Shown here: positions 1 to 64,000 of the stretch, piece after piece
How the letters are laid out: each line of letters opens with the position of its first letter
Position numbering within the stretch: the stretch's first letter is position 1
NCBI RefSeq assembly: GCF_007997215.1
Contig: NZ_VORW01000004.1
Coordinates: 124,001 to 188,000 of the forward strand
Reading direction: 5' to 3'
DNA: 64,000 nucleotides
DNA from: Algoriphagus aquimarinus
GTDB lineage: Bacteria > Bacteroidota > Bacteroidia > Cytophagales > Cyclobacteriaceae
Notes under the pieces: generated by a model
Database searches by the model: none
What the model saw: the letters and a program-made list of their open reading frames with translations, nothing else
What the model was told of the DNA's origin: nothing
Made by a program: the position numbers and the translations under genes

Positions 1-2
1 TC

Positions 3-437
3 GGTAAAGACATCTTTCTGTATTATGGTCTGGGTTGTAGAAACGTCTCAAAAATATATATAAAATCTAAGGCTCAATTACAGGACTTACTGGGTGCGTT
101 GGAGGTATATGCACCGATTGCATCACATCACAAATACCATAATAACTACGATTACAATAAGTCAATCTACTTGGTTAATTTAGAAGATCATTTAGACAAT
201 GGTTTTTTGCTTCTAAAAGAAAGCGATGCCTTAGTATCTCCAATTTCTGTGCTTTTCTATGAAGTTTATGAAAGCGAAAAGCTTTTGAGTGAGAAACTGC
301 AGGAGCTTGAGCCTAAAATCCAATGTGTAGTGGGGAATGGTGCTGAAAGAGTGCCTTTTGGAACAGCTCAAAATCCTGAGCCATGGGAATATGCTGACGG
401 TGTGGATACGATGGCTTTTCTACAAGAATTATTCTAA
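3..437 (+). CDS. Acyl-CoA reductase, LuxC family (C-terminal part, 5' end outside window)
   Basis: The frame is open from the left window edge, so this is the last ~144 codons of a longer gene. The fragment contains a YYGLGCRNVSK stretch, which I recognise from the aldehyde-dehydrogenase-like fold of LuxC-type acyl-CoA reductases, including the Cys of the GLGCRN motif. The tail (residues about 35-144) carries the HHKYHNNYDYNK and VVG segments seen in Bacteroidota members. The family reduces fatty acyl-CoA or acyl-protein to aldehyde with NADPH. In Bacteroidota it is usually not linked to bioluminescence, and its physiological role here is not shown. No partner luxD or luxE gene is visible. 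An internal TTG at 99 is not the real start because the homologous frame extends upstream. Confidence 0.72.
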   Translation, partial: GKDIFLYYGLGCRNVSKIYIKSKAQLQDLLGALEVYAPIASHHKYHNNYDYNKSIYLVNLEDHLDNGFLLLKESDALVSPISVLFYEVYESEKLLSEKLQELEPKIQCVVGNGAERVPFGTAQNPEPWEYADGVDTMAFLQELF

Positions 438-599
438 AGGTAATTTAATACAGGATTTACTCCATAATCAATACTTGAATGCCCCAATAGTTCAGGAAAA
501 TTCAAATCATCAGAATAGTGACTTCAATAAAATGGTTTTAAATAAGGGAAAGGCACCTTTGTTGACTGGATTTGGTTACTGATTATTAACCTATATTTC

Positions 600-607
600 T
601 ATATTTG
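600..607 (+). promoter_or_regulatory. Possible -7 promoter element upstream of aconitase
   Basis: The octamer TATATTTG matches the Bacteroidota -7 consensus TAnnTTTG and lies 43 bases before the aconitase ATG. A TTTG occurs at 571-574, but the 25-base spacing is longer than the usual ~19-21, so the -33 partner is uncertain. The rest of 438-599 shows no convincing gene; a short overlapping open frame there looks non-coding. Confidence 0.4.
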
Positions 608-650
608 CACTCGAAATTACCGAACATTTTACCATAAAATTCCCTATACA

Positions 651-2912
651 ATGGCTTTTGATATTGAAATGATCAAGAAAGTGTATGCCAGATACCCTGA
701 GCGTATCGAAGCAGCCCGCAAGGCTGTGGGACGTCCACTTACTTTGACAGAAAAGATTCTTTACGCACACTTGAGCGAAGGTGCCGCTTCACAGACATAC
801 GGCAGAGGTGTATCTTACGTTGATTTTCAACCAGATAGGGTTGCAATGCAAGATGCTACTGCACAGATGGCTTTGCTTCAGTTTATGCAAGCAGGTAAGA
901 GCCAAGTGGCAGTTCCTTCCACTGTTCACTGTGATCACTTGATTCAGGCTGAAGTAGGTGCTGATCAGGATTTGACCAAAGCAAAAGATAAAAACAAAGA
1001 AGTTTATGATTTCTTGGCTTCTGTTTCTAATAAATATGGACTTGGATTCTGGAAGCCAGGAGCAGGTATCATTCACCAAGTAGTTTTAGAAAATTATTCT
1101 TTCCCAGGTGGAATGATGATTGGTACCGATTCTCATACACCAAATGCAGGTGGACTTGGAATGGTAGCCATCGGAGTAGGTGGAGCTGATGCATGTGATG
1201 TAATGGCTGGACTTCCTTGGGAGCTTAAATTCCCAAAATTGATTGGTATCAAACTTACTGGTAAACTATCTGGATGGACTTCTGCCAAAGATGTAATCCT
1301 GAAAGTAGCTGGAATACTAACTGTAAAAGGTGGTACAGGTGCAATCGTTGAGTATTTCGGCGATGGCGCTAGATCTCTTTCCGCTACTGGAAAAGGTACT
1401 ATCTGTAACATGGGAGCTGAAATTGGAGCTACGACTTCGATCTTTGGTTACGATGAGAAATCTGCAGCTTACTTGAGTTCTACTGAAAGAGCTGATGTGG
1501 CTGAATTGGCAAATGGAATCGCTGAGCACCTTACAGGTGATGAAGAGGTTTATGCTAACCCTGCTACTTACTTCGATGAGGTAATTGAGATCAACCTTTC
1601 TGAATTGGAACCACACGTAAATGGCCCATTCACTCCAGATTTGGCTTGGCCTATTTCTAAATTTGCGGCAGCAGTGAAAGAAAACGGCTGGCCAGCAAAA
1701 TTGGAAGTTGGTTTGATCGGATCTTGTACCAACTCTTCCTACGAAGATATTTCCAGAGCAGCTTCGCTAGCACAGCAGGCAGTTGATAAGAAACTAGTAG
1801 CAAAATCTGAATTCACAATCACACCAGGATCAGAGCAGGTAAGATTCACTGTCGATAGAGACGGTTTCTTGGATACCTTCGGTCAAATGGGCGGTGTAGT
1901 TCTTGCAAATGCTTGTGGACCTTGTATCGGTCAGTGGGCTCGTCATGGAGCTGAGAAGCAAGAGAAAAACTCAATCATCACTTCTTTCAACAGAAACTTT
2001 GCGAAGCGTGCGGATGGTAATCCAAACACGCACTCGTTTGTAGCTTCTCCTGAGATCGTGACGGCATTGGCAATTGCCGGTGATTTGACTTTCAACCCAA
2101 TGACAGACAGCCTAATCAACGAAGATGGCGTATCTGTGATGTTGGATGAGCCAAGTGGACTTGAGCTACCTGCGAAAGGTTTTGCAGTAGAGGATGCTGG
2201 GTATCAGCAGCCAGCGGAAGATGGTTCTGGAGTTACTATTGTGGTAAGCCCTACATCTGATCGTCTACAATTGTTAGATTCATTTAAGCCTTGGGAAGGA
2301 ACGGATCTGAAAGGTCTTAAACTTCTGATCAAAGCAAAAGGTAAGTGTACTACGGATCATATCTCTATGGCTGGTCCATGGTTGAGATACAGAGGACATT
2401 TGGATAATATCTCTAACAACATGCTTATAGGTGCTGTCAACTCTTATACAGATGCTACAAATTCTGTGAAGAATCAATTGACAGGCGTCTACGGTGAAGT
2501 TCCGGCTACACAGCGTGACTATAAAGCTAATGGAGTAGGTTCAATTGTCGTTGGTGATGAAAACTACGGAGAAGGATCTTCTAGAGAGCATGCGGCTATG
2601 GAGCCTCGTTTCCTTGGCGTACGCGCTATCTTGGTGAAATCATTTGCTAGAATTCACGAAACTAACTTGAAGAAGCAGGGCATGCTAGGATTGACTTTTG
2701 CCAATCCTGCAGACTATGACTTAGTTCAGGAAGATGATTCAATTGATATCATTGGCTTGACTACATTTGCACCAGGTAAGCAATTGCAGGTTGTGTTGAA
2801 TCATGCGGATGGATCTTCAGATACTATCCAAGTGAATCATACCTATAATGAAGGTCAGATAGAATGGTTTAAAGCTGGATCAGCACTTAATTTGATCAAA
2901 GCAAAAGCATAA
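651..2912 (+). CDS. acn: Aconitate hydratase (mitochondrial-type)
   Basis: A cytosolic TCA-cycle enzyme that interconverts citrate and isocitrate via cis-aconitate using a [4Fe-4S] cluster. The 753 residues match the mitochondrial-type aconitase family (~750-780). The three cluster cysteines are visible: Cys359 in [10 protein letters not shown], and Cys422 and Cys425 in [10 protein letters not shown]. Substrate-site motifs TVHCDHLI (~91-98), [13 protein letters not shown] (~158-170) and the catalytic-Ser loop GEGSSREHA in the C-terminal swivel domain are intact. The ATG at 651 follows a plausible promoter, and a strong hairpin terminator lies just after the stop, so the gene looks monocistronic. 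Nothing is unusual in the sequence. Confidence 0.97.
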
Positions 2913-2932
2913 TATAAAAGAGTTTGATTACA

Positions 2933-2964
2933 AGCCGTAGCGATTTCGTTACGGCTTTTTTTTT
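2933..2964 (+). terminator. Rho-independent terminator after aconitase
   Basis: Stem AGCCGTA / TACGGCT (2933-2939 with 2950-2956) followed by a run of eight or nine T. Confidence 0.9.
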
Positions 2965-3571
2965 GTCTAAAATTTAATTGGGAGTTGATTCAGTATTTTT
3001 TTCTTGGGTTTATCTTAAATGTAAATGACCCGTGTGGCACAATAGTTTTTAAATAGAACGATGCTATATACTTCACTCTCCTCAATTTTAAGATTACAGA
3101 TATTCATGTTCTAAGTGAATGCTTCTTCCAAATTTCCATATCAAACTTTTCTCCAAACAATAAGTAGGAAGCGGGACTTCTTAAGATTCTTTGTCCAGAT
3201 ATTATTAATCGATTAAAAAAAATTTTTGTTTAAGTTCAAAAACACAAAATGTGGCTAAAGATTTAATGAGAGAGTAAAATTTAGCTTTCTTGATAAACAC
3301 TTAACAAAAAATATACATTAAGATCATCGATATTTGTAAAAAAAATCTTGCTGTTTATTTTGATAGACTATTGTTTTTTCTAGCTTTATGAACAGTAAGC
3401 ACTTAGAGAGATTTTTTTCAGATAAAAATGCTTGATGTGTTTTCACTAAAATTTAACATAAACCATTATTCAAGTTAGTATGGAGCAGTATTTACCAACA
3501 ATTCCTCGAGAGAATGAGATGAATGTGCTTGGAACGAATTTCAAATTTTCATTAACCTCAAATTACCAGCT
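2965..3571 (+). other. AT-rich 607-bp leader upstream of SusC pair 1
   Basis: No coding frame is convincing in this AT-rich stretch. It contains a perfect palindrome TTAATCGATTAA at 3205-3216, whose AATCGATT core recurs in the palindrome upstream of SusC at 40959. The length is consistent with the long untranslated leaders common before SusC genes. I see no recognised riboswitch. Confidence 0.4.
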
Positions 3572-6500
3572 ATGAGAAAAATTTTATCAATTGCTTTCGC
3601 TCTGGTCTTAATGTTGGGCTATACAGCCACAGCACAGACACAAAAGCGAGTTTTGAAGGGAGTTGTGACCTCTAAGGAGGATGGACTTCCAATGCCCGGC
3701 GTCACGGTTTTAGACAAGACAAACCAGACAGGTACCACTACTGATTTAGATGGTAATTATTCTATTTCGGTAGGATCCACTTCTGTATTAGTATTTTCCT
3801 TTATTGGATATGCAGCCCAAGAGTACTTAGTAGGGAACCAATCAGAAATTAACATCAGCCTAAGTGAAGATACTAGCGAACTTTCTGAGTTTGTCGTGAC
3901 GGCCTTTGGTATGGACAAGTCGCAAAAGTCTTTGGGCTATGCGACGAGTACAATAAATGCAGACGAACTAGTAAAAGTGGGTACGCCTAACGTAGCTTCT
4001 GCTTTGTATGGTAAAGCTGCTGGTGTCAAAATCAATACTGGTGCTGGTGGAGCAACATCCGCTGTCAACATACAGATTCGTGGTATAAACTCTATCACGG
4101 GTAAAAGCCAGCCATTGATTGTATTAGATGGTGTTCCTATCCGAAATGAGGAAGTTACCAATAATAACTATTGGGGAGATCAGCGCCTGAGAGGTAATGG
4201 ACTATTGGATATCAACCCTGCTGATATTGATAATATTTCAATTTTGAAAGGAGCTTCTGCTGCTGCACTATATGGCTCTGAAGCTGTGAATGGTGTTGTT
4301 TTGATTACCACTAAGAAAGGTAAAGCGGGCAAAAACGGCATGCAGGTAGATTTTAATACTAATTACTCAGTAGATGAGATTGCGTATTTACCAAGATATC
4401 AAAATGTAAGAGGTCCAGGAATGCCGTCACAAGTGCAGAATTTGGGACAAGCTGAAGATGGATTTAATTATACAGCTGACGGAGTACGAACAGTGCCTAG
4501 CACTACTACTAACTATGGACCTGTCTTCGACGGTAAGCCAATGTTAGCATGGGATGGTATTGCTAGACCTTATGTAGCACAGGAAGATAATTATGCAGCC
4601 TTGTTTAATAATCCTGTCAGTTCTCAAGTGAACGTTTCGATTTCTAATGCAACCGATAAATCAAACTTCCGTCTTTCTTTAACACGTCAGGACAATGAGT
4701 CTTTGAGTTTGAATTCTAAGAATAGTAAGAACATTGTTAACCTTAATTCTGGTTATCAGGTAAGCAAAAGATTGAAGACTGACTTGATGATTAATTACAT
4801 TAATCAAAACACTAAAAATCGTCCATATTCAATTGATCGAATGATCAATAATTTCGGTGGTATGATGACCCGTTTTGATAATGGAGCATGGTATTTAGAT
4901 AAATATCAGACCAGTAGAGGGTATCGTTATGTGACAGGAAATGGACAGAGTTTAACTCCGGACGAGAATATAACAGGAAACGGCTTCAGAGGAGATATCG
5001 CAGATTATGTTTGGAGAGTAAATAATAATCGATCTTCAGAGCTTAGTAATCGTGTGATTGGTAGTTTGACAAATACATTCCAAATTACTGAAGAGTTGAA
5101 TTTAAGAGCACGAGTGTCTACTGACTTTACAAGCAGATATTCTGAAGACGAAAACTCAACCGAAAGACCGCTGGCCTTTGGCCCATCTGGATCTTTTGGC
5201 ATGCAATCAGAACTGTTTAATATCCTATATGGTGATTTAATGCTTAATTACAAAAGATCAATCACTGACGAGATTACTGTTGGTGCGATGATTGGTTATA
5301 CAGCTAGAACTGAAAGTTTTAGCAGCATAGGTAGAAGTACGAATGGTGGTTTGAGTACTGAAAACCTTTTTGATGTCGTTGCTTCGACTAATCTTCCTAA
5401 TAATAACTCCGACCGTTCATACAGAACAATTGATGCATTCATTGGTACTGCAAACTTTGACTACAAGAATATTTGGTTTGTAGAAGGTACAATTCGTAGA
5501 GATAGAGTTTCTACTATGAATCCTGATAATAATGCGTTTATATATCCTTCTGTCAATACGGCTTTTGCTATTTCAGACGCATTGGATTTACCTGAATTTA
5601 TTACTTTCTCAAAGTTGAGAGGTTCTTGGGGTATTGTTGGTAATTATCCTGATATCTATAGAGCGAACATTGCCTATTCTCAGAATACTTTGGGTGTGCA
5701 GCAGACTGGTGGAGCAAATGTGCTTTATACTAATTTGTCATCATCTTTTGGAAATGACCTTATCAAACCGGAGCAAAAACATGAGTTTGAATTTGGTTTA
5801 GATACAAGGTTCTTTAACAACAGATTTGGTATAGATATCTCTTATTATAATGCGCAGATCCGTGATCAGATCTTACCATTGACCTTACCTTCTTCTTCAG
5901 GAGCTACCTCTGTATTAACTAACATTGGTACCCTAAGAAACACAGGAGTTGAAATTCAATTGACTGGTGATATCATTGCAACACCAAATTTCCAGTGGAA
6001 TGCTGTAATTAACATAGCTAGAAATGTAAACAAAGTAGAGAAGTTAGCTAACGGTGCTACTGAACTATTGCATGCTGATTATGACGGAAACGCTGCTCAA
6101 CTTAGATCTGTAGTAGGTAGACCAATGGGTGATTTCTATGCTCGCCCTATTGCACTTGATGCAAACGGTGATAAAATCGTTCAGCCAAATGGTCTATACA
6201 AAATTGATGATCAAAGCTGGATTCAGGTAGGAAATGCTATGCCAGATGCCGTAGGTGGTATTATTAATAATGTTTCATACAAGAACTTCAGTTTATCAGC
6301 TGTGATGGACTTCCAGATCGGTGGTTCTGTTATGCCAACAGGTATCAACTGGATGATCAGCCGTGGTCTAACAGAGGAAAGTTTGAACTACATGGATGAA
6401 GCAAGTGGAGGATTGGCTTACTATAAAAATGCTGATGGACAAGGTGTAGGTGTTTCTCATTCTACAGCTCAGGGTCCTAACGGTGAGACAGTATATCACG

Positions 6501-6889
6501 ATGGTATGGTGATGGATGGTGTAGTAGCTGATGGGTCTAACAATAACAACGTAATCTCTCAAGCTTACTACTATTGGAATACTTACAATTGGGGTGGTCC
6601 TCAGTATAGCCAATCGAGATATGAATTGTATATCCAGGATAATGATTATATCAAAATGAGAGAATTGTCTTTGGCTTATACAATACCTAATCACATCACT
6701 TCAAAAATTGGAGCATCTAATGTGAATATCTCTGTATACGGCAGAAACTTGTTTTTCCTTTATAGAAATATCAAGGACCTAGATCCAGAAGTATTGACTG
6801 GTGGATCTAGATGGACTCAGACGCTGACGAGTGCGGGTACAAACCCAGCTACCAGAACATATGGTGTGATGTTAAGAGCTAGATTCTAA
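3572..6889 (+). CDS. SusC/RagA-family TonB-linked outer-membrane transporter (pair 1)
   Basis: A TonB-dependent transporter that imports oligomeric nutrients across the outer membrane together with its SusD lipoprotein. Residues 1-21 form a signal peptide ending at ATAQ. Residues ~27-105 are the carboxypeptidase-regulatory-like domain (GMPGVTV-type turns, LVFSFIGY). The plug follows with the VRIRG-equivalent IQIRGINS and the SusC signature LKGASAAALYGSEAVNGVV around residues 230-245. The remainder is a 22-strand-type beta barrel ending in Phe (LRARF). At 1105 residues it has normal family length. The SusD gene follows after 22 bases, so they form an operon. The substrate cannot be read from sequence; the ROK kinase downstream hints at a sugar. 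Confidence 0.95.
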   Translation: MRKILSIAFALVLMLGYTATAQTQKRVLKGVVTSKEDGLPMPGVTVLDKTNQTGTTTDLDGNYSISVGSTSVLVFSFIGYAAQEYLVGNQSEINISLSEDTSELSEFVVTAFGMDKSQKSLGYATSTINADELVKVGTPNVASALYGKAAGVKINTGAGGATSAVNIQIRGINSITGKSQPLIVLDGVPIRNEEVTNNNYWGDQRLRGNGLLDINPADIDNISILKGASAAALYGSEAVNGVVLITTKKGKAGKNGMQVDFNTNYSVDEIAYLPRYQNVRGPGMPSQVQNLGQAEDGFNYTADGVRTVPSTTTNYGPVFDGKPMLAWDGIARPYVAQEDNYAALFNNPVSSQVNVSISNATDKSNFRLSLTRQDNESLSLNSKNSKNIVNLNSGYQVSKRLKTDLMINYINQNTKNRPYSIDRMINNFGGMMTRFDNGAWYLDKYQTSRGYRYVTGNGQSLTPDENITGNGFRGDIADYVWRVNNNRSSELSNRVIGSLTNTFQITEELNLRARVSTDFTSRYSEDENSTERPLAFGPSGSFGMQSELFNILYGDLMLNYKRSITDEITVGAMIGYTARTESFSSIGRSTNGGLSTENLFDVVASTNLPNNNSDRSYRTIDAFIGTANFDYKNIWFVEGTIRRDRVSTMNPDNNAFIYPSVNTAFAISDALDLPEFITFSKLRGSWGIVGNYPDIYRANIAYSQNTLGVQQTGGANVLYTNLSSSFGNDLIKPEQKHEFEFGLDTRFFNNRFGIDISYYNAQIRDQILPLTLPSSSGATSVLTNIGTLRNTGVEIQLTGDIIATPNFQWNAVINIARNVNKVEKLANGATELLHADYDGNAAQLRSVVGRPMGDFYARPIALDANGDKIVQPNGLYKIDDQSWIQVGNAMPDAVGGIINNVSYKNFSLSAVMDFQIGGSVMPTGINWMISRGLTEESLNYMDEASGGLAYYKNADGQGVGVSHSTAQGPNGETVYHDGMVMDGVVADGSNNNNVISQAYYYWNTYNWGGPQYSQSRYELYIQDNDYIKMRELSLAYTIPNHITSKIGASNVNISVYGRNLFFLYRNIKDLDPEVLTGGSRWTQTLTSAGTNPATRTYGVMLRARF

Positions 6890-6911
6890 TTGTTGGTTAA
6901 GTTAAAAACAT

Positions 6912-8501
6912 ATGAACATGAATTTTAAGAAAATATTTATATACACCCTATTGATCAGCGGCTTAGCTAGCTGTACAATAGATGACTTTGCAGATGATTA
7001 TTCTGATCCATCCAAGCTGGCTGGTACTACGGTAGGAAAGCAGTTTACTGGTATGATTATGTCTAACCGCCAATCTGTATTACCGTCTTATTGGGATTAC
7101 TTTGTGATCAAAAGAATCACTTCTAACAGATTTACTCAATCAGTAGGATGGGTAAACGTAGAAAACCAGTATGTTCCGGGTTCTGCCGCAGTAAATGACA
7201 GATGGAATAATTACTACAATTTCATGGCTCAATACAGAGAGCTACAGAAAGTGTATGATGGATTGACTGACGTCAAAAAGCAAGATAACCGTGTGTTTAT
7301 GATTGCTGCTGCCACCTATTTCTACGATCATACGCAGCAAGTAGTGGATTTACATGGTGATATTCCGTGGACTGAAGCTGGTATGCTTAGTACAAATGGT
7401 GGTGATTATTCTAAATCCTACGCGGGGTATGATAAAGCAAGTGATATCTACACGAAAATGCTAGATGATTTGGCTGGCTTTGCTACTGAAATAGGTTCAT
7501 TGCAAATCAATCCTGCTTCTGCTGTTGAATTTAAAACGCAGGATTTGATCAACAATGGAGATATTGATATGTGGAAGAAATATATCAATTCCTTGAGATT
7601 GAAAATGCTTACTAGAGTAAGTGGTACTAGTGAATTCAGCGCTAGAGCTAAATCAGAAATTGCCTCTATTTTGTCTAACCCTTCACAATTCCCTATTGTA
7701 GCAGATAATGCTAGTAATATCATGTGGGATATTTACTCTGTAGGTACTGTGATCGGTGGAAATGATTTCCGTAGCGGTTTAGAAGACTGGAACGGAAATA
7801 TTGCAGGCAAAGCAATTTTGGATCACATGGTAGTTAATGAAGATCCTAGATTGACTTATGTGTTTCAACCAGGCATTGAATCAAATGGAGCCTATTTAGG
7901 TCTTGACCCGTTGATGAATCCTACTGATCAAAATGAATTGGTATTGACTCAGACATTGAGTGTTTACAATTTCTCAACTATCAGCAGAAACCAATATTTC
8001 CCAGGTATTCTTATTACTGCCCCTGAGGTTCACTTGATGGCAGCAGAGTTTTACTTAAAAGAAGGACAGGATGCTACGGCAAAAATGCACTTTGAGGAAG
8101 CGGTGAAGAAATCAATTGGTTTTTATCAGTATTTGAGAAGTATCAGTAACAATGCTGAAGCAGATGCGCCAGTCGTTCCAACTGAACAGTCAATCAGCAA
8201 CTATTTGGCAATGGATGAAATTTCTTGGAGTGCTGCTTCTAGTATGGATGAAAAACTATCGTTAATCGCCGATCAGAAATGGCTTCACTTCAATGTAATT
8301 CAGTCAAACGAAAACTGGCATGAATTGAGAAGACTTGGAAAAGTAGATTTGGACTTCTGGACAGACAATTCAAATCAGCAAAATCTTCCTCCGTCTAGGT
8401 GGATGTATCCAGGATCAGAGCAGACTTATAATATGGAGAATTATGTAAAAGTTCAGCCACAGGATAAGTTGACAAATACTCTTTTCTGGGATGTAAATTA
8501 A
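6912..8501 (+). CDS. SusD/RagB-family nutrient-binding outer-membrane lipoprotein (pair 1)
   Basis: This is the surface lid and binding protein for the upstream SusC. The N-terminus has a lipoprotein signal with lipobox LASC (Cys at residue ~21). The body is helical and TPR-like, with MAQYRELQKVYD, GDIPWTEAG and the C-terminal WLHFN/NWHELRRLGKVDL region typical of the SusD-like_2 branch rather than classical SusD. Length (529 aa) is normal. The start could be the first Met or the Met two residues later; this does not affect the signal peptide. A strong terminator follows, closing the operon. Confidence 0.92.
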   Translation: MNMNFKKIFIYTLLISGLASCTIDDFADDYSDPSKLAGTTVGKQFTGMIMSNRQSVLPSYWDYFVIKRITSNRFTQSVGWVNVENQYVPGSAAVNDRWNNYYNFMAQYRELQKVYDGLTDVKKQDNRVFMIAAATYFYDHTQQVVDLHGDIPWTEAGMLSTNGGDYSKSYAGYDKASDIYTKMLDDLAGFATEIGSLQINPASAVEFKTQDLINNGDIDMWKKYINSLRLKMLTRVSGTSEFSARAKSEIASILSNPSQFPIVADNASNIMWDIYSVGTVIGGNDFRSGLEDWNGNIAGKAILDHMVVNEDPRLTYVFQPGIESNGAYLGLDPLMNPTDQNELVLTQTLSVYNFSTISRNQYFPGILITAPEVHLMAAEFYLKEGQDATAKMHFEEAVKKSIGFYQYLRSISNNAEADAPVVPTEQSISNYLAMDEISWSAASSMDEKLSLIADQKWLHFNVIQSNENWHELRRLGKVDLDFWTDNSNQQNLPPSRWMYPGSEQTYNMENYVKVQPQDKLTNTLFWDVN

Positions 8502-8531
8502 TTATAGATTGGGTTACAATGACTAATAAAG

Positions 8532-8558
8532 GCCTCTCATGTACTTGAGAGGCTTTTT
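8532..8558 (+). terminator. Terminator after SusC/SusD operon 1
   Basis: Perfect stem GCCTCTCA / TGAGAGGC with a six-base loop, followed by six T. Confidence 0.92.
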
Positions 8559-8559
8559 T

Positions 8560-8897
8560 GGTTTTAACAGAAAGTCAGTTCCTGTGGCGCAAGTAAAGAG
8601 ATGTCTAGAAAATTCTTTGGTGAAGTGTATTTCTCTTCGTTGATTTCTGGAGACTAGCACTGATTAGATTTGAATACTTCTGCCACCTGTTGAATTCTAT
8701 TAAATACTCTGAAAATTGCTTTGTAAGTTTAAGACAGAATTAACAACGCTATCTCACTCCACCTGTGATTTCTTGTTTGCACTTTAAGTGCGCATCAGTT
8801 CAGGTAGTTTGAAAGACGTGTTAAATTCTGAAAGGGAATTAAACCAAGGTGATAAGGATACCGCAAGCGTATTCTGACAAGTAGAGCAAATTAAATT
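8560..8897 (+). other. Intergenic leader of the ROK kinase gene
   Basis: No gene is seen. A palindrome GCACTT-T-AAGTGC lies at 8779-8791, about 107 bases before the ATG, and could be an operator or a small hairpin. No classic -33/-7 promoter pair stands out. Confidence 0.3.
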
Positions 8898-9752
8898 ATG
8901 AAACTGATTGGAGTAGATATAGGAGGCTCTCATATTTCAGCGGCTCAGGTGATTTTGGAAAATCGTCATGCAGAAATCGCCAATTTCCATGAGGCTGATG
9001 TCGATACCTATGGTAATGTAGAAAGTATTATTTCTGCTTGGTCTGAGGTAATCCAAAGAGCTAAAGGGGATCTGATCGATGTCAAAATTGGCATCGCCAT
9101 GCCAGGCCCCTACGATTACGAGAATGGAGTTTCTTTGATCAAGGATCAGGGAAAAATGGCGGCGCTGTACAAACTTTCAGTGAAAAATTTACTGGCTGAA
9201 AGTTTAGCTGTTTCACCCTGCCAAATATCCTTCACCAACGATGCTGAAGCATTTCTCTCAGGAGAAAGCTATGCAGGTGCCGGGAAGGAATTTCAAAATT
9301 CTATAGGGATCACTTTGGGGACAGGACTCGGTTCGGCAATCAAAGTGCAAGAGGTGGTGAAAGATGCAAAGCTTTGGACTGCTCCTTTTAGAGATGGGAT
9401 TGCCGAGGATTATATTGGTACGGGCTGGTTTAAAAATCAAGCTCAGAACAAATACTCTCTTCATATCTCAGGAGCAAAAGATCTTTTGGCAGAGGGTTTT
9501 GATCCTCAGATTTCAAGCGAATTATTTACTGAATTTGGAAGAGCCTTGGGCGAATTTCTATTTCCCTACTTGATCAGGCTACATGCTGAGGGTGTGATTT
9601 TGGGAGGGAAAATAAGCTTAGCCGGAGATTATTATCTACCGGCTACTAAGTCTTATCTGGAAACTATGGGGTATCCTGTTCCTATTAATGTCTCTGAACT
9701 TGGTGAGCAGTCAGCTTTGATAGGGGCTTGTTTGCCTTTTGTGGACAAGTGA
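8898..9752 (+). CDS. ROK-family sugar kinase (glucokinase-like)
   Basis: Cytosolic ATP-dependent hexose kinase of the ROK family. The N-terminal phosphate-binding motif VDIGGSH (residues ~5-11), the sugar-site segment FTNDAEAFLSGE (~112-123) and the second phosphate loop GITLGTGLGSAI (~136-147) are present. The zinc-binding CxCGxxGC motif of most ROK kinases and repressors is absent: the stretch after LWTAPFRDG runs straight to the next helix. There is no N-terminal helix-turn-helix, so it is an enzyme rather than a repressor. At 284 aa it is slightly short. Substrate (glucose, N-acetylglucosamine, N-acetylmannosamine or other) cannot be decided. It lies behind SusCD pair 1 but is separated by a terminator, so it has its own promoter. 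Confidence 0.82.
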   Translation: MKLIGVDIGGSHISAAQVILENRHAEIANFHEADVDTYGNVESIISAWSEVIQRAKGDLIDVKIGIAMPGPYDYENGVSLIKDQGKMAALYKLSVKNLLAESLAVSPCQISFTNDAEAFLSGESYAGAGKEFQNSIGITLGTGLGSAIKVQEVVKDAKLWTAPFRDGIAEDYIGTGWFKNQAQNKYSLHISGAKDLLAEGFDPQISSELFTEFGRALGEFLFPYLIRLHAEGVILGGKISLAGDYYLPATKSYLETMGYPVPINVSELGEQSALIGACLPFVDK

Positions 9753-9765
9753 CATGCCCTCGTTC

Positions 9766-10539
9766 TTATTTACGCTGTCTGATAGCTTCGTAAATAGCTA
9801 CACCTGCCGAAACAGAAACATTCAAACTTTCAATTCTACCTGCCATCGGTATTTTGACTTTTTCGTCTACGATTCCCATTAGTTCGGTAGAAATCCCGTC
9901 TTCTTCAGAACCCATTACCATTGCTACTGGAACAGAAAAATCAACATCATACATGGTCTTTTCTGTCTTCTCAGTGATGGCTACTAGAACCAAACCGGAT
10001 TTCTGAAGATCTCTGCAAGTGTAAAAAAGGTTTCTTACTCTCACTACTGGAAGGAAATTCAACGCTCCTACAGAAGTTTTGATTGCGTCAGAGTTGATCT
10101 GTGCGCTCCCTTTCTCAGGAATTACGATTGCGTCCACACCGGCACATTCTGCTGTTCTGGCGATAGCCCCAAAGTTTCTTACATCGGTGATTCTATCGAG
10201 AATCAAGATCAAAGGAGATTTGCCGACATTAAAGCAGCTTTCGATCACATGATCTAAAGAAGCATATTCTATGGAAGACATCTGAGCTACTACGCCCTGA
10301 TGATTTTTCCGCGTGATTCTGTTCAGTTTTGCATCAGGTACACGGACTACTGGGATTTTTTCAGCTTTACAAAGCTGCAATAGCTCCTTGATCAAGTCAT
10401 TGTTGATTTCTTTCTGAACCAACACCTTGTCAATGTCTTTGCCAGCATGGATTGATTCCATTACTGCTCTTGTACCAAAAATAAAATCTTTCTCGTGTTC
10501 GCCTTTTTCAATCAAAAAGCCATCTTTCCGCTTCTCCAT
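9766..10539 (-). CDS. rlmB: 23S rRNA (guanosine-2'-O-)-methyltransferase RlmB (TrmH/SpoU family)
   Basis: Methylates the 2'-O of a conserved 23S rRNA guanosine using SAM. An N-terminal substrate-binding domain (residues ~18-95, DFIFGTRAVMESI) precedes the SpoU/TrmH trefoil-knot domain. The three family motifs are visible: RNFGAIARTAE (~121-131), VMGSEEDGIS (~208-217) and PMAGRIESLNVSVSAG (~231-246). I start at the ATG at 10539 (257 aa) rather than the upstream TTG at 10560. Its 5' end overlaps the 3' end of the GWxTD gene by 28 bases, which suggests translational coupling. Confidence 0.94.
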   Translation of the reverse strand: MEKRKDGFLIEKGEHEKDFIFGTRAVMESIHAGKDIDKVLVQKEINNDLIKELLQLCKAEKIPVVRVPDAKLNRITRKNHQGVVAQMSSIEYASLDHVIESCFNVGKSPLILILDRITDVRNFGAIARTAECAGVDAIVIPEKGSAQINSDAIKTSVGALNFLPVVRVRNLFYTCRDLQKSGLVLVAITEKTEKTMYDVDFSVPVAMVMGSEEDGISTELMGIVDEKVKIPMAGRIESLNVSVSAGVAIYEAIRQRK

Positions 10540-11747
10540 ATGGATATGTTTTTGAACCAAACCGGCTGATAGGCACGTGAACGATTCAATGTGTAATAGT
10601 TTGGGCTAAGTATGTTTTTAACCCGGGCAAAGGTAAAGCGAATTCTTGAACTCTCGTTAGTTCCTCCATAACTCCACACTTCTCTGTCCAAATAAAAGTT
10701 AACTTCCTCTGGTGGACCCATTACGATATAGACCATTCCCTTATCTGTTTTCCAGCCTTCTTTGAAGTCAGTGAATAGGATATTTGCGAATTCTACCTGA
10801 CGAAAATACTCGCGAATCAGCTCTTTTGCAGTATCTGGATTTCTTGTTAATCCTATCCAGTATGCGTCCAGAGCTTTCTTTTTATCTTCTGCAGCCATTA
10901 GATCCTCATGTTCTTTTCTAGTAGAAATATAGGTGACCATGTCTACCATTTCATCCCAATCTTTCACTTTTGGGAAAGCTTCATGAGTTGTTTTTAGTAC
11001 AAATCCAGCCTTGGCAGCTGTATCACTTTGAATGAAATAGTAACCAATCTGATCAAAAGCCTTAGGAATATTGGATAGAAAATCACCTTGATCTATCACT
11101 TGTAGTTCTCTTGGAACTTGAGCTGGTTTGGTTTCCATAGGAGGATAAGGCACTTCCAAGCTGATTGGATAGTAAAATCCATGAAGATTTGGTCCTCCGT
11201 TCGATTTGAATAATAAGGATTCTCCGACGTTCAGGTAGTTCTGGTCAAAGCCAACATTATTAGCATAATAGGCCCCAAAGTTCGGTTGATCAAAGACAAA
11301 GCTGCTTTTGATGTCAGTAGAATAGTGGTATTCATCTCCTTGTCTCGTGTCCAAAGCTGTCAATAATGCTATTGAAGTACTTTTGCTAGCAGGGATGTCA
11401 ATTGATTTTTCAAATACCCAATGCCTATCCGTATCATACTTCAAGTCATCTGATGTCAAAATGTTGGTGTTATCCGAAAGAATCTCCTCATCATAGCTAT
11501 CCAAAATGGAATAGGTAAAGCTAAAAGAATTGAATTCTGGATTTTCTTCGATTTTTTCTACTTGAAATTGCAGCTTAAAACTGGTCTCAGATTCTTTGAT
11601 CGGGATGATCTTTAGCGAAAGTCTTGAGTACCTTGAGTAGCGAAGTGTCTGATTTAGACTGCTTAAGGTTTTCTGCGCTAGGGTTGGTATAGTACTTCCT
11701 GCAAAGAGGATCAAAAAAATCAGGAGTCGGCTTGTTTTACAGTTCAT
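10512..11747 (-). CDS. GWxTD domain-containing secreted protein
   Basis: Exported protein of a family found mainly in Bacteroidota and relatives; its function is unknown. The chosen ATG at 11747 gives a signal peptide (CKTSRLLIFLILFAGSTIP, cleavage near TLAQ). The first ~280 residues are beta-rich. The diagnostic C-terminal GWxTD region follows: DAYWIGLTRNPDTA, then EGWKTDKGMVYIVMGPPEEV. The protein ends LNRSRAYQPVWF..., the usual family tail. An upstream Met (11792) would bury the signal peptide and is rejected. Its stop lies inside the start region of rlmB. Confidence 0.88.
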   Translation of the reverse strand: MNCKTSRLLIFLILFAGSTIPTLAQKTLSSLNQTLRYSRYSRLSLKIIPIKESETSFKLQFQVEKIEENPEFNSFSFTYSILDSYDEEILSDNTNILTSDDLKYDTDRHWVFEKSIDIPASKSTSIALLTALDTRQGDEYHYSTDIKSSFVFDQPNFGAYYANNVGFDQNYLNVGESLLFKSNGGPNLHGFYYPISLEVPYPPMETKPAQVPRELQVIDQGDFLSNIPKAFDQIGYYFIQSDTAAKAGFVLKTTHEAFPKVKDWDEMVDMVTYISTRKEHEDLMAAEDKKKALDAYWIGLTRNPDTAKELIREYFRQVEFANILFTDFKEGWKTDKGMVYIVMGPPEEVNFYLDREVWSYGGTNESSRIRFTFARVKNILSPNYYTLNRSRAYQPVWFKNISIWRSGKMAF

Positions 11748-11808
11748 CGGGTGTTGATCTCGGGTTTTCAAAATTAACCTTACTTTTGCCAAAATAGTAA
11801 ATTTTTGT

Positions 11809-12585
11809 ATGGCTACCTATACAACGGAAATCGCCTCTGACAAGTTGGTCAGTGACAATCCTATTCATCAACGCTTACTGAAAGCATACATTGCTGCTCA
11901 GCCTTGGATTTCTGGCAAATTGCTGGAAGTTGGCTGTGGCGAAGGCCGTGGTGTGGAGACACTTTTGCCTTTGGCAGAAAGCTATCTTGGCTTAGATAAG
12001 ATTCAGGAAGTTATTGATGAGTTGAAAGTTAAATTCCCAAAAGTTGAGTTTCAGCAGGCGGTAATTCCTCCATTCAAGGGAATCGCTGATAATTCTTTTG
12101 ATACCATCGTGAGCTTTCAGGTGATCGAGCACATTCCAAATGACAGCTTATTCTTAGAGGAAATATATCGTGTATTGAAGCCAGGAGGGAAAGCTGTGAT
12201 TTCTACTCCGAATATTAATCATACGCTTTCAAGAAATCCTTGGCATGAGCGGGAATACACACCTCAGCAATTAATTGATTTATGTGCATCCATTTTTGAC
12301 TCAGTGGAGGCCAAAGGAGTAGGAGGGAATGAAAAAGTCTGGGCATATCATGAGGCGAACCGAAAGTCTGTGCAGAAAATCATGCGCTTTGATATTTTTG
12401 ACTTGCAACACAAACTGCCAGCATCAATTCTGAGAATGCCTTATGAGATTCTAAACCGGAGAAATAGAAACAAGCTCCACCAACAACAAGGAAAAAGCGT
12501 GGTTGACATCACGCATGAAGATTATCCGATTGTTGATGATCCTGCGAAAGGATTGGATTTGTTTTATGTGTTAAGGAAGAAGTAG
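11809..12585 (+). CDS. Class I SAM-dependent methyltransferase
   Basis: 258-residue methyltransferase with the Rossmann SAM-binding motif I LLEVGCGEGRG (residues ~38-48), an acidic residue at the end of strand 2 (YLGLDK), and the post-motif FDTIVSFQVIEHIPND typical of the Methyltransf_11/UbiE-like group. GGKAVISTPN marks motif III. The substrate is not identifiable. It is divergent from the GWxTD gene, with 61 bases between the starts, so the two probably share a promoter region. Confidence 0.88.
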   Translation: MATYTTEIASDKLVSDNPIHQRLLKAYIAAQPWISGKLLEVGCGEGRGVETLLPLAESYLGLDKIQEVIDELKVKFPKVEFQQAVIPPFKGIADNSFDTIVSFQVIEHIPNDSLFLEEIYRVLKPGGKAVISTPNINHTLSRNPWHEREYTPQQLIDLCASIFDSVEAKGVGGNEKVWAYHEANRKSVQKIMRFDIFDLQHKLPASILRMPYEILNRRNRNKLHQQQGKSVVDITHEDYPIVDDPAKGLDLFYVLRKK

Positions 12586-12599
12586 GAGGTTGGATACTT

Positions 12600-13214
12600 T
12601 TACTCAAGAAAAGCTGCCTTAATTCCTGAGATGATCATATTGGTGCCGATGATGGCGATGATCAAACCCATAATCTTTCCGATCACGACGATCAGGTTTT
12701 TCCCTAATCGCTTTACGATCTGATCTCCCAGTTCAAAGGCAATATGTGTCAATAAGCACATTACTGCGAATACAACGATCACAATAAGAATATTTAGGTA
12801 ATCACCCTGTGAAGCAAAGTTCATCGCGGTCACGATTGTGCCTGGGCCAGCTAGGATTGGAATTGCCAATGGGGAAATAGCAATATTCTCCTCGGTTTCA
12901 GGGTCTTTGATGTGCTTCACACTTGATTTTTTGGACTGAAGCATCTCAAAACCCACATAGAAAATCAGGATACCACCAGTGATTTTGAAGGCAGGAATGG
13001 TGATCCCGAAGATTTCAAAAATGAATTTTCCGAGTACTACAAATACAACAACGATCACAAATGCTGTAAGAGTAGCTCTTTTACTTATACTTCTTTTGGT
13101 AGCCTTATCCAGATCATCTGTTAGGGACGCAAAAATAGGCACGTTGGCGATCGGGTTCATGATCGCGAAAAAACCTGTAAAAACGGATAGGGTGAAAGCA
13201 AGGATGTTATCCAT
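12600..13214 (-). CDS. MarC-family integral membrane protein
   Basis: 204 residues with six hydrophobic segments. The N-terminus VFTGFFAIMNPIANVP and the repeat-like LAIPILAGPGTIVTAM are hallmarks of MarC/UPF0056 proteins. They sit in the inner membrane and have no settled function; an early link to antibiotic resistance was not confirmed. The start is at the ATG at 13214 (MDNILAFTL), because extending to 13262 adds a polar stretch ahead of the first membrane helix. Confidence 0.9.
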   Translation of the reverse strand: MDNILAFTLSVFTGFFAIMNPIANVPIFASLTDDLDKATKRSISKRATLTAFVIVVVFVVLGKFIFEIFGITIPAFKITGGILIFYVGFEMLQSKKSSVKHIKDPETEENIAISPLAIPILAGPGTIVTAMNFASQGDYLNILIVIVVFAVMCLLTHIAFELGDQIVKRLGKNLIVVIGKIMGLIIAIIGTNMIISGIKAAFLE

Positions 13215-13397
13215 GAATAAACTTTGATCTTCTGAATTACATAAGATGTGCGAAGGTATCAAAATCTTCTGCCTGAAGGAAATGAACTACTGGTTTATCA
13301 TTTTTCACCTTCCTATAGAAGAATATACGCTATTTGTCGTATGGCGTGAAGGAAGGGTTGGATATACATTTGAACTGTATTTTAAATCTTCAAAACC

Positions 13398-14159
13398 ATG
13401 AAAACTTACAACACTACACTTTGTGCTTTATTTTTGGGAATAACGGTCATTTTTTCGGCATGTAGCTCCGATGACGATATCGATCCTGCCCAAACTACTC
13501 AGACCAATCCGATCCCAAATGCACCTGGCGATGCAAATGCTGTTTTGGCGGCTGTGATGTCTTATTCTGATCTTCCTAGCTCTGTGCCCAGCATTCCTGG
13601 AGTGGGAGGCCTTGCGATAGATGTGGCTTCCGGCTCATTCTTTACTGCGGCTATTGGAACCAATTTAGTCAATGTAGGAGATGTAAAACTCAACTCTAAA
13701 GCACTCACCATCCCCGGAGGCAACGCTTACATCAATAATCCTACAGATTTTTCTTATTCACTTGTAGCAGGTCAGACCAATACCTGGCAAGTAGCTGGTG
13801 GTAGTGGCTTCGATGCTTTTACTTACACGACGACCAAGAAAATGCCTTCACAAGTGAAATTCTCCTCATCAGTTGCAGCGAGCTACAGCAAAGGTTCGGA
13901 CGTAATGCTATCAATAGAGTCAGTGACTTCCAATACGGATAATATACTTTGGGTGATTTCTGATGGAAAAACAACTGTGACGAAAGAATCTAAAACTACC
14001 TCTGTTACATTTTCCTCGTCGGAGTTGAGCGGTTTGAAAGCAACCTCAGCCGGACTAGTTCAGGCGGCAAGCTATAATGCGGAGGAAAAATCATTCGGTG
14101 GCAAAAAGGTTTATTTCATCAATGAGACAGTTCACACTAAAATCATTGAAATTAAATAA
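13398..14159 (+). CDS. Hypothetical lipoprotein
   Basis: 253 residues with a lipoprotein signal ending in the lipobox FSAC (Cys ~22), followed by the acidic SSDDDID tether common in Bacteroidota surface lipoproteins. The rest is Ser/Thr/Gly-rich and beta-rich, with no recognised enzyme motif. Features of note are a Pro/Asn-rich linker (residues ~30-45) and a C-terminal half resembling a small beta-sandwich. Function unknown. It stands alone, with a terminator ~200 bases downstream. Confidence 0.75.
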   Translation: MKTYNTTLCALFLGITVIFSACSSDDDIDPAQTTQTNPIPNAPGDANAVLAAVMSYSDLPSSVPSIPGVGGLAIDVASGSFFTAAIGTNLVNVGDVKLNSKALTIPGGNAYINNPTDFSYSLVAGQTNTWQVAGGSGFDAFTYTTTKKMPSQVKFSSSVAASYSKGSDVMLSIESVTSNTDNILWVISDGKTTVTKESKTTSVTFSSSELSGLKATSAGLVQAASYNAEEKSFGGKKVYFINETVHTKIIEIK

Positions 14160-14203
14160 TCTGATTATCCGCAGTCTTGCCAGTACCCAAAATTTCTTTG
14201 CTC

Positions 14204-14255
14204 ACCCGGTCAGAAGACCGAAGACGCCAGCCCGACTACTGGCGGGGGTGACCGA
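14204..14255. repeat. Cluster of small palindromes (dispersed-repeat remnant)
   Basis: Contains GGTCagaaGACC (14208-14219) and CGCCAG...CTGGCG (14225-14244), with a GC content well above the surrounding sequence. The segment GCCAGCCCG recurs at 27271-27279 next to another palindromic cluster, suggesting related extragenic repeats. Confidence 0.45.
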
Positions 14256-14357
14256 AGTGGCCTAAATTCTTGAGTTGACCAAATCCTATTATGCTTTTGG
14301 TTCTTTACTGGTAACAAAGCGAATACACATATTTAATAATTACTATTTCTAATAATT

Positions 14358-14391
14358 GAAGCTAGTGGGATAAACCTCACTGGCTTTTTTT
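14358..14391 (+). terminator. Terminator after the hypothetical lipoprotein
   Basis: Stem AGCTAGTG / CACTGGCT (one G-T wobble) with a short loop, followed by seven T. Confidence 0.75.
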
Positions 14392-15280
14392 ATGCCTTTT
14401 TTCTTCTAAAAATCCGCTTGAATGGTTCTGTAGTTTGGCCTATAAAATCCTCAGGGAATTTTTCTCCATCAGGAAGTCCCACAGGAAGGTTCTCGTCATC
14501 TGAAGGCCAGTAGTTTGTTCGGAAAAGGAAATCCCAAAGGCTCAGAGAAATCCCATAATTGAATCCATATGGATGACTTTCTGGTAGTTCTTTCGCATGA
14601 TGCCAAAGGTGCATTTGCGGCCCATTAATTACGTATTTGAAGGGGCCAAGAGGAATCTTGAGGTTTGCGTGACCAAGCTGTCCAATCACTAAAGTGAAGA
14701 TATGGACGATAAAGAAGTCCGTAATACCAAAACCAATCATAGCCAAAGGAATATATTCCAGCGTGCGATAAAGGATATTTTCCATCCAGTGATAGCGTAG
14801 CAAAGCTGCAAAACCCATCTCTCGGGTGCTATGATGCACTTTGTGAAACTCCCACATCCAGCCTACATGATGATACATGCGATGAATCGCCCACTGCATG
14901 AAATCGCGGAGTATGAATATAAGCACCAGCTGAAGCCAGCCAGGAAGTTGGTCGACTTTGATAGCTATGGTGTTTGTAATACCAAATAAGCCTAGAAAAT
15001 CATTGAACGCTTCCACTGCCACCATAGACAGGGCATTGTAGGCGACTAAGGCAAAAAGAAAGTAATTCCAGAAGAGGTAGAAGATGTCCAGCCAGAAATG
15101 TTCACGAATTATGGGTTGATTCTTTCTCCATGGAAAAAGAATCTCTAGGCCATAAATCACCAAAGATGCACCCACTAACCAGTAGAAGTAATTATGCCAG
15201 CTTGGGTTTAGGATCTCTCCAGTAAAGTAATTCCAATAGCCATAGTAGCCGTCTAGAATAGCTTTGATGTATTTTTCCAT
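14390..15280 (-). CDS. Sterol desaturase / fatty acid hydroxylase superfamily membrane protein
   Basis: An integral-membrane di-iron oxygenase family. The histidine boxes are visible: HRMYHH (133-138), HKVHH (146-150) and HLWHH (224-228), with an additional His in LGHAN. Four or more hydrophobic segments flank them. Members hydroxylate or desaturate lipid chains or terpenoids; the substrate here is unknown. Length 296 is normal. The small membrane protein encoded upstream (stop 18 bases before this start) is in the same operon. Confidence 0.88.
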   Translation of the reverse strand: MEKYIKAILDGYYGYWNYFTGEILNPSWHNYFYWLVGASLVIYGLEILFPWRKNQPIIREHFWLDIFYLFWNYFLFALVAYNALSMVAVEAFNDFLGLFGITNTIAIKVDQLPGWLQLVLIFILRDFMQWAIHRMYHHVGWMWEFHKVHHSTREMGFAALLRYHWMENILYRTLEYIPLAMIGFGITDFFIVHIFTLVIGQLGHANLKIPLGPFKYVINGPQMHLWHHAKELPESHPYGFNYGISLSLWDFLFRTNYWPSDDENLPVGLPDGEKFPEDFIGQTTEPFKRIFRRKKA

Positions 15281-15298
15281 TTGGTTATGATGCAGAAA

Positions 15299-15691
15299 TT
15301 ATGGTTTATCGTTAATTGGATGTCTGAAGAATATGACTCCAAATGCAAACCCAAAAAGAATATAAATGATTCCTATTACCCAAATTGTAAATTGGAGTTC
15401 TGGATTAGAAATAAGTCCTTTTAGCAAGGCCAATCCGGCAATCATGAAATGACTTAGATTGGCGATGGCGACAGGTCGATTATAAATACCACCAATTGGT
15501 CTTCCTTTATTCATCCAGTTGAGCATCCCAAAACCGAAATACAGTGCTCCAAGTAGTTGAAGTAAAAATACGATGATTTGATTCGGATTAAGATTGAGAG
15601 AGCCCAAAATCAAATCAGGGGAAAAGGTGAGGGTTATTCCTGCTGAGAACATGAATATTGCACTCAAAGTCATGATAAGCTTGGTGTTCAT
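15299..15691 (-). CDS. Small four-helix membrane protein of unknown function
   Basis: 130 residues with four predicted transmembrane helices (about 7-27, 37-60, 70-92, 100-122) and short polar loops. I recognise no named family with confidence. It is first in a two-gene operon with the sterol-desaturase-like protein, which suggests an accessory role in the same membrane process (inference). Confidence 0.7.
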   Translation of the reverse strand: MNTKLIMTLSAIFMFSAGITLTFSPDLILGSLNLNPNQIIVFLLQLLGALYFGFGMLNWMNKGRPIGGIYNRPVAIANLSHFMIAGLALLKGLISNPELQFTIWVIGIIYILFGFAFGVIFFRHPINDKP

Positions 15692-15793
15692 TCAAGGCAT
15701 TTTGGTGAATTTGCTCTGAAATTAGGAAGTTTTGGGCGCCCGCACGAAGGTTCTCAACTTTTCTTTGTCAAAATGCAAGTCAATGATTTATGT

Positions 15794-15827
15794 AAAAAAA
15801 TAAGAGTGCGACGTAGGTCACACTCTT
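15794..15827 (-). terminator. Terminator after dodecin
   Basis: On the minus strand, stem AAGAGTG / CACTCTT is followed by a seven-T run (A-run at 15794-15800 on the plus strand). Confidence 0.82.
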
Positions 15828-15833
15828 TAATAC

Positions 15834-16049
15834 TTAGACGTTTTTGGATTGATCCACACGGAAAGAAATCTTGCAGACACATCCATAAGAACTGACTTTG
15901 CCGTCTTTTACATGCGCTTTGATATCTTTTACATAAACTGAATCAATGTTGTGTACAGTCTTCGATACTTCAGTTACTGCATTCTGAATAGCTTCTTCAA
16001 TACTGTTTTCTGAAGAGGAAATAACCTCTAATACTTTTACTATTCCCAT
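15834..16049 (-). CDS. Dodecin-family flavin-binding protein
   Basis: 71-residue protein matching dodecins: a beta-alpha-beta-beta unit with GIVKVLEVISSSENS, SIEEAIQNAV and the C-terminal VSSYGCVCKISFRV strand. Dodecins assemble into hollow dodecamers that bind and buffer flavins. The usual aromatic flavin-stacking residue (Trp in halophilic and many bacterial forms) is not obvious here, so the ligand may differ. It is monocistronic with its own terminator. An unusual paired cysteine (CVC) lies in the last strand. Confidence 0.85.
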   Translation of the reverse strand: MGIVKVLEVISSSENSIEEAIQNAVTEVSKTVHNIDSVYVKDIKAHVKDGKVSSYGCVCKISFRVDQSKNV

Positions 16050-16184
16050 GGTAGTTTTGGTTTTTGTTATAATTAGGATTAAGACTAATTTTTATACAAG
16101 TGCCATGCTAACAGTAAGTGAGTCCTACTATTGGGGAAAATGTGATAGCATTTTAGAATTTCGATTATCTATCCCTTAGCTGAT

Positions 16185-17039
16185 TTAATCCTGTCTTTTG
16201 ATCAAGTTTGTGGACAGGATCAAAATGTCGCTTTTAGGTCTATCTCGATTATTGGTTTCCACTTCAGCAATTTTATCAACTACATTCATTCCAGAAACCA
16301 CCTCTCCAAAAACCGTATAGTTTTGATCCAAATGAGCTGCTCCACCAACGGTCTTATATGCTTCGCTATGTGCTTCAGGATAGTGATATGGATTCATTCC
16401 GTTTTGCTCGATTTCAGCTAAGGAGTCCAGTTCAGCTTTTAGCTGTTTAGCGGCCTCTCCGCCTCTGGAATCTCTATTTCCAATCAATTCCTGATACTTC
16501 GCAAAGGTGGATTTATGGGTAGGATCATTAATGACCCGATTGTATGCAAGCATTTTATTGATGCGATTTTCTGCAATTTCAAGGGTGCTATCTGTATAGG
16601 TTCTGCCTTGCACTATGTAGAATTGAATGAAGCTGCCTTCTCTGGCAGGATTAACATCGTCACCCTCACGTGCAGCTCCAAGAGCCCCTCTTTTATGAAA
16701 ATGTGTGGTAGTAATTTCCGCTGGAACTTTCTCAGAAATCTTTAAATCATCCTTCCTTTTTTGGAAAGAATCTGCGTGAACTCGCTCACCAGCCTGAGTC
16801 ATAAATTTCTCAATCACCCGATGAAAAAGAATACTGTCGTACATCCCCTCTTTCACCAAGCTGAGGAAATTATTGCGACTTAAGGGGGTGTCATCATATA
16901 AGCGAAGGACAATCGTTCCTTCTGTGGTAACTAACTTTATGTCTTTTTTAAAATCCTTTTTGCTGACCTTAGATTTGCTCAAAGAATCACAACTGGCAAG
17001 TAAAAGCAGTAAGAAAAAAGCGAGTAGATTTATCTTCAT
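16185..17039 (-). CDS. Peptidyl-prolyl cis-trans isomerase, cyclophilin type, lipoprotein
   Basis: A folding catalyst anchored in the envelope. Lipobox LASC gives an acylated Cys at ~17. The cyclophilin domain follows (VTTEGTIVLRLYDDTPLSRNNF, then FHRVIEKFMTQAG, the catalytic-Arg region). The C-terminal part closes the fold with YTVFGEVVSGMNVVDKIAEVET. A ~100-residue insertion between these halves, with a helical AKYQELIGNRDSRGGE region, is typical of Bacteroidota periplasmic cyclophilins. Total 284 aa. Confidence 0.92.
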   Translation of the reverse strand: MKINLLAFFLLLLLASCDSLSKSKVSKKDFKKDIKLVTTEGTIVLRLYDDTPLSRNNFLSLVKEGMYDSILFHRVIEKFMTQAGERVHADSFQKRKDDLKISEKVPAEITTTHFHKRGALGAAREGDDVNPAREGSFIQFYIVQGRTYTDSTLEIAENRINKMLAYNRVINDPTHKSTFAKYQELIGNRDSRGGEAAKQLKAELDSLAEIEQNGMNPYHYPEAHSEAYKTVGGAAHLDQNYTVFGEVVSGMNVVDKIAEVETNNRDRPKSDILILSTNLIKRQD

Positions 17040-17120
17040 GAAGTTTTATTTTGTGCGGAAATTACTGAATTGTGAGCTGTGTGAAAAATTTTTTCTTAGC
17101 ACAAAGATTACGACATGACT

Positions 17121-17144
17121 GGTTCAAGTCTCCAGACTTGGACC
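17121..17144. repeat. REP-like 24-bp palindrome
   Basis: GGTTCAAGTCT-CC-AGACTTGGACC forms a hairpin with an 11-bp stem (one G-T pair) and a two-base CC loop. It lies between two divergent genes and resembles extragenic palindromes scattered in many Bacteroidota genomes. A second hairpin with the same CC loop but a different stem is at 24825-24846. Confidence 0.55.
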
Positions 17145-17281
17145 TACAGCTATTGCAGTCTCTTGACAGTAGCTTATTCTTTACTAGAGTTGGACAGGCT
17201 GAGCGAGGGTGTAGTTCTAATCCTTTATTGTTTTTTCTCCAGGCTCTTTTCCTTAAATTCCTTTCTCAATTAAGATTTGCC

Positions 17282-17632
17282 ATGACCCTAGAATATTACC
17301 GCGATTACTGCCTTGCTAAGCCTGGAGTGACCGAAGACACGCCTTTTGATCAGGATGCCCTTTGCTTTCGAGTGGGCAATAAGATATTTTCGATCTGCTC
17401 CATTTCAGCGTTTCAATACATCAATCTGAAGTGTGATCCTGAGCGTGCGGTAGAGTTACGCGAGCAGTACGATGGGATTACTCCTGGTTTTCACATGAAC
17501 AAGCAGCAGTGGAATTCGGTGAGTACGACGGGAAATGTGCCTGATCGATTGATTTTGGAATTGGCGGATCATTCTTACGAGCTTATCTTTGGCAGCTTGA
17601 CCAAAAAACTGCAAGCTGAAATCCGCCCATGA
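17282..17632 (+). CDS. MmcQ/YjbR-family protein
   Basis: 116 residues with the CyaY-like fold of the MmcQ/YjbR family: EYYRDYCLAKPGVTEDTPFD at the N-terminus, then LCFRVGNKIFSI, and MNKQQWNSV ... VPDRLILELADHSYELI. Often annotated as DNA-binding, but the biochemical role is unproven. I start at the ATG at 17282, where the family begins; the open frame upstream to 17072 lacks family similarity and crosses the REP-like palindrome. Its stop overlaps the ABC-ATPase start by 4 bases (ATGA), so they are translationally coupled. Confidence 0.88.
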   Translation: MTLEYYRDYCLAKPGVTEDTPFDQDALCFRVGNKIFSICSISAFQYINLKCDPERAVELREQYDGITPGFHMNKQQWNSVSTTGNVPDRLILELADHSYELIFGSLTKKLQAEIRP

Positions 17633-18582
17633 GTTATTTTTCCATTACGAATGTTTCTAAATCTTACGATACCCAACTTGCACTTCATCCCTTTTCTTTA
17701 GAGCTGAAGCAGGGAGAATTCCTTGCGATCGTTGGAGAAAGTGGTTCGGGCAAAAGCACACTGCTTAGGATTATGGCAGGATTGGAGGTTCAGGATTCTG
17801 GAGATGTGATGTTGGAGGGAAACCCCATTTTGAATCCCAATCAGAAGATAGTGTCTGGCTACGATGAGATAAAGCTGATTCATCAGAATTTCCATCTATA
17901 TCCTAATTCTACGGTGGAGGAGAATCTTTCGAGGCCTTTGCTGCACTATGAACGAGAATATGCCAAAAATAGGGTGGAGGATCTGTTGAGATTGTTAGGG
18001 CTTACAGATTTTCGAGATCGCTATCCTCATCAGCTTTCCGGTGGGCAAAAGCAAAAAGTGGCTATTGGAAAAGCATTAAGTGTGGAGCCAGAAATAGTAT
18101 TGCTGGATGAGCCATTTAGCTCATTGGACAGCATACAGACTCATCAGTTGATTTCTGAGATGAAGACTACTTTTCGGGAAATGGGTACTACCGTGATTTT
18201 TGTGACGCATGATCTCGATGATGCGCTTCGGTTGACAGATAACTTGATCATTCTTCAAAAGGGCAAAGTGGCACAAAAGGGGAGTTCAAGACAACTCTGT
18301 GAGAAACCTAAAACAAAATATGTGGCTCAGTTATTTAGCCCAATCAATAAACTTCCCGATACCAAAAATACCTATGTCAGACCAGCGGATGTAAAGCTGA
18401 GAACAAAAGGCGGGGTATTGGCGCATGTGAAAGATTCACGCTTTTTGGTGCACTACAATTCTCTTCAGGTGCAACTCAAAGAGAGTGGCATCACTTGGGA
18501 GGTAGATGATCCTCAGAGAAAATACGCGGAAGGAGACCGCGTTTATTTGAGTTGGGATGATACCAAAGTAATGAGTCTTTGA
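17629..18582 (+). CDS. ABC transporter ATP-binding protein (no permease nearby)
   Basis: 317-residue ABC ATPase. Walker A GESGSGKST (36-44), Q-loop Gln86, signature LSGGQ (136-140), Walker B IVLLDE (156-161) and H-loop His194 are all intact. The ~90 residues after the ATPase core (VRPADVKL..., YAEGDRVYLSWD) look like a TOBE-type regulatory domain as in the MalK/PotA importer class. No membrane or binding-protein gene is adjacent, so it may energise a permease encoded elsewhere. Expression is coupled to the upstream MmcQ/YjbR gene. Confidence 0.9.
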   Translation: MSYFSITNVSKSYDTQLALHPFSLELKQGEFLAIVGESGSGKSTLLRIMAGLEVQDSGDVMLEGNPILNPNQKIVSGYDEIKLIHQNFHLYPNSTVEENLSRPLLHYEREYAKNRVEDLLRLLGLTDFRDRYPHQLSGGQKQKVAIGKALSVEPEIVLLDEPFSSLDSIQTHQLISEMKTTFREMGTTVIFVTHDLDDALRLTDNLIILQKGKVAQKGSSRQLCEKPKTKYVAQLFSPINKLPDTKNTYVRPADVKLRTKGGVLAHVKDSRFLVHYNSLQVQLKESGITWEVDDPQRKYAEGDRVYLSWDDTKVMSL

Positions 18583-18601
18583 GCATTTTATATTTTTTCA
18601 A

Positions 18602-19741
18602 ATGCCTAAAAAAAGACATATACCACTCACTATTCTTTATGAGATCAAACTAGCGATCAGTCAGGCGAAATTGTGGCTGTGGATCAAATTAGGTTTGGTG
18701 AAATCTCTGTTGATCATTCCTTTTGAGGGGTTTGGCAATGAGAAGGAAATCTTATTAGTAGGTAGAGTGATTCGCGATAATAGAGTAGGGGCATCACATC
18801 CTGAGGATAGCGTCTGGCAGAATATCAGTAAAATGCGCAGGAGATTTATGAGTGTGGTCATTCCTAAAGTGGAGTTGAAAGCTGAGTTTCAAGGAGAGGA
18901 ATACTTCACAAAGACAGACGAGGAAGGCTATTTTGAGTTTAAAATTCAACCGACAAAATCCTTACAATTTTCTTCACGCTGGCAGCAGATAGAGTTGACC
19001 TTGATGGATCAGGTGATCAGAAATCAGGGAGAGATCAGATCTTGCGGAGATGTTTTTCTTCCTGTGGGAAACATTGACTATGGCATCATTTCGGATGTGG
19101 ATGACACGATTATTCCTACTGGAGCGATGCGGATGACAGAAATGCTGAAGACCACTTTCGCCAAAAATGCTCACACCAGAGTTCCCTTTTCCGGAGTTTC
19201 GGTTTTTTATAAGGCCTTGCAAAAAGGTGTGGATGGCATTGAGAGCAATCCGTTTTTTTACGTTTCCAGCAGCCCGTGGAATTTGTATGATTTTCTCCAT
19301 GAACTACTCCAAATTCATCATATTCCCAAAGGACCATTGATGCTGCGGGATATTGGGCTGTCTAGGACTGAGCTTATCTCAGGAAGTCACTCCGAGCATA
19401 AACTGGAACAAATCCGCCATATTTTATCCACATATTCTCAGCTGCCTTTTATGTTGATCGGCGATAGCGGGCAAGAGGATCCGACTATTTATTTACAAGT
19501 AGTGCGCGAGTTCCCCGGAAGGATTATGATGATTTTTATCCGAGATGTACATGCTTCTAGGCATGCGTCAGTGAAGCAGATTAGTGAAGAATTGAAGGTG
19601 CTGGGAGTAGAAATGCTGCTTGTGAAAAACACGGTAGAAGCTTCTCAATATGCTCTTGCCAAAGGTTGGATTTTGGAAGAGGATATGGATGAAATTGCGC
19701 AGGAGAAAGTTAAAAATGAAGCTGAAAATGATGAGGACTAA
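18602..19741 (+). CDS. App1-family phosphatidate phosphatase-like protein (DUF2183)
   Basis: 379 residues of the App1/DUF2183 family, whose yeast member dephosphorylates phosphatidic acid. The HAD-type catalytic motif DxDxT is seen as SDVDDTI (Asp165, Asp167, Thr169). Further motifs are FFYVSSSPWN and the later FMLIGDSGQEDP, which supplies the acidic metal-binding residues. The N-terminal ~150 residues form a beta-rich domain containing ITPxx-like FLPVG. Soluble; no signal peptide. It probably shares the operon of the two upstream genes (19-base gap). Confidence 0.87.
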   Translation: MPKKRHIPLTILYEIKLAISQAKLWLWIKLGLVKSLLIIPFEGFGNEKEILLVGRVIRDNRVGASHPEDSVWQNISKMRRRFMSVVIPKVELKAEFQGEEYFTKTDEEGYFEFKIQPTKSLQFSSRWQQIELTLMDQVIRNQGEIRSCGDVFLPVGNIDYGIISDVDDTIIPTGAMRMTEMLKTTFAKNAHTRVPFSGVSVFYKALQKGVDGIESNPFFYVSSSPWNLYDFLHELLQIHHIPKGPLMLRDIGLSRTELISGSHSEHKLEQIRHILSTYSQLPFMLIGDSGQEDPTIYLQVVREFPGRIMMIFIRDVHASRHASVKQISEELKVLGVEMLLVKNTVEASQYALAKGWILEEDMDEIAQEKVKNEAENDED

Positions 19742-19744
19742 ATC

Positions 19745-20149
19745 TTATTCTTTCAACGAAAGTATATAACTCACCATTGCTTTGGCATCTTCTGTCTTCA
19801 AGTCAGGATGAGGAGACATGACTGGACTTCCCCAAGATCCAGTGCCTCCCGAAATCACTTTTCGTGCAAGTAGGTCTACATAAACTTCTTTGATAGGGTA
19901 TCGCTTGGCAATGTCCTGGAATGCTGGCCCTTTCGCTCTTTTATCCGACTTATGACAGGTTGCACAGTCAGAGTAAGCAATCAGAACCTCGCCTCTTTTG
20001 ATAATTTCCAGATCTAAATCCTCGTCCTCACCTTCAATAGCTCGTATGTAGGCTCGCTCTTTTTCCTCAGAAGAGTCAATACTCTCCTCAGCAGATTTCT
20101 GAGAGCAAGCTGCAAGTAGGACTAAAAAGAAGATCAGATTCCTTTTCAA
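19745..20149 (-). CDS. Class I cytochrome c lipoprotein
   Basis: 134 residues. The lipobox LAAC (Cys15) anchors it to the membrane; a ~40-residue acidic linker (SSEEKER, EGEDEDLD) leads to the haem domain. The haem motif is CATCH (Cys62-His66), and Met111 in the PVMSPHPDL segment is the likely sixth ligand. It presumably carries electrons in the periplasm. Convergent with the App1-like gene (3-base gap between stops). Confidence 0.87.
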   Translation of the reverse strand: MKRNLIFFLVLLAACSQKSAEESIDSSEEKERAYIRAIEGEDEDLDLEIIKRGEVLIAYSDCATCHKSDKRAKGPAFQDIAKRYPIKEVYVDLLARKVISGGTGSWGSPVMSPHPDLKTEDAKAMVSYILSLKE

Positions 20150-20170
20150 ATCGGGATATTATAAAGGGGT

Positions 20171-20212
20171 GAAAAAACAAAGAGGTAAGAAGTTAAACCT
20201 CTTACCTCTTAC
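20171..20212 (-). terminator. Terminator after the SlyD-like gene
   Basis: Minus-strand stem AAGAGGTAAGA / TCTTACCTCTT with a short loop, followed by TTTGTTTTTT. The stem sequence resembles the taagaggtaag-type repeats common in Bacteroidota intergenic DNA, such as those at 34897 and 34993. Confidence 0.7.
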
Positions 20213-20234
20213 AATACTTATTATTTACAAATGA

Positions 20235-20765
20235 CTATTCTTCGTCATGAGCTCCGTGCGCACCATGAACGTGGCCATGTGCAAGCTCATCTTTTGTCGC
20301 CTCTCGGACTTCTTCGATATTTCCTTCAAAATGTAAGTCAAATCCTACCAATGGATGATTGAAATCCAAGAGAACTTCTTCGCCCATGTCTTTCAGGATT
20401 TTTGCCTGCATAGGATAACCATCTTCGTCCATCAGTGGAAGAAAGTTGCCTTCTTGTAGCATCTCAGGATTGAAACCATTTTCTCCTGAAAACTGTGACT
20501 TCGGCAAGTTAACGATCAGTTCCTCATCGATCTCTCCATATGCTTCTACCACTGGAATCACGAAGGAAAAGTCATCGCCTTGCTCTTTGCCCAAAAGCAA
20601 TTCTTCGAATTTTTGAGGTAGATCACTTGCTCCAAAAAGGAAGTAAAAAGGGTCTTCCGTATCCCGTACTTCTACGCTGAAAGGAGCTGATTCTATTTCA
20701 TCTGCCTCTTTGCTTACTTTGAGTTCGTAGGTAAGTCCGACGACTGTGTTTTCTGCTATTTTCAT
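20235..20765 (-). CDS. FKBP-type peptidyl-prolyl isomerase, SlyD-like
   Basis: 176 residues: an FKBP core (residues ~1-60 and ~125-150, VVGLTYELKV ... LDFNHPLVGFDLHFE) interrupted by an insert-in-flap chaperone domain (VVEAYGEIDEELIVNLPKSQF). This arrangement defines SlyD-type proteins, which combine prolyl isomerase and chaperone activity in the cytosol. The tail HGHVHGAHGAHDEE is histidine-rich and could bind Ni or Zn like the SlyD metal tail. Followed by YfhO upstream in the operon order (42-base gap). Confidence 0.9.
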   Translation of the reverse strand: MKIAENTVVGLTYELKVSKEADEIESAPFSVEVRDTEDPFYFLFGASDLPQKFEELLLGKEQGDDFSFVIPVVEAYGEIDEELIVNLPKSQFSGENGFNPEMLQEGNFLPLMDEDGYPMQAKILKDMGEEVLLDFNHPLVGFDLHFEGNIEEVREATKDELAHGHVHGAHGAHDEE

Positions 20766-20807
20766 GTTCCTAATTTATGATTCTTTGTAATGTTCTGAGA
20801 TGAAAGC

Positions 20808-23234
20808 TTAACTCTCAGTGCTTTTGCTTGTCTGGTTATTTTCTTTTACAGTGAAGAAGACTCCTGCAATCAGAGACAAAATGATCAAGTACTGAAATAT
20901 GATCATTGGTGTTTTCGTGGCTGTGTAGCTTTTTGGTTCAAATTTGAAAACAATCTCATGAGTTCCTGCTGGCACTATTAACCCACGAAGTAGGTAATCG
21001 GTTCGGAGAATCTCAGCTTCGTTCCCATCTATTGTCGCTGTCCATCCCACAGGGTAATATATTTCTGAGAAAACTACCAAGCCTTCAGCATCCATTTCTG
21101 CCTGGTATTTCAATTCATTTGGAGCATAGGAGGTATGGGTGATTTGACCAGATCCAGCTTTTATCTCACCGAATTCGGCTGAATTCACAGTAGCCTGAGC
21201 TTTGGTGTTTATTCTGCCTAGTTCATCCATTTCTTCTTGATTTGTCTGAACAGAGACTATCTGTGAAGGAACCCAAGCTGGGCCATTGGCTTCTGGGTTT
21301 TCAAACACTGAATTTGCAGCTGTTCCAGCAATGACATACTTGGTGTTCATCATATTGATTGTCTGAATACCGGCAAAGTCAAATTCACCTTCCTGAGCTT
21401 TTTTCACAAAACCATTCAGCTCAAAGTTTAAGCGATTGTCCAGTAAATCCTGATACCTACGCATTTTGGCGCCATGATACCCGCCAAGACTATGGAATCT
21501 ATAAGGAGATTTGCCTGTGGAGGTTAGTCCTTCTGTGAGATCTAAAACTCTGAAATAAGAATCGTCTTTGGCGATTTCCTGATCGGCAGGAGTTTCTGCA
21601 AAGTATGCTTTGGTAGGATTTTCTTGAAATGAATTATCATTCAAGTAATGCTTATTGACCGTCCAAAGGTCAATCGTAACCAAGGCGAAAATTCCAAGGC
21701 CTAGAAGGATATCAGAGATTTTGCCCTTCATAGCAAAGTAGATCAGGGCGAAAGCTGCTGCAACTAGCGCCAAACTTCTCCAGGCACTTGCTGAAAGCAT
21801 AGACTTACGGTCCTGTCTCAAGGAATCGATCAACCAATCTGGCAAACCAGCATCAGCTGCTCCTTCAAATCTGAAGACTCCAGCGCCAAGGGCAAGTAGA
21901 AGTAGAAGTCCTCCAACTGCAGCTCCAGCGATATACAATGGTTTGAAATCTTTATTGCGGTACAGTCTTTCCAGTGAAATAGCAGCCAAAGCAGGAATAG
22001 CAAAGAGCGTCATTCCTAGTGCCATGGAAACCGCTCTGAATTTATTGTAACCTGGAAGTATGTCGAACAGCAGGTAGTTAAACCAACTCAGATTTTTTCC
22101 CCAGGAAAGTAATAGTGATAGAATTATAATCGCTCCAAAGGTGTATAGACTTTCTTTTGGCGCAGCCCAAATTCCTATAAATGCGAGGAAAACCAAGATC
22201 GCCCCACCGTAAATCGGGCCGCCTGTAAAGGGCTGATCTCCCCAATAAGTTGGCGCGCCAGCAAGGAAACCGTTGATTTGTGCTGGATCAAGTCCATTGC
22301 TTCGCAAAGCTTTTTCAGACGCGGTATTTTTGCCAAGAGGAGTGCTACTGCCGCCTCCATAGAAGTTTGGAACTAATAAGGTTAGGGTTTCGAGTTTTCC
22401 ATTTGACCAAGAGAAGGCATAATCTCTATCCAAACCAGCGGATGCTGATTCTAAAGTAGCTTGGCCGCGAGTAGAGTAAGGAGTGTATTCAAGAGCAGTA
22501 GTTAATCTGCCTATATTTCCGCCAACAGCTAATATTGCTCCTAAAACCAGAAAACCTATAGTTTTTGCTAGTTGTGGAAAACCCTCTTTTTTCCAGTCAA
22601 AAATAAGTCTAACAGTCACGTAGATCACCGAAATGATCAAGGTGTAATAAGTAATCTGAATGTGGTTGAACTTCAGTTGGAGCAAAAGTCCAAGTGCCAT
22701 GACCGCTGCTCCGAGCAAACGTTTCTTTTCGAAAGCCAAGTGAATGCCGAGCAGAATTACCGGGATCAGGTTGATTGCCCAGATTTTGGCGTTATGACCA
22801 GCTGCGAGACTGAGGAGATTGTATGAACTCAAGGCAAATGCAACACTGGCAATGATGGCAAAAGCTGGCCTGACTCCGAAAGTCAGCATCAGCACATACA
22901 TGGCAACCATCCCTAGGAAAAGGCTGTTTACCGGATGGGGAAGGCCTAATGTGATGATTGAAAGCAGCGAAGTGGTGATGTCACCGGCAAATTCCAAGCT
23001 GACAAAATAGGCTGGCATTCCGCCGAAAACGCTATTTGTCCAAAGTGCTTCTTCACCGGTAGCTTCACGGTAATCCAGAGCTTCAGTGGCAGAACCTTCC
23101 CACTTTAAGATATCACCCTGCATGATCACTTGATCTTGAAGAACTACAGGAGCGAAATAAACCACTACAATAGCATAGAAAATGGCGATTCCCACCAAAT
23201 GGGGAAGTACGTCTCTTTTGAAATTCAACTGCAT
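20808..23234 (-). CDS. YfhO-family multi-spanning membrane protein
   Basis: 808 residues with about a dozen transmembrane helices, beginning VLPHLVGIAIFYAIVVVYFAP and ending with a helix near residue 775-795. Large extracytoplasmic loops follow helix 1 and the C-terminal third (LDLTEGLTSTGKSPYRFHSLGGYHG region). YfhO proteins are GT-C-like membrane proteins; the Firmicutes member is tied to lipoteichoic-acid glycosylation, but the role in Bacteroidota is unknown. A C-terminal DGNEAEILRTDYLLRGLIVP region matches the family's soluble beta domain. Confidence 0.88.
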   Translation of the reverse strand: MQLNFKRDVLPHLVGIAIFYAIVVVYFAPVVLQDQVIMQGDILKWEGSATEALDYREATGEEALWTNSVFGGMPAYFVSLEFAGDITTSLLSIITLGLPHPVNSLFLGMVAMYVLMLTFGVRPAFAIIASVAFALSSYNLLSLAAGHNAKIWAINLIPVILLGIHLAFEKKRLLGAAVMALGLLLQLKFNHIQITYYTLIISVIYVTVRLIFDWKKEGFPQLAKTIGFLVLGAILAVGGNIGRLTTALEYTPYSTRGQATLESASAGLDRDYAFSWSNGKLETLTLLVPNFYGGGSSTPLGKNTASEKALRSNGLDPAQINGFLAGAPTYWGDQPFTGGPIYGGAILVFLAFIGIWAAPKESLYTFGAIIILSLLLSWGKNLSWFNYLLFDILPGYNKFRAVSMALGMTLFAIPALAAISLERLYRNKDFKPLYIAGAAVGGLLLLLALGAGVFRFEGAADAGLPDWLIDSLRQDRKSMLSASAWRSLALVAAAFALIYFAMKGKISDILLGLGIFALVTIDLWTVNKHYLNDNSFQENPTKAYFAETPADQEIAKDDSYFRVLDLTEGLTSTGKSPYRFHSLGGYHGAKMRRYQDLLDNRLNFELNGFVKKAQEGEFDFAGIQTINMMNTKYVIAGTAANSVFENPEANGPAWVPSQIVSVQTNQEEMDELGRINTKAQATVNSAEFGEIKAGSGQITHTSYAPNELKYQAEMDAEGLVVFSEIYYPVGWTATIDGNEAEILRTDYLLRGLIVPAGTHEIVFKFEPKSYTATKTPMIIFQYLIILSLIAGVFFTVKENNQTSKSTES

Positions 23235-23396
23235 GAAAAGAATTTTTCTTTGGAAAATGGATGCTGACGCAAATTAAGGATTTATAGGCAAACCCCATCT
23301 ACAAAAATAGGTAGTCTCTGGCTGGAATAGATGCGAGACTCCTTTCTATCACTGATGAAAATCATTACTTTTGCACCAAATAGCCACAATAAAGGA

Positions 23397-24740
23397 ATGT
23401 TTGATAATCTTAGCCTAAAACTAGACCGGGCCTTCAAAACACTGAAGGGAACCGGGACAATCACCGAAATAAACGTCGCAACGACCGTCAAAGAGATCAG
23501 AAGAGCTTTGATCGATGCCGATGTTAACTATAAAGTTGCCAAAGAAGTCACGGATACTATCAAGACGGAAGCGCTAGGTAGAGATGTGTTGATTTCTGTT
23601 TCTCCAGGTCAATTACTGATCAAAATCACCCAAGAAGAGCTTACTAAGCTCATGGGGGGTAAAAAGGAGGATATCAAAATCTCCGGCGATCCGGCGGTTA
23701 TCTTGATATCAGGTCTTCAGGGTTCTGGTAAAACCACGTTCACTGGTAAGCTTGGTGCGCACTTGAAGAAGCAAGGTCGTCAGGTATTGTTGGTAGCTTG
23801 TGATATCTACCGTCCAGCGGCGATTGATCAGCTGAAAGTATTGGGTGAGCAGATCGGCGTAGAGGTCTATGCTGAGCCTGAGAACAAGAATGCACTAGAA
23901 ATCGCGACAAATGCGATTGCCTATGCAAAGAAAACTGGTAAGAAAATCGTTGTAGTCGATACAGCTGGTCGTCTGGCAGTGGATGATGTGATGATGAAGG
24001 AGATTGAGGCGTTGAAAAAAGCCTTGAATCCATCCGAAACACTTTTTGTAGTCGATTCCATGACTGGTCAGGATGCGGTGAATACTGCGAAGACCTTCGA
24101 CGAGCGTTTGAATTTCGACGGAGTCGTATTGACCAAACTTGATGGTGATACACGAGGTGGAGCTGCGATTTCCATTCGCCACGTAGTTAATAAGCCTATT
24201 AAGTTTATTTCTACTGGTGAGAAAATGGAAGATCTGGATGTGTTCCACCCAGATCGTATGGCTCAGCGAATCCTAGGAATGGGTGATGTGATTTCCTTGG
24301 TGGAAAGAGCACAGCAGTCCTTTGACGAAGATGAAGCTAAGCGTATCAATTCGAAGATCCGTACCAATAATTTCAACTTTGATGATTTCCTTTCTCAGCT
24401 AGAGCAGGTGAAGAAAATGGGTAACATCAAGGATTTGCTAGGCATGATTCCTGGTATGGGCAAAGCCATGAAAGGAATGGATATCGACGATGATTCATTC
24501 AAACCAATCGAAGCGATCATCAGATCCATGACTCCAGCAGAGCGGGAGCATCCAGATTTGATTGATGGAAATAGAAGAAAGAGGCTTGCTGCCGGATCTG
24601 GCCGAACTATCGTGGAGGTGAACAACCTCATGAAACAGTTTGCGGATATGCGCAAGATGATGAAGCAGATGAACAAAATGGGCGGTGCCAAAGCCGCCAT
24701 GGGCAAGATGCTGCCTCCAGGTATGGGAGGAAGAAGATAA
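23397..24740 (+). CDS. ffh: Signal recognition particle protein Ffh
   Basis: The GTPase that binds nascent signal sequences and 4.5S RNA and delivers ribosomes to FtsY at the inner membrane. N domain ~1-95; G domain with G1 GLQGSGKT (106-113), DTAGR (188-192) and TKLDGD (246-251); methionine-rich M domain at the C-terminus (MKQMNKMGG, MGKMLPPGMGG). The start is the ATG at 23397, preceded by AAAGGA; upstream Met codons would add a non-homologous extension. 447 aa is normal. Confidence 0.97.
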   Translation: MFDNLSLKLDRAFKTLKGTGTITEINVATTVKEIRRALIDADVNYKVAKEVTDTIKTEALGRDVLISVSPGQLLIKITQEELTKLMGGKKEDIKISGDPAVILISGLQGSGKTTFTGKLGAHLKKQGRQVLLVACDIYRPAAIDQLKVLGEQIGVEVYAEPENKNALEIATNAIAYAKKTGKKIVVVDTAGRLAVDDVMMKEIEALKKALNPSETLFVVDSMTGQDAVNTAKTFDERLNFDGVVLTKLDGDTRGGAAISIRHVVNKPIKFISTGEKMEDLDVFHPDRMAQRILGMGDVISLVERAQQSFDEDEAKRINSKIRTNNFNFDDFLSQLEQVKKMGNIKDLLGMIPGMGKAMKGMDIDDDSFKPIEAIIRSMTPAEREHPDLIDGNRRKRLAAGSGRTIVEVNNLMKQFADMRKMMKQMNKMGGAKAAMGKMLPPGMGGRR

Positions 24741-24747
24741 GAAATTG

Positions 24748-24775
24748 AAACCCGGTCGAGAGATCGGGTTTTTTT
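24748..24775 (+). terminator. Terminator after ffh
   Basis: Stem AAACCCG / CGGGTTT enclosing GTCGAGAGAT, then a T run. Confidence 0.9.
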
Positions 24776-24824
24776 ATGGCCATTAACCGCAGTGGTCGCT
24801 GATTTTTCGCAGAGAGCGCAGTTG

Positions 24825-24846
24825 TCCTGCTTCTCCAGAAGCTGGA
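24825..24846. repeat. REP-like 22-bp palindrome
   Basis: TCCTGCTTCT-CC-AGAAGCTGGA folds into a 10-bp stem with one mismatch and a CC loop, the same architecture as the hairpin at 17121. It sits in a 244-bp gap that also holds a cgcagagagcgcag segment resembling common Bacteroidota extragenic repeats. Confidence 0.45.
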
Positions 24847-24984
24847 CTTAATTAGTTATTTTCAACTAATTTTTAAAATATGGGGCCTAAATAGTAGCGT
24901 TTGGAAGTTCGTTGACGTAAAGTTTAAGATTTAGATTTTATTCTATCAGCCAAAACTTTAATTTCACACAAAATCAATTCTCAG

Positions 24985-25464
24985 ATGAAAACAAAACTAC
25001 TTCCTTTGTTCGCCCTGTTCATTATTCTTTTTGGCTGTAAAGACAATGACGAGGTATCTCCCAATGCTATAACTGAAGGTAAGTATAAGTATAGCTCTGA
25101 AGGGAATATGTCATGGATTGATAAAACTTTCAATTTTGTGGACGTGATGGAGTTTAAGTCCGATGGTACTGTGACTGGAGAGAGCTACACCACTGATTTA
25201 GGATCGGATAAAATCCTAGGTTATAGAGGTTATTTTTCGGGTTCCTATATGGTCATTGAAGGTAAAGTCACTATCGCCTATAGTAAGTCATATCACATGG
25301 GAGTGGAAGATGTCAACTATATACCGAAGGAGGAATTGATCCAATCACAAGAGGAAGGTTATACAAGTGATTATGTTAATTCAGAAGATTATTCCCAACT
25401 TTCTTTTATATGCCCACCGAATGCTTATTGTACTTTTTTACCGGTTTATGTAAAGGTCAATTAG
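24985..25464 (+). CDS. Hypothetical lipoprotein
   Basis: 159 residues with lipobox LFGC (Cys ~18) and an acidic KDNDEVS tether. The mature part is Tyr/Ser-rich with repeated beta-type segments (EFKSDGTVTGESY, GYFSGSYMVIEGKVTIAY), reminiscent of lipocalin-like small Bacteroidota lipoproteins, but I cannot assign a family. Two Cys near the C-terminus (ICPPNAYC) may form a disulphide. Function unknown. Confidence 0.72.
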   Translation: MKTKLLPLFALFIILFGCKDNDEVSPNAITEGKYKYSSEGNMSWIDKTFNFVDVMEFKSDGTVTGESYTTDLGSDKILGYRGYFSGSYMVIEGKVTIAYSKSYHMGVEDVNYIPKEELIQSQEEGYTSDYVNSEDYSQLSFICPPNAYCTFLPVYVKVN

Positions 25465-25480
25465 TACGGATAATACTAAT

Positions 25481-25518
25481 AAAAAAGGCTGTTTTCTGAT
25501 TGGAAAACAGCCTTTTTT
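25481..25518. terminator. Strong bidirectional terminator
   Basis: Perfect stem AAAAAAGGCTGTTTTC / GAAAACAGCCTTTTTT with a short loop; both strands carry T runs. Confidence 0.92.
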
Positions 25519-25530
25519 GGTTTAGATAAA

Positions 25531-25622
25531 TCAATTCATCCACTTACTCATGAACTCCAAGAATGCTTCCTTTTAGTTGTCACTTACGCTGATGTGATTT
25601 TTTTCGATTTGGATTAAGTTTT
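25531..25622 (-). pseudogene. Displaced, decayed copy of the 3' end of the LytTR regulator gene
   Basis: These 92 bases align with 26405-26497, the last ~30 codons of the intact regulator, with roughly six differences, in the same orientation. Read on the minus strand it encodes IQIEKNHISVSDN, then an in-frame TAA where the intact gene has Tyr, then KEAFLEFMSKWMN and the same stop. It is therefore a non-functional duplicate. The toxin-antitoxin cassette lies exactly between the two copies. Confidence 0.88.
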
Positions 25623-25684
25623 TAACGCTTGAATCTTTTGGCCCAACTCATCAAAGCTTCGTAAACCAGAAGCAGGGAAAACAT
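25622..25684 (-). other. Possible 3' gene-tail remnant
   Basis: A 20-codon minus-strand frame (MFSLLLVYEALMSWAKRFKR then TAA) looks like a hydrophobic helix with a basic tail. It abuts the duplicated regulator fragment. It may be the end of a gene brought in with the cassette, or chance. No upstream coding continuation is visible. Confidence 0.2.
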
Positions 25685-25692
25685 AGTCCATA

Positions 25693-25731
25693 TTTTTTAC
25701 GTGTAAAATTATTATATTTGTACGTATAAAT
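25693..25731 (+). promoter_or_regulatory. Promoter and likely autoregulatory operator of the toxin-antitoxin pair
   Basis: The -7-like element TATATTTG is at 25713-25720. Two imperfect palindromes built on a TACGT core, TTTTACGTGTAAAA (25695-25708) and TTTGTACGTATAAA (25717-25730), flank or overlap it, ~10-45 bases before the antitoxin ATG. That is the expected position for antitoxin-mediated repression. Confidence 0.5.
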
Positions 25732-25740
25732 GATTTCGCC

Positions 25741-25989
25741 ATGGATACTAAACTCACATTAAAGCTTGATCAGGAAGTAATTGAAAAAGCTAAATTATTT
25801 GCATCTGAGAGGAAATTGAGCTTGTCTCGATTGATTGAAAATTACCTTAATTCTTTGACTTCAAATCAACCTACGGGTGAGCTGGAAATTTCTCCTTTTG
25901 TGAAAAGTCTTTCTTCAGGAGTTGAAATACCTGCCGACTATGACTATAAAAAGGATCGTGCTGATTATTTGGATCGCAAATACAGATGA
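25741..25989 (+). CDS. Antitoxin, DUF6364/ribbon-helix-helix-like
   Basis: 82 residues. The N-terminal half (TLKLDQEVIEKAKLFASERK, LSLSRLIENYL) has the beta-strand, helix, helix pattern of ribbon-helix-helix antitoxins that bind DNA as dimers. The C-terminal half is polar (DYDYKKDRADYLDRKYR) and is the expected toxin-binding tail. It overlaps the PIN-domain gene by 4 bases (ATGA), the normal antitoxin-first arrangement. It probably represses its own promoter through the TACGT palindromes just upstream. Confidence 0.82.
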   Translation: MDTKLTLKLDQEVIEKAKLFASERKLSLSRLIENYLNSLTSNQPTGELEISPFVKSLSSGVEIPADYDYKKDRADYLDRKYR

Positions 25990-26399
25990 GGAGGGTTTTC
26001 TTAGACACGAATGTCATTTTGGATCTGCTAGGAGAAAGAGCCCCTTTTTATGATGCAATAGCCAAGGCTGTGACGTTAGCAGATCAAAAGAAAATCAGGC
26101 TGATTATTTCCCCGCTTTCATTTACAACAGTAGCTTACGTTTTAAGCAAATTTGAAAGCTCAGGGTTAGTTTTAAAGAAACTCCGGATGTTTAAAATTCT
26201 CTGCGGGGTATGTTCTGTTGATGAAGAAACAATTGACAAAGGATTGAATTCAGATTTTAAAGATTTCGAAGACGCCGTTCAGTATTTTACAGCATTGCAA
26301 GCAAATTGCTCAGTCATCATTACTAGAAATGGGAAAGATTTTAAGAATTCTACCTTGCCAGTGATGACAGCGGAGGAGTATTTAAGCAGTATTGCTTAA
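25986..26399 (+). CDS. PIN-domain toxin (VapC-like RNase)
   Basis: 137 residues. The PIN-domain N-terminus VFLDTNVILDLLG supplies the first metal-binding Asp (Asp7). DFEDAVQYF (93-101) supplies the second acidic cluster, and IITRNGKDF is the usual third motif. The central Glu found in many VapCs (around residues 44-50) is not evident in SPLSFTTVAYVL, as in one Bacteroidota subgroup. VapC-type toxins cleave tRNA or rRNA; the target here is unknown. Its stop is five bases from the stop of the convergent LytTR regulator gene. Confidence 0.85.
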   Translation: MRRVFLDTNVILDLLGERAPFYDAIAKAVTLADQKKIRLIISPLSFTTVAYVLSKFESSGLVLKKLRMFKILCGVCSVDEETIDKGLNSDFKDFEDAVQYFTALQANCSVIITRNGKDFKNSTLPVMTAEEYLSSIA

Positions 26400-26404
26400 A
26401 ACAC

Positions 26405-27148
26405 TCAATTCATCCACTTACTCATAAACTCCAAGAATGCTTCCTTGTAGTTGTCACTCACGCTGATGTGATTTTTTTCGATTTGGATAACGTTTTTTGA
26501 TACCGAGTCAATGTGATCCAACGCCACTATATATGAGCGATGAACTCTCATGAATTTGTCAGCTGGAAGCAATTCCTCCATGCTTTTCAAACTAGTCAGG
26601 GAGAGTATCGGGTTTGGCTTTGAGAGCAAATGTACTTTTACATAGTCTTTGTATGCTTCGACGTATGCAATATCCTTGAGCATTACTTTGACCAGCTGAT
26701 ATTCTACTTTCAGAAAAATGTATTCGGGAGCAGCGGTATCTATAGTAGTGCCTTCAGATTTAGTTTGCTCTTGCTTCTCGAAGTAGGAAAAAGCTTTGGT
26801 CGCAGCATTTAGAAAATCCTCGTAGCTGTAAGGCTTTAGCAGATAATCGAGTGCTTCGACTTTGTATCCTTCGATGGCAAATTGATGATAGGCTGTCGCA
26901 AAGATGATTCGGGTCTGATCAGAGTTTTTCTTTCCATCAAGCACTCTGGCTAGTTCCATCCCGGATAGATCCGGCATCTGAATATCCATAAAAGCAAGTT
27001 GCACCTCATTCTGATTGATAAAGCCTAAGGCTTCAATGGCATTTGAAAACCTGCCAATCAGGTTTAGAAAAGAGGTTTGCTCGATGAACTTGCTAAGCAG
27101 TTCCAGTGCAAGTGGCTCATCATCTATTGCGACGCAGTTAAGTTTCAT
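26405..27148 (-). CDS. LytTR-family response regulator
   Basis: 247 residues. Receiver domain 1-120 with the acidic pair Asp9/Asp10, phospho-acceptor Asp55 (AFMDIQMPD) and Lys in LLKPYSYEDF. The LytTR DNA-binding domain spans ~145-245 (YIFLKVEYQLVKVMLKDIAYVEAYKDYVKVHL, then FMRVHRSYIVAL in pieces). It pairs with the LytS-type kinase encoded upstream on the same strand and likely regulates a nearby or unlinked envelope gene. Its 3' end is duplicated at 25531-25622. Confidence 0.94.
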   Translation of the reverse strand: MKLNCVAIDDEPLALELLSKFIEQTSFLNLIGRFSNAIEALGFINQNEVQLAFMDIQMPDLSGMELARVLDGKKNSDQTRIIFATAYHQFAIEGYKVEALDYLLKPYSYEDFLNAATKAFSYFEKQEQTKSEGTTIDTAAPEYIFLKVEYQLVKVMLKDIAYVEAYKDYVKVHLLSKPNPILSLTSLKSMEELLPADKFMRVHRSYIVALDHIDSVSKNVIQIEKNHISVSDNYKEAFLEFMSKWMN

Positions 27149-27223
27149 CTGTTTATGTTTTCTTTTTAATGGTCAGATGGAATCTCGCACGATGATTTAT
27201 CACCTCTGTGTGTCGAATTCGAC

Positions 27224-27387
27224 GTGCTCGATTTCATGTGTTTATTATTTGATTTTCAATGGCCACATGCCAGCCCGGCTTACGCCAGTCGGACGGGGAA
27301 CTCGCAAATCTTTCCCGATAACAATCGAGACATCTCGTCCTGTGACACTTGAGTCATGCCTGTCTGACTCAGGCAGGCTCGATTTCA
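27224..27387 (-). repeat. Dispersed-repeat cluster splitting the two-component operon
   Basis: The 236 bases between kinase and regulator hold several repeats. The block TGAAATCGAGCCTGCCT starts at the kinase stop codon (27387, minus strand) and matches 37211-37227 after ybaB. A second ATGAAATCGAGC is at 27227-27238. A palindrome CCTGTCTGA-C-TCAGGCAGG covers 27359-27377, and GCCAGCCCG at 27271 matches 14227. No gene is present. Such spacing is unusual for a kinase/regulator pair, which normally abut. Confidence 0.65.
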
Positions 27388-28458
27388 TTCGAGATTGATT
27401 GTAAGATTTACCCAATACTCTTGTTTGGCTTCGTCTTTACCAAATTTCAGACGATGTTTATCTGGATAGAGCAGACTTAATCTTCTTTGAGTATTGACCA
27501 GTCCAATGCCATTTTCTTTGGCTTCCGGACTTTCAGCATGCACAGGGAAAATATGATTTCGAGTTTCGAAAAACACAGTATTACCCATGACTTCAAGTTT
27601 AATCATAATCTCACTTTGCTGCTGGCTACTCACACCATGTTTGAACGTGTTTTCCATAAAGGGGAGTAGAAGCATTGGAGCGATTACCAGGTCATCTTTT
27701 GGTTCATGTATGGAGATGTTAAGGGTTACTTTTTCAGTAAGCCTCATTTTCATCAATTCTATATAATCGTTTATAAAGCTGACTTCCCGGCTGAGCAATG
27801 TTTCATTTTTCTGATTTTCATATAATACGTAACGCATCATTCTTGAGAGTTTCAAAAGAGCTTCCTGCGCCTTTTTTACATCCAGATTGGTTAATGCATA
27901 GATATTATTAAGTGTGTTGAAAAAGAAGTGTGGGTTGATCTGAGCTTTCAGGTAGGAAAGTTCAGTGTTGATCCGCTGCTGGTCCAATTCTCTTCGAAGT
28001 GCTTCATCCTTTTGCCATTTCTGCACTGATGCCACAGAAGTACTGATTCCTATGGTCAACAGATAAAGCATAATATTGAAAACATCTCCCGATGATCTAC
28101 GTGGTTTCGGCACGTATGGCTCATCTGGATTGAAAGCTCTATGCATCAATTCCTGAAGATTCAGGAAATTTTCAGCGTAGATAAGCACACCTACAAAAAG
28201 CACCGCAACTAGAGTAACCGTCAATAGATATACTGCATGCTTCCCTTCAAGTAGCACCTTGGGTACAAACCAGAGCATATTAACATAGAATATACCAATG
28301 AGAAGTACCGCCATGAATATTTGCCTAATCCAAAACTCTACAGGGATGTCAACTCGCCATGAAAGTGGGGTGAGTAGCAATAGTACAGTGCTTAGCATAG
28401 TCCAGCCTAGAATGTGGACTAGTATCGATACTCTCCTCTTGGGACTTAGATTGATCAT
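27385..28458 (-). CDS. LytS-type sensor histidine kinase (His_kinase family)
   Basis: 357 residues. Four transmembrane helices lie in the first ~145 residues (about 13-32, 45-65, 75-95, 127-145) with almost no periplasmic loop. The His-kinase H-box AQINPHFFFNTLNN has phospho-acceptor His177. A GHKL ATPase domain follows with PMLLLPFMENTFKHG (N-box) and GIGLVNTQRRL (G-box). The protein ends naturally at LTINLE; the stop codon is the first three bases of a dispersed repeat. It is divergent from a TonB-dependent receptor gene. Confidence 0.93.
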   Translation of the reverse strand: MINLSPKRRVSILVHILGWTMLSTVLLLLTPLSWRVDIPVEFWIRQIFMAVLLIGIFYVNMLWFVPKVLLEGKHAVYLLTVTLVAVLFVGVLIYAENFLNLQELMHRAFNPDEPYVPKPRRSSGDVFNIMLYLLTIGISTSVASVQKWQKDEALRRELDQQRINTELSYLKAQINPHFFFNTLNNIYALTNLDVKKAQEALLKLSRMMRYVLYENQKNETLLSREVSFINDYIELMKMRLTEKVTLNISIHEPKDDLVIAPMLLLPFMENTFKHGVSSQQQSEIMIKLEVMGNTVFFETRNHIFPVHAESPEAKENGIGLVNTQRRLSLLYPDKHRLKFGKDEAKQEYWVNLTINLE

Positions 28459-28795
28459 AAAATCTGATTTTCAGTATCCAAACTAACGTAAAGGTAGGCT
28501 GTATATAAAATGAAATCTGCGAATAAGGCTGATTTGACTACCAATAGTGTATATGAGCTGATAAAGTGACTCATGGGTGAATATATCAGTTTTATCTGTT
28601 GAAAGTGGGTGTTTGTCGATGAAACCACCGCTTCCGTCTATTACCGGAAAATGTGCGAAACAAACCCTGTTGTTTTGGGGTATCAACTAGCACGAGGTCC
28701 AGGAATTGAAATTAATAGGTGATTTAGAAAGGGGCTTCAGAAAAACAAGATTCAACTTTCAATCACCAGACTTATAGAGCAACTATCTACTACAA
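28459..28795. promoter_or_regulatory. Divergent promoter region between kinase and receptor genes
   Basis: 337 bases without a convincing gene; a 67-codon minus-strand frame here has no recognisable features. It must carry promoters for both flanking genes. I do not see an unambiguous -33/-7 pair or inverted repeat. Confidence 0.35.
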
Positions 28796-31300
28796 ATGAA
28801 ACAATTATTAAACATTATCGCAGTTTTTCTTCTGTTCAGCACAAGTGGCGTCATGGCCCAGCAGACAACAGGTAAAGTAACTACTCCTTCTAAAATCGTT
28901 GGTGTTGCCAAGGATGTAAAAACAGGAGAGCCAGTAGCCTATGCTACAGCCGCACTTTATGTAGCGGGAAGTGATACCAATGTCGCTGGCGGTGTCGCTG
29001 ACGGTGAAGGTAAATTCTTTATCACTGGAATGACCCCAGGATCTTATGACTTGAAGATTAGCTTTTTGGGTTTTGAAACAAAAACAGTGAAAGATATTCA
29101 GGTAGTCTCTAAGACAGGTGATGTTAATATTGGAGATATTCAAATGACAGACGAAGGCCTAGCACTTGAAGAAGTGACTGTTCAAGGTCAGCGTGACTTG
29201 ATCGAAGAGCGTGTGGATCGTACGATCTACAAAGCTGAAAATGATAAAACTACTGCAGGTGGTGATGGTACAGACGTACTAAGAAGAGTGCCTATGCTTT
29301 CTGTGGATTTGGACGGTAACGTTTCCATGAGAGGAAGCAGTAATATCAGAGTATTGATAGATGGTAGACCATCCGCTATAGCTGCAAGTAGCATTACTGA
29401 TGCCTTGAAGCAAATCCCCGCTGACGAAATAAAGGAAGTGGAAGTAATTACTTCTCCTTCTGCAAAATTTGATGCTGAGGGCACTTCCGGAGTTATTAAC
29501 ATTATTACTAAGAAGAACAACCTGCAAGGAATGTCTGCTAACATACGTACTGGTGTTGGTATAAGAGGCTCTGATTTGGGACTAAATCTAAGTGCTAAAA
29601 AAGGCAAATTTGGTTTTACCCTAGGCGGACATGGTAGATCTGGCTACAACATCAATGGTACATTCGAAAACCAGCAAGTAATCACGAATCCAGACAATTC
29701 TATTTCTAAAGTTATTCAGTCAGCAGATACTAAGAGTAATCAGCTTTTCGGAAGATATAATTTCGGAGTAGATTATGAGATTGATAAATATAACTTCCTG
29801 ACAGGTGCTGTAAACTTTGGTATCAGAAATAGAAATAGCAGTCAAAATGACTTCCTTACGCAGAATTTCCTTGATGGAAACTTGGTAAGAAATGCACTGA
29901 GAGAGACAGACACAAAAGACAATTCAAACTCTATAGATGTTAGCTTAAACTATACCAAAACCTTCGAGAAAAAGGGTAAGGATATATCATTGCTGACTTT
30001 GTATAGCCGTAATAACGGAGAAAATTCTTTTGTAAATACACTTTTCGAAGAAGACTTATCTACTGTCAATTCAAGATTGAAGAATGACAATCCAAGCAGA
30101 AATGAAGAGTTTACAGTTCAGCTTGACTTTGTAGAACCACTTGGGGAAAAAGGCAAATCAATATTAGAATATGGTGCTAAAAACATCTTAAGAAAAGCGT
30201 ATTCTGACTTCGCTTACTTCCAAGCTGATGGTGCAGATGGAGCATATGTAGAAAATCCGAATCCAAGCTTAAGCAATGCTTTCAGCTACGATCAAAATGT
30301 AACTGCAGGATATTTGTCCTATACAGCGACTTTGTTTAAGAATTACACGATCAAACCGGGAATCAGATATGAGTACACTACGATCAGTGCAGATTTCAAA
30401 ACAGAAACAACTACTACTAAAATACCTTCTTACGGCACCTTTGTTCCAAGTTTGAATTTGAGTAGAAGCCTATCTAATGGCAACATGATTAAGGCGGCTT
30501 ATAACAGAAGAATTTCTCGTCCTTCGCTTAGATTTTTGAATCCAAATATTGATCAATCTAACCCACTTCAGGTTTCTCAGGGTAATCCAGAACTGGATCC
30601 AGAATTCACAGATAACTACGAGTTAGGCTATAGCACCTTCTTCAAGAATACAATGGTAAGTTTTACCGGTTTCTTTAGAAACACTACAGGTTCCATTCAG
30701 TCAGTAAGAACTATAGCAGAGGATGGGGTCATTTATACAGGATATGACAACATCGGTTATGAAAGAGCTTATGGTACTAACGTCTTCACCAATATCAGTA
30801 TTAGCAATAAAGTCTCTTTGAATGCTAGTGTAGATGCTTACTACGCAAACCTTGGTAGCGAACTTAGCTCTGTTTCAAATAGCGGATTTGTAATCAGCGG
30901 AAGACTATTTGGTAACTATACGCTTCCTAATAACTGGCAGGTACAGGCATTCACTTTTGCAAGAGGACGTCAAGTTCAATTGCAAGGTTCTTCTGGAGGA
31001 TTCTACATGTACGGACTTGGGCTTAATAAGCAGTTTGACGAAAAGAGAGGTACTATTGGCTTCGGAGCAGATAACTTCCTGACTAAGGAATTTAAAATGA
31101 AGAATGAAATCATCACTCCATCTATCGTTCAGAATAGCACGAATATCATGCGAAATATGAACTTCAAAATCAACTTTAGCTATAGAATCGGTAAGTTAAG
31201 CGTGGATCAGAAGCCTAGAAGAAAGAAATCAGTTAATAACGATGACTTGAAAGAAGGCGGAAGTGAAGGTGGTGGAGCTGAAATGACTCAGAATAAATAA
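28796..31300 (+). CDS. TonB-dependent receptor, outer-membrane beta-barrel family
   Basis: 834 residues. Signal peptide to VMAQ (~22), then a carboxypeptidase-regulatory-like domain (VAKDVKTGEPVAYATAALY, LKISFLGFET), a plug (TDVLRRVPMLSVD, IRVLIDGRPS, EVEVITSPSAKFDAEGTSGVI) and a barrel of the 'outer membrane beta-barrel protein family' type, with KPGIRYEYT and GNPELDPEFTDNYELGY. The C-terminus ends in a basic and Gly-rich tail (KPRRKKS, GGSEGGGAE) rather than the usual aromatic residue. No SusD partner is present. Its position divergent from the LytS/LytTR pair suggests coregulation. Confidence 0.9.
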   Translation: MKQLLNIIAVFLLFSTSGVMAQQTTGKVTTPSKIVGVAKDVKTGEPVAYATAALYVAGSDTNVAGGVADGEGKFFITGMTPGSYDLKISFLGFETKTVKDIQVVSKTGDVNIGDIQMTDEGLALEEVTVQGQRDLIEERVDRTIYKAENDKTTAGGDGTDVLRRVPMLSVDLDGNVSMRGSSNIRVLIDGRPSAIAASSITDALKQIPADEIKEVEVITSPSAKFDAEGTSGVINIITKKNNLQGMSANIRTGVGIRGSDLGLNLSAKKGKFGFTLGGHGRSGYNINGTFENQQVITNPDNSISKVIQSADTKSNQLFGRYNFGVDYEIDKYNFLTGAVNFGIRNRNSSQNDFLTQNFLDGNLVRNALRETDTKDNSNSIDVSLNYTKTFEKKGKDISLLTLYSRNNGENSFVNTLFEEDLSTVNSRLKNDNPSRNEEFTVQLDFVEPLGEKGKSILEYGAKNILRKAYSDFAYFQADGADGAYVENPNPSLSNAFSYDQNVTAGYLSYTATLFKNYTIKPGIRYEYTTISADFKTETTTTKIPSYGTFVPSLNLSRSLSNGNMIKAAYNRRISRPSLRFLNPNIDQSNPLQVSQGNPELDPEFTDNYELGYSTFFKNTMVSFTGFFRNTTGSIQSVRTIAEDGVIYTGYDNIGYERAYGTNVFTNISISNKVSLNASVDAYYANLGSELSSVSNSGFVISGRLFGNYTLPNNWQVQAFTFARGRQVQLQGSSGGFYMYGLGLNKQFDEKRGTIGFGADNFLTKEFKMKNEIITPSIVQNSTNIMRNMNFKINFSYRIGKLSVDQKPRRKKSVNNDDLKEGGSEGGGAEMTQNK

Positions 31301-31340
31301 TATTAAACAAAGTAAATAGTAGATTGGGTTACAAGAGAAA

Positions 31341-31371
31341 ACCCGTCCTCAATTGAGGACGGGCTTTTTTA
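31341..31371 (+). terminator. Terminator after the TonB-dependent receptor
   Basis: Perfect palindrome CCCGTCCTCAATTGAGGACGGG followed by C and six T. Confidence 0.93.
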
Positions 31372-31429
31372 TGCTTAAAGCACTTAAGAGGCGAAGTCAA
31401 ATGAATTAACCTCGCATGTTCTTTAAAAC

Positions 31430-31466
31430 CAAAAATCCCGACTTCATCCATTGAAGTCGGGATTTT
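31430..31466 (-). terminator. Terminator after pdhB (works on both strands)
   Basis: Stem AAAATCCCGACTTCA / TGAAGTCGGGATTTT with a four-base loop; T runs on both strands. Confidence 0.88.
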
Positions 31467-31485
31467 CTATTGAGAAGAAAGAATA

Positions 31486-32463
31486 CTATTTGTAGCAGAC
31501 TTTCTTGATAGCATCTATTGTTCTCTTCACATTCGGTAAAGTAGCTTCTATATAAGTAGGAGAGTAGCTCAAAGGTATATCCATTGAATTCACACGAATT
31601 ACCGGAGAGTCTAAGTAATCAAAAGCATAACGCTGGAAGTGATATGTCAATTCAGAAGAAATACCTGCGATTGGATTTGCTTCCTCTACGATCACTACAC
31701 GATTGGTTTTCTTTATAGATTCCATGCAAGTAGCATAATCTATAGGTCGCACTGTACGGAGGTCAATGACTTCAGCTTCTATGCCTTCTTTTGCCATTTC
31801 TTCGGCAGCTTCTAAGGCGACTTTCATCATTTTACCGAAGGAAATCACAGTGACGTCTTTTCCTTTTCTCTTCACGTCAGCTACACCTATAGGAAGTAGA
31901 TATTCTCCCTCAGGCACTTCACCTTTGTCAGAGTACATCACTTCGGACTCCATGAAAATGATTGGATCTGGGTCCCGGATGGCAGCTTTCATCAAGCCTT
32001 TTGCATCGTAAGGATTGGAAGGGACGATTACTTTAAGACCTGGCGTGTTAGCAAACCAGTTTTCAAAGTTGGAAGAGTGTGTTGCTCCTAATTGACCTGC
32101 ATTACCTGTAGGGCCTCTGAAAACGACTGGCACACTGTAAGCTCCGCCTGACATGGCTAGCATCTTTGCAGCAGAGTTGATGATCTGATCTATAGCAACT
32201 AAAGAGAAGTTGAAAGTCATGAACTCGACGATAGGCTTAAGCCCATTCATCGCAGCGCCTACAGCAAGCCCAGAAAAACCGAGTTCGGCTATTGGCGTGT
32301 CATAGACACGGTCCGGACCGAATTCTTCAAGCATTCCTTGGGATACTTTGTAAGCTCCGTTGTATTCAGCAACTTCTTCGCCCATCAAAAAAACGTCTTT
32401 ATCACGTCTCATTTCTTCGGACATTGCCTCTCTGAGGGCTTCACGAAACTGTATTTCTCTCAT
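31486..32463 (-). CDS. pdhB: Pyruvate dehydrogenase E1 component, beta subunit
   Basis: 325 residues forming, with an alpha subunit, the thiamine-diphosphate E1 of the pyruvate (or branched-chain 2-oxoacid) dehydrogenase complex. REALREAMSEEM, VFLMGEEVAEYNGAYKVSQG, DTPIAELGFSGLAVG and RGPTGNAGQLGATHS are characteristic. The C-terminal transketolase domain is complete (DLRTVRPID, VVIVEEANPIAGISSEL). The alpha subunit gene is not adjacent, as in many Bacteroidota. I favour pyruvate over branched-chain substrate from these motifs, but this is family-level evidence. Confidence 0.92.
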   Translation of the reverse strand: MREIQFREALREAMSEEMRRDKDVFLMGEEVAEYNGAYKVSQGMLEEFGPDRVYDTPIAELGFSGLAVGAAMNGLKPIVEFMTFNFSLVAIDQIINSAAKMLAMSGGAYSVPVVFRGPTGNAGQLGATHSSNFENWFANTPGLKVIVPSNPYDAKGLMKAAIRDPDPIIFMESEVMYSDKGEVPEGEYLLPIGVADVKRKGKDVTVISFGKMMKVALEAAEEMAKEGIEAEVIDLRTVRPIDYATCMESIKKTNRVVIVEEANPIAGISSELTYHFQRYAFDYLDSPVIRVNSMDIPLSYSPTYIEATLPNVKRTIDAIKKVCYK

Positions 32464-32546
32464 TAGTTTATGACAAAATTTTGGCTCGTAAAAATAGAAA
32501 GGAATTGGCCAAAACCAAAAATTAAGGGCGCTTTATCCCTAATTGA

Positions 32547-33917
32547 TTACCCTAAATACACGGTTTTTGAATTAACGAACTCTAAAATCCCATATCTGCT
32601 CAGTTCTCTACCGAATCCTGATTTTTTCACACCACCAAAAGGTAGGTGCGGATTGGATGCCACCATCGAGTTGATAAAGACTACGCCGCTTTCGATTTTA
32701 CCGGCTAAGTTCTCCGCTTTTTCTTTGTCCTCAGACCAGATAGAAGCGCCTAATCCAAATTCAGAATCGTTGGCAAGTGAAATTGCATCTTCCTCATTTT
32801 TCACTTTGAAAATAGTCGCCACGGGCCCAAAAAGCTCTTCATAATATGCTGGAGCCGAGGTCGGGATATCAGTTAATATTGCTGGTTGAAATAATGCCGA
32901 GCCTTCTTCTGGTTTATTTCCACCATAAAGTAAAGTGGCGCCAGCTTTTACGGATTTGTCTAGCTGATTGTGTAGCTCTTCCACCAAATCTGGCCTTGCC
33001 ATACAGGCATAATCAGAGCCTTCGTCCATTGGATCTCCTTGTTTCAAGTTTCTGAAATGCTCTACAAACAATGCGAGGAATTCTTCATATATGTCTTCCT
33101 CTATAATAAACCGCTTGGCTGCAATGCAGCTTTGGCCAAAGTTGATCATTCTAGCTTTTACGGCCGTTTCAGCTGCTTTCTTAATATCAGCATCTTTCAA
33201 AACAATGAAAGGATCACTGCCCCCTAGTTCCAGTAGGGATTTTTTGATATTTTTTCCAGCAGCCGCAGCAACTGAAGCGCCTGCTTTTTCGCTACCCGTT
33301 AAGGTGACTGCTTTAATTCTGTCGTCCTCAATTAGGGATGTGGTTGTTTTGGAATCAATGAGGAGGCTTTGGAAAGTTCCTGTGGGGAATCCTGCGAGAG
33401 TAAATACCTCTTCAATCGCCAATGAACATTGAGGGACATTAGAAGCATGTTTTAGTACGCCTACATTTCCGGCCATCAAAGTAGGTGTAGCAAAGCGGAA
33501 GACCTGCCAGAATGGGAAATTCCAAGGCATCACGGCTAAGATAATTCCTAGTGGCTGATGGATGACTTTTGCTTTTTTACCATCAGGTAAATCAATTGCT
33601 TCAGCTTGGAGGAATTCAGAGGCATTCTCAGCATAATACTCACAAGCCCAAGCGCACTTATCTACTTCCGAAAGTGATTCTTTGAATACTTTTCCCATTT
33701 CCAGAGAAATGATGCGAGCGTATTTATCTCTGTTATCCTTTAATACTCTAGCTGCATTGTTCATCAATTCAGCTCGTTTTTCAAAATCAGTTTCCTTCCA
33801 AATCGAAAATGCAACTGAGCCCGCGCTAAGTTTTTCCTCGATTTCTTTTTCCGTTAAGGAGTTAAATTCAGCTAATAATTCTCCAGAATAGGGATTGATT
33901 GATTTGATAAGGCTCAT
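32547..33917 (-). CDS. NAD(P)-dependent aldehyde dehydrogenase, succinate-semialdehyde type
   Basis: 456-residue ALDH. PWNFPFW (131-137) is the oxyanion-hole Asn region, LELGGSDP (229-236) holds the general-base Glu230, and FGQSCIAAKR (260-269) holds the nucleophile Cys264. These match the Sad/GabD-like branch that oxidises succinate semialdehyde to succinate, though related aldehydes are possible. The start overlaps the rhodanese stop by 4 bases, so the two are coupled. Its 3' end is followed by pdhB without a clear terminator. Confidence 0.88.
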   Translation of the reverse strand: MSLIKSINPYSGELLAEFNSLTEKEIEEKLSAGSVAFSIWKETDFEKRAELMNNAARVLKDNRDKYARIISLEMGKVFKESLSEVDKCAWACEYYAENASEFLQAEAIDLPDGKKAKVIHQPLGIILAVMPWNFPFWQVFRFATPTLMAGNVGVLKHASNVPQCSLAIEEVFTLAGFPTGTFQSLLIDSKTTTSLIEDDRIKAVTLTGSEKAGASVAAAAGKNIKKSLLELGGSDPFIVLKDADIKKAAETAVKARMINFGQSCIAAKRFIIEEDIYEEFLALFVEHFRNLKQGDPMDEGSDYACMARPDLVEELHNQLDKSVKAGATLLYGGNKPEEGSALFQPAILTDIPTSAPAYYEELFGPVATIFKVKNEEDAISLANDSEFGLGASIWSEDKEKAENLAGKIESGVVFINSMVASNPHLPFGGVKKSGFGRELSRYGILEFVNSKTVYLG

Positions 33918-34312
33918 TTTTCTATAGGTTTACCAGCTTCCTGCCAAGCTTCGATTCCTCCATGTAGCGAATAGATATGAGTAAATCCAGCAGCCTTCAT
34001 TACATCTGCTGCATTTCCAGATCTCACCCCTATTTTGCAATAAAGGATGTAGGTTCTGTTTTTATCTAGCTTGGCAATCTCACTTTTGAAATTGTCATTT
34101 ATATAGTCTACGTTTTTAGCATTTGGGATATGTCCCTCAGCCATTTCATCAGGTGTGCGAACATCTATTATTCTTACAGCACCTTTGTTTTTTGCTAATT
34201 CTTCAAATTCTGATACACTAATCGCTTTTACCCCAGAAGATTGAGCATAGGTAAAGTCAATCTTGACTAAAACGAGCGCTACTATTAGGAAAATAATTTT
34301 TTGAAGTTTCAT
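33914..34312 (-). CDS. Exported rhodanese-like sulfurtransferase
   Basis: 132 residues: signal peptide (KIIFLIVALVLVKIDFTYAQ, ~4-23), then a single rhodanese domain (VRIIDVRTPDEMAEGHIPNA) with the active-site loop CKIGVRS, Cys92. Likely periplasmic. Single-domain rhodaneses transfer sulfane sulphur; the acceptor is unknown. First gene of the operon with the aldehyde dehydrogenase. Confidence 0.9.
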   Translation of the reverse strand: MKLQKIIFLIVALVLVKIDFTYAQSSGVKAISVSEFEELAKNKGAVRIIDVRTPDEMAEGHIPNAKNVDYINDNFKSEIAKLDKNRTYILYCKIGVRSGNAADVMKAAGFTHIYSLHGGIEAWQEAGKPIEK

Positions 34313-34381
34313 GGTTTATGAGTTTGATGTGAAAGATTGACATTCCATATTGAAATGAAAATTTAGCAAGATTAAATTCAA

Positions 34382-34891
34382 ATGCCTACGAAGATCGCTC
34401 TCATCTCAGATTCCCATAGTTATATAGACCACAAAACCCTCGCCTACTTAGATGAGGTGGATGAGATTTGGCATGCAGGGGATATTGGGAATTTTGAAGT
34501 AATGGATGCTTTGCCTCAGGGGAAGCCTGTACGGGCTGTTTTTGGGAATATTGATGACAAGGCTATGCAGCAATCCTATCCGGAGTGGCAGGAGTTTACG
34601 CTGGCAGGAGTCAAGGTGCTGATGACGCACATCGGGGGTAAACCTCCCCGCTACGCCAAGGGTGTTAAATCTAAAATTAAGGAATCTGCCGCCAACCTTT
34701 TCATATGTGGGCATTCACACATTTGCAAGGTGGAATTCGATAAGACAGTGAATTGCCTCTATATGAATCCTGGGGCTATTGGTCAGCATGGATTTCATGT
34801 GATGCGGACGATGTTACTTTTTGATCTGGAGGCGGGGCAAATAAAAGATCTCCGAGTGGTGGAATTGGGGAAAAGAGGGAAGGTTTTGTAA
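34382..34891 (+). CDS. YfcE/MJ0936-type metallophosphoesterase
   Basis: 169 residues with all metal-binding motifs of calcineurin-like phosphoesterases: Asp10-x-His12 (ISDSH), GD with Asp34, GN with Asn56, His83 (MTHIGG) and GHSH (110-113). The compact size places it with bacterial YfcE/MJ0936 phosphodiesterases. It is cytosolic and its natural substrate is unknown. Divergent from the rhodanese operon. Confidence 0.92.
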   Translation: MPTKIALISDSHSYIDHKTLAYLDEVDEIWHAGDIGNFEVMDALPQGKPVRAVFGNIDDKAMQQSYPEWQEFTLAGVKVLMTHIGGKPPRYAKGVKSKIKESAANLFICGHSHICKVEFDKTVNCLYMNPGAIGQHGFHVMRTMLLFDLEAGQIKDLRVVELGKRGKVL

Positions 34892-34896
34892 AGATT

Positions 34897-35098
34897 GTAA
34901 GATGTGAAAAGTGAGAGGTTATCTTATTTTCAGTCACAGTGATCAGTCGCAGTGGGGTAGTGTTCTGGTTTCTGAGTGTGTATTTGTTAGTGGTAAGATG
35001 TAAAAAGTTAGAGGTAGCCTCAGTATTCAGTCGTGGAGCCTTGTCTAGTTTCTGCGGACATTTTCTAATGTCTTAAGTCTAACGTCTAAAATCTAAAA
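34897..35098. repeat. Degenerate direct repeats in an intergenic stretch
   Basis: GTAAGATGTGAAAAGTGAGAGG (34897-34918) recurs as GTAAGATGTAAAAAGTTAGAGG (34993-35014), each followed by a CAGT-rich segment. A third element, TCTAACGTCTAAAATCTAAA, ends the region near 35096. No coding signal. Similar taagaag/taagagg low-complexity repeats are widespread in Bacteroidota intergenic DNA. Confidence 0.5.
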
Positions 35099-35115
35099 AA
35101 TGCCAGAAACCAAAA

Positions 35116-35138
35116 AAGGCGATCATACTGACCGCCTT
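35116..35138 (-). terminator. Terminator after the 47-residue basic protein
   Basis: Minus-strand stem AAGGCG / CGCCTT, extended by weaker pairs, followed by a T-rich TTTTTTGG tail. Confidence 0.7.
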
Positions 35139-35161
35139 CAATGTTTTTGCAGAAATAAATA

Positions 35162-35305
35162 TTATTTCGCGAAAGACTTCTTAAGCTCTTCAACGTCCAC
35201 GTTTCTGATTACAGGCTGAGCAGACAATTGCTTGATCTTAATCACACGTGTGGTCTGAGATTGTCTTTTTCTTTTAAGTTTTCTCTTCAGTGTAGTAACT
35301 GCCAT
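35162..35305 (-). CDS. Small, highly basic 47-residue protein
   Basis: Starts MAVTTLKRKLKRKRQSQTTR and ends VEELKKSFAK; 14 of 47 residues are Lys or Arg, concentrated in the first half. It has its own terminator and ~165 bp of upstream sequence, so it is a real transcription unit rather than a shadow frame. The basic N-terminus resembles small ribosomal or nucleic-acid-binding proteins. I cannot name the family. Divergent from hisS. Confidence 0.75.
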   Translation of the reverse strand: MAVTTLKRKLKRKRQSQTTRVIKIKQLSAQPVIRNVDVEELKKSFAK

Positions 35306-35470
35306 GGTCGTATATTTTTAATAGTATTGTTTCGAAACGAGTCGCAAAAGTAAATAAAGATTTCTTTTCAGCCTAAAATAAATAGAATTTAATTCCGTGA
35401 CTTTCGTGATATCAGGGAGCGTTTCCTTTTTTTTGAATAAATTTGGCAGCTAATCACCAAAAAACAAGCT

Positions 35471-36835
35471 ATGCAAAAGCCAAGTCTGCCAAAAGGAACC
35501 AGAGATTTTGGAACCATCCAGATGGCCAGAAGAAATTATATCCTAGATACAATCAAAGGCACTTTTCAACTTTTTGGCTTCAATCAGATCGAGACTCCTG
35601 CGATGGAAAATCTCAGTACTTTGACTGGGAAATACGGCGATGAGGGAGATCAGTTGCTTTTCAAGATTTTGAATAGTGGAGATTACCTGAAAAATGTGGG
35701 TACTGAAGATTTGCAAAATGGCTATAAGCAAACATTGACAAAGGTTTCTGAGAAAGGCTTGCGTTATGATCTGACTGTTCCCTTTGCCCGCTTCGTGGTA
35801 ATGAATAGAAATGATTTGACTTTTCCTTTCAAGCGTTTTCAGATTCAGCCAGTTTGGCGCGCAGACCGACCTCAGAAGGGTAGATACCGCGAATTCTATC
35901 AGTGTGATGCAGATGTGGTTGGGACGGATAGTTTGCTTTGCGAAGCAGAAATCATTCTGATGATACGATCTGTTTTCGAAAAATTGAAGTTGAACGATTA
36001 CAGCATCAAGCTGAATAATAGGAAAATCTTAACTGGAATTTCTGAAGCAATCGGAGAAGCTGGCAAAGAAGGCCCGCTTTGCGTAGCCATTGATAAGCTG
36101 GATAAAATAGGTTGGGATAAAGTAAAAGAGGAATTGAGTGAGCGAGGATTTGCAGCTGGTTCTATAGATAAATTGGCTCCACTTGTGAAGCTGGAAGCTA
36201 ATCAGGCGGGGAAATTGAGCTATTTGAAAGAATTCCTTGCTACGAGCGAGGTTGGACTTCAGGGAGTGAGCGAGTTGGAGGAAGTATTTCAGATCTTGGC
36301 AGACATGGGTGAAAACCTGGATTTAGTGGATTTGGATATTATGTTGGCTCGAGGGCTATCCTATTACACAGGAGCGATTTTCGAAGTAAAAGTGAACCAT
36401 GTCTCCATAGGATCCGTCAGTGGGGGTGGTCGATATGATAACTTGACTGAAAATTTCGGGCTTAAGGAGAAAATGTCTGGAGTCGGATTTTCGTTTGGGG
36501 TAGATCGTTTGTATGATGTGCTTGAAGAACTAGGTTTATTTCCAGATGACAGTATTCAAAGCACCAAAATTTTGTTGACGCACTTTGATCAGAAAGCATT
36601 TGTATATGCTTTGGGATTGATGAAGAAATTCAGAGCAGCGGGGATCAAAGCAGAGCTTTATCCTGACCTGACCAAAATGAAAAAGCAACTTGATTTTGCT
36701 TCTAAAAAAGCAATTCCTTTCGTGGGAATTTGTGGAGACTCAGAGATTGAGACGAATGTAATAGCATTGAAAAACCTGGAAACGGGAGCGCAAGAATCCG
36801 TAAGTTTAGAAGAGGCAATCGCGCTGTTAAAGTAA
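35471..36835 (+). CDS. hisS: Histidyl-tRNA synthetase
   Basis: 454-residue class II synthetase that charges tRNA-His. N-terminal KGTRDFGTIQ, motif 2 FKRFQIQPVWRADRPQ through REFYQCDADVVG (119-151), the histidine-specific RGLSYYTGAIFE and motif 3 region GVGFSFGVDRL are all present. The C-terminal anticodon-binding domain (ILLTHFDQKAFVYALGLMKK) is complete. Followed after 42 bases by ybaB, probably one transcript. Confidence 0.97.
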   Translation: MQKPSLPKGTRDFGTIQMARRNYILDTIKGTFQLFGFNQIETPAMENLSTLTGKYGDEGDQLLFKILNSGDYLKNVGTEDLQNGYKQTLTKVSEKGLRYDLTVPFARFVVMNRNDLTFPFKRFQIQPVWRADRPQKGRYREFYQCDADVVGTDSLLCEAEIILMIRSVFEKLKLNDYSIKLNNRKILTGISEAIGEAGKEGPLCVAIDKLDKIGWDKVKEELSERGFAAGSIDKLAPLVKLEANQAGKLSYLKEFLATSEVGLQGVSELEEVFQILADMGENLDLVDLDIMLARGLSYYTGAIFEVKVNHVSIGSVSGGGRYDNLTENFGLKEKMSGVGFSFGVDRLYDVLEELGLFPDDSIQSTKILLTHFDQKAFVYALGLMKKFRAAGIKAELYPDLTKMKKQLDFASKKAIPFVGICGDSEIETNVIALKNLETGAQESVSLEEAIALLK

Positions 36836-36877
36836 ATTGTAACTCACGCTTTGTGGGAAGATCTTAATAAAGAAAAT

Positions 36878-37213
36878 ATGTTTGATATAATGGGCATGAT
36901 GGGCAAAGTGAAAGAAGCCCAAGCAAAAATTAAAGAAACGCAGGCAAAGCTTGTTCATCTTACTGCAACTGGAGAATCTGGAGCAGGAATGGTGAAAGTA
37001 TCTGTGAATGGAGATAGAAAAGTTGTAAGTATAGAATTTGATGATTCGCTTCTTTCTCCAAAAGACAAGGAAATGTTAAGTGATTTAATCGTAGCTGCTA
37101 CCAATATTGCGATGACAGCTATCGAAGCCAAAATCAAAGCTGAGATGAAATCTGCTACAGAGGGCATGATGCCGAATATCCCTGGAATGGATCTAGGTGG
37201 CATGTTTGGGTGA
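36878..37213 (+). CDS. YbaB/EbfC-family nucleoid-associated protein
   Basis: 111 residues: N-terminal helix MMGKVKEAQAKIKETQAKLV, beta hairpin (GMVKVSVNGDRKVVSIEFD), and C-terminal helix, ending NIPGMDLGGMFG as in other Bacteroidota members. Dimeric DNA-binding protein, in other bacteria often linked to dnaX/recR. I start at the ATG at 36878, not the upstream TTG. Its TGA stop is also the first three bases of the dispersed repeat TGAAATCGAGCCTGCCT. Confidence 0.93.
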   Translation: MFDIMGMMGKVKEAQAKIKETQAKLVHLTATGESGAGMVKVSVNGDRKVVSIEFDDSLLSPKDKEMLSDLIVAATNIAMTAIEAKIKAEMKSATEGMMPNIPGMDLGGMFG

Positions 37214-37360
37214 AATCGAGCCTGCCTTAAGCAGACCGGTTCATGACGGGCTTTCTGAGGATTTATAAACAAAAGATATACAGATGAAATCGAGCAGAAG
37301 TTTACCGTCACAGATTAGGATGATAATAATTCATGCAAGATTCCTCCCGATAGCTATCGG
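37211..37360 (+). repeat. Dispersed-repeat cluster after ybaB
   Basis: TGAAATCGAGCCTGCCT (37211-37227), with further partial matches to CAGAC...ATGAC, mirrors the block after the histidine kinase at 27387 (minus strand). ATGAAATCGAGC recurs at 37284-37295. A perfect 14-bp palindrome CCGATAGCTATCGG is at 37347-37360, a motif common in Bacteroidota intergenic DNA. No gene here. Confidence 0.65.
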
Positions 37361-37389
37361 TATGGCTGCTGAAAAACGATATTAATCAT

Positions 37390-38397
37390 ATGAAATCCTG
37401 CGCCATCGTCATATTGAATTACAATGGGGAAGAAATGTTGAAGACATTTCTTCCTTCAGTTTGTAAGCATAGTACCTATGACGTTTGGGTAATAGACAAT
37501 GCGAGTACCGATGGCTCGATTGATTTTTTAGATGAAAACTATCCTCAGATTCAGCAAATTAAACTTTCTGAAAATTTCGGATATGCTGGTGGATATAACG
37601 AAGGACTTGCTTACCTCAAAGGCCAATACGATTATTATATTCTTTTGAATTCCGATGTGGAGGTTTCCGCAAGTTGGGATTCGGTTCTGATTGCTTGGAT
37701 GGAAGCTCACCCTGCTTATGCGGCACTTCAGCCTAAGATCTTGTCTTGGGCAGCCAAAGACACTTTTGACTACGCAGGTGCTGGAGGTGGGTTTTTGGAT
37801 GCTTATGGCTATCCTTATTGTCGGGGTAGGATTTGGGATAGTATTGAAAAAGACATTGGTCATTACAACGATGCAATTGATGTTGATTGGGCTTCAGGAG
37901 CCTGTATGGTAGTGCGTGCTACAGTTTTCCATGAACTGTCCGGCTTTGACTCAGATTTTTTCGCGCACATGGAGGAGATAGATCTCTGCTGGCGTATGCG
38001 GACTTCAGGTTGGGAAATAGGCTACAACGGCTCAGTAGAAGTCTATCATCTGGGTGGAGCTACGCTGGATAGGGCGAGTCCCAAGAAAATGTACCTGAAT
38101 ATTCGGAATAGTCTCAGCATGATTTATAAGAATGAGACTTCCTTTAGGTTCTTCAGGATTTTTCTGGTCAAATCTTTGTTAGAGCATCTGGCAGCACTGA
38201 GTTTTGTGAGTCAGGGAAAAAAAGAGTTTTCGAATGCAGTATTAAATGCGTATCGAGATTTTAGGTTAAAAAAGAATTCTATTGATAAATTTCGCCCAGA
38301 ATTGGATGGGAGAGAAGTGGTGAAAAGACAAGGGAAGGTGACTTTAGTCTTTTGGAACTGGAAAGTGTTAGGAAAGAAGCGCTACGATCAACTTTAA
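37390..38397 (+). CDS. Family 2 glycosyltransferase (rhamnosyltransferase-like)
   Basis: 335 residues of the GT-A fold. VILNYNGEEML and VIDNASTDGSIDFL form the nucleotide-binding start (residues 7-48), LLNSDVEV is the DxD-like metal site, and MEEIDLCWRMRTSGWEIGY the acceptor-side loop. The closest named groups are WbbL-type rhamnosyltransferases of surface polysaccharide synthesis. No other polysaccharide genes are adjacent. No membrane segment. Confidence 0.9.
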   Translation: MKSCAIVILNYNGEEMLKTFLPSVCKHSTYDVWVIDNASTDGSIDFLDENYPQIQQIKLSENFGYAGGYNEGLAYLKGQYDYYILLNSDVEVSASWDSVLIAWMEAHPAYAALQPKILSWAAKDTFDYAGAGGGFLDAYGYPYCRGRIWDSIEKDIGHYNDAIDVDWASGACMVVRATVFHELSGFDSDFFAHMEEIDLCWRMRTSGWEIGYNGSVEVYHLGGATLDRASPKKMYLNIRNSLSMIYKNETSFRFFRIFLVKSLLEHLAALSFVSQGKKEFSNAVLNAYRDFRLKKNSIDKFRPELDGREVVKRQGKVTLVFWNWKVLGKKRYDQL

Positions 38398-38612
38398 TCA
38401 AAAAGGACAGGGTTGTTCTTTTTTCGAAAGAACTTCCTGATTTTCATAGTCATTGCCATACTCACATATAAGATCACTGGCGATCCCATCGTAACGAATG
38501 AGGCATAAATAAAGAATAAACGAATGCTGTCAATAGGGAAGTTGAGCTTTTCACCCAAGCGTGAGCAAACCCCAAATGCTCTTTCTTCGAAGAAGATTTT
38601 CAGTTTTTCCAT
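38394..38612 (-). CDS. PspC-domain small membrane protein
   Basis: 72 residues with the PspC signature GVCSRLGEKLNFPIDSIRLFF followed by one long hydrophobic segment (~32-56) and a basic tail (KIRKFFRKK). PspC relates to phage-shock/envelope stress responses. The gene is convergent with the glycosyltransferase and their stops overlap by 4 bases. Confidence 0.85.
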   Translation of the reverse strand: MEKLKIFFEERAFGVCSRLGEKLNFPIDSIRLFFIYASFVTMGSPVILYVSMAMTMKIRKFFRKKNNPVLFD

Positions 38613-38674
38613 GGTAATAGGTGAGTTGGTTGCGGTAAATTTAAGGAAAAAGTCTCGTGTATTAACAAATAAGA

Positions 38675-40477
38675 ATGTTGGATCAATTGTTTAAGAAAAA
38701 ACCTGTTTTGTTTTTAATGCTTTTATTGCCACTGCTTTGTAGTTCAAAAATAGTGCCCGAAACCGATTTTTTAAAAGATTCTAAAGTAACACCGGGCAAG
38801 TTGGAATTCTTTAGAGATTCAGTTCGGTTTGAGGTTTCAGGTACCATCCCTATCGAATCAGCCTTAAGTCCGAGAAGCCCAAAGTTAAGTTTACTTTTCA
38901 AGTCATCAGAGAATTTCATGCGTTTTGAAGATATAGAATTAACTAAGAAGGTTGCAGAATACGAATACAAGAAATCCTATGTGATAGCCTATGAGCCCTG
39001 GATGGAAGGCGCTTTTTTAGAAGCTCAGTTTTTTCAAGGTAAAAAAGCCCAGATAGAACCGTATCAGAAAAAAATACTATCTAGGGGTGTGATTACTACT
39101 CCTTTATTGGCGAAAATAGGTAATGTCAATCCAGATGAGCCAATACCTCAGGTTGGGCTATTTATTTCCACAGGGGTGATGGATGCTGATCTTTCACGAT
39201 CGCAAGAGTTTCTGCTCAAGTTTGACGCAGGTTCTTCCACTATTAAAATGAATGCTGCGAATAAGAAAGCTATTGCTGATTTAAAGTCATTTTTGACTGA
39301 AAATTCGTCTGTGATGTCTTTTAGGATTACAGGTACTCAATCTCCAGAGGCCTCAGAAGGGAAAAGCAGTAAGCTGGGCATGGATAGGGCAGAGGCAGTA
39401 AAAAAACTTCTACTAGAATCAAATGTCTCTCTTAAAGAGAATGTGACAGAAATAAAGTCTCGGACGAATGACTGGTTTGATTTTCGGTTGCAGCTTCGTG
39501 GATACGATAAGCTTTTCACCCAAAGGAAAGACCAATATTATGCAGTTTTGTTAGATGGCTCAGACTATCAGTCACAAAGTCAATCACTAAAAAAGATAAC
39601 GGGCTTTACTCAGGTCGCTAGTGAATTGTTTCCAGGTCTACGAGCTGCAAAAATTGAAGTGGTAGCAAAACCTCTTCCGGGACTTAATCAAGTGCAGTCT
39701 GCTTTGCTTCAAAGAGCATTGGAGGAAAAATCAGCAAGTTCTGATCTCGATTTAGTAGACTGGGCCATTGCTGGTGAGACTACTCCTCGTCTTGAAGATA
39801 AGGCGAAGATTTACAGCAAAATGACAGAGCTTTTTCGATCCGCGATTCCGTATAACAACTTGGCAGTAGTGAAAATGCGTCAAGCCCAGCGTACACTTGA
39901 TCAAGCTACCAAAACTAAGTTATGGGAAGAAGCGAATGAATTGTTGTACCAAGCTTCCAAAATAGCCACCGATCCTTATGTTCTACACAATCAAGGTCAG
40001 ATCTTGGTTTTACAGGGCAAAACTTGGGAAGCCTATAAGAAGCTTTCAGATGCTTCAGTTTTGACGCGTAATCAAGATTTTCTGAAATACAACGAAAGCT
40101 TACGAGGAGCATTAGACATTATGCGGGGAGATTACAAATTGGCTACCCTACGTTTTGATTATACTTATTCGGAACCTAAGGATTTTTTCAATAAAGGATT
40201 GGCATATTTTCTCTCAAAAGATTACGCCAATGCAACTTTGTCATTTGAGGAGTCAGTAATGTCTGGAAGAAACTATGGATATGGCTTTTATGGCTTGGCG
40301 ATGGTTGCTGCGCAAAGTGCGCAAACCGAGGTTGCACTACTACAATTAGAGAAAGCAATTAATGCTAGTGAATTAATTTATCAAAAAGCATTGGTGGATC
40401 CGATATTTGAAGAAATCAGGTCATCTGATGAGTTTTTTCAAATATTCAGACCGTCTGTTAGCATTAATGAAAAATAA
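38675..40477 (+). CDS. Envelope protein with OmpA-like and TPR-like regions
   Basis: 600 residues. The N-terminus (KKPVLFLMLLLPLLCSSK) is a signal with a possible lipobox PLLC. Residues ~185-265 resemble an OmpA C-terminal-like peptidoglycan-binding domain (FDAGSSTIKMNAANKKAI ... MDRAEAVKKLLLES). Residues ~395-585 contain TPR-like helix pairs (NQGQILVLQGKTWEAYKKL, FFNKGLAYFLSKDYANATLSF). Specific function unknown. The last 155 bases are duplicated perfectly at 46572-46726. Confidence 0.8.
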   Translation: MLDQLFKKKPVLFLMLLLPLLCSSKIVPETDFLKDSKVTPGKLEFFRDSVRFEVSGTIPIESALSPRSPKLSLLFKSSENFMRFEDIELTKKVAEYEYKKSYVIAYEPWMEGAFLEAQFFQGKKAQIEPYQKKILSRGVITTPLLAKIGNVNPDEPIPQVGLFISTGVMDADLSRSQEFLLKFDAGSSTIKMNAANKKAIADLKSFLTENSSVMSFRITGTQSPEASEGKSSKLGMDRAEAVKKLLLESNVSLKENVTEIKSRTNDWFDFRLQLRGYDKLFTQRKDQYYAVLLDGSDYQSQSQSLKKITGFTQVASELFPGLRAAKIEVVAKPLPGLNQVQSALLQRALEEKSASSDLDLVDWAIAGETTPRLEDKAKIYSKMTELFRSAIPYNNLAVVKMRQAQRTLDQATKTKLWEEANELLYQASKIATDPYVLHNQGQILVLQGKTWEAYKKLSDASVLTRNQDFLKYNESLRGALDIMRGDYKLATLRFDYTYSEPKDFFNKGLAYFLSKDYANATLSFEESVMSGRNYGYGFYGLAMVAAQSAQTEVALLQLEKAINASELIYQKALVDPIFEEIRSSDEFFQIFRPSVSINEK

Positions 40478-40952
40478 GTAACAATTTTTTAATCATTCAC
40501 CTATTTTGATAAGTTAAAATATAGGGAATTGTATTATTCTGATTTTGGTAAAAGTCATAAATTAACCTAAATTGAGGCGTAATTGATGTTAAAACTGTGG
40601 ATTAGTGCCGTTAAACTAAAAAAAATCCAAATTTTATTTTTGCTTTGAATTTGAATTTTGTTTAAGAATCTTTAACATTGATGCTTTAGTACCATTAGTG
40701 TAACCCAAAATACGTGCCTATGAACAATTCTACTTAGATGAAGCGTGCCTACCCAAGTAGCATCACGTACAGATGCTCTCAAATCTCAAAGTTTCACACA
40801 GTTGGTTTTTAAAAAAGCCGCGGTATAGTCGCAAAAGTATCCTGTAAACCGGGAGATCATCTTTTGCTATTATTTTGAGCATGATCGCAATCGATTGCAT
40901 CAATAAAAAAAAAGACAAGTTTTTGAAATTAATCTTGTTACCCAATCTACCT
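40323..40952 (+). repeat. Direct repeat copy A: TPR gene 3' end plus SusC leader
   Basis: Aligns with 46572-47200. From 40323 to ~40585 the two copies differ at one position (C/T at ~40493). After that, similarity drops to ~80-90% with small indels but runs up to the SusC start. The block includes the last 51 codons of the TPR gene and ~475 bases of untranslated leader. The leader contains no gene. Confidence 0.93.
40882..40902 (+). promoter_or_regulatory. LacI-operator-like palindrome upstream of SusC pair 2
   Basis: TGAT-C-GCAATCGATTGC-ATCA: the central 12 bases are perfectly palindromic and the arms TGAT/ATCA extend it with one unpaired base. It is ~57 bases before the SusC ATG. The same element, with one change in the core, is conserved at the same place in copy B. 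Confidence 0.5.
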
Positions 40953-40958
40953 ATGTTT

Positions 40959-43900
40959 ATGAAAAATTTTTACAAAAGGCTAAGTGTATTTATGATGCTC
41001 TTGGCGATTTCGAGTACGGTTGTACTCGCTCAAAACAAAGTTTCAGGAAAGATTCTGGATGAATCTGGTGTTGGACTTCCAGGTGCAACTGTAACTATAA
41101 AAGGAACTACTTCAGGTGTTGTAGCTGATATTGATGGAAATTACAGTATTGATGTTCCTTCAAATGGATCAGTCCTCGTATTTTCTTTCGTCGGGTATGC
41201 AACATTGGAAGAAGCGGTTCAGAGCAGATCGTTGATCAATGTTCAATTGAAACTATCAGAAAGTTCACTTCAGGAAGTTGTTGTGACTGGTTATGGAGCT
41301 CAATCCAAAAGAGATATTACCGGGGCTGTAACGACTGTGAATACCGACGAATTGCTCTCTATTCCAGCGACTACATTTGCTCAGCAGCTTCAAGGAAGAG
41401 CTGCCGGTGTGAACATTGTTAATGATGCTACTCCAGGAGGAGAAGCGACTGTCCGTATTAGAGGTTTTGGTACCATCGGTAACAATAACCCGTTATACGT
41501 GATTGATGGGGTGCCTACAGAGAGACAAGGCAATCTAAACCCTGCAGATATTGAGACTATTCAAGTGTTGAAAGACGCATCTGCTGCTTCTATCTATGGC
41601 TCAAGAGCTGCAAACGGTGTGGTTATCATCACTACTAAAAGAGGGAAAGTAGGTAAGACATCAATTTCATTCAATACCTATTATGGAACTCAGCAGTCTG
41701 GGAATTCTATGGAGGTATTGAATTCAGCAGAACTTGGTCAGTATTTGTATCTAGCTGATATCTATGCAGGCAAAACTCCAACTCACGGACAGTACACTTT
41801 TGGTCCAAATGGAGAAGTAGGGATTCCTGATTATGTTTTCCCAAGTGGTGCTATGAATGGTGACCCAGCTACCAATCCAGATCTGTATTCTTTACAACCA
41901 GGCAATATTTATGCAATCACTAAATCAGCTGATACCAACTGGTGGGATGAGGTGACTAGATCTGCGGCTATTAAAAATTATCAAATTTCTGCTGCTGGTG
42001 GTACTGAGAGCGGTCGATATGCTTTATCCGTCGGTTATTTCAATCAGGATGGTATCGTCAAGTTTATTGGCTATGAAAGATACTCTTTGAGAGCTAACAC
42101 AGAGTTCAAAACTCTTAACAATAAATTGACTGTTGGAGAAAACCTTTCAGTAACATTTGACAATAGAAAAGGAGGGTTTGGAAATCAGGACGAGCAAAAT
42201 GCCGTATCTGGATCTTACAAGCACCATCCTTTGCTGCCAGTATATGACATCGCTGGTAATTTTGCAGGAAGTAGAGGAGTTAACCTAGGAAACAACTTTA
42301 ACCCTTATGCAATCATCTCACGTCAGCAAGACAACAGAACTTACAGAATGAGGGTTTTTGGTAATGCGTATGCTTCTTATGATTTCACAGACGATATCCA
42401 GTTTAAAACAAGTCTAGGTATTGATGCAAACACGAGTAGAGGTAGGTACCTAGGTCGCCCTCAACCTGAATATGTAGAAGGAAATTTCATCAATAGTACC
42501 ACTGCAACTAGTGACTATCAGTATCAGTGGGTTTGGTCAAATGTCTTAAGCTATACGAAGACGTTCAATGACATTCACAATGTGGACGTGTACGTCGGAA
42601 CTGAAGCTATCAAGGAATTTGGAGAGTTTTTCTCGGCAGGAAGACAAAGATTTGCATTTAATTCTCCTGAAATCCTTAGCTATTTGGACTTAGGTGATGC
42701 AACTACAGCTTCCAACTCTGGAAATGTGTCCAGAGATTACAGCTTGTTTTCTCAATTCGGTAAATTTAACTATTCTTATTTAGACAAATATTTGATTCAA
42801 GTTATCGTAAGAAATGATGCTTCTTCTAGGTTCTTGTCAGCATCAAGAAGCGCGGTTTTCCCTGCATTCAGTTTGGGTTGGAGATTGTCTGAGGAAGCAG
42901 CTGTAAGATCAGCATTACCTTTCGTGACTGATATGAAATTGAGATATGGATGGGGTAAGACTGGTAATCAAGCTATTGGTGATTACAACGCCTTCACTAC
43001 CTACAGATCTAATATTTTCAATGCTGGATATCCTATTGATGGATCCACTTCTTCACCGACAATCGGTTTTGATGCACAGAAATTTGGAAATCCTAATGCT
43101 AAGTGGGAAACAACTACTTCTAACAACTTAGGATTGGACGTTTTGATGTTTGGTGATAAGGTTAATTTGGAGTTTGATCTTTGGCAGCGAGTGACTTCAG
43201 ACATGCTATTTACTATTCCTATTACTTTCACTGCAGGTGATGCATCAGCTCCTTCTTCAAACGTGGGTCAAATTACAAACAAAGGAATTGACCTAAATCT
43301 AGGGTATAAAAACACTGCTGGAGGTGGAGATTTTAGTTATAGTGTTTCCGGTAATATCTCAACATATAGAAATGTGGTGGATAAATTGGATGATAATGAA
43401 GGTACCAGATTCTTCGGTTTTGGATCAAGAGTTCCAGCTGTGACATTGACTCAAGCTGGATTGCCATTGTCCTCTTATTATGGTTTCAATGTCCTAGGAA
43501 TATTCCAAACTCAGGAAGAGGCTAATTCTCATGCTACTTACGGAAGCTACAATGCTCCGGGTAAATTCAAAATAGAAGATGTAAATAACGACGGAGAGAT
43601 TACTGACCTCGATAGAACAGTAATCGGAAATCCTCATCCAGACTTTACGTATGGTATCAATTTGAATTTGGGTTACAAGAACTTTGAGTTTACCATTTTC
43701 GGTAATGGTTCTGTAGGTAATGATATCTTTAACTATGTTCGGTACTTCGCTGATTTCAATACGTTCCAAGGTAACAGGTCGAAAAGAGCTCTTTACGATG
43801 CATGGCAACCAAGCAACCCAACAGCGCCTAAGTCGCAGTGGGTAGCAGCTAATCCAAATGCAACAGCTCCTATTATGGACGCGAATGATCAAGTAAGTAG

Positions 43901-44168
43901 CCGTCCATCAAGCTACTTTATTGAGGATGGTACATATTTCCGAATCAGAAACATTCAATTGACTTATAATTTGCCAGCTACTACGCTGTCTAAAATTGGG
44001 TTTGGTAGAGCATCTCTGTATGTGCAGGGACAAAATCTTGTGACTATTACCAAATACTCAGGTTTAAATCCAGAGATTCAGACAAATACTGATAATACAC
44101 TCGGTTTTGATGGGGGATATATGCCGGTATCAAAGAATTTTTTGATAGGTCTTAATCTAAATTTCTAA
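40959..44168 (+). CDS. SusC/RagA-family TonB-linked outer-membrane transporter (pair 2)
   Basis: Outer-membrane importer. Signal peptide ends VLAQ; carboxypeptidase-regulatory-like domain (GKILDESGVGLPGATV, VLVFSFVGYA); TonB-box-like VVVTGYGAQSKR; plug with VRIRGFGTIGNNNPLYVIDG in pieces and the SusC signature VLKDASAASIYGSRAANGV; then barrel, ending LNLNF. Start at 40959 (MKNFYKR) or 40953 two codons earlier. The in-frame ATG at 40875 is rejected because copy B of the leader breaks that frame. Followed by SusD after 12 bases. Paralogue of the transporter at 47207. Confidence 0.95.
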   Translation: MKNFYKRLSVFMMLLAISSTVVLAQNKVSGKILDESGVGLPGATVTIKGTTSGVVADIDGNYSIDVPSNGSVLVFSFVGYATLEEAVQSRSLINVQLKLSESSLQEVVVTGYGAQSKRDITGAVTTVNTDELLSIPATTFAQQLQGRAAGVNIVNDATPGGEATVRIRGFGTIGNNNPLYVIDGVPTERQGNLNPADIETIQVLKDASAASIYGSRAANGVVIITTKRGKVGKTSISFNTYYGTQQSGNSMEVLNSAELGQYLYLADIYAGKTPTHGQYTFGPNGEVGIPDYVFPSGAMNGDPATNPDLYSLQPGNIYAITKSADTNWWDEVTRSAAIKNYQISAAGGTESGRYALSVGYFNQDGIVKFIGYERYSLRANTEFKTLNNKLTVGENLSVTFDNRKGGFGNQDEQNAVSGSYKHHPLLPVYDIAGNFAGSRGVNLGNNFNPYAIISRQQDNRTYRMRVFGNAYASYDFTDDIQFKTSLGIDANTSRGRYLGRPQPEYVEGNFINSTTATSDYQYQWVWSNVLSYTKTFNDIHNVDVYVGTEAIKEFGEFFSAGRQRFAFNSPEILSYLDLGDATTASNSGNVSRDYSLFSQFGKFNYSYLDKYLIQVIVRNDASSRFLSASRSAVFPAFSLGWRLSEEAAVRSALPFVTDMKLRYGWGKTGNQAIGDYNAFTTYRSNIFNAGYPIDGSTSSPTIGFDAQKFGNPNAKWETTTSNNLGLDVLMFGDKVNLEFDLWQRVTSDMLFTIPITFTAGDASAPSSNVGQITNKGIDLNLGYKNTAGGGDFSYSVSGNISTYRNVVDKLDDNEGTRFFGFGSRVPAVTLTQAGLPLSSYYGFNVLGIFQTQEEANSHATYGSYNAPGKFKIEDVNNDGEITDLDRTVIGNPHPDFTYGINLNLGYKNFEFTIFGNGSVGNDIFNYVRYFADFNTFQGNRSKRALYDAWQPSNPTAPKSQWVAANPNATAPIMDANDQVSSRPSSYFIEDGTYFRIRNIQLTYNLPATTLSKIGFGRASLYVQGQNLVTITKYSGLNPEIQTNTDNTLGFDGGYMPVSKNFLIGLNLNF

Positions 44169-44180
44169 ATATATTCTGTT

Positions 44181-45920
44181 ATGAAAACGATATATAAATT
44201 ACTATCACTTGTAATGTTATTATTTATCACGATCAGTTGTGGTGATGAATTCTTAACAAATGAGCCACAAGGACAATTCTCATCGAAAGGATTGGCTACT
44301 GAATCAGGAGTGGAAGGACTTCTGTTGGGCTCTTATAAAATGCTTTCAGGTACTGGACTGGATGGTCAGGCTCCATGGGAAAATGATGTTCAAAACTGGG
44401 TGTTTGGTGGTATAGCTTCAGATGATGCATACAAGGGCACAGATGCCGGGGATCAGCCTGAGCAGTCTTTTATCGAGGCATATGATTTTCAGGCTTTTAA
44501 CGGGCACATTAAAAATAAGTGGAGAGGTCTGTACAAGGGCATTGCAAGAGCAAATGATGCACTTAATACTTTAAAACAAGTAGAGGATGTCAGTGAAGCT
44601 ACTAGGACTCGTATTATCGCTGAAGCAAGATTCTTAAGAGGATTTTTCCATCTTGAAGCTAGAAAAATGTGGAAAAGCCCTCCATATATCAGTGATGAGA
44701 TTTTTGATATCAATGATGTAGAAAGCACAAAGGTTCCTAATGACGTCGAAATCTGGCCTTTAATCGAAGCCGATCTCCAAGCTGCGATGGAAAAACTACC
44801 TGAGACGCAAGCTCAAGTAGGAAGGCCTACCAAGTGGGCAGCTATGGCATTACTAGCTAAAGCAAAAATGTACCAGGGATGGGATGCAAACGGTAATGCC
44901 AACACGGCCAAACTTACTGAAGCAAAAGCGCTTTTGGATCAAATCGTAAATAGTGGAAAATTCACGCTTGTTGATAAATTTCAAGACAACTTCTTGGTTG
45001 AAACACGTAACAATGCTGAGTCTATCTTTGAAATTCAATACGCGATAAACAGTGCCAATGACCAAGCTTCAAATCAGGGAGTGGGTCTTGCGCACCCATA
45101 CATCGATCCATGGGGATGCTGTGGGTTCTACCAAGCTTCTCAAAACTTGGTGAATGCTTTCAAGACATCTCCTTCTGGACTTCCTCTTTTGGACAACTTC
45201 AATAATTCAGATGTGACTTGGGAGACTGAGTACACTGGATTCCTTGACCCTAGAATCGATCATTCTTTAGGAAGACCAGGAATTCTTTTCAAGGATTTTA
45301 AAATTCATGGGACAGATTTCGTAAGGGACGTATCTTACGCAGGCCCTTATTCTTCTATGAAGCATGTAGCAGAAAAAGCAGCCTTTGGTATTGGTGGATG
45401 GGGTAACCTGACTGCTAATAATTACAGGATTCTGCGTTACGACATGATTTTGCTATGGTTAGCTGAAGCTGAAGTTGAGATTGGAAGTCTTGAAAGAGCG
45501 AGGCAATTGGTGAATATGGTCAGGACAAGGGCGGCAAATCCAGATAGTTTCGTTCCTAAAGCTATCCAAGGAAGTTCAAGAAATGATTTCACCATCGTGG
45601 ATGGAGTACCAGCGGCGAATTACAACATCAAAACTTATGATGTTTCATGGACTGACAAAGATCTTGCTAGAAAGGCTGTAAGATTCGAAACTAGACTTGA
45701 GTTTAGCATGGAAGGACATCGTTTCTTTGACCTTCAAAGATGGGGTATTTCTGCCCAGGTGTTGAATGATTATCTGGCTGTTGAGAAAAATAAGCGAGTG
45801 TACTTAAGTGGAAAAACATTTACCAAGAATAAAAATGAATATTTCCCTATTCCACTTGAGGCCATTGATAGATCGTTGAAAGATGGCAATCCTACTTTGA
45901 CTCAGGATCCCAATTATTAA
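44181..45920 (+). CDS. SusD/RagB-family lipoprotein (pair 2)
   Basis: 579-residue surface binding protein of pair 2. Lipobox TISC (Cys ~20), then the classical SusD N-terminus DEFLTNEPQGQFSS, RARFLRGFFHLE-type TPR region (EARFLRGFFHLEARKMW) and C-terminal GHRFFDLQRWGIS and YFPIPLEAIDRS. A vicinal cysteine pair lies in DPWGCCGFYQAS (~residues 307-318) and is conserved in the SusD of pair 3. A strong terminator follows. Confidence 0.95.
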   Translation: MKTIYKLLSLVMLLFITISCGDEFLTNEPQGQFSSKGLATESGVEGLLLGSYKMLSGTGLDGQAPWENDVQNWVFGGIASDDAYKGTDAGDQPEQSFIEAYDFQAFNGHIKNKWRGLYKGIARANDALNTLKQVEDVSEATRTRIIAEARFLRGFFHLEARKMWKSPPYISDEIFDINDVESTKVPNDVEIWPLIEADLQAAMEKLPETQAQVGRPTKWAAMALLAKAKMYQGWDANGNANTAKLTEAKALLDQIVNSGKFTLVDKFQDNFLVETRNNAESIFEIQYAINSANDQASNQGVGLAHPYIDPWGCCGFYQASQNLVNAFKTSPSGLPLLDNFNNSDVTWETEYTGFLDPRIDHSLGRPGILFKDFKIHGTDFVRDVSYAGPYSSMKHVAEKAAFGIGGWGNLTANNYRILRYDMILLWLAEAEVEIGSLERARQLVNMVRTRAANPDSFVPKAIQGSSRNDFTIVDGVPAANYNIKTYDVSWTDKDLARKAVRFETRLEFSMEGHRFFDLQRWGISAQVLNDYLAVEKNKRVYLSGKTFTKNKNEYFPIPLEAIDRSLKDGNPTLTQDPNY

Positions 45921-45940
45921 CTTGATTTAACTTTAACCTA

Positions 45941-45979
45941 AAGAGCCTATCCTATAACTTTGGATAGGCTCTTTATTTT
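45941..45979 (+). terminator. Terminator after SusC/SusD operon 2
   Basis: Perfect stem AAGAGCCTATCC / GGATAGGCTCTT with a short loop, then TATTTTT. Confidence 0.92.
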
Positions 45980-46571
45980 TGCCTACCTGACTACCCTGAG
46001 TTTATGCTACAAACTGGATCCGATACATATTGCTTTATCCTCAATTGTCTCTGGAGTTATGCCGCCCTAAAACCCATCTTGGTCGCTGTGATGAAGGTAA
46101 TGGGAAGCATTCATGTTTTGGTTGGCAGATTGCTACTTTCCATCACTTTTTCGCGCTTGATGCTGGTTCTGAATTTACAGCTGGAGCACGGAAAAGATTG
46201 CTTGTTTTCAAGCCAGTAGTGTTTGGTGCAGCCACAGCTTTTGCAGTGAATACCTTGTTAAATTCGTTGGTTTTTGATGAACGCAATGCAAGCAGATTCG
46301 TCAGGGAACCTATTGTGGAAATTGAAGATATTTATGGTCAAAACCGTCTATTTCTACCTAATTAAAATGATTGATTACCTTAATAAAGCAAGTGTCACTA
46401 CCTGTCAGTTTTAACTTATTTGGCTACTGTTGACTTTGCGGATATACAAGTACTTCAATAACACATCAGTTAATGCTTAAGCAAATTCAGGCAAAAACTT
46501 TTCCATACGCACAAAAGACCTATAGATTAGAACGTGATTTGGGAAATTTCTTTGAGAAAGTAAATCAAGAA
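45980..46571 (+). other. Unexplained spacer between SusCD operons 2 and 3
   Basis: About 590 bases unique to this position; nothing comparable follows operon 3. A 111-codon plus frame (46030-46365) is open but begins and ends arbitrarily and shows no signal peptide or motif I recognise. Part of it (GARKRLLV...VVFGAATAFAV) is compositionally protein-like, so it could be a remnant. The last ~100 bases hold a truncated gene start described separately. Confidence 0.4.
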
Positions 46572-46598
46572 AAACCGAGGTTGCACTACTACAATTAG
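46473..46598 (+). pseudogene. Truncated gene start fused to the duplicated block
   Basis: An ATG at 46473 opens a frame MLKQIQAKTFPYAQKTYRLE... with good coding character for ~33 codons. At 46572 it runs into the duplicated TPR-gene fragment out of its frame and stops eight codons later (tag 46596-46598). The upstream sequence TTGACTTTG...TATAC could be its promoter. It looks like the 5' end of a gene cut at the rearrangement junction; the family is not recognised. Confidence 0.4.
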
Positions 46599-47200
46599 AG
46601 AAAGCAATTAATGCTAGTGAATTAATTTATCAAAAAGCATTGGTGGATCCGATATTTGAAGAAATCAGGTCATCTGATGAGTTTTTTCAAATATTCAGAC
46701 CGTCTGTTAGCATTAATGAAAAATAAGTAACAATTTTTTAATTATTCACCTATTTTGATAAGTTAAAATATAGGGAATTGTATTATTCTGATTTTGGTAA
46801 AAGTCATAAATTAACCTAAATTGAGGCGTAATTGATGTTATTGCTACGAATTAGTGCAGGTAACCTAAAAAAATTCCAAATTTTATTTTAGCCTTTGAAT
46901 TTGAATTTTGTTTAAGAATCTTTAACATTGATGCTTTAGTACAATTAGTGTAACCCAAAATATTTGCCTATGACCTATTCTACTTAGAAAGAAGTGTGCC
47001 CACCCATGTAGCGTCACTTACAGATGCTCTCAAACCTAAAGGTTTTTCACAGCTGGTTTTTAAAAAGCCGCGGTATCGCAAAAGTATCCTGTAAATCGGG
47101 AGAATATCTTTTGCTATTATTTTGAGCATGATCGCAAACGATTGCATCAATAAATTACAAGGACAAGTTTTTGAAATTAATCTTGTTACCCAATCTATCT
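46572..47200 (+). repeat. Direct repeat copy B: displaced TPR gene 3' end plus SusC leader
   Basis: Contains a perfect copy of the final 155 bases of the TPR gene (46572-46726, without the rest of the gene) followed by a leader ~99% identical for ~108 bases and then ~80-90% identical to copy A. Offset from copy A is 6249 bases at the start, 6247 at the operator. Confidence 0.93.
47129..47149 (+). promoter_or_regulatory. LacI-operator-like palindrome upstream of SusC pair 3
   Basis: TGAT-C-GCAAACGATTGC-ATCA, one base different in the core from the copy at 40882. It lies ~58 bases before the SusC ATG. Conservation in a leader that has otherwise drifted supports function. Confidence 0.5.
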
Positions 47201-47206
47201 ATGTTT

Positions 47207-50200
47207 ATGAAAAATATTTACAAAAATCTGAGTGCACTTTTTGTGCTCTTAGTTCTTACCGGAGCGGCTGCCTTTGCGCAAAAAACCGTTACTGGTACTG
47301 TATTAGACGAGTACGATATAGGACTTCCAGGGGTTACTATCCTCGTGAAAGGAACGACAACAGGGACTGCTACAGACATTGACGGAAAGTTCTCCCTCAA
47401 TGTGCCAAGTGATCAGTCTGTTCTAGTGTTCTCATTTATAGGTTATTCTCCTATTGAGCAGGCAGTTGGAAACAGAAGCATCGTGGATGTTAAAATGGCT
47501 CCAGACGAAAGAACTCTTACTGAAATGATTGTAACAGGTTACACCATTGACAGTAGAAGAGAAACTACAGGGGCTATCGCTACTGTAGATCCAAAGGATT
47601 TGACAGTAATACCTACTGGTAACGTAGAGCAGGCTCTTCAAGGCCGTGTTTCTGGTGTTACGGTAATTACAAACGGTCAACCAGGTACTTCTTCAATTAT
47701 CCGTGTTCGTGGTTTTGGATCTTTCGGCGGAAATCAGCCACTATATGTGGTGGATGGGGTTCCAGTACAATCTACAGATTTCTTGAATCCTGATGACATC
47801 GAATCAACTACAGTGTTGAAAGATGCAGCAGCAGCATCTATCTATGGTGCTAGAGCATCAAATGGTGTGATCATTTATACCACTAAGAGAGGCCGTAAAG
47901 GAGATCAGAAATTGAGAGTGGATTACAACGGTATGTTCGGTGTGACTACTCCAGGTGAAGGATTAGAAATGATGAATCCACAGGATTTCGCTACCTATAC
48001 TTGGCTAGCAGAGACTAATCAAGCTATGCAAGATGGCAGAGCTCCTAAATATGAGCACCCTCAGTTCGGTAACGGAACCACTCCTGTTTTGCCTTACTAT
48101 ATCAATGTCGGTGGTGCATCCGGAGTAGCTGGACCATTCTCTGAAGCACAATTGGCTACAGAGAGAGAAAACTATAATGTGGATAGATCAAAAGGTGGTG
48201 TATATCAAGTAGTAAGAGCTGCAACTGGTCAGGGTACTGACTGGTATAAAGAACTTACTAGAAATGCTCCTTTGAATAGACACTCTATCGGCTTGAATGG
48301 TGGATCTGAATCCAGTAGATTTTTTGTTGGATTAGGATATCAGGACCAAGCAGGTATTATGTTGAATAATAATTTCAAGAGGATATCACTACGTGCTAAC
48401 TCTGAGTTTGATGTTACTAAGAGATTTAGAATTGGAGAAAACTTCCAAGCTACTTATCGTCAAGTTTTAGGTCAAAGTGGTGGTACTGGTGGACAGGGTG
48501 TTGCTCAGGATGAGAACGATATCTTGCAAGCATTCCGTATGCCTTCTATTATACCTGTTTACGATGAATTCGGTGGCTACGCAGGTACTGCGGCTAAAGG
48601 ATTTAACAACCCTAGAAACCCGATTGCAAACCGTGATGGTCAAGTAAACAATAGAAACTTTAATGCGAATATCTTCGGTAACGTTTATGCAGAAGTTGAT
48701 CTTATTGACAACGTGAAGTTCAGAACTTCTTTCGGTGGACAGTATAATAACTACTACTATTGGGACTACGGCAGATTGCAGTATGAGAACTCTGAAAATA
48801 ACTCAGCATTCGGTTATGGCGAAGGTTCTGGTTTTAACTTCGGTTGGGTATTTACCAATACAGTTAGCTGGAAAAAGCAATTTGACAAGCATTCATTTGA
48901 CGTGATTTTAGGTCAGGAAGCTTTAAATAATGGAGCAGGGCGAAACATTAGCGCAAGTGGACAGAATCCTTTCTCTACTGATCCAGACTTCGTTACAATC
49001 TCAAACTTACCAGTGTCTACTAGACAAGTAAATTCATCTCAGTATAAAGGCGTGAATTTCGCTTCCTACTTTGGTAGATTAAACTATACTTATAACGATA
49101 AGTATCTATTCAGTGCAGTGATTAGACGAGATGGTGCATCTGTATTTGGAGCTAACTCTAGATATGGTGTATTCCCTGCATTGTCAGGTGCATGGAGAAT
49201 GTCATCTGAAAGTTTCATGTCTGGCATGACTTGGATAGACGAACTGAAAGTTCGTGGTGGATGGGGACAAATGGGTAACTCTAATCCAGTTCCTGCGACC
49301 AACCAATATTCTCTATTCGGAGGAAATGTCGGTGCTTCTTCTTATGACATATCGGGTTCTAACTCTTCAGCTTTAATAGGCTTTAGAAGAACTACTATAG
49401 GTAACCCAAATACACAGTGGGAAACTGCAGTTACCCAAAACATAGGTTTTGATGGTACATTCTTCAATGGTAGATTAGATGTAATATTTGATGTATGGCA
49501 GAAGGATACTAAGGATCTATTGTTCCAACTTCCAATTCCACAGACTGCTGGTAGTAATGCTACTCCACCTTTTGTGAACATTGGTCAGATGAAAAACGCA
49601 GGTATAGATCTTTTGGTAGCTGTAAAAGGTAATCTTTCTAGTGCCTTCACTTACGATATGACAGTTACTGCATCTACTTTGAAAAATGAGATTGTTGCTT
49701 TGGCGCCAGGATTGGATATCATTACTTCCATCAACCCTAGCTACAGAGGTATTCAGCCAATCAGAAACCAAGTAGGTCACTCACTTTCTTCCTTCTACGG
49801 ATACCAAGTTGAAGGTCTATTTAGTTCTGCAGAAGATGTCGCTAACCACGCAACACAAGATGGTGCTGCACCTGGTCGATTCAAATATGCTGATATTGAA
49901 GGTAGAGATGCAAATGGTAAGCTAACTGGTAAGCCAGATGGCCAAATCACTCCAGATGATAGAACATTTATAGGTAGCCCAGTTCCTGATTTCACAGGTG
50001 GTGTAAACTTTACAGTGGGTTACAAAGGATTGGATTTGTCTGTTTATGTATACACTTCTCTAGGTAATGAGATTTTCAATCAATCTAGATGGTTCACTGA
50101 TTTCTATCAGACGTTTGAAGGAGCAGCTATTTCTGAGCGTTTGAAAGATGCTTGGACTCCACAAAATCTTGGAGCTACTATTCCTATTGTAGAAAAAACT

Positions 50201-50488
50201 GCAAACTTCTCTACCTCTAACGTAGCTAATTCATTCTATGTAGAAAATGGATCTTACTTGAGATTGCAGAACGTAACTTTAGGTTACACTCTTCCAGCTC
50301 CTTTACTAGAGAGATGGAGATTGGAAAAACTTAGAGTATTTGCTTCTACTAACAACTTGTTTACTATCACAGGTTATAGTGGTCTAGACCCTGCAGTAGG
50401 TGGAAATGCCGATACTACTTTCGGTATTGATGTAGGTAACTACCCAGTTACTCGAGGTTATACTTTTGGAGTAAATCTTAGCTTCTAA
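47207..50488 (+). CDS. SusC/RagA-family TonB-linked outer-membrane transporter (pair 3)
   Basis: Paralogue of the pair 2 transporter with the same architecture: signal peptide ending AFAQ, regulatory-like domain (GTVLDEYDIGLPGVTI, VLVFSFIGY), TonB-box-like MIVTGYTIDSRR, plug (IRVRGFGSFGGNQPLYVVDG in pieces, VLKDAAAASIYGARASNGV) and barrel ending GVNLSF. Protein identity to pair 2 is clearly far lower than the identity of their leaders. The start is at 47207 or 47201. SusD follows after 52 bases. Confidence 0.95.
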   Translation: MKNIYKNLSALFVLLVLTGAAAFAQKTVTGTVLDEYDIGLPGVTILVKGTTTGTATDIDGKFSLNVPSDQSVLVFSFIGYSPIEQAVGNRSIVDVKMAPDERTLTEMIVTGYTIDSRRETTGAIATVDPKDLTVIPTGNVEQALQGRVSGVTVITNGQPGTSSIIRVRGFGSFGGNQPLYVVDGVPVQSTDFLNPDDIESTTVLKDAAAASIYGARASNGVIIYTTKRGRKGDQKLRVDYNGMFGVTTPGEGLEMMNPQDFATYTWLAETNQAMQDGRAPKYEHPQFGNGTTPVLPYYINVGGASGVAGPFSEAQLATERENYNVDRSKGGVYQVVRAATGQGTDWYKELTRNAPLNRHSIGLNGGSESSRFFVGLGYQDQAGIMLNNNFKRISLRANSEFDVTKRFRIGENFQATYRQVLGQSGGTGGQGVAQDENDILQAFRMPSIIPVYDEFGGYAGTAAKGFNNPRNPIANRDGQVNNRNFNANIFGNVYAEVDLIDNVKFRTSFGGQYNNYYYWDYGRLQYENSENNSAFGYGEGSGFNFGWVFTNTVSWKKQFDKHSFDVILGQEALNNGAGRNISASGQNPFSTDPDFVTISNLPVSTRQVNSSQYKGVNFASYFGRLNYTYNDKYLFSAVIRRDGASVFGANSRYGVFPALSGAWRMSSESFMSGMTWIDELKVRGGWGQMGNSNPVPATNQYSLFGGNVGASSYDISGSNSSALIGFRRTTIGNPNTQWETAVTQNIGFDGTFFNGRLDVIFDVWQKDTKDLLFQLPIPQTAGSNATPPFVNIGQMKNAGIDLLVAVKGNLSSAFTYDMTVTASTLKNEIVALAPGLDIITSINPSYRGIQPIRNQVGHSLSSFYGYQVEGLFSSAEDVANHATQDGAAPGRFKYADIEGRDANGKLTGKPDGQITPDDRTFIGSPVPDFTGGVNFTVGYKGLDLSVYVYTSLGNEIFNQSRWFTDFYQTFEGAAISERLKDAWTPQNLGATIPIVEKTANFSTSNVANSFYVENGSYLRLQNVTLGYTLPAPLLERWRLEKLRVFASTNNLFTITGYSGLDPAVGGNADTTFGIDVGNYPVTRGYTFGVNLSF

Positions 50489-50540
50489 GTATTGTTAAAT
50501 AGATAAATCTAGTTATAGAAACTATAATTGATTATAAAAC

Positions 50541-52265
50541 ATGAAGAATTATAAATTAAAAGTCGGAGCTCTTTTGTCATCAGCATTGATGATGGTGGCA
50601 GTGAGCTGTAGCGATGAGTTTCTCGAGGTTCCAGCTACTGGACAACTCGCAGAGGCACAATTGACCACTCTTGCTGGGCTTGAGGCATCTTTGATTGCGG
50701 CTTATTCTCAAGTAAATGGCAGGGGAAATAGACTAGCCTCACCATCCAACTGGGTGTGGGGAAGTATCAGAGGTGGAGATGCCAATAAAGGGACAGATCC
50801 AGGTGATTTCAGTACAATTAACCCTATTCAGCGATTTGAAACTAATGCTGCCTCAGGTGATGTTGGTTCTAAGTGGAACGGCGCATATGAAGGCATCGCA
50901 AGAGCAAATAATGTTCTTAGGCTGATGATGAGTAAGGCTGGTGACGTAACACCTGCAGATGAAGCTAGAATTTCAGCTCAAGCTAGATTCTTGAGAGCTC
51001 ACTACTACTTTGAACTGAAAAGAGACTACGGTAATACTCCTTATGTCGATGAAACAGTAGATTATGGCTCAGGATTAGAGGAAGTTAGCAATACGCAAGA
51101 TTTGTATCCTTTTATCGAAGCCGATCTTCAATTTGCAATATCAAACCTTCCAGCTGTTCCTTCTCAGGTAGGTAGAATCAACTCATGGGGTGCCAAGGCA
51201 CTTCTGGGTAAAGTTTACCTTTATCAAAAGAAGTATCCTGAAGCTAAAACTCTTTTTGACGATGTAATAGCAAATGGAGTAACCAGTAAAGGAGATAAAT
51301 ATGGTTTAATTGATAATTATGGAGATGTGTTTAGAGGAGCATTTGACAACACCCAAGAGTCAGTTTGGGTTTATCAAGCGGCTGCTGGAACTGGTTCTGT
51401 AAATAATGCGAATCCTGAATTTGATTTGAACTACCCTTACAATGGTGGACCAGCTGGTTGCTGCGGGTTCTTCCAACCAAGCTTTTCTTTCGTAAACTCT
51501 TTCAGAACTGATGCTACTGGTCTTCCATATGTGGATGGGTCTTTTAACGCTTCAGCTAATAGAGTTAAGAATGATATGGGATTAGCTAGTGACGCTGCCT
51601 TTACAACTGATCAAGGAAATTTGGATCCAAGATTAGATCATACTGTAGGTAGAAGAGATATCCCTTATTTGGATTGGGGAAATCACCCAGGGGCTGCTTG
51701 GATCAGGAATCAGCCAAATGGTGGACCATATGCTCCTAAAAAGTATATCTACCAGAAAGCTGAAATCGGCAGCTTCCAAGATGGATCAAGCTGGACGGCT
51801 GGCTACACTGGTATGAACTTTAACATGATCAGATTCGCTGATGTATTGTTGATGGCTGCTGAAGTAGAAGTAGAAGTAGGTAGCTTGGAAACAGCTCGTG
51901 GATATGTGAATAGAGTTAGAACTCGTGCTATGAACTCCATTCTTAAAGATGAGACAGGAACCGCTGCAGCTAACTATAAAATAAGTCTATACAATACACC
52001 GTGGAGTAGTCAAACTGCTGCTAGAGACGCGGTTCGATTCGAAAGAAAACTTGAACTCGGAATGGAAGGCCATAGATTCTATGACTTAGTAAGATGGGAT
52101 ATCGTTCAAGCAGAATTGGATGCGTACTTTGCACATGATGGAGCTATTTTGATAGCTGCACTTGGTGGAGCTAAATTCACTGATAAGTATAAGTTTGTTC
52201 CAATCCCTCAAGATCAGATTGACTTGGTAGGGCCTGATATTCTAATTCAGAATCCTGGATTCTAA
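50541..52265 (+). CDS. SusD/RagB-family lipoprotein (pair 3)
   Basis: 574-residue surface binding partner of pair 3. Lipobox VSC (Cys ~23), classical start SDEFLEVPATGQLAE, TPR segment SAQARFLRAHYYFELKRDYG, and C-terminal GHRFYDLVRWDIV and FVPIPQDQIDLV. Shares the vicinal Cys motif AGCCGFFQPS with pair 2. It has insertions relative to pair 2 around residues 330-380. Closed by a perfect hairpin terminator. Confidence 0.95.
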   Translation: MKNYKLKVGALLSSALMMVAVSCSDEFLEVPATGQLAEAQLTTLAGLEASLIAAYSQVNGRGNRLASPSNWVWGSIRGGDANKGTDPGDFSTINPIQRFETNAASGDVGSKWNGAYEGIARANNVLRLMMSKAGDVTPADEARISAQARFLRAHYYFELKRDYGNTPYVDETVDYGSGLEEVSNTQDLYPFIEADLQFAISNLPAVPSQVGRINSWGAKALLGKVYLYQKKYPEAKTLFDDVIANGVTSKGDKYGLIDNYGDVFRGAFDNTQESVWVYQAAAGTGSVNNANPEFDLNYPYNGGPAGCCGFFQPSFSFVNSFRTDATGLPYVDGSFNASANRVKNDMGLASDAAFTTDQGNLDPRLDHTVGRRDIPYLDWGNHPGAAWIRNQPNGGPYAPKKYIYQKAEIGSFQDGSSWTAGYTGMNFNMIRFADVLLMAAEVEVEVGSLETARGYVNRVRTRAMNSILKDETGTAAANYKISLYNTPWSSQTAARDAVRFERKLELGMEGHRFYDLVRWDIVQAELDAYFAHDGAILIAALGGAKFTDKYKFVPIPQDQIDLVGPDILIQNPGF

Positions 52266-52290
52266 TTAGTTGATTCACATACATTTTAAA

Positions 52291-52318
52291 AGGGAGGCAT
52301 TTGCCTCCCTTTTTTTTT
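52291..52318 (+). terminator. Terminator after SusC/SusD operon 3
   Basis: Perfect palindrome AGGGAGGCA-TT-TGCCTCCCT followed by nine T. Confidence 0.95.
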
Positions 52319-52407
52319 GTATTTAATGCTTAAAAAAGCTAAGTTATATTTCTGAATCGCACCCAAATGTGGTAATTTCAAACACCTAAGTACCCAACCT
52401 ATTTACT

Positions 52408-55400
52408 ATGAAGTTCACTTATTCTGGCCTATTGGTTTTATTCCTTTTGGCTTTTTCCTCTTGCAAAAAAGAAACTACTCTATTCGAACTTATCCCCTCT
52501 AGTACGACAGGCATTGATTTTAGTAATACAATTGTAGAATCTGACTCATTTAATATCCTCACTGATGAATATATCTTTAATGGTGGAGGTTTGGCCGTGG
52601 CAGATTTTGACAATAACGGACTGCCTGATCTGTTTTTTACAGGAAACCAAGTTCCGAATAAACTATACCTCAATTCTGGTAAATTCAAGTTTGATGATAT
52701 AACAGAGTCTGCCGGTGTAGCTGCTGCTAATCAATGGTGTACAGGTGCGGCTGTTGTAGACATAAACGGAGATGGCTGGATGGATATTTATGTTGCCTCC
52801 GCAATGAAACTCGGTCCAGGTGAGCGGAATAATTTGCTTTTTGTGAACCAAGGAAAGGATGCCTTGGGGCAAATTACTTTTAAAGAAATGGCAACTGAGT
52901 ATGGTATTGCTGATTCTGGAAATGCAATGTGGGCTTCCTTTATAGATTATGATTTGGATGGAGATTTGGATTTGTACGTGCTGAATAATGAGCAAAAGCG
53001 AAGTGTGCCAAGTAACTATCGCCTAAAAATAACTGACGGTTCTGCTATTAATAATGATAAGTTTTACAGAAATAATGGTGATGGTTCATTTACAGATGTG
53101 ACCATAGAAGCCGGGATTACCATTGAAGGATATGGATTGGGTTTATTGGTTGCTGATTTGAATAATGATGGCTGGCCTGATATTCATGTCAGTAATGATT
53201 ATGTGACTAATGATATTCTATATATCAATAATCAGGATGGTACTTTTTCCAATCAATCCAATGAAAGGCTGAGACATCAAAGCCAATTTTCAATGGGAGG
53301 TGATATTTCTGATTTTAACAATGATGCCCGACCAGATATTATCACACTTGATATGCTCGGGGAAGATAATTATCGTAAGAAGACAACCATTGGGAACAAC
53401 TCTTACCAGGTCTATATAAGCAACGAACAATGGGGCTACGAATACCAGTATGTCCGGAATATGCTCCATATGAATACTGGCGATAATGTGCCATTTAGTG
53501 AGATAGGAATGATGGCAGGCATGTATCAAACTGACTGGAGTTGGGCGCCATTATTTGGTGATGTGGACAATGATGGCTATCGTGATCTGCTGGTGACTAA
53601 TGGGTTTCCAAGAGATATTACAGATAAAGACTTTGCTAATTACAGAGCAGATGTGGGCAGCATAGCTACTACCCGTCAGCTGTTAGATTCCATACCAATC
53701 GTAAAAATCCCAAACTATGCATTCAAAAATAATGGTGATTTAACATTTACTGATCAAGGAATCAATTGGGGTTTGAATAAACCTTCATTTTCCAATGGGG
53801 CAGCTTTTGTAGATCTGGATAATGATGGTGATTTGGATTATGTGGTAAATAATATCAATGATCCTGCTTTTGTATTTCAAAACCATCTTAAAAATTCGGA
53901 GCAAAAGAATAATTATGTGAGGTTGGAACTGAAAGGCTCAAAGCTAAATCCCCAAGGTTTAGGGACCAAAATTTTACTCACCCTTCCAAACGGAAATCAG
54001 CTCTATCAGGAGCAGCAAGTTGTAAGAGGCTACATGTCATCGATTGATGAAGTGATGCATTTCGGAGTGGGTGAAGTTTCTGAAATCACCTCTATTCAGG
54101 TTATTTGGCCAGATGGAAAAGAAAGTTCTTTGGCAAATGTGAAGGTAAATCAGCTACTTGAATTTGCATATTCAGATGCAAAGGAAGGTAAAAACAAATT
54201 GGCAATAATTCCTACAGAACCAACAAATGCACTTTTTGAGGAAGTTTCGACAGCAAAGGGTTTAGAATACACACATGAAGAAGATGATAAAGTTGATTTC
54301 AATATTCAGCGTGTCATTCCACACAAACTGAGTCAGTATGGACCAAGCCTAGCAGCTGGTGATGTGAATGGAGACGGACTCGAGGATTTGGTGGTTGGAT
54401 CAGCTTCTGGGTATGCTCCGCAGGTATTTATTCAAAATTTAGAAGGAAAGTTTTCTATTAAGAATCTAATTCCAGAAGACGGGAATTTCTTTGAGGAAAT
54501 GGGTATTCTGCTTTTTGATATAGACAACGATTCAGATCTCGATATGTATCTGGTGGGAGGAAGCAACGAGTTTTTGGGAGATGCCACTGAGTATACAGAT
54601 CGATTGTTTTTAAATGATGGTAAGGGAAATTATTCGCTGGACAAGAACTTTTCTTCGGTAAAAGCAAGTGGATCAGCCGTTCGTGGTGCTGATTTCGATG
54701 GAGATGGCTTTATGGATTTATTCGTAGGCGGCCGGACGCCTGTTGCGCAATATCCTTTTCCTGATAGAAGCTTTCTACTTAAAAATATCAATGGTCAACT
54801 TCAGGATGTCACGGATGAAATTGCTCCTGGACTTCGCAAAGTAGGTATGGTGACGGATGCAATCTGGTCAGATGTAGATGCTGACGGGTTGGTAGATTTG
54901 GTTGTAGTAGGAGAATTGATGGAGATTTCTGTTTTCAAGAATACCGGAGAAAAACTAACAAAGCTCGAAAATACCGGACTTGAAAATTATTTGGGTTGGT
55001 GGAATTCTATCACTTCTGGAGATTTTGATCAAGATGGAGATACTGATTTTGTAGTTGGGAATCTAGGTGAAAACAACTCGCATCATCCCACAGCTGAACG
55101 ACCTGTTAAGATTTACGCTAAGGATTTTGATAATAATGGCAGTGTGGACCCAATCACTTTTGCTTACTACAAGGATCGTGAAGGTAATTACAACTCATTT
55201 CCAAGTCATTTCTGGGGAGATTTGTATGGACAAAGTCCCATGTTCAGAAGGAAGTTTGAACGCTATAAGCTATATGCACTAAGTACTGAGCAGTCTCTTT
55301 TTACTGAAAAAGAAAGGGAGGATGCACTAATTCTTATAGGTAATTATGACAAGACTGCCTACATCGAAAACCTTGGTAATGGTAAGTTTCAAGTTAAACG

Positions 55401-55932
55401 ACTACCAACTTTAGCGCAGATAGCGCCGGTAAATGGACTTGCCACTGAAGATGTAAATGGAGATGGATATCCGGATGTAGTTCTGATTGGTAATGATTAC
55501 GGTAATGAGATCTTTGTCGGTCGCCTTGATGCTCATTTAGGCTTGGTGCTCTTAGGAGATGGAAAAGGAAATTTTACGCCAATGAGCCCTCAAGAAAGTG
55601 GATTTGTCGTTCCTGGAGATGGTAAAGCCTTGGTGAAAATAGCTTCCGCTCAAGGACAGCCTCTTTTCGTGGCTTCCCAAAACAGAGGAAAGCTTCTGAT
55701 GTTCCAACATAAGAATGCGCAGACGAATAGATCAATCACCGTTGGTCAGGAAGTCATGGCAGTGATATTAGAATTGGAAAATGGTCAGAAACAACGGATT
55801 GAAACCAGTCTTGGGTCTGGATTTCTATCTCAATCTGGAAGAGAAGTTATTCTTCCAAAAGGAGTGAAAGGAATTCAATTACAGGACTATAAAGGGAATA
55901 TGAAGGCTGTAGATATGAATTCCTTGGATTGA
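52408..55932 (+). CDS. Very large VCBS/FG-GAP repeat lipoprotein with UnbV/ASPIC domain
   Basis: 1174 residues. Lipobox FSSC (Cys ~19). Two sets of calcium-binding FG-GAP repeats with DxDxDGxxD cores: residues ~65-480 (DFDNNGLPDLFF, DINGDGWMDIYV, DYDLDGDLDLYV, DLNNDGWPDIHV, DVDNDGYRDLLV, DLDNDGDLDYVV) and ~640-1040 (DVNGDGLEDLVV, DIDNDSDLDMYL, DFDGDGFMDLFV, DFDQDGDTDFVV, DVNGDGYPDVVL). Between them lies the ASPIC/UnbV domain (~510-590, LGTKILLTLPNG, IQVIWPDGKES). Such proteins form beta-propeller-like surface structures and recur beside SusCD loci in Bacteroidota; binding partner or enzymatic activity is unknown. Confidence 0.9.
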   Translation: MKFTYSGLLVLFLLAFSSCKKETTLFELIPSSTTGIDFSNTIVESDSFNILTDEYIFNGGGLAVADFDNNGLPDLFFTGNQVPNKLYLNSGKFKFDDITESAGVAAANQWCTGAAVVDINGDGWMDIYVASAMKLGPGERNNLLFVNQGKDALGQITFKEMATEYGIADSGNAMWASFIDYDLDGDLDLYVLNNEQKRSVPSNYRLKITDGSAINNDKFYRNNGDGSFTDVTIEAGITIEGYGLGLLVADLNNDGWPDIHVSNDYVTNDILYINNQDGTFSNQSNERLRHQSQFSMGGDISDFNNDARPDIITLDMLGEDNYRKKTTIGNNSYQVYISNEQWGYEYQYVRNMLHMNTGDNVPFSEIGMMAGMYQTDWSWAPLFGDVDNDGYRDLLVTNGFPRDITDKDFANYRADVGSIATTRQLLDSIPIVKIPNYAFKNNGDLTFTDQGINWGLNKPSFSNGAAFVDLDNDGDLDYVVNNINDPAFVFQNHLKNSEQKNNYVRLELKGSKLNPQGLGTKILLTLPNGNQLYQEQQVVRGYMSSIDEVMHFGVGEVSEITSIQVIWPDGKESSLANVKVNQLLEFAYSDAKEGKNKLAIIPTEPTNALFEEVSTAKGLEYTHEEDDKVDFNIQRVIPHKLSQYGPSLAAGDVNGDGLEDLVVGSASGYAPQVFIQNLEGKFSIKNLIPEDGNFFEEMGILLFDIDNDSDLDMYLVGGSNEFLGDATEYTDRLFLNDGKGNYSLDKNFSSVKASGSAVRGADFDGDGFMDLFVGGRTPVAQYPFPDRSFLLKNINGQLQDVTDEIAPGLRKVGMVTDAIWSDVDADGLVDLVVVGELMEISVFKNTGEKLTKLENTGLENYLGWWNSITSGDFDQDGDTDFVVGNLGENNSHHPTAERPVKIYAKDFDNNGSVDPITFAYYKDREGNYNSFPSHFWGDLYGQSPMFRRKFERYKLYALSTEQSLFTEKEREDALILIGNYDKTAYIENLGNGKFQVKRLPTLAQIAPVNGLATEDVNGDGYPDVVLIGNDYGNEIFVGRLDAHLGLVLLGDGKGNFTPMSPQESGFVVPGDGKALVKIASAQGQPLFVASQNRGKLLMFQHKNAQTNRSITVGQEVMAVILELENGQKQRIETSLGSGFLSQSGREVILPKGVKGIQLQDYKGNMKAVDMNSLD

Positions 55933-56694
55933 TTACTTATACATTTTCCCTGCCTTAGCCTCGCAGATATCAATCATAAGCTCAGCAACTTTATCGGTAA
56001 CATCCTCAAAATATTTCCTCCCTTTTTCAGGGGAGGATTTTTTTGGATTGCCTATTCCAGTGTCTTCCGATACTTCAGACCATTTTCGTTCGGCCCAAGC
56101 CCATTTTTCTTGCACTCCTTTGATTGTGGATTTTTTCTCTGCCCCATCCCCAGCTTGCTCTAGCGGTAAAACCAATTCGGGATGTAGATGCATAATGATG
56201 GAAGTTTCCATTTCGTCAGCATGGTCACCAGCTTCTTCAAAGTATTTAGTCTTATCTAATGCCTGAAACCAGTTGCAGGTAAAAAGCATCATCTCAGGAA
56301 ACTTGAGTCCAAGTTCACGGAGCATCGTTTTGAAGTCATTTCCGCCGTGGCTATTTAGAATCAATAGCTTCTTTGTTCCTTGTCTATTTAGAACCGTAAT
56401 GATATCCTTCAGAATCATCAGCTGCGTACTTGGATTCAGATTGATATCCAAATAGATGTCGGACTGACCCGTATTTACTCCAAAAGGAATCGTGGGCATG
56501 ATCGTGACATTGGCTCCTTTTTCCCAGGCTTTTCTTCCAGATTCACTAGCCACAGCATCCGCTTCATACACATCTGTGCCATAAGGCATGTGATAGTTAT
56601 GTGCTTCAGTAGCACCCCAAGGTAAAACGGCCAATTCGAAACGATGATTTTTAAGAGTTTTCCAGTTGGATTCTGCAAGTAGGTAGGGTTTCAT
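55933..56694 (-). CDS. Creatininase-family amidohydrolase
   Basis: 253 residues of the creatininase superfamily, metal-dependent amidases that open cyclic or linear amides. Metal ligands are visible: Glu30 and His32 (WGATEAHNYHMP), Asp41, the SHGGND motif with His116, and Glu in HADEMETS. Family members act on creatinine, formamidopyrimidines or mycofactocin precursors; this one's substrate is unknown. No signal peptide. It is convergent with the VCBS gene, with no spacer between the stops, and divergent from the glycosylasparaginase gene. Confidence 0.88.
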   Translation of the reverse strand: MKPYLLAESNWKTLKNHRFELAVLPWGATEAHNYHMPYGTDVYEADAVASESGRKAWEKGANVTIMPTIPFGVNTGQSDIYLDINLNPSTQLMILKDIITVLNRQGTKKLLILNSHGGNDFKTMLRELGLKFPEMMLFTCNWFQALDKTKYFEEAGDHADEMETSIIMHLHPELVLPLEQAGDGAEKKSTIKGVQEKWAWAERKWSEVSEDTGIGNPKKSSPEKGRKYFEDVTDKVAELMIDICEAKAGKMYK

Positions 56695-56867
56695 ATGACT
56701 GTTTTCTTATTGAAGTTAGATGGGATTCGTCTGGTTAATAAACAATTCTTGTTGCTGTTTGGCTTAATTATGCTCCTTTCATAAATTGATTTTAAATGAA
56801 ATCAAGGATGATGAGCCTAATTAGCCTCAATTTTAATAATTTGAACGCTGATTCTAAATTAACTCGA

Positions 56868-57851
56868 ATGTCTCAAAGAAGAAAGTTTATTAAGCAATCC
56901 CTTATGGGCACTGCTCTATTCATACCAGGAGTTTCTACCATTGCTGAAGCTAAAGCTCCTTCGCTTTTCAAAGGAGAAAAACCACTTATCTTGTCAACTT
57001 GGAATCACGGTTTGCCAGCAAATGCTGCGGCTGTAGAAAAATTGAAAACAGGCGGGAGCATAATTGATGCTGTAGAAACGGGAGTTAAAGACACTGAGTT
57101 GGATCTGAGTAACTTGTCTGTAGGCTTGCAAGGCTTGCCAGACAGAGAAGGAATTACTACGCTAGATGCTTCTATCATGTCAGGAGATGGTTCTTGTGGT
57201 GCTGTAGCCTTTGTAAGACAGGTTAAGCACCCAATATCCTTGGCAAGAGTAGTGATGGAAAATACGCCTCATGTGATGATTGTTGGTGAAGGCGCAAGAC
57301 AATTGGCTATATCTGAAGGTTTTCCAATTGAGAAAGAGGAGCTAAGCCCAAAAGCTAAGGAAGCTTACGAGAAGTGGAAAATCACTAGTCAATACAAGCC
57401 AATCATCAATATTGAAAATCACGATACTATTGGAATGATCGGGATGGATGCCAAAGGTAATATGGCAGGAAGTTGTACGACTAGCGGTCTTTCTTACAAA
57501 ATGCATGGTAGAGTAGGTGATAGTCCGATAATCGGCGCCGGATTATTTGTAGATAATGAAGTCGGAGCTGCTACTGCCACTGGTTTGGGTGAGTCTATTA
57601 TTCGGATCTGTGGAAGCTTTTTGATTGTGGAATTGATGTGTCAAGGACGTACACCACAAGAAGCATGTGAAGAGGCGGTGAAGCGTTTGATTGCAAAAAA
57701 CAGCAAGAATATTAAAGATATACAAGCAGGTTTCCTTGCCATGAATAAAGATGGTGAAGTTGGCGCTTACGCAGTTCACCCAGGTTTCAATTTTGCGCAA
57801 GCAACTCTTCAGAAAAATGGGATGATTGATTCAGGCTCACATTTCAAATAA
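56868..57851 (+). CDS. N4-(beta-N-acetylglucosaminyl)-L-asparaginase (glycosylasparaginase)
   Basis: An Ntn-hydrolase that splits the amide bond between Asn and GlcNAc. The autocleavage site is clear: HDTIGM, with His185-Asp186|Thr187, Thr187 becoming the nucleophile. Further motifs are ILSTWNHG, LDASIMSGDGSCGAVAFV and GLSYKMHGRVGDSPIIGAGLFVD in pieces. Starting at 56868 (MSQRRKFIKQS) gives a 327-residue protein with a Tat-like or Sec signal (RRKFIKQSLMGTALFIPG), so it is likely periplasmic. The upstream Met at 56796 is less plausible. Stop and CutC start share one base, so they are coupled. Confidence 0.92.
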   Translation: MSQRRKFIKQSLMGTALFIPGVSTIAEAKAPSLFKGEKPLILSTWNHGLPANAAAVEKLKTGGSIIDAVETGVKDTELDLSNLSVGLQGLPDREGITTLDASIMSGDGSCGAVAFVRQVKHPISLARVVMENTPHVMIVGEGARQLAISEGFPIEKEELSPKAKEAYEKWKITSQYKPIINIENHDTIGMIGMDAKGNMAGSCTTSGLSYKMHGRVGDSPIIGAGLFVDNEVGAATATGLGESIIRICGSFLIVELMCQGRTPQEACEEAVKRLIAKNSKNIKDIQAGFLAMNKDGEVGAYAVHPGFNFAQATLQKNGMIDSGSHFK

Positions 57852-58594
57852 TGAATAAGATAACCTTAGAATCTCCGGTTTTCAATGTGGAAGCTGCCAT
57901 GGATGCAGCGAATTTTGGTGTTCACCGCTTGGAGCTATGTGCTAATTTTCCTGAAGGGGGAGAGACACCTAGCGCTGGAATGCTTAAATTCTTAAAAACT
58001 GAAATTGATATCCCGGTATTTGTGATGATTCGTCCCCGAGGTGGTGACTTTGCCTATTCTCAGAAAGAGCTGATGGTGATGAAGCGCGATATTGAATTAT
58101 TGGGAGCTCAAGGCGCGGATGGGTTTGTGTTTGGAGTATTGGATAATCAGGGTTTTGTGGACGTGGATTCATGTAAGTCGCTTTTAAGAGCGGCCTCAGG
58201 CAAGCCATGTACATTTCATCGAGCATTTGATGCATCTGCTGATTATTTCGATTCCTTGGAGAAAATCATAGCCTGTGGTTTTGATCGTATTTTGACTTCG
58301 GGTGGAAAAAATTCTGTTACTGAAGGATTGGATACGTTGAAAGAATTAATGGCAAAGGCTCAGGATAGAATCAGCATTATGCCAGGAGGAGGAACTAAGC
58401 CTGAACATGTTTTGGAGTTGAAAAAAACAGGTTATTTGACTGAAATCCATGCCTCATGCAAAACTTGGAAACCTTCGGCTAATCAATATCTTAATGCGGA
58501 TGTTTCATTTTCTGATGATCCTAAATCCTTTACCCACCACCTTAGAATAGATCAGGAAGTAGTTAGACAATTTTTGGAGGTAATCAAAGAATGA
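57851..58594 (+). CDS. cutC: CutC-family protein
   Basis: 247-residue TIM-barrel of the CutC family. LESPVFNVEAAMDAANFGVHRLELC, PVFVMIRPRGGDFAYS, TFHRAFDA, RILTSGG and IMPGGG are characteristic. Named for copper homeostasis, but the metal role is weakly supported and no metal-transport gene is nearby. Here it is translationally coupled to glycosylasparaginase and, by a 4-base overlap, to the next gene, which suggests a role in the same catabolic route. Cytosolic. Confidence 0.9.
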   Translation: MNKITLESPVFNVEAAMDAANFGVHRLELCANFPEGGETPSAGMLKFLKTEIDIPVFVMIRPRGGDFAYSQKELMVMKRDIELLGAQGADGFVFGVLDNQGFVDVDSCKSLLRAASGKPCTFHRAFDASADYFDSLEKIIACGFDRILTSGGKNSVTEGLDTLKELMAKAQDRISIMPGGGTKPEHVLELKKTGYLTEIHASCKTWKPSANQYLNADVSFSDDPKSFTHHLRIDQEVVRQFLEVIKE

Positions 58595-60135
58595 GGTTAT
58601 TAAGCCTGACTGTAGTAGTTGTAACGATTGTCTTAGGCTCATGCAGTCCTATTTCTGAGAGGAAGCAACCCCCTCCTTCACTTGAGTTGTTGGCTTCTAT
58701 CGATTTGAATTTAAATGGGGAGCAACTTGCAAATGCCTATTGCGCAAGCTGTCATGTGAAGCCTGAGCCCGAAATTCTGGATAAAAATACTTGGAAAGAT
58801 AAAGTGCTTCCAGACATGAGAATGCGAATTGGACTTTATTTACCGGAAGATTTTGGAAACCCATTACCAGAAGATTTGGGCGTGCCTCCGGGAATTTATT
58901 CAAAGAGAGCATTGATTCGAAGAGAGGATTGGGATAAAATTCATGCCTATTACATGGAAAATGCGCCAGACTCTCCTTTACCTCAGGCTAAAAAAGCAAT
59001 CCCAAAGGTGGGAATCCCAGGCTTTCATGCTTCTCAGCCTGATTTTAAAAGAACTAGAAGTAATCTATCTATCATGCTAAAAATTCATCCGGAAAGCGGT
59101 GATGTGTGGCTGGGAGATCGTTTGAAGATGATTTATATCCTTGATTCCAAAAATGGATTTCAGATAAAAGATTCTATTTCAACTGATGTAGCGCCTGTGG
59201 ATATCAGATGGAATGATGATGCTACTTTCGACCTGCTGACGATGGGAAGAATGGATCCATCCAATGACACATTGGGAAAGGTCTCCAGATTTTGGAAAGA
59301 AGGTCAGGTGTGGGAAAGTGAAGAGCTATTGAACAAGCTGATCCGGCCGGTAAATCTAGCTGTTGCTGATTGGAATGGAGATGGGCAGCTGGATAGAGTT
59401 GTTTCGCAGTTTGGAAATCACCTTGGGAAATTGAGTATTTATCTTTCTGGAACTACTACGCCAACAGAAGTGATTTTAAGGTCCCAGCCTGGCGCAAGGC
59501 GTGCAATTGCAGTTGATTTCGATAAAGACGGCGATTTGGATGTGCTTGGACTTATGGCGCAGGCGCAGGAAGGAGTTTATGTCTGGTTAAATGAAGGTGG
59601 GAATAAGTATAAAGAGAAAGTGTTACTTCGTTTTCAGCCTGCATTTGGATCTAGCGACTTCCGGTTTGAGGACGTGAATAAGGATGGGCACAAAGATATT
59701 ATTGTCGTGAATGGAGACAACGCAGATTTGTCAAAAGTGCTTAAGAATTTCCACGGGGTTCATGTTTTTTTGAACAATGGAGAAAATGAATTTGAAGAGT
59801 CTTGGTTTTACCCAATGCATGGAGCGAGCGGGATTGAAATAGCGGATTTTGACGGAGATGGTGATCAGGATTTCTTTGTTCTGTCTTTCTTCCCTGATGA
59901 TTCACAAATACCTAAGCAGAACCTAGTTTATTTCCGTCAAAGTGAAATAGGTGAATTTGAGCCTTTTGTAATGAGTGAGAATTTTGAAGGAAATTGGCTG
60001 ACGATGACATCCGGTGACGCTGATTTGGATGGAGATACTGACTTGCTGGTTGGTTCCTTTGAATTTGATGATCTATACAAGGGAGCTACTAAATCGTGGA
60101 AGCCATTTATTTATTTGGAAAACAAAAGGAATTAA
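58591..60135 (+). CDS. Lipoprotein fusing a cytochrome c motif to VCBS/FG-GAP repeats
   Basis: 514 residues. Lipobox LGSC (Cys18). A haem-binding CASCH motif (51-55) sits in AYCASCHVKPEPE, in a short domain (to ~150) resembling cytochrome-c-like regions of Planctomycetes/Bacteroidota repeat proteins. FG-GAP repeats follow (DWNGDGQLDRVV, DFDKDGDLDVLG, DVNKDGHKDIIV, DFDGDGDQDFFV, DADLDGDTDLLV). The start overlaps the cutC stop by 4 bases. The combination implies a surface or periplasmic redox-linked protein; function unknown. Confidence 0.85.
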   Translation: MRLLSLTVVVVTIVLGSCSPISERKQPPPSLELLASIDLNLNGEQLANAYCASCHVKPEPEILDKNTWKDKVLPDMRMRIGLYLPEDFGNPLPEDLGVPPGIYSKRALIRREDWDKIHAYYMENAPDSPLPQAKKAIPKVGIPGFHASQPDFKRTRSNLSIMLKIHPESGDVWLGDRLKMIYILDSKNGFQIKDSISTDVAPVDIRWNDDATFDLLTMGRMDPSNDTLGKVSRFWKEGQVWESEELLNKLIRPVNLAVADWNGDGQLDRVVSQFGNHLGKLSIYLSGTTTPTEVILRSQPGARRAIAVDFDKDGDLDVLGLMAQAQEGVYVWLNEGGNKYKEKVLLRFQPAFGSSDFRFEDVNKDGHKDIIVVNGDNADLSKVLKNFHGVHVFLNNGENEFEESWFYPMHGASGIEIADFDGDGDQDFFVLSFFPDDSQIPKQNLVYFRQSEIGEFEPFVMSENFEGNWLTMTSGDADLDGDTDLLVGSFEFDDLYKGATKSWKPFIYLENKRN

Positions 60136-60254
60136 TGTTTTGGTGTTACGACTATTTAAAAAATATAGTTCTGATTAATCATATTTTTTAAACTATAATT
60201 TTTAATTGCGGTGTAGTTTCGGTAATTTATTCTTTCAACCTTAATTTTTAACCT

Positions 60255-60716
60255 ATGGTAAAAAGTTTTCAAGGGGTCAGAATGGCAGAGCCCAAAAAAG
60301 CCCCGATTCCGCAAATTCTTGTCAAAGAGTATATGAGTACTGGCTTGATTACTTTCAAACCTGATGACACCATTGATCAAGTGATGGAAGTACTTACCAA
60401 GCGAAGAATCTCCGGAGCACCTGTAATTGATGCTTCTGGTGCCTTAGTTGGTATTATTTCAGAGGTGGATTGTCTAAAAGAGATCATTAAAGGGAAATAT
60501 ACCAACACGCCTAAGTTTCCTGCCAAAGTCAGTGAGCATATGTCTATTGATGTGCTTACGCTTTCTCCAGATTTGTCCATTTTTGATGCTGCTTCACAAT
60601 TTTTGATGCATAAAATCCGACGATTCCCTGTGATGAAAGATGGAGTGCTTTTGGGTCAGATCAGTCTGAGTGATATCATTCGGGCGTTTCCTACTTTAAG
60701 GCAGACTACCTGGTAA
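60255..60716 (+). CDS. Tandem CBS-domain protein
   Basis: 153 residues comprising two CBS domains (about 22-80 and 92-150): LVKEYMSTGLITFKPDDTI in pieces, GAPVIDASGALVGIISEVD, then KVSEHMSIDVLTLSPDL and RRFPVMKDGVLLGQISLSD. CBS pairs bind adenosyl ligands (AMP, ATP, SAM) and act as energy or metabolite sensors, normally in trans when free-standing. No partner is evident. A bidirectional terminator follows. Confidence 0.92.
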   Translation: MVKSFQGVRMAEPKKAPIPQILVKEYMSTGLITFKPDDTIDQVMEVLTKRRISGAPVIDASGALVGIISEVDCLKEIIKGKYTNTPKFPAKVSEHMSIDVLTLSPDLSIFDAASQFLMHKIRRFPVMKDGVLLGQISLSDIIRAFPTLRQTTW

Positions 60717-60737
60717 AAAATAATTACTAAAATATGA

Positions 60738-60781
60738 ATGCCCCCAGTAAGGAAGAAGATCCTTAGTGGGGGCATTTTTTA
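60738..60781. terminator. Bidirectional terminator between the CBS gene and the sulfhydrylase gene
   Basis: Stem AATGCCCCCAGTAAGG / CCTTAGTGGGGGCATT with an AAGAAGAT loop and T runs in both directions. Confidence 0.9.
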
Positions 60782-61951
60782 TTTTGAACTGTCAATCGCT
60801 CTCTCTATATCAAGAATGATATCTTCAAAATGCTCTAATCCGATCGATAATCTGACCAATCCATCCGATATCCCGACTTGAGCCCTTTCTTCAACAGAAA
60901 GCTTGCTGTGTGTAGTGGAAGCTGGATGAGTGACTATGCTTCTACTATCTCCAAGATTAGCAGTGATAGAGATCATCTGAAGTTGGTCGATGAATCGCTG
61001 TGCACGTTGTACACCGCCTTTTAAGTCCAGCGTAATTACTCCACCACCTTGACTCATTTGTTTTTTGGCGATTTCGTATTGCGGATGCGATTTGAGGAAA
61101 GGATATTTTACGGTAAGTATTTCTGGATTTCCTTCAAAATACTCAGCTACTGTTAGTGCATTGCTGCAATGTCTGTCCATTCTCAAGCCAAGTGTTTCCA
61201 TACTTTTTGCAAGAATCCATGCGTTGAATGGAGAAATGGAAGGTCCTGTATGCCTGGCGAAAAAGTGTACCTCTTTCATCAAATCAGCTTTGCCTAAGAT
61301 CAAACCACCAAGAACTCTTCCTTGTCCATCAATGTATTTGGTCGCGCTGTGAGTGACGATATGAGCACCCCATTTGGCTGGTTGCTGCAGGTAGGGGGAA
61401 GCAAAGCAATTGTCTACTACTAGGATTAGATTATGTGCTTCCGCAAATTTCCCCGCCCATTCCAAATCGATTATCTCCAGGCCCGGATTGGATGGAGTTT
61501 CGATGAAAAGCATTTTAGTGTTGGGTTGTACGAGTTTATCCCAATTCAAATAATCAGAAATATCACCGTATGTCGAGGTGATGCCCCATTTAGGAAATAC
61601 TCGTGTCAAAAGCTGATGTGTAGACCCGAAAAGGGATCGGGCCGCTAGCACATGATCACCTTGCTGAAGCAGCGCAGCAATACTTCCAAACATGGCTGCC
61701 ATACCAGAAGCTGTGGCAAAGCCATCTTCAGTTCCCTCAGCAGCGCAGACTTTTTCTATCAAGTCGCTGGAGTTGGGATTGGCATATCGGGAATAGATAT
61801 TTCCTTCTATTTCCTCTGCAAAAGTAGCTCTTGCTTCTTCTGCAGAATCAAATGTAAAACTGGAAGTAAGATAGATCGGAGCAGAGTGCTCTCTTTGGCT
61901 GGACTTTGAGGGTGAAATCCGTACAGAATTCGTTTCGAAGTGCTTACTCAT
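60779..61951 (-). CDS. metZ: O-succinylhomoserine sulfhydrylase-type PLP enzyme
   Basis: 390 residues of the Cys/Met metabolism PLP family, which makes homocysteine from an activated homoserine and sulfide in methionine synthesis. Motifs: YSRYANPNSSDLIEKV, AAMFGSIAALL, FIETPSNPGLEIID, and the PLP lysine Lys205 in THSATKYIDGQGRVLGG. Regulation by the SAM-I riboswitch just upstream supports a methionine-pathway role over cystathionine lyase alternatives. The MetZ vs O-acetylhomoserine enzyme distinction is not certain. Confidence 0.9.
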   Translation of the reverse strand: MSKHFETNSVRISPSKSSQREHSAPIYLTSSFTFDSAEEARATFAEEIEGNIYSRYANPNSSDLIEKVCAAEGTEDGFATASGMAAMFGSIAALLQQGDHVLAARSLFGSTHQLLTRVFPKWGITSTYGDISDYLNWDKLVQPNTKMLFIETPSNPGLEIIDLEWAGKFAEAHNLILVVDNCFASPYLQQPAKWGAHIVTHSATKYIDGQGRVLGGLILGKADLMKEVHFFARHTGPSISPFNAWILAKSMETLGLRMDRHCSNALTVAEYFEGNPEILTVKYPFLKSHPQYEIAKKQMSQGGGVITLDLKGGVQRAQRFIDQLQMISITANLGDSRSIVTHPASTTHSKLSVEERAQVGISDGLVRLSIGLEHFEDIILDIERAIDSSK

Positions 61952-62057
61952 TTATTGATCAGTTTAGATTTTGACAATACTAATCAAGCAGATTTGAGAA
62001 AATCAAACCCAAAGGCGGTAAGCGAACTAAAAGGGATTATTTGTTAAGTAAGCCAAT

Positions 62058-62156
62058 CTATAGTTCCCGCATAGGGTAGGATTTGGCACCGTTCTCCGTT
62101 TCGGGATGGTTGCCAGAGGGTCATAGAGCCTAATCTCTCGCCTCTTCTTTATAAAT
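62058..62156 (-). promoter_or_regulatory. SAM-I riboswitch
   Basis: Read on the minus strand the region holds the conserved SAM-I core: GAAGAGGCGAGAG, GGCTCTATGACCC, TGGCAACC (62107-62114 on the plus strand) and GGTGCCAAATCC (62079-62090), in order and spacing. It lies ~110 bases before the sulfhydrylase start. Bacteroidota SAM-I elements look like this. Binding of SAM would reduce expression when methionine is plentiful. The remaining spacer shows no further gene. Confidence 0.88.
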
Positions 62157-62215
62157 CAGTTGCCTGAAGTGATGCAAAGAAAGACCGAGATTCGGGAAAT
62201 TCCAAATCTTTTTGA

Positions 62216-62776
62216 TCAATCGTTAAATTGATTCATAGTTCGTTCTATACCGATGGAGCAAAAAGTCAAGCTCATTTCTATCGCTTTGTCCATTATTATG
62301 GGTAATTCAGCAAATTCAGGGGTAGTGAATTTGCCTAAAACAAAATCAATTTGCCTTCCTTTTGGGAAATCATCTCCTATTCCCATTCTGAGTCTTGGGT
62401 AGTTTTGACCACCCGTGAGTTCCTCGATGTTTTTCAGGCCATTATGACCAGCTGCACTTCCTTTCGGTTTCATACGAAGTTTACCAAAAGGGATAGCTAC
62501 ATCATCTACGATCACTAACGTGTTCTCTTTGGTTACCTGAAGCTCCTTCATCCAGTAATTCATTGCTTTACCACTTAGATTCATGTAAGTAGTAGGCTTG
62601 ATCATATGAATAGTTCTGCCTTTGTGTTTGAACTCTGTTTTGAAGGCTAGTCTATCGCTTTTCCATGAACATTCTTTTGCGTCAGCAAGTCTGTCCACAG
62701 TCAAAAATCCAATGTTGTGTCGGGTGAGTTCGTACTCTGGGCCAATGTTTCCTAGGCCAATGATTAGATATTTCAT
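62216..62776 (-). CDS. pth: Peptidyl-tRNA hydrolase
   Basis: 186 residues. Recycles peptidyl-tRNAs dropped from ribosomes. Catalytic His20 in LTRHNIGF, Asn in PTTYMNLSG, DDVAIPFGKLR and GSAAGHNGLKNI are all conserved. The start at 62776 gives MKYLIIGLGN, the family N-terminus; the longer frame to 62905 crosses a terminator hairpin. Downstream of rplY, as in many bacteria. Confidence 0.96.
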   Translation of the reverse strand: MKYLIIGLGNIGPEYELTRHNIGFLTVDRLADAKECSWKSDRLAFKTEFKHKGRTIHMIKPTTYMNLSGKAMNYWMKELQVTKENTLVIVDDVAIPFGKLRMKPKGSAAGHNGLKNIEELTGGQNYPRLRMGIGDDFPKGRQIDFVLGKFTTPEFAELPIIMDKAIEMSLTFCSIGIERTMNQFND

Positions 62777-62802
62777 CTTACTGCAGCTATATGGCTTGAA
62801 AA

Positions 62803-62837
62803 TAAAAAATCCTGCCCAGTTATGGGCAGGATTTTGA
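62803..62837 (-). terminator. Hairpin terminator or attenuator between rplY and pth
   Basis: Stem AAAATCCTGCCCA / TGGGCAGGATTTT with a GTTA loop, T run on either strand. Its position between two same-strand genes means it may only partly terminate. Confidence 0.82.
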
Positions 62838-62855
62838 ATGAATATGAGACTGAAT

Positions 62856-63437
62856 CTATTCTTCGTCTCCGCCTTTCTTGCCTCTAAGTGCTCTTGGAAT
62901 ACCAATAGTCACGATAGAAACACTTGGGCTTGTCAAAACTTCAAATCCTTCTACTTGTACATCTTCTACTTTAAAAGATTTACCCAAGTCAAGGTTAGAA
63001 ATATCAACAGGAATAACGTCAGGGAAGTCTTTTGCAAGACCTTTTACTTTCAATACTCTAGTTTTCAATTCTAGTTTACCACCTTTTGCAAGGCCTGGAG
63101 AACTACCAACAACTTTCACAGGGATTTCGAATTTGATCGGCTTATCATCAGCAAAAGCTACAAAGTCAGCGTGGAGAATAGCCTCACTTACCGGGTGGAA
63201 CTGCGCATCTTTCAATACTGCTTTGATGATAGTTCCTTCGATGTTCAACTCAACCATGTGAACTTCAGGAGTATAAATCAATTCTCTGAAAAGGATAATA
63301 GGAGTGTAGAAGTGAATCTGCTCTTTGATACCTGGTCCGTAAACCACACAGGGAACATTACCTGATTCTCTCAATTCAGAAAGACTGGCACTGTCGAGAT
63401 TTGCTCTTTTAAACCCTATAATCTCAAGATATTTCAT
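62856..63437 (-). CDS. rplY: 50S ribosomal protein L25/general stress protein Ctc
   Basis: 193 residues: N-terminal L25 5S-rRNA-binding domain (GFKRANLDSASLSELRESGNVPCVVYG in pieces) and C-terminal TL5/CTC beta domain (ELKTRVLKVKGLAKDFPDVI). This is the long, two-domain form common outside enterobacteria. The tail is charged (RGKKGGDEE). The gene lies downstream of prs and upstream of pth, a common arrangement. Confidence 0.96.
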   Translation of the reverse strand: MKYLEIIGFKRANLDSASLSELRESGNVPCVVYGPGIKEQIHFYTPIILFRELIYTPEVHMVELNIEGTIIKAVLKDAQFHPVSEAILHADFVAFADDKPIKFEIPVKVVGSSPGLAKGGKLELKTRVLKVKGLAKDFPDVIPVDISNLDLGKSFKVEDVQVEGFEVLTSPSVSIVTIGIPRALRGKKGGDEE

Positions 63438-63462
63438 ATTGTATTTTATTAAATTGGTTTTT

Positions 63463-64000
63463 TTAAATAAATAAAGAACTGATAGAAGTGTTCCCTGTCA
63501 CGGCGTGAATTGCCTTTGCGAACAGGTCAGCTACTGTCAATACTTTGATTTTGGATGATTGCTGTTTTGGAGAGATGGTGTCTGTAATTACCAATTCTTC
63601 TAAAACTGAGTTTTCGATGTTTTCATAAGCTTTACCAGAAAGAACGCCATGCGTTGCAATAGCTCTTACTGAAGTAGCTCCTTTTTCCATGACGATTTGA
63701 GCAGCTTTGCAGAGCGTGCCTGCTGTATCTACCAAATCATCCACAAGAATTACATCCTTACCCTCTACATCCCCGATTACTTGCATTGATGCAATCTCGT
63801 TGGCTCTTTTTCTGTGCTTATCACAGACCACCATTTCTACTTCAAAATGCTTAGCGTATGCTCTGGCTCTAGCTACTCCTCCTACGTCCGGAGACGCAAA
63901 AATCATATTTGGAAGCCTTAGCGAATTCAAATAGGGCACAAAAATAGCTGATCCATTCAAATGATCCAAAGGTATATCGAAAAAACCTTGAATTTGTCCT
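63463..64000 (-). CDS. prs: Ribose-phosphate pyrophosphokinase (C-terminal part, 5' end outside window)
   Basis: Makes PRPP from ribose 5-phosphate and ATP for nucleotide, His and Trp synthesis. The frame is open to the window edge; ~178 C-terminal residues are visible, starting QIQGFFDIPLDHL. Motifs: DVGGVARARAYA, CDKHRKRANE, and the PRPP loop VILVDDLVDTAGT. The C-terminus ends normally, so the gene appears intact beyond the edge. 25 bases upstream of rplY, same strand. Confidence 0.96.
   Translation of the reverse strand, partial: GQIQGFFDIPLDHLNGSAIFVPYLNSLRLPNMIFASPDVGGVARARAYAKHFEVEMVVCDKHRKRANEIASMQVIGDVEGKDVILVDDLVDTAGTLCKAAQIVMEKGATSVRAIATHGVLSGKAYENIENSVLEELVITDTISPKQQSSKIKVLTVADLFAKAIHAVTGNTSISSLFI

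What the first reader, a model, noticed from the sequence alone, without database searches (positions are those of the whole stretch)
40323..46834. SusC/SusD operon 2 inserted behind an intact gene whose 3' end is repeated on the far side
The last 155 bases of the OmpA/TPR gene and ~108 bases beyond it (40323-40585) reappear at 46572-46834 with a single mismatch. Between the copies lie SusCD pair 2 and ~650 bases of unrelated DNA. A simple tandem duplication would repeat that spacer after pair 3, but 52266 onward is unrelated. So an entire SusCD module appears to have been placed at a gene 3' end, with the 3' end carried along or copied. The 6.25-kb unit between near-identical direct repeats should be able to loop out.
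Basis: partly seen in the sequence, partly recalled or inferred. Interest (0 to 1): 0.72.

Follow-up and report, generated by a model that had tools for sequence, protein, structure and literature searches.

The report
Foreign SusCD pair beside resident pair
A bacterium of the genus Algoriphagus appears to have acquired a foreign pair of outer-membrane nutrient-uptake genes, which now sits just in front of its own resident pair behind a near-copy of the resident pair's control region, with a repeated stretch of DNA as the scar of the insertion.

Summary
The repeat is real but longer than reported: 40323-41002 and 46572-47250 align at 92.4%, from the OmpA/TPR gene's 3' end through the susC leader into the signal peptide. 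The first 269 nt differ at one base; the rest is about 88%.

The genome is Algoriphagus. The resident order is TPR-leader-SusCD3-ASPIC (SusD3 in 65 of 72 genomes). Pair 2 is an addition (SusD2 in 4 of 72). It is 95% identical in protein to A. antarcticus pair 2, with dS 0.31-0.38 against 1.4-2.2 for the neighbours, so it moved horizontally. In A. antarcticus it fills the same slot, again followed by a decayed TPR 3' fragment. In a third species it lies on the other side of pair 3. In each, the leader of pair 2 resembles that lineage's own leaders; grouping the three pair-2 leaders is rejected (p-AU 4e-51).

The spacer is a SusD2 terminator, a truncated IS1595-type element and 123 unexplained bases.

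Best reading: insertion anchored by homology at the resident leader, with a non-homologous join upstream in TPR. It is not att-type integration at a gene 3' end and not a plain tandem duplication. Transfer and mosaic are shown; the mechanism is inferred.

The parts
38675..40477 (+). intact OmpA/TPR-type gene (600 aa), left border of the slot
   Evidence: Pfam OmpA and TPR_2 below the curated cut-offs; NCBIfam TPR_END_plus 31.5 bits, cut-off 32; relative in 69 of 72 genus genomes
40323..40591 (+). copy 1 of the near-identical tract (TPR 3' 155 nt plus 114 nt)
   Evidence: site patterns
40592..41002 (+). copy 1 of the susC leader / 5' end, in front of SusC2; about 88% to copy 2
40953..44168 (+). 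SusC2 (TonB-dependent receptor; listed ORF starts at 40875 TTG, likely start ATG 40953)
   Evidence: TIGR04056 855 bits, cut-off 368
44181..45920 (+). SusD2 lipoprotein
   Evidence: PF07980 118.7 bits, cut-off 23.1
45940..45974 (+). SusD2 terminator-like hairpin, a similar hairpin follows SusD2 in A. antarcticus and G053
   Evidence: sequence
45988..46448 (-). truncated IS1595-type element: outer end plus first 108 residues of the transposase, with stops
   Evidence: full relatives L076, L077 carry PF12762 and PF12760; tblastn 65%
46449..46571 (.). 123 bp of unexplained DNA between the IS end and the repeat
   Evidence: (own copy plus one 32-nt match)
46572..46840 (+). copy 2 of the near-identical tract (orphan TPR 3' fragment 46572-46726 plus 114 nt)
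46841..47250 (+). copy 2 of the susC leader / 5' end (resident leader)
47201..50488 (+). SusC3, resident receptor (listed ORF starts at 47171 TTG, likely start ATG 47201)
50541..52265 (+). SusD3, resident lipoprotein
52408..55932 (+). FG-GAP / ASPIC-UnbV protein, right border of the slot

Best explanation
Pair 2 (SusC2-SusD2 with its terminator) is a horizontally acquired receptor pair that was inserted in front of the resident pair 3. Shown: pair 2 was exchanged between the A. antarcticus lineage and the window's lineage, and in each host its coding part is joined, at about the start codon and signal peptide, to a leader of that host's own lineage. Inferred mechanism for this genome: incoming DNA from a close relative, carrying leader-SusC2-SusD2-terminator-IS remnant-123 bp, paired by homology with the resident TPR/leader region (homologous join near 40591). 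Its other, non-homologous end was joined illegitimately to the TPR gene at 40323, upstream of the homologous join. This leaves the stretch 40323-40591 twice, keeps TPR intact on the left and leaves the resident leader and pair 3 intact on the right (homology-facilitated illegitimate recombination). Expected result (inferred): the new pair is expressed from a leader nearly equal to the resident one, the resident pair is kept, and the unit can be lost again by recombination between the direct repeats.
For: Transfer: window against A. antarcticus dS 0.31 (C2) and 0.38 (D2), but 1.85 TPR, 1.55 C3, 2.21 D3, 1.39 ASPIC. Nucleotide identity rises from 57-74% in the leader to 88% and more within about 150 nt around 40846-40995, and stays there to the end of SusD2. 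SusD2 in 4 of 72 genus genomes; in the SusD2 tree G141, of another genus, joins window, A. antarcticus and G053 (100/100) while G040, of the same genus, falls elsewhere (weakly placed). Leader is native: grouping window copy 1 with the A. antarcticus pair-2 leader is rejected (p-AU 1.1e-7; 1.4e-113 and, for the TPR-end tract, 8.6e-8); grouping all three pair-2 leaders is rejected (4e-51). Mosaic: in 40323-40591 sites read W1=W2 unlike A. aquimarinus 23, W1=Aq 0, W2=Aq 1; in 40592-40960 they read 8, 14, 22 (Fisher p 2e-10). So the first 269 nt are a very recent copy while the two leaders are about as far apart as different species. No homology between the two copies is seen left of 46572, as expected of an illegitimate join. 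Similar scars: A. antarcticus has SusD2-terminator directly followed by a TPR fragment plus leader (742 nt, 85.5% to its own copy), joined at a different TPR point; G053 has an 84-nt repeat (86.9%) of the DNA after SusD3 on both sides of pair 2.
Against: No donor with leader-pair 2-IS-123 bp was found, so the right-hand join cannot be shown to be illegitimate. Gene conversion between two older copies would also give a 269-nt identical tract. In the leader tree window copies 1 and 2 as sisters are not rejected (p-AU 0.29), and in the TPR-end tract window copy 2 with A. aquimarinus is not rejected (0.095); the mosaic claim rests on identity and site patterns. Natural competence of Algoriphagus was not examined. 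The G053 leader pair is not strongly supported (93/78).
Confidence: 0.57

Rival explanations
1. Older insertion plus gene conversion: pair 2 entered the slot before or about when the window lineage and A. aquimarinus parted; the flanking TPR end was duplicated then, later homogenised by gene conversion in this genome; A. aquimarinus lost pair 2 by loop-out.
For: The two leaders are about as diverged from each other (87-94% by segment) as from A. aquimarinus (89-96%); only the first 269 nt are near-identical; A. antarcticus shows an old version of the same arrangement.
Against: Needs a separate loss in A. aquimarinus and a conversion tract that runs exactly to the left end of the repeat; the A. 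antarcticus TPR fragment was not kept alike in the same way (three stops, 69% aa).
Confidence: 0.2
2. Tandem duplication of the resident unit (TPR end-leader-SusCD3), then replacement of one SusCD3 copy by SusCD2 through homologous recombination in the shared leader.
For: Leaders of both pairs are native in each lineage; in G053 the DNA behind SusD3 occurs on both sides of pair 2.
Against: In the window and in A. antarcticus nothing of a first SusD3 downstream region remains before the TPR fragment (only short chance-level matches in A. antarcticus); no genome among the 57 with a linked TPR-SusD3 interval shows two SusCD3 copies by spacing.
Confidence: 0.13
3. Campbell-type integration of a circle (for example a looped-out leader-pair 2 unit from another cell) by one crossover in the TPR-end/leader homology.
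For: Would place pair 2 between direct repeats in one step; such a circle could arise from the A. antarcticus-like arrangement.
Against: A single crossover predicts that one copy changes from recipient to donor where the other changes from donor to recipient; the observed near-identity of both TPR ends plus diverged leaders does not fit without a further conversion. No circle was sought in reads.
Confidence: 0.07
4. Integration of a site-specific element at a gene 3' end, with the repeat as an att duplication.
For: Intact gene on one side, its 3' end repeated on the far side.
Against: The ORFs of at least 100 aa between the copies are SusC2, SusD2, a 111-aa frame antisense to the transposase remnant and a 132-aa antisense frame; no recombinase. 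No tRNA gene in the window. The repeat runs far into susC, and the TPR break point differs between the two species.
Confidence: 0.03

Closest known systems
Homology-facilitated illegitimate recombination (Acinetobacter, Streptococcus pneumoniae, Pseudomonas stutzeri, Escherichia coli)
   Same: One end joined by homology, the other without; foreign DNA gained. (Start of the abstract of PMC3240628 in the listing; passages of PMC5361080.)
   Different: Here the illegitimate join appears to lie upstream of the homologous one, so recipient DNA is duplicated rather than deleted; inferred from sequence, not observed.
Displacement of effector-immunity modules in Vibrio cholerae type VI secretion clusters (PMC5361080)
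   Same: A constant upstream region acts as anchor, the incoming module takes the place next to it and the old module is shifted downstream; the authors propose the same recombination route (passages).
   Different: Here the module is a nutrient receptor pair, and the old pair is kept whole instead of being reduced to an immunity gene.
Transformation-made merodiploids in S. pneumoniae (PMC3784515)
   Same: Uptake of a short fragment with a repeated part creates duplications through exchange between sister chromatids (passages).
   Different: Duplications there are about 100 to 900 kb; here a few hundred nucleotides, with foreign cargo.
Horizontal transfer and allelic variation of SusCD/RagAB pairs in Bacteroidota
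   Same: Receptor pairs differ between related strains and move between genomes (PMC11817032, start of abstract in the listing: four ragAB alleles; rest recalled).
   Different: Here the acquired pair is stacked beside the resident pair, behind a leader of the host's own lineage.

Membership tests
SusC/SusD (RagA/RagB) receptor pair | SusC/RagA-type TonB-dependent receptor followed by SusD/RagB lipoprotein | tested here: met
   TIGR04056 855.3 and 850.3 bits (cut-off 368.25); PF07980 118.7 and 140 bits (cut-off 23.1) for pairs 2 and 3
Homology-facilitated illegitimate recombination product | DNA foreign to the recipient lineage | tested here: met
   dS contrast and narrow distribution
Homology-facilitated illegitimate recombination product | One junction inside shared homology | tested here: met
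   change of site pattern near 40591 within homologous leader DNA
Homology-facilitated illegitimate recombination product | Other junction without homology, made by microhomology or none | tested here: inconclusive
   No match between the two sides left of 46572, but the donor sequence is not known
Integrative element with an att site at a gene 3' end | Recombinase gene in the element | tested here: not met
   ORFs of at least 100 aa between the copies hold none
Integrative element with an att site at a gene 3' end | Same crossover site in independent insertions | tested here: not met
   TPR fragment starts at different points in the window (residue about 549) and in A. antarcticus (about 503-509), and G053 has none
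Composite transposon | Two IS copies around the cargo | tested here: not met
   One truncated IS1595-type copy here; none seen in A. antarcticus; in G053 a complete copy with 8-bp target repeat on one side only
Plain tandem duplication | Both units alike outside later change | tested here: not met
   SusC2/C3 38% aa and SusD2/D3 37% aa, pS near saturation; pair 2 relatives occur in 8 other genera of the family

The most novel reading that the evidence does not exclude
The susC3 leader of Algoriphagus works as a standing landing platform: a foreign SusCD pair is repeatedly (three lineages seen) captured by splicing its coding part onto a leader of the host's own lineage at the start codon/signal peptide, stacking receptors in one slot between TPR and ASPIC, with direct repeats that allow later loss. 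Because relatives of pair 2 in other genera also often stand directly before an ASPIC gene (9 of 19 loci), the two pairs may be interchangeable versions serving one partner protein, so the slot would swap substrate range while keeping expression control.
Probability: 0.3. Interest if true: 0.65.

Novelty: new variant of a known kind. Interest (0 to 1): 0.47.

Why it matters
SusCD pairs decide which large nutrients a member of the Bacteroidota can take up. How a new pair is brought under working control after transfer is seldom visible. Here the scar lets the steps be read: the coding part is foreign, the leader belongs to the host's lineage, the old pair is kept, and a direct repeat is left that should make the gain reversible. 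Three lineages with the same pair in the same slot make the route testable by comparison of strains. In the searches made no paper describing this was seen; subscription journals are largely outside that library.

Tried and rejected
Site-specific integration at the TPR 3' end: rejected, no recombinase, different break points, repeat runs into susC. Plain tandem duplication: rejected. Composite transposon: the two 305-aa ORFs around pair 2 in G141 looked at first like the 305-aa transposase of G053 but are a patatin-like protein and a TIM-barrel protein. IS1595 as vehicle in G053: the element there has target repeats (TTAGATTTT seen on both sides, 8 of these bases counted as the duplication) and so entered on its own, later or separately. 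Pair 2 flanks travelling with it: rejected by the AU tests. The 123 bp at 46449-46571: one 32-nt match in one other genome (G030, E 4.6e-4), origin unknown. Rfam over 38600-53000: nothing at gathering score. Pfam on the typed 63-residue piece of the transposase remnant: no family; the assignment was later made from full relatives. The Bacteroidota promoter motif TAnnTTTG (recalled) occurs in leader copy 1 (40635) but not in copy 2, so it was not used.

Limits of counts: one search used 69 TPR, 65 SusD3 and 64 ASPIC rows typed; second TPR fragments (G000, G003) and the split G055 row were left out, and partial ASPIC rows were left out, of which three (G040, G043, G061) lie on the SusD3 contig with ordinary spacing (140, 136, 157 nt by hand). 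One of the 59 SusD3-ASPIC pairs (G038) lies 144 kb apart. In one search, 3 of 8 loci L034-L041 gave a leader; the other five are stored on the opposite strand and were not turned. One search looked at 19 loci of the 24 non-own genomes with a match. Gains and losses are from one genome per species.
Full report
OBSERVATION. The repeat is there at the stated coordinates with one mismatch in 263 nt. It is the best-conserved part of a longer homology: 40323-41002 against 46572-47250, 92.4% over 684 columns. The near-identical tract is 269 nt. Beyond it the alignment shows the susC leader at about 88% and then, in the signal peptide, a fall to the level of two old paralogues (SusC2/SusC3 38%, SusD2/SusD3 37% aa). 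The 680-nt block occurs at these two places only in the genome.

WHAT LIES THERE. OmpA/TPR-type gene; leader; SusC2; SusD2; terminator-like hairpin; 461 bp of a truncated IS1595-type element; 123 bp of unknown DNA; TPR 3' fragment; leader; SusC3; SusD3; FG-GAP/ASPIC-UnbV protein. The IS assignment rests on matches in 15 other genomes of the genus. Of the 32 matches listed apart from the window's own, 31 end at window 46446-46448 (counted). Two full relatives have PF12762 and PF12760, and residues 1-108 of one transposase align to 46012-46341, minus strand, at 65%.

RELATIVES. The genus is Algoriphagus; among the named loci the nearest is A. aquimarinus (TPR 94%). In 13 of the 19 named loci the TPR gene is followed directly by SusCD3, and in 12 of these the ASPIC gene follows in the piece held. 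A. locisalis has TPR then ASPIC without a SusCD pair; A. winogradskyi and A. yeomjeoni have neither pair nor ASPIC there. L014 and L021 end just behind TPR. A. antarcticus (L005, the same contig as G003:C94 by length and position) is the one with TPR-SusCD2-TPR fragment-SusCD3-ASPIC. Over whole genomes: TPR in 69 of 72, SusD3 in 65 of 72, SusD2 in 4 of 72. In the 57 genomes with TPR and SusD3 on one contig and strand the interval has a median of 3810 nt and is widened only in the window genome (10066) and A. antarcticus (9628). In the 59 with SusD3 and ASPIC linked it is widened by a pair-2 insert only in G053 (6816); G038 has the two 144 kb apart. G053 is TPR-SusCD3-IS1595-leader-SusCD2-ASPIC. 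The fourth genome, G040, has pair 2 on a 4.1-kb contig whose place is unknown.

HORIZONTAL TRANSFER. Window against A. antarcticus: dS 0.31 and 0.38 for SusC2 and SusD2; 1.85, 1.55, 2.21 and 1.39 for TPR, SusC3, SusD3 and ASPIC. For G053 the case is weaker: proteins of pair 2 are 88% identical against 51-74% for the neighbours, but synonymous sites are near saturation for all. The SusD2 tree puts G141, of another genus, with window, A. antarcticus and G053 (100/100), and G040 apart from them. In the family search SusD2 relatives were found in 25 of 295 genomes, 9 of 84 genera, the window's included. In 9 of 19 such loci an ASPIC homologue follows SusD2 directly, so pair 2 belongs naturally to the same kind of neighbourhood as pair 3.

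THE LEADER IS OF THE HOST'S LINEAGE. In a tree of 21 leaders the A. antarcticus pair-2 leader is sister to the pair-3 leader of the same genome (100/98). The window's two leaders stand with A. aquimarinus and A. chordae (93/92). The G053 pair-2 leader stands with its own pair-3 leader (93/78, not strong). Joining the pair-2 leaders of window and A. antarcticus is rejected (p-AU 1.1e-7; 1.4e-113 with 11 rows), joining G053 and A. antarcticus is rejected (4.4e-80), and joining all three is rejected (4e-51). So what moved between lineages is the coding part from about the start codon to the SusD2 terminator.

MOSAIC INSIDE THE REPEAT. Against A. aquimarinus, in 40323-40591 the two window copies share 23 differences, and 0 and 1 sites split them. 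In 40592-40960 the numbers are 8 shared, 14 with copy 1 like A. aquimarinus and 22 with copy 2 like it (Fisher p 2e-10). The first part is a very recent copy; the leaders are not. Against this: sister status of the two leaders is not rejected by the AU test (0.29), nor is copy 2 with A. aquimarinus in the first tract (0.095).

MECHANISM. A single event accounts for all this: homologous joining of incoming leader-pair 2 DNA near 40591, and a join without homology of its other end (the 123 bp) to TPR at 40323, upstream of the homologous join. The stretch between the two points is then present twice and identical; the left leader is the donor's and the right one the resident's. The donor must have been a close relative that had already joined pair 2 to a leader of this clade. 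Step status: transfer shown; native-type leader shown; mosaic shown; illegitimate join, donor and direction of transfer inferred. Scars of the same kind are seen in A. antarcticus (TPR fragment directly behind the SusD2 hairpin, about 742 nt at 85.5% to its own copy, fragment with three stops) and in G053 (84 nt at 86.9% on both sides of pair 2). The break points differ, which speaks for separate events.

KNOWN PARALLELS. Passages of PMC5361080 describe new effector-immunity modules of Vibrio inserted behind a constant upstream anchor, shifting the old module downstream, and propose homology-facilitated illegitimate recombination. Passages of PMC3784515 show duplications made during transformation by exchange between sister chromatids. 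The start of the abstract of PMC3240628 (listing) defines the process. Searches for SusC/SusD with recombination, Algoriphagus, shuffling, mosaic and gene conversion listed no paper that, by title and start of abstract, describes this case.

A SECOND CASE IN THE WINDOW. At 25522-25623 and 26396-26497 the 3' end of a LytTR response-regulator gene is repeated around a PIN-domain gene. A. aquimarinus has the same arrangement. A. ratkowskyi has neither the PIN gene nor the fragment. A. chordae has both but in another order. A. resistens has the PIN gene without a fragment found by tblastn. Modules set at gene 3' ends with the end repeated may thus be a wider habit of these genomes; this was only partly followed.

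VERDICT. The insertion reading is right, the 'gene 3' end' reading is not. The process is of a known kind in a new setting with an informative scar.

Noticed in passing
window 25522-25623 and 26396-26497: A second gene 3' end repeated around a module: the end of a LytTR response-regulator gene (26405-27148, minus) is repeated (102 nt, 91%) on the far side of a PIN-domain gene (25986-26399). Same layout in A. aquimarinus; both absent in A. ratkowskyi; A. chordae and A. resistens differ.
   Followed up: partly
window 50768-52118: Within SusD3 identity to A. aquimarinus falls to about 71-89% between flanks of about 95%, which suggests replacement of part of the resident SusD3 in one lineage.
   Followed up: no
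window 40930-40970 and 47178-47218: The last about 40 nt before and over the susC start are nearly invariant in the leaders compared, more than coding would require; a one-mismatch copy of 21 nt of it lies elsewhere in the genome at G000:C3:37923. Possible RNA or regulatory element; no Rfam match.
   Followed up: partly
L066 9579-10628 (G053): Complete IS1595-type element with an 8-bp target repeat between SusD3 and the pair-2 leader.
   Followed up: yes
G038:C1: SusD3 and ASPIC lie 144 kb apart in an otherwise conserved slot, a rearrangement.
   Followed up: no
L071, L072, L073: Three complete genomes (A. winogradskyi, A. yeomjeoni, A. locisalis) have lost SusCD3 from the slot; two of them lack the ASPIC gene there as well.
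   Followed up: no
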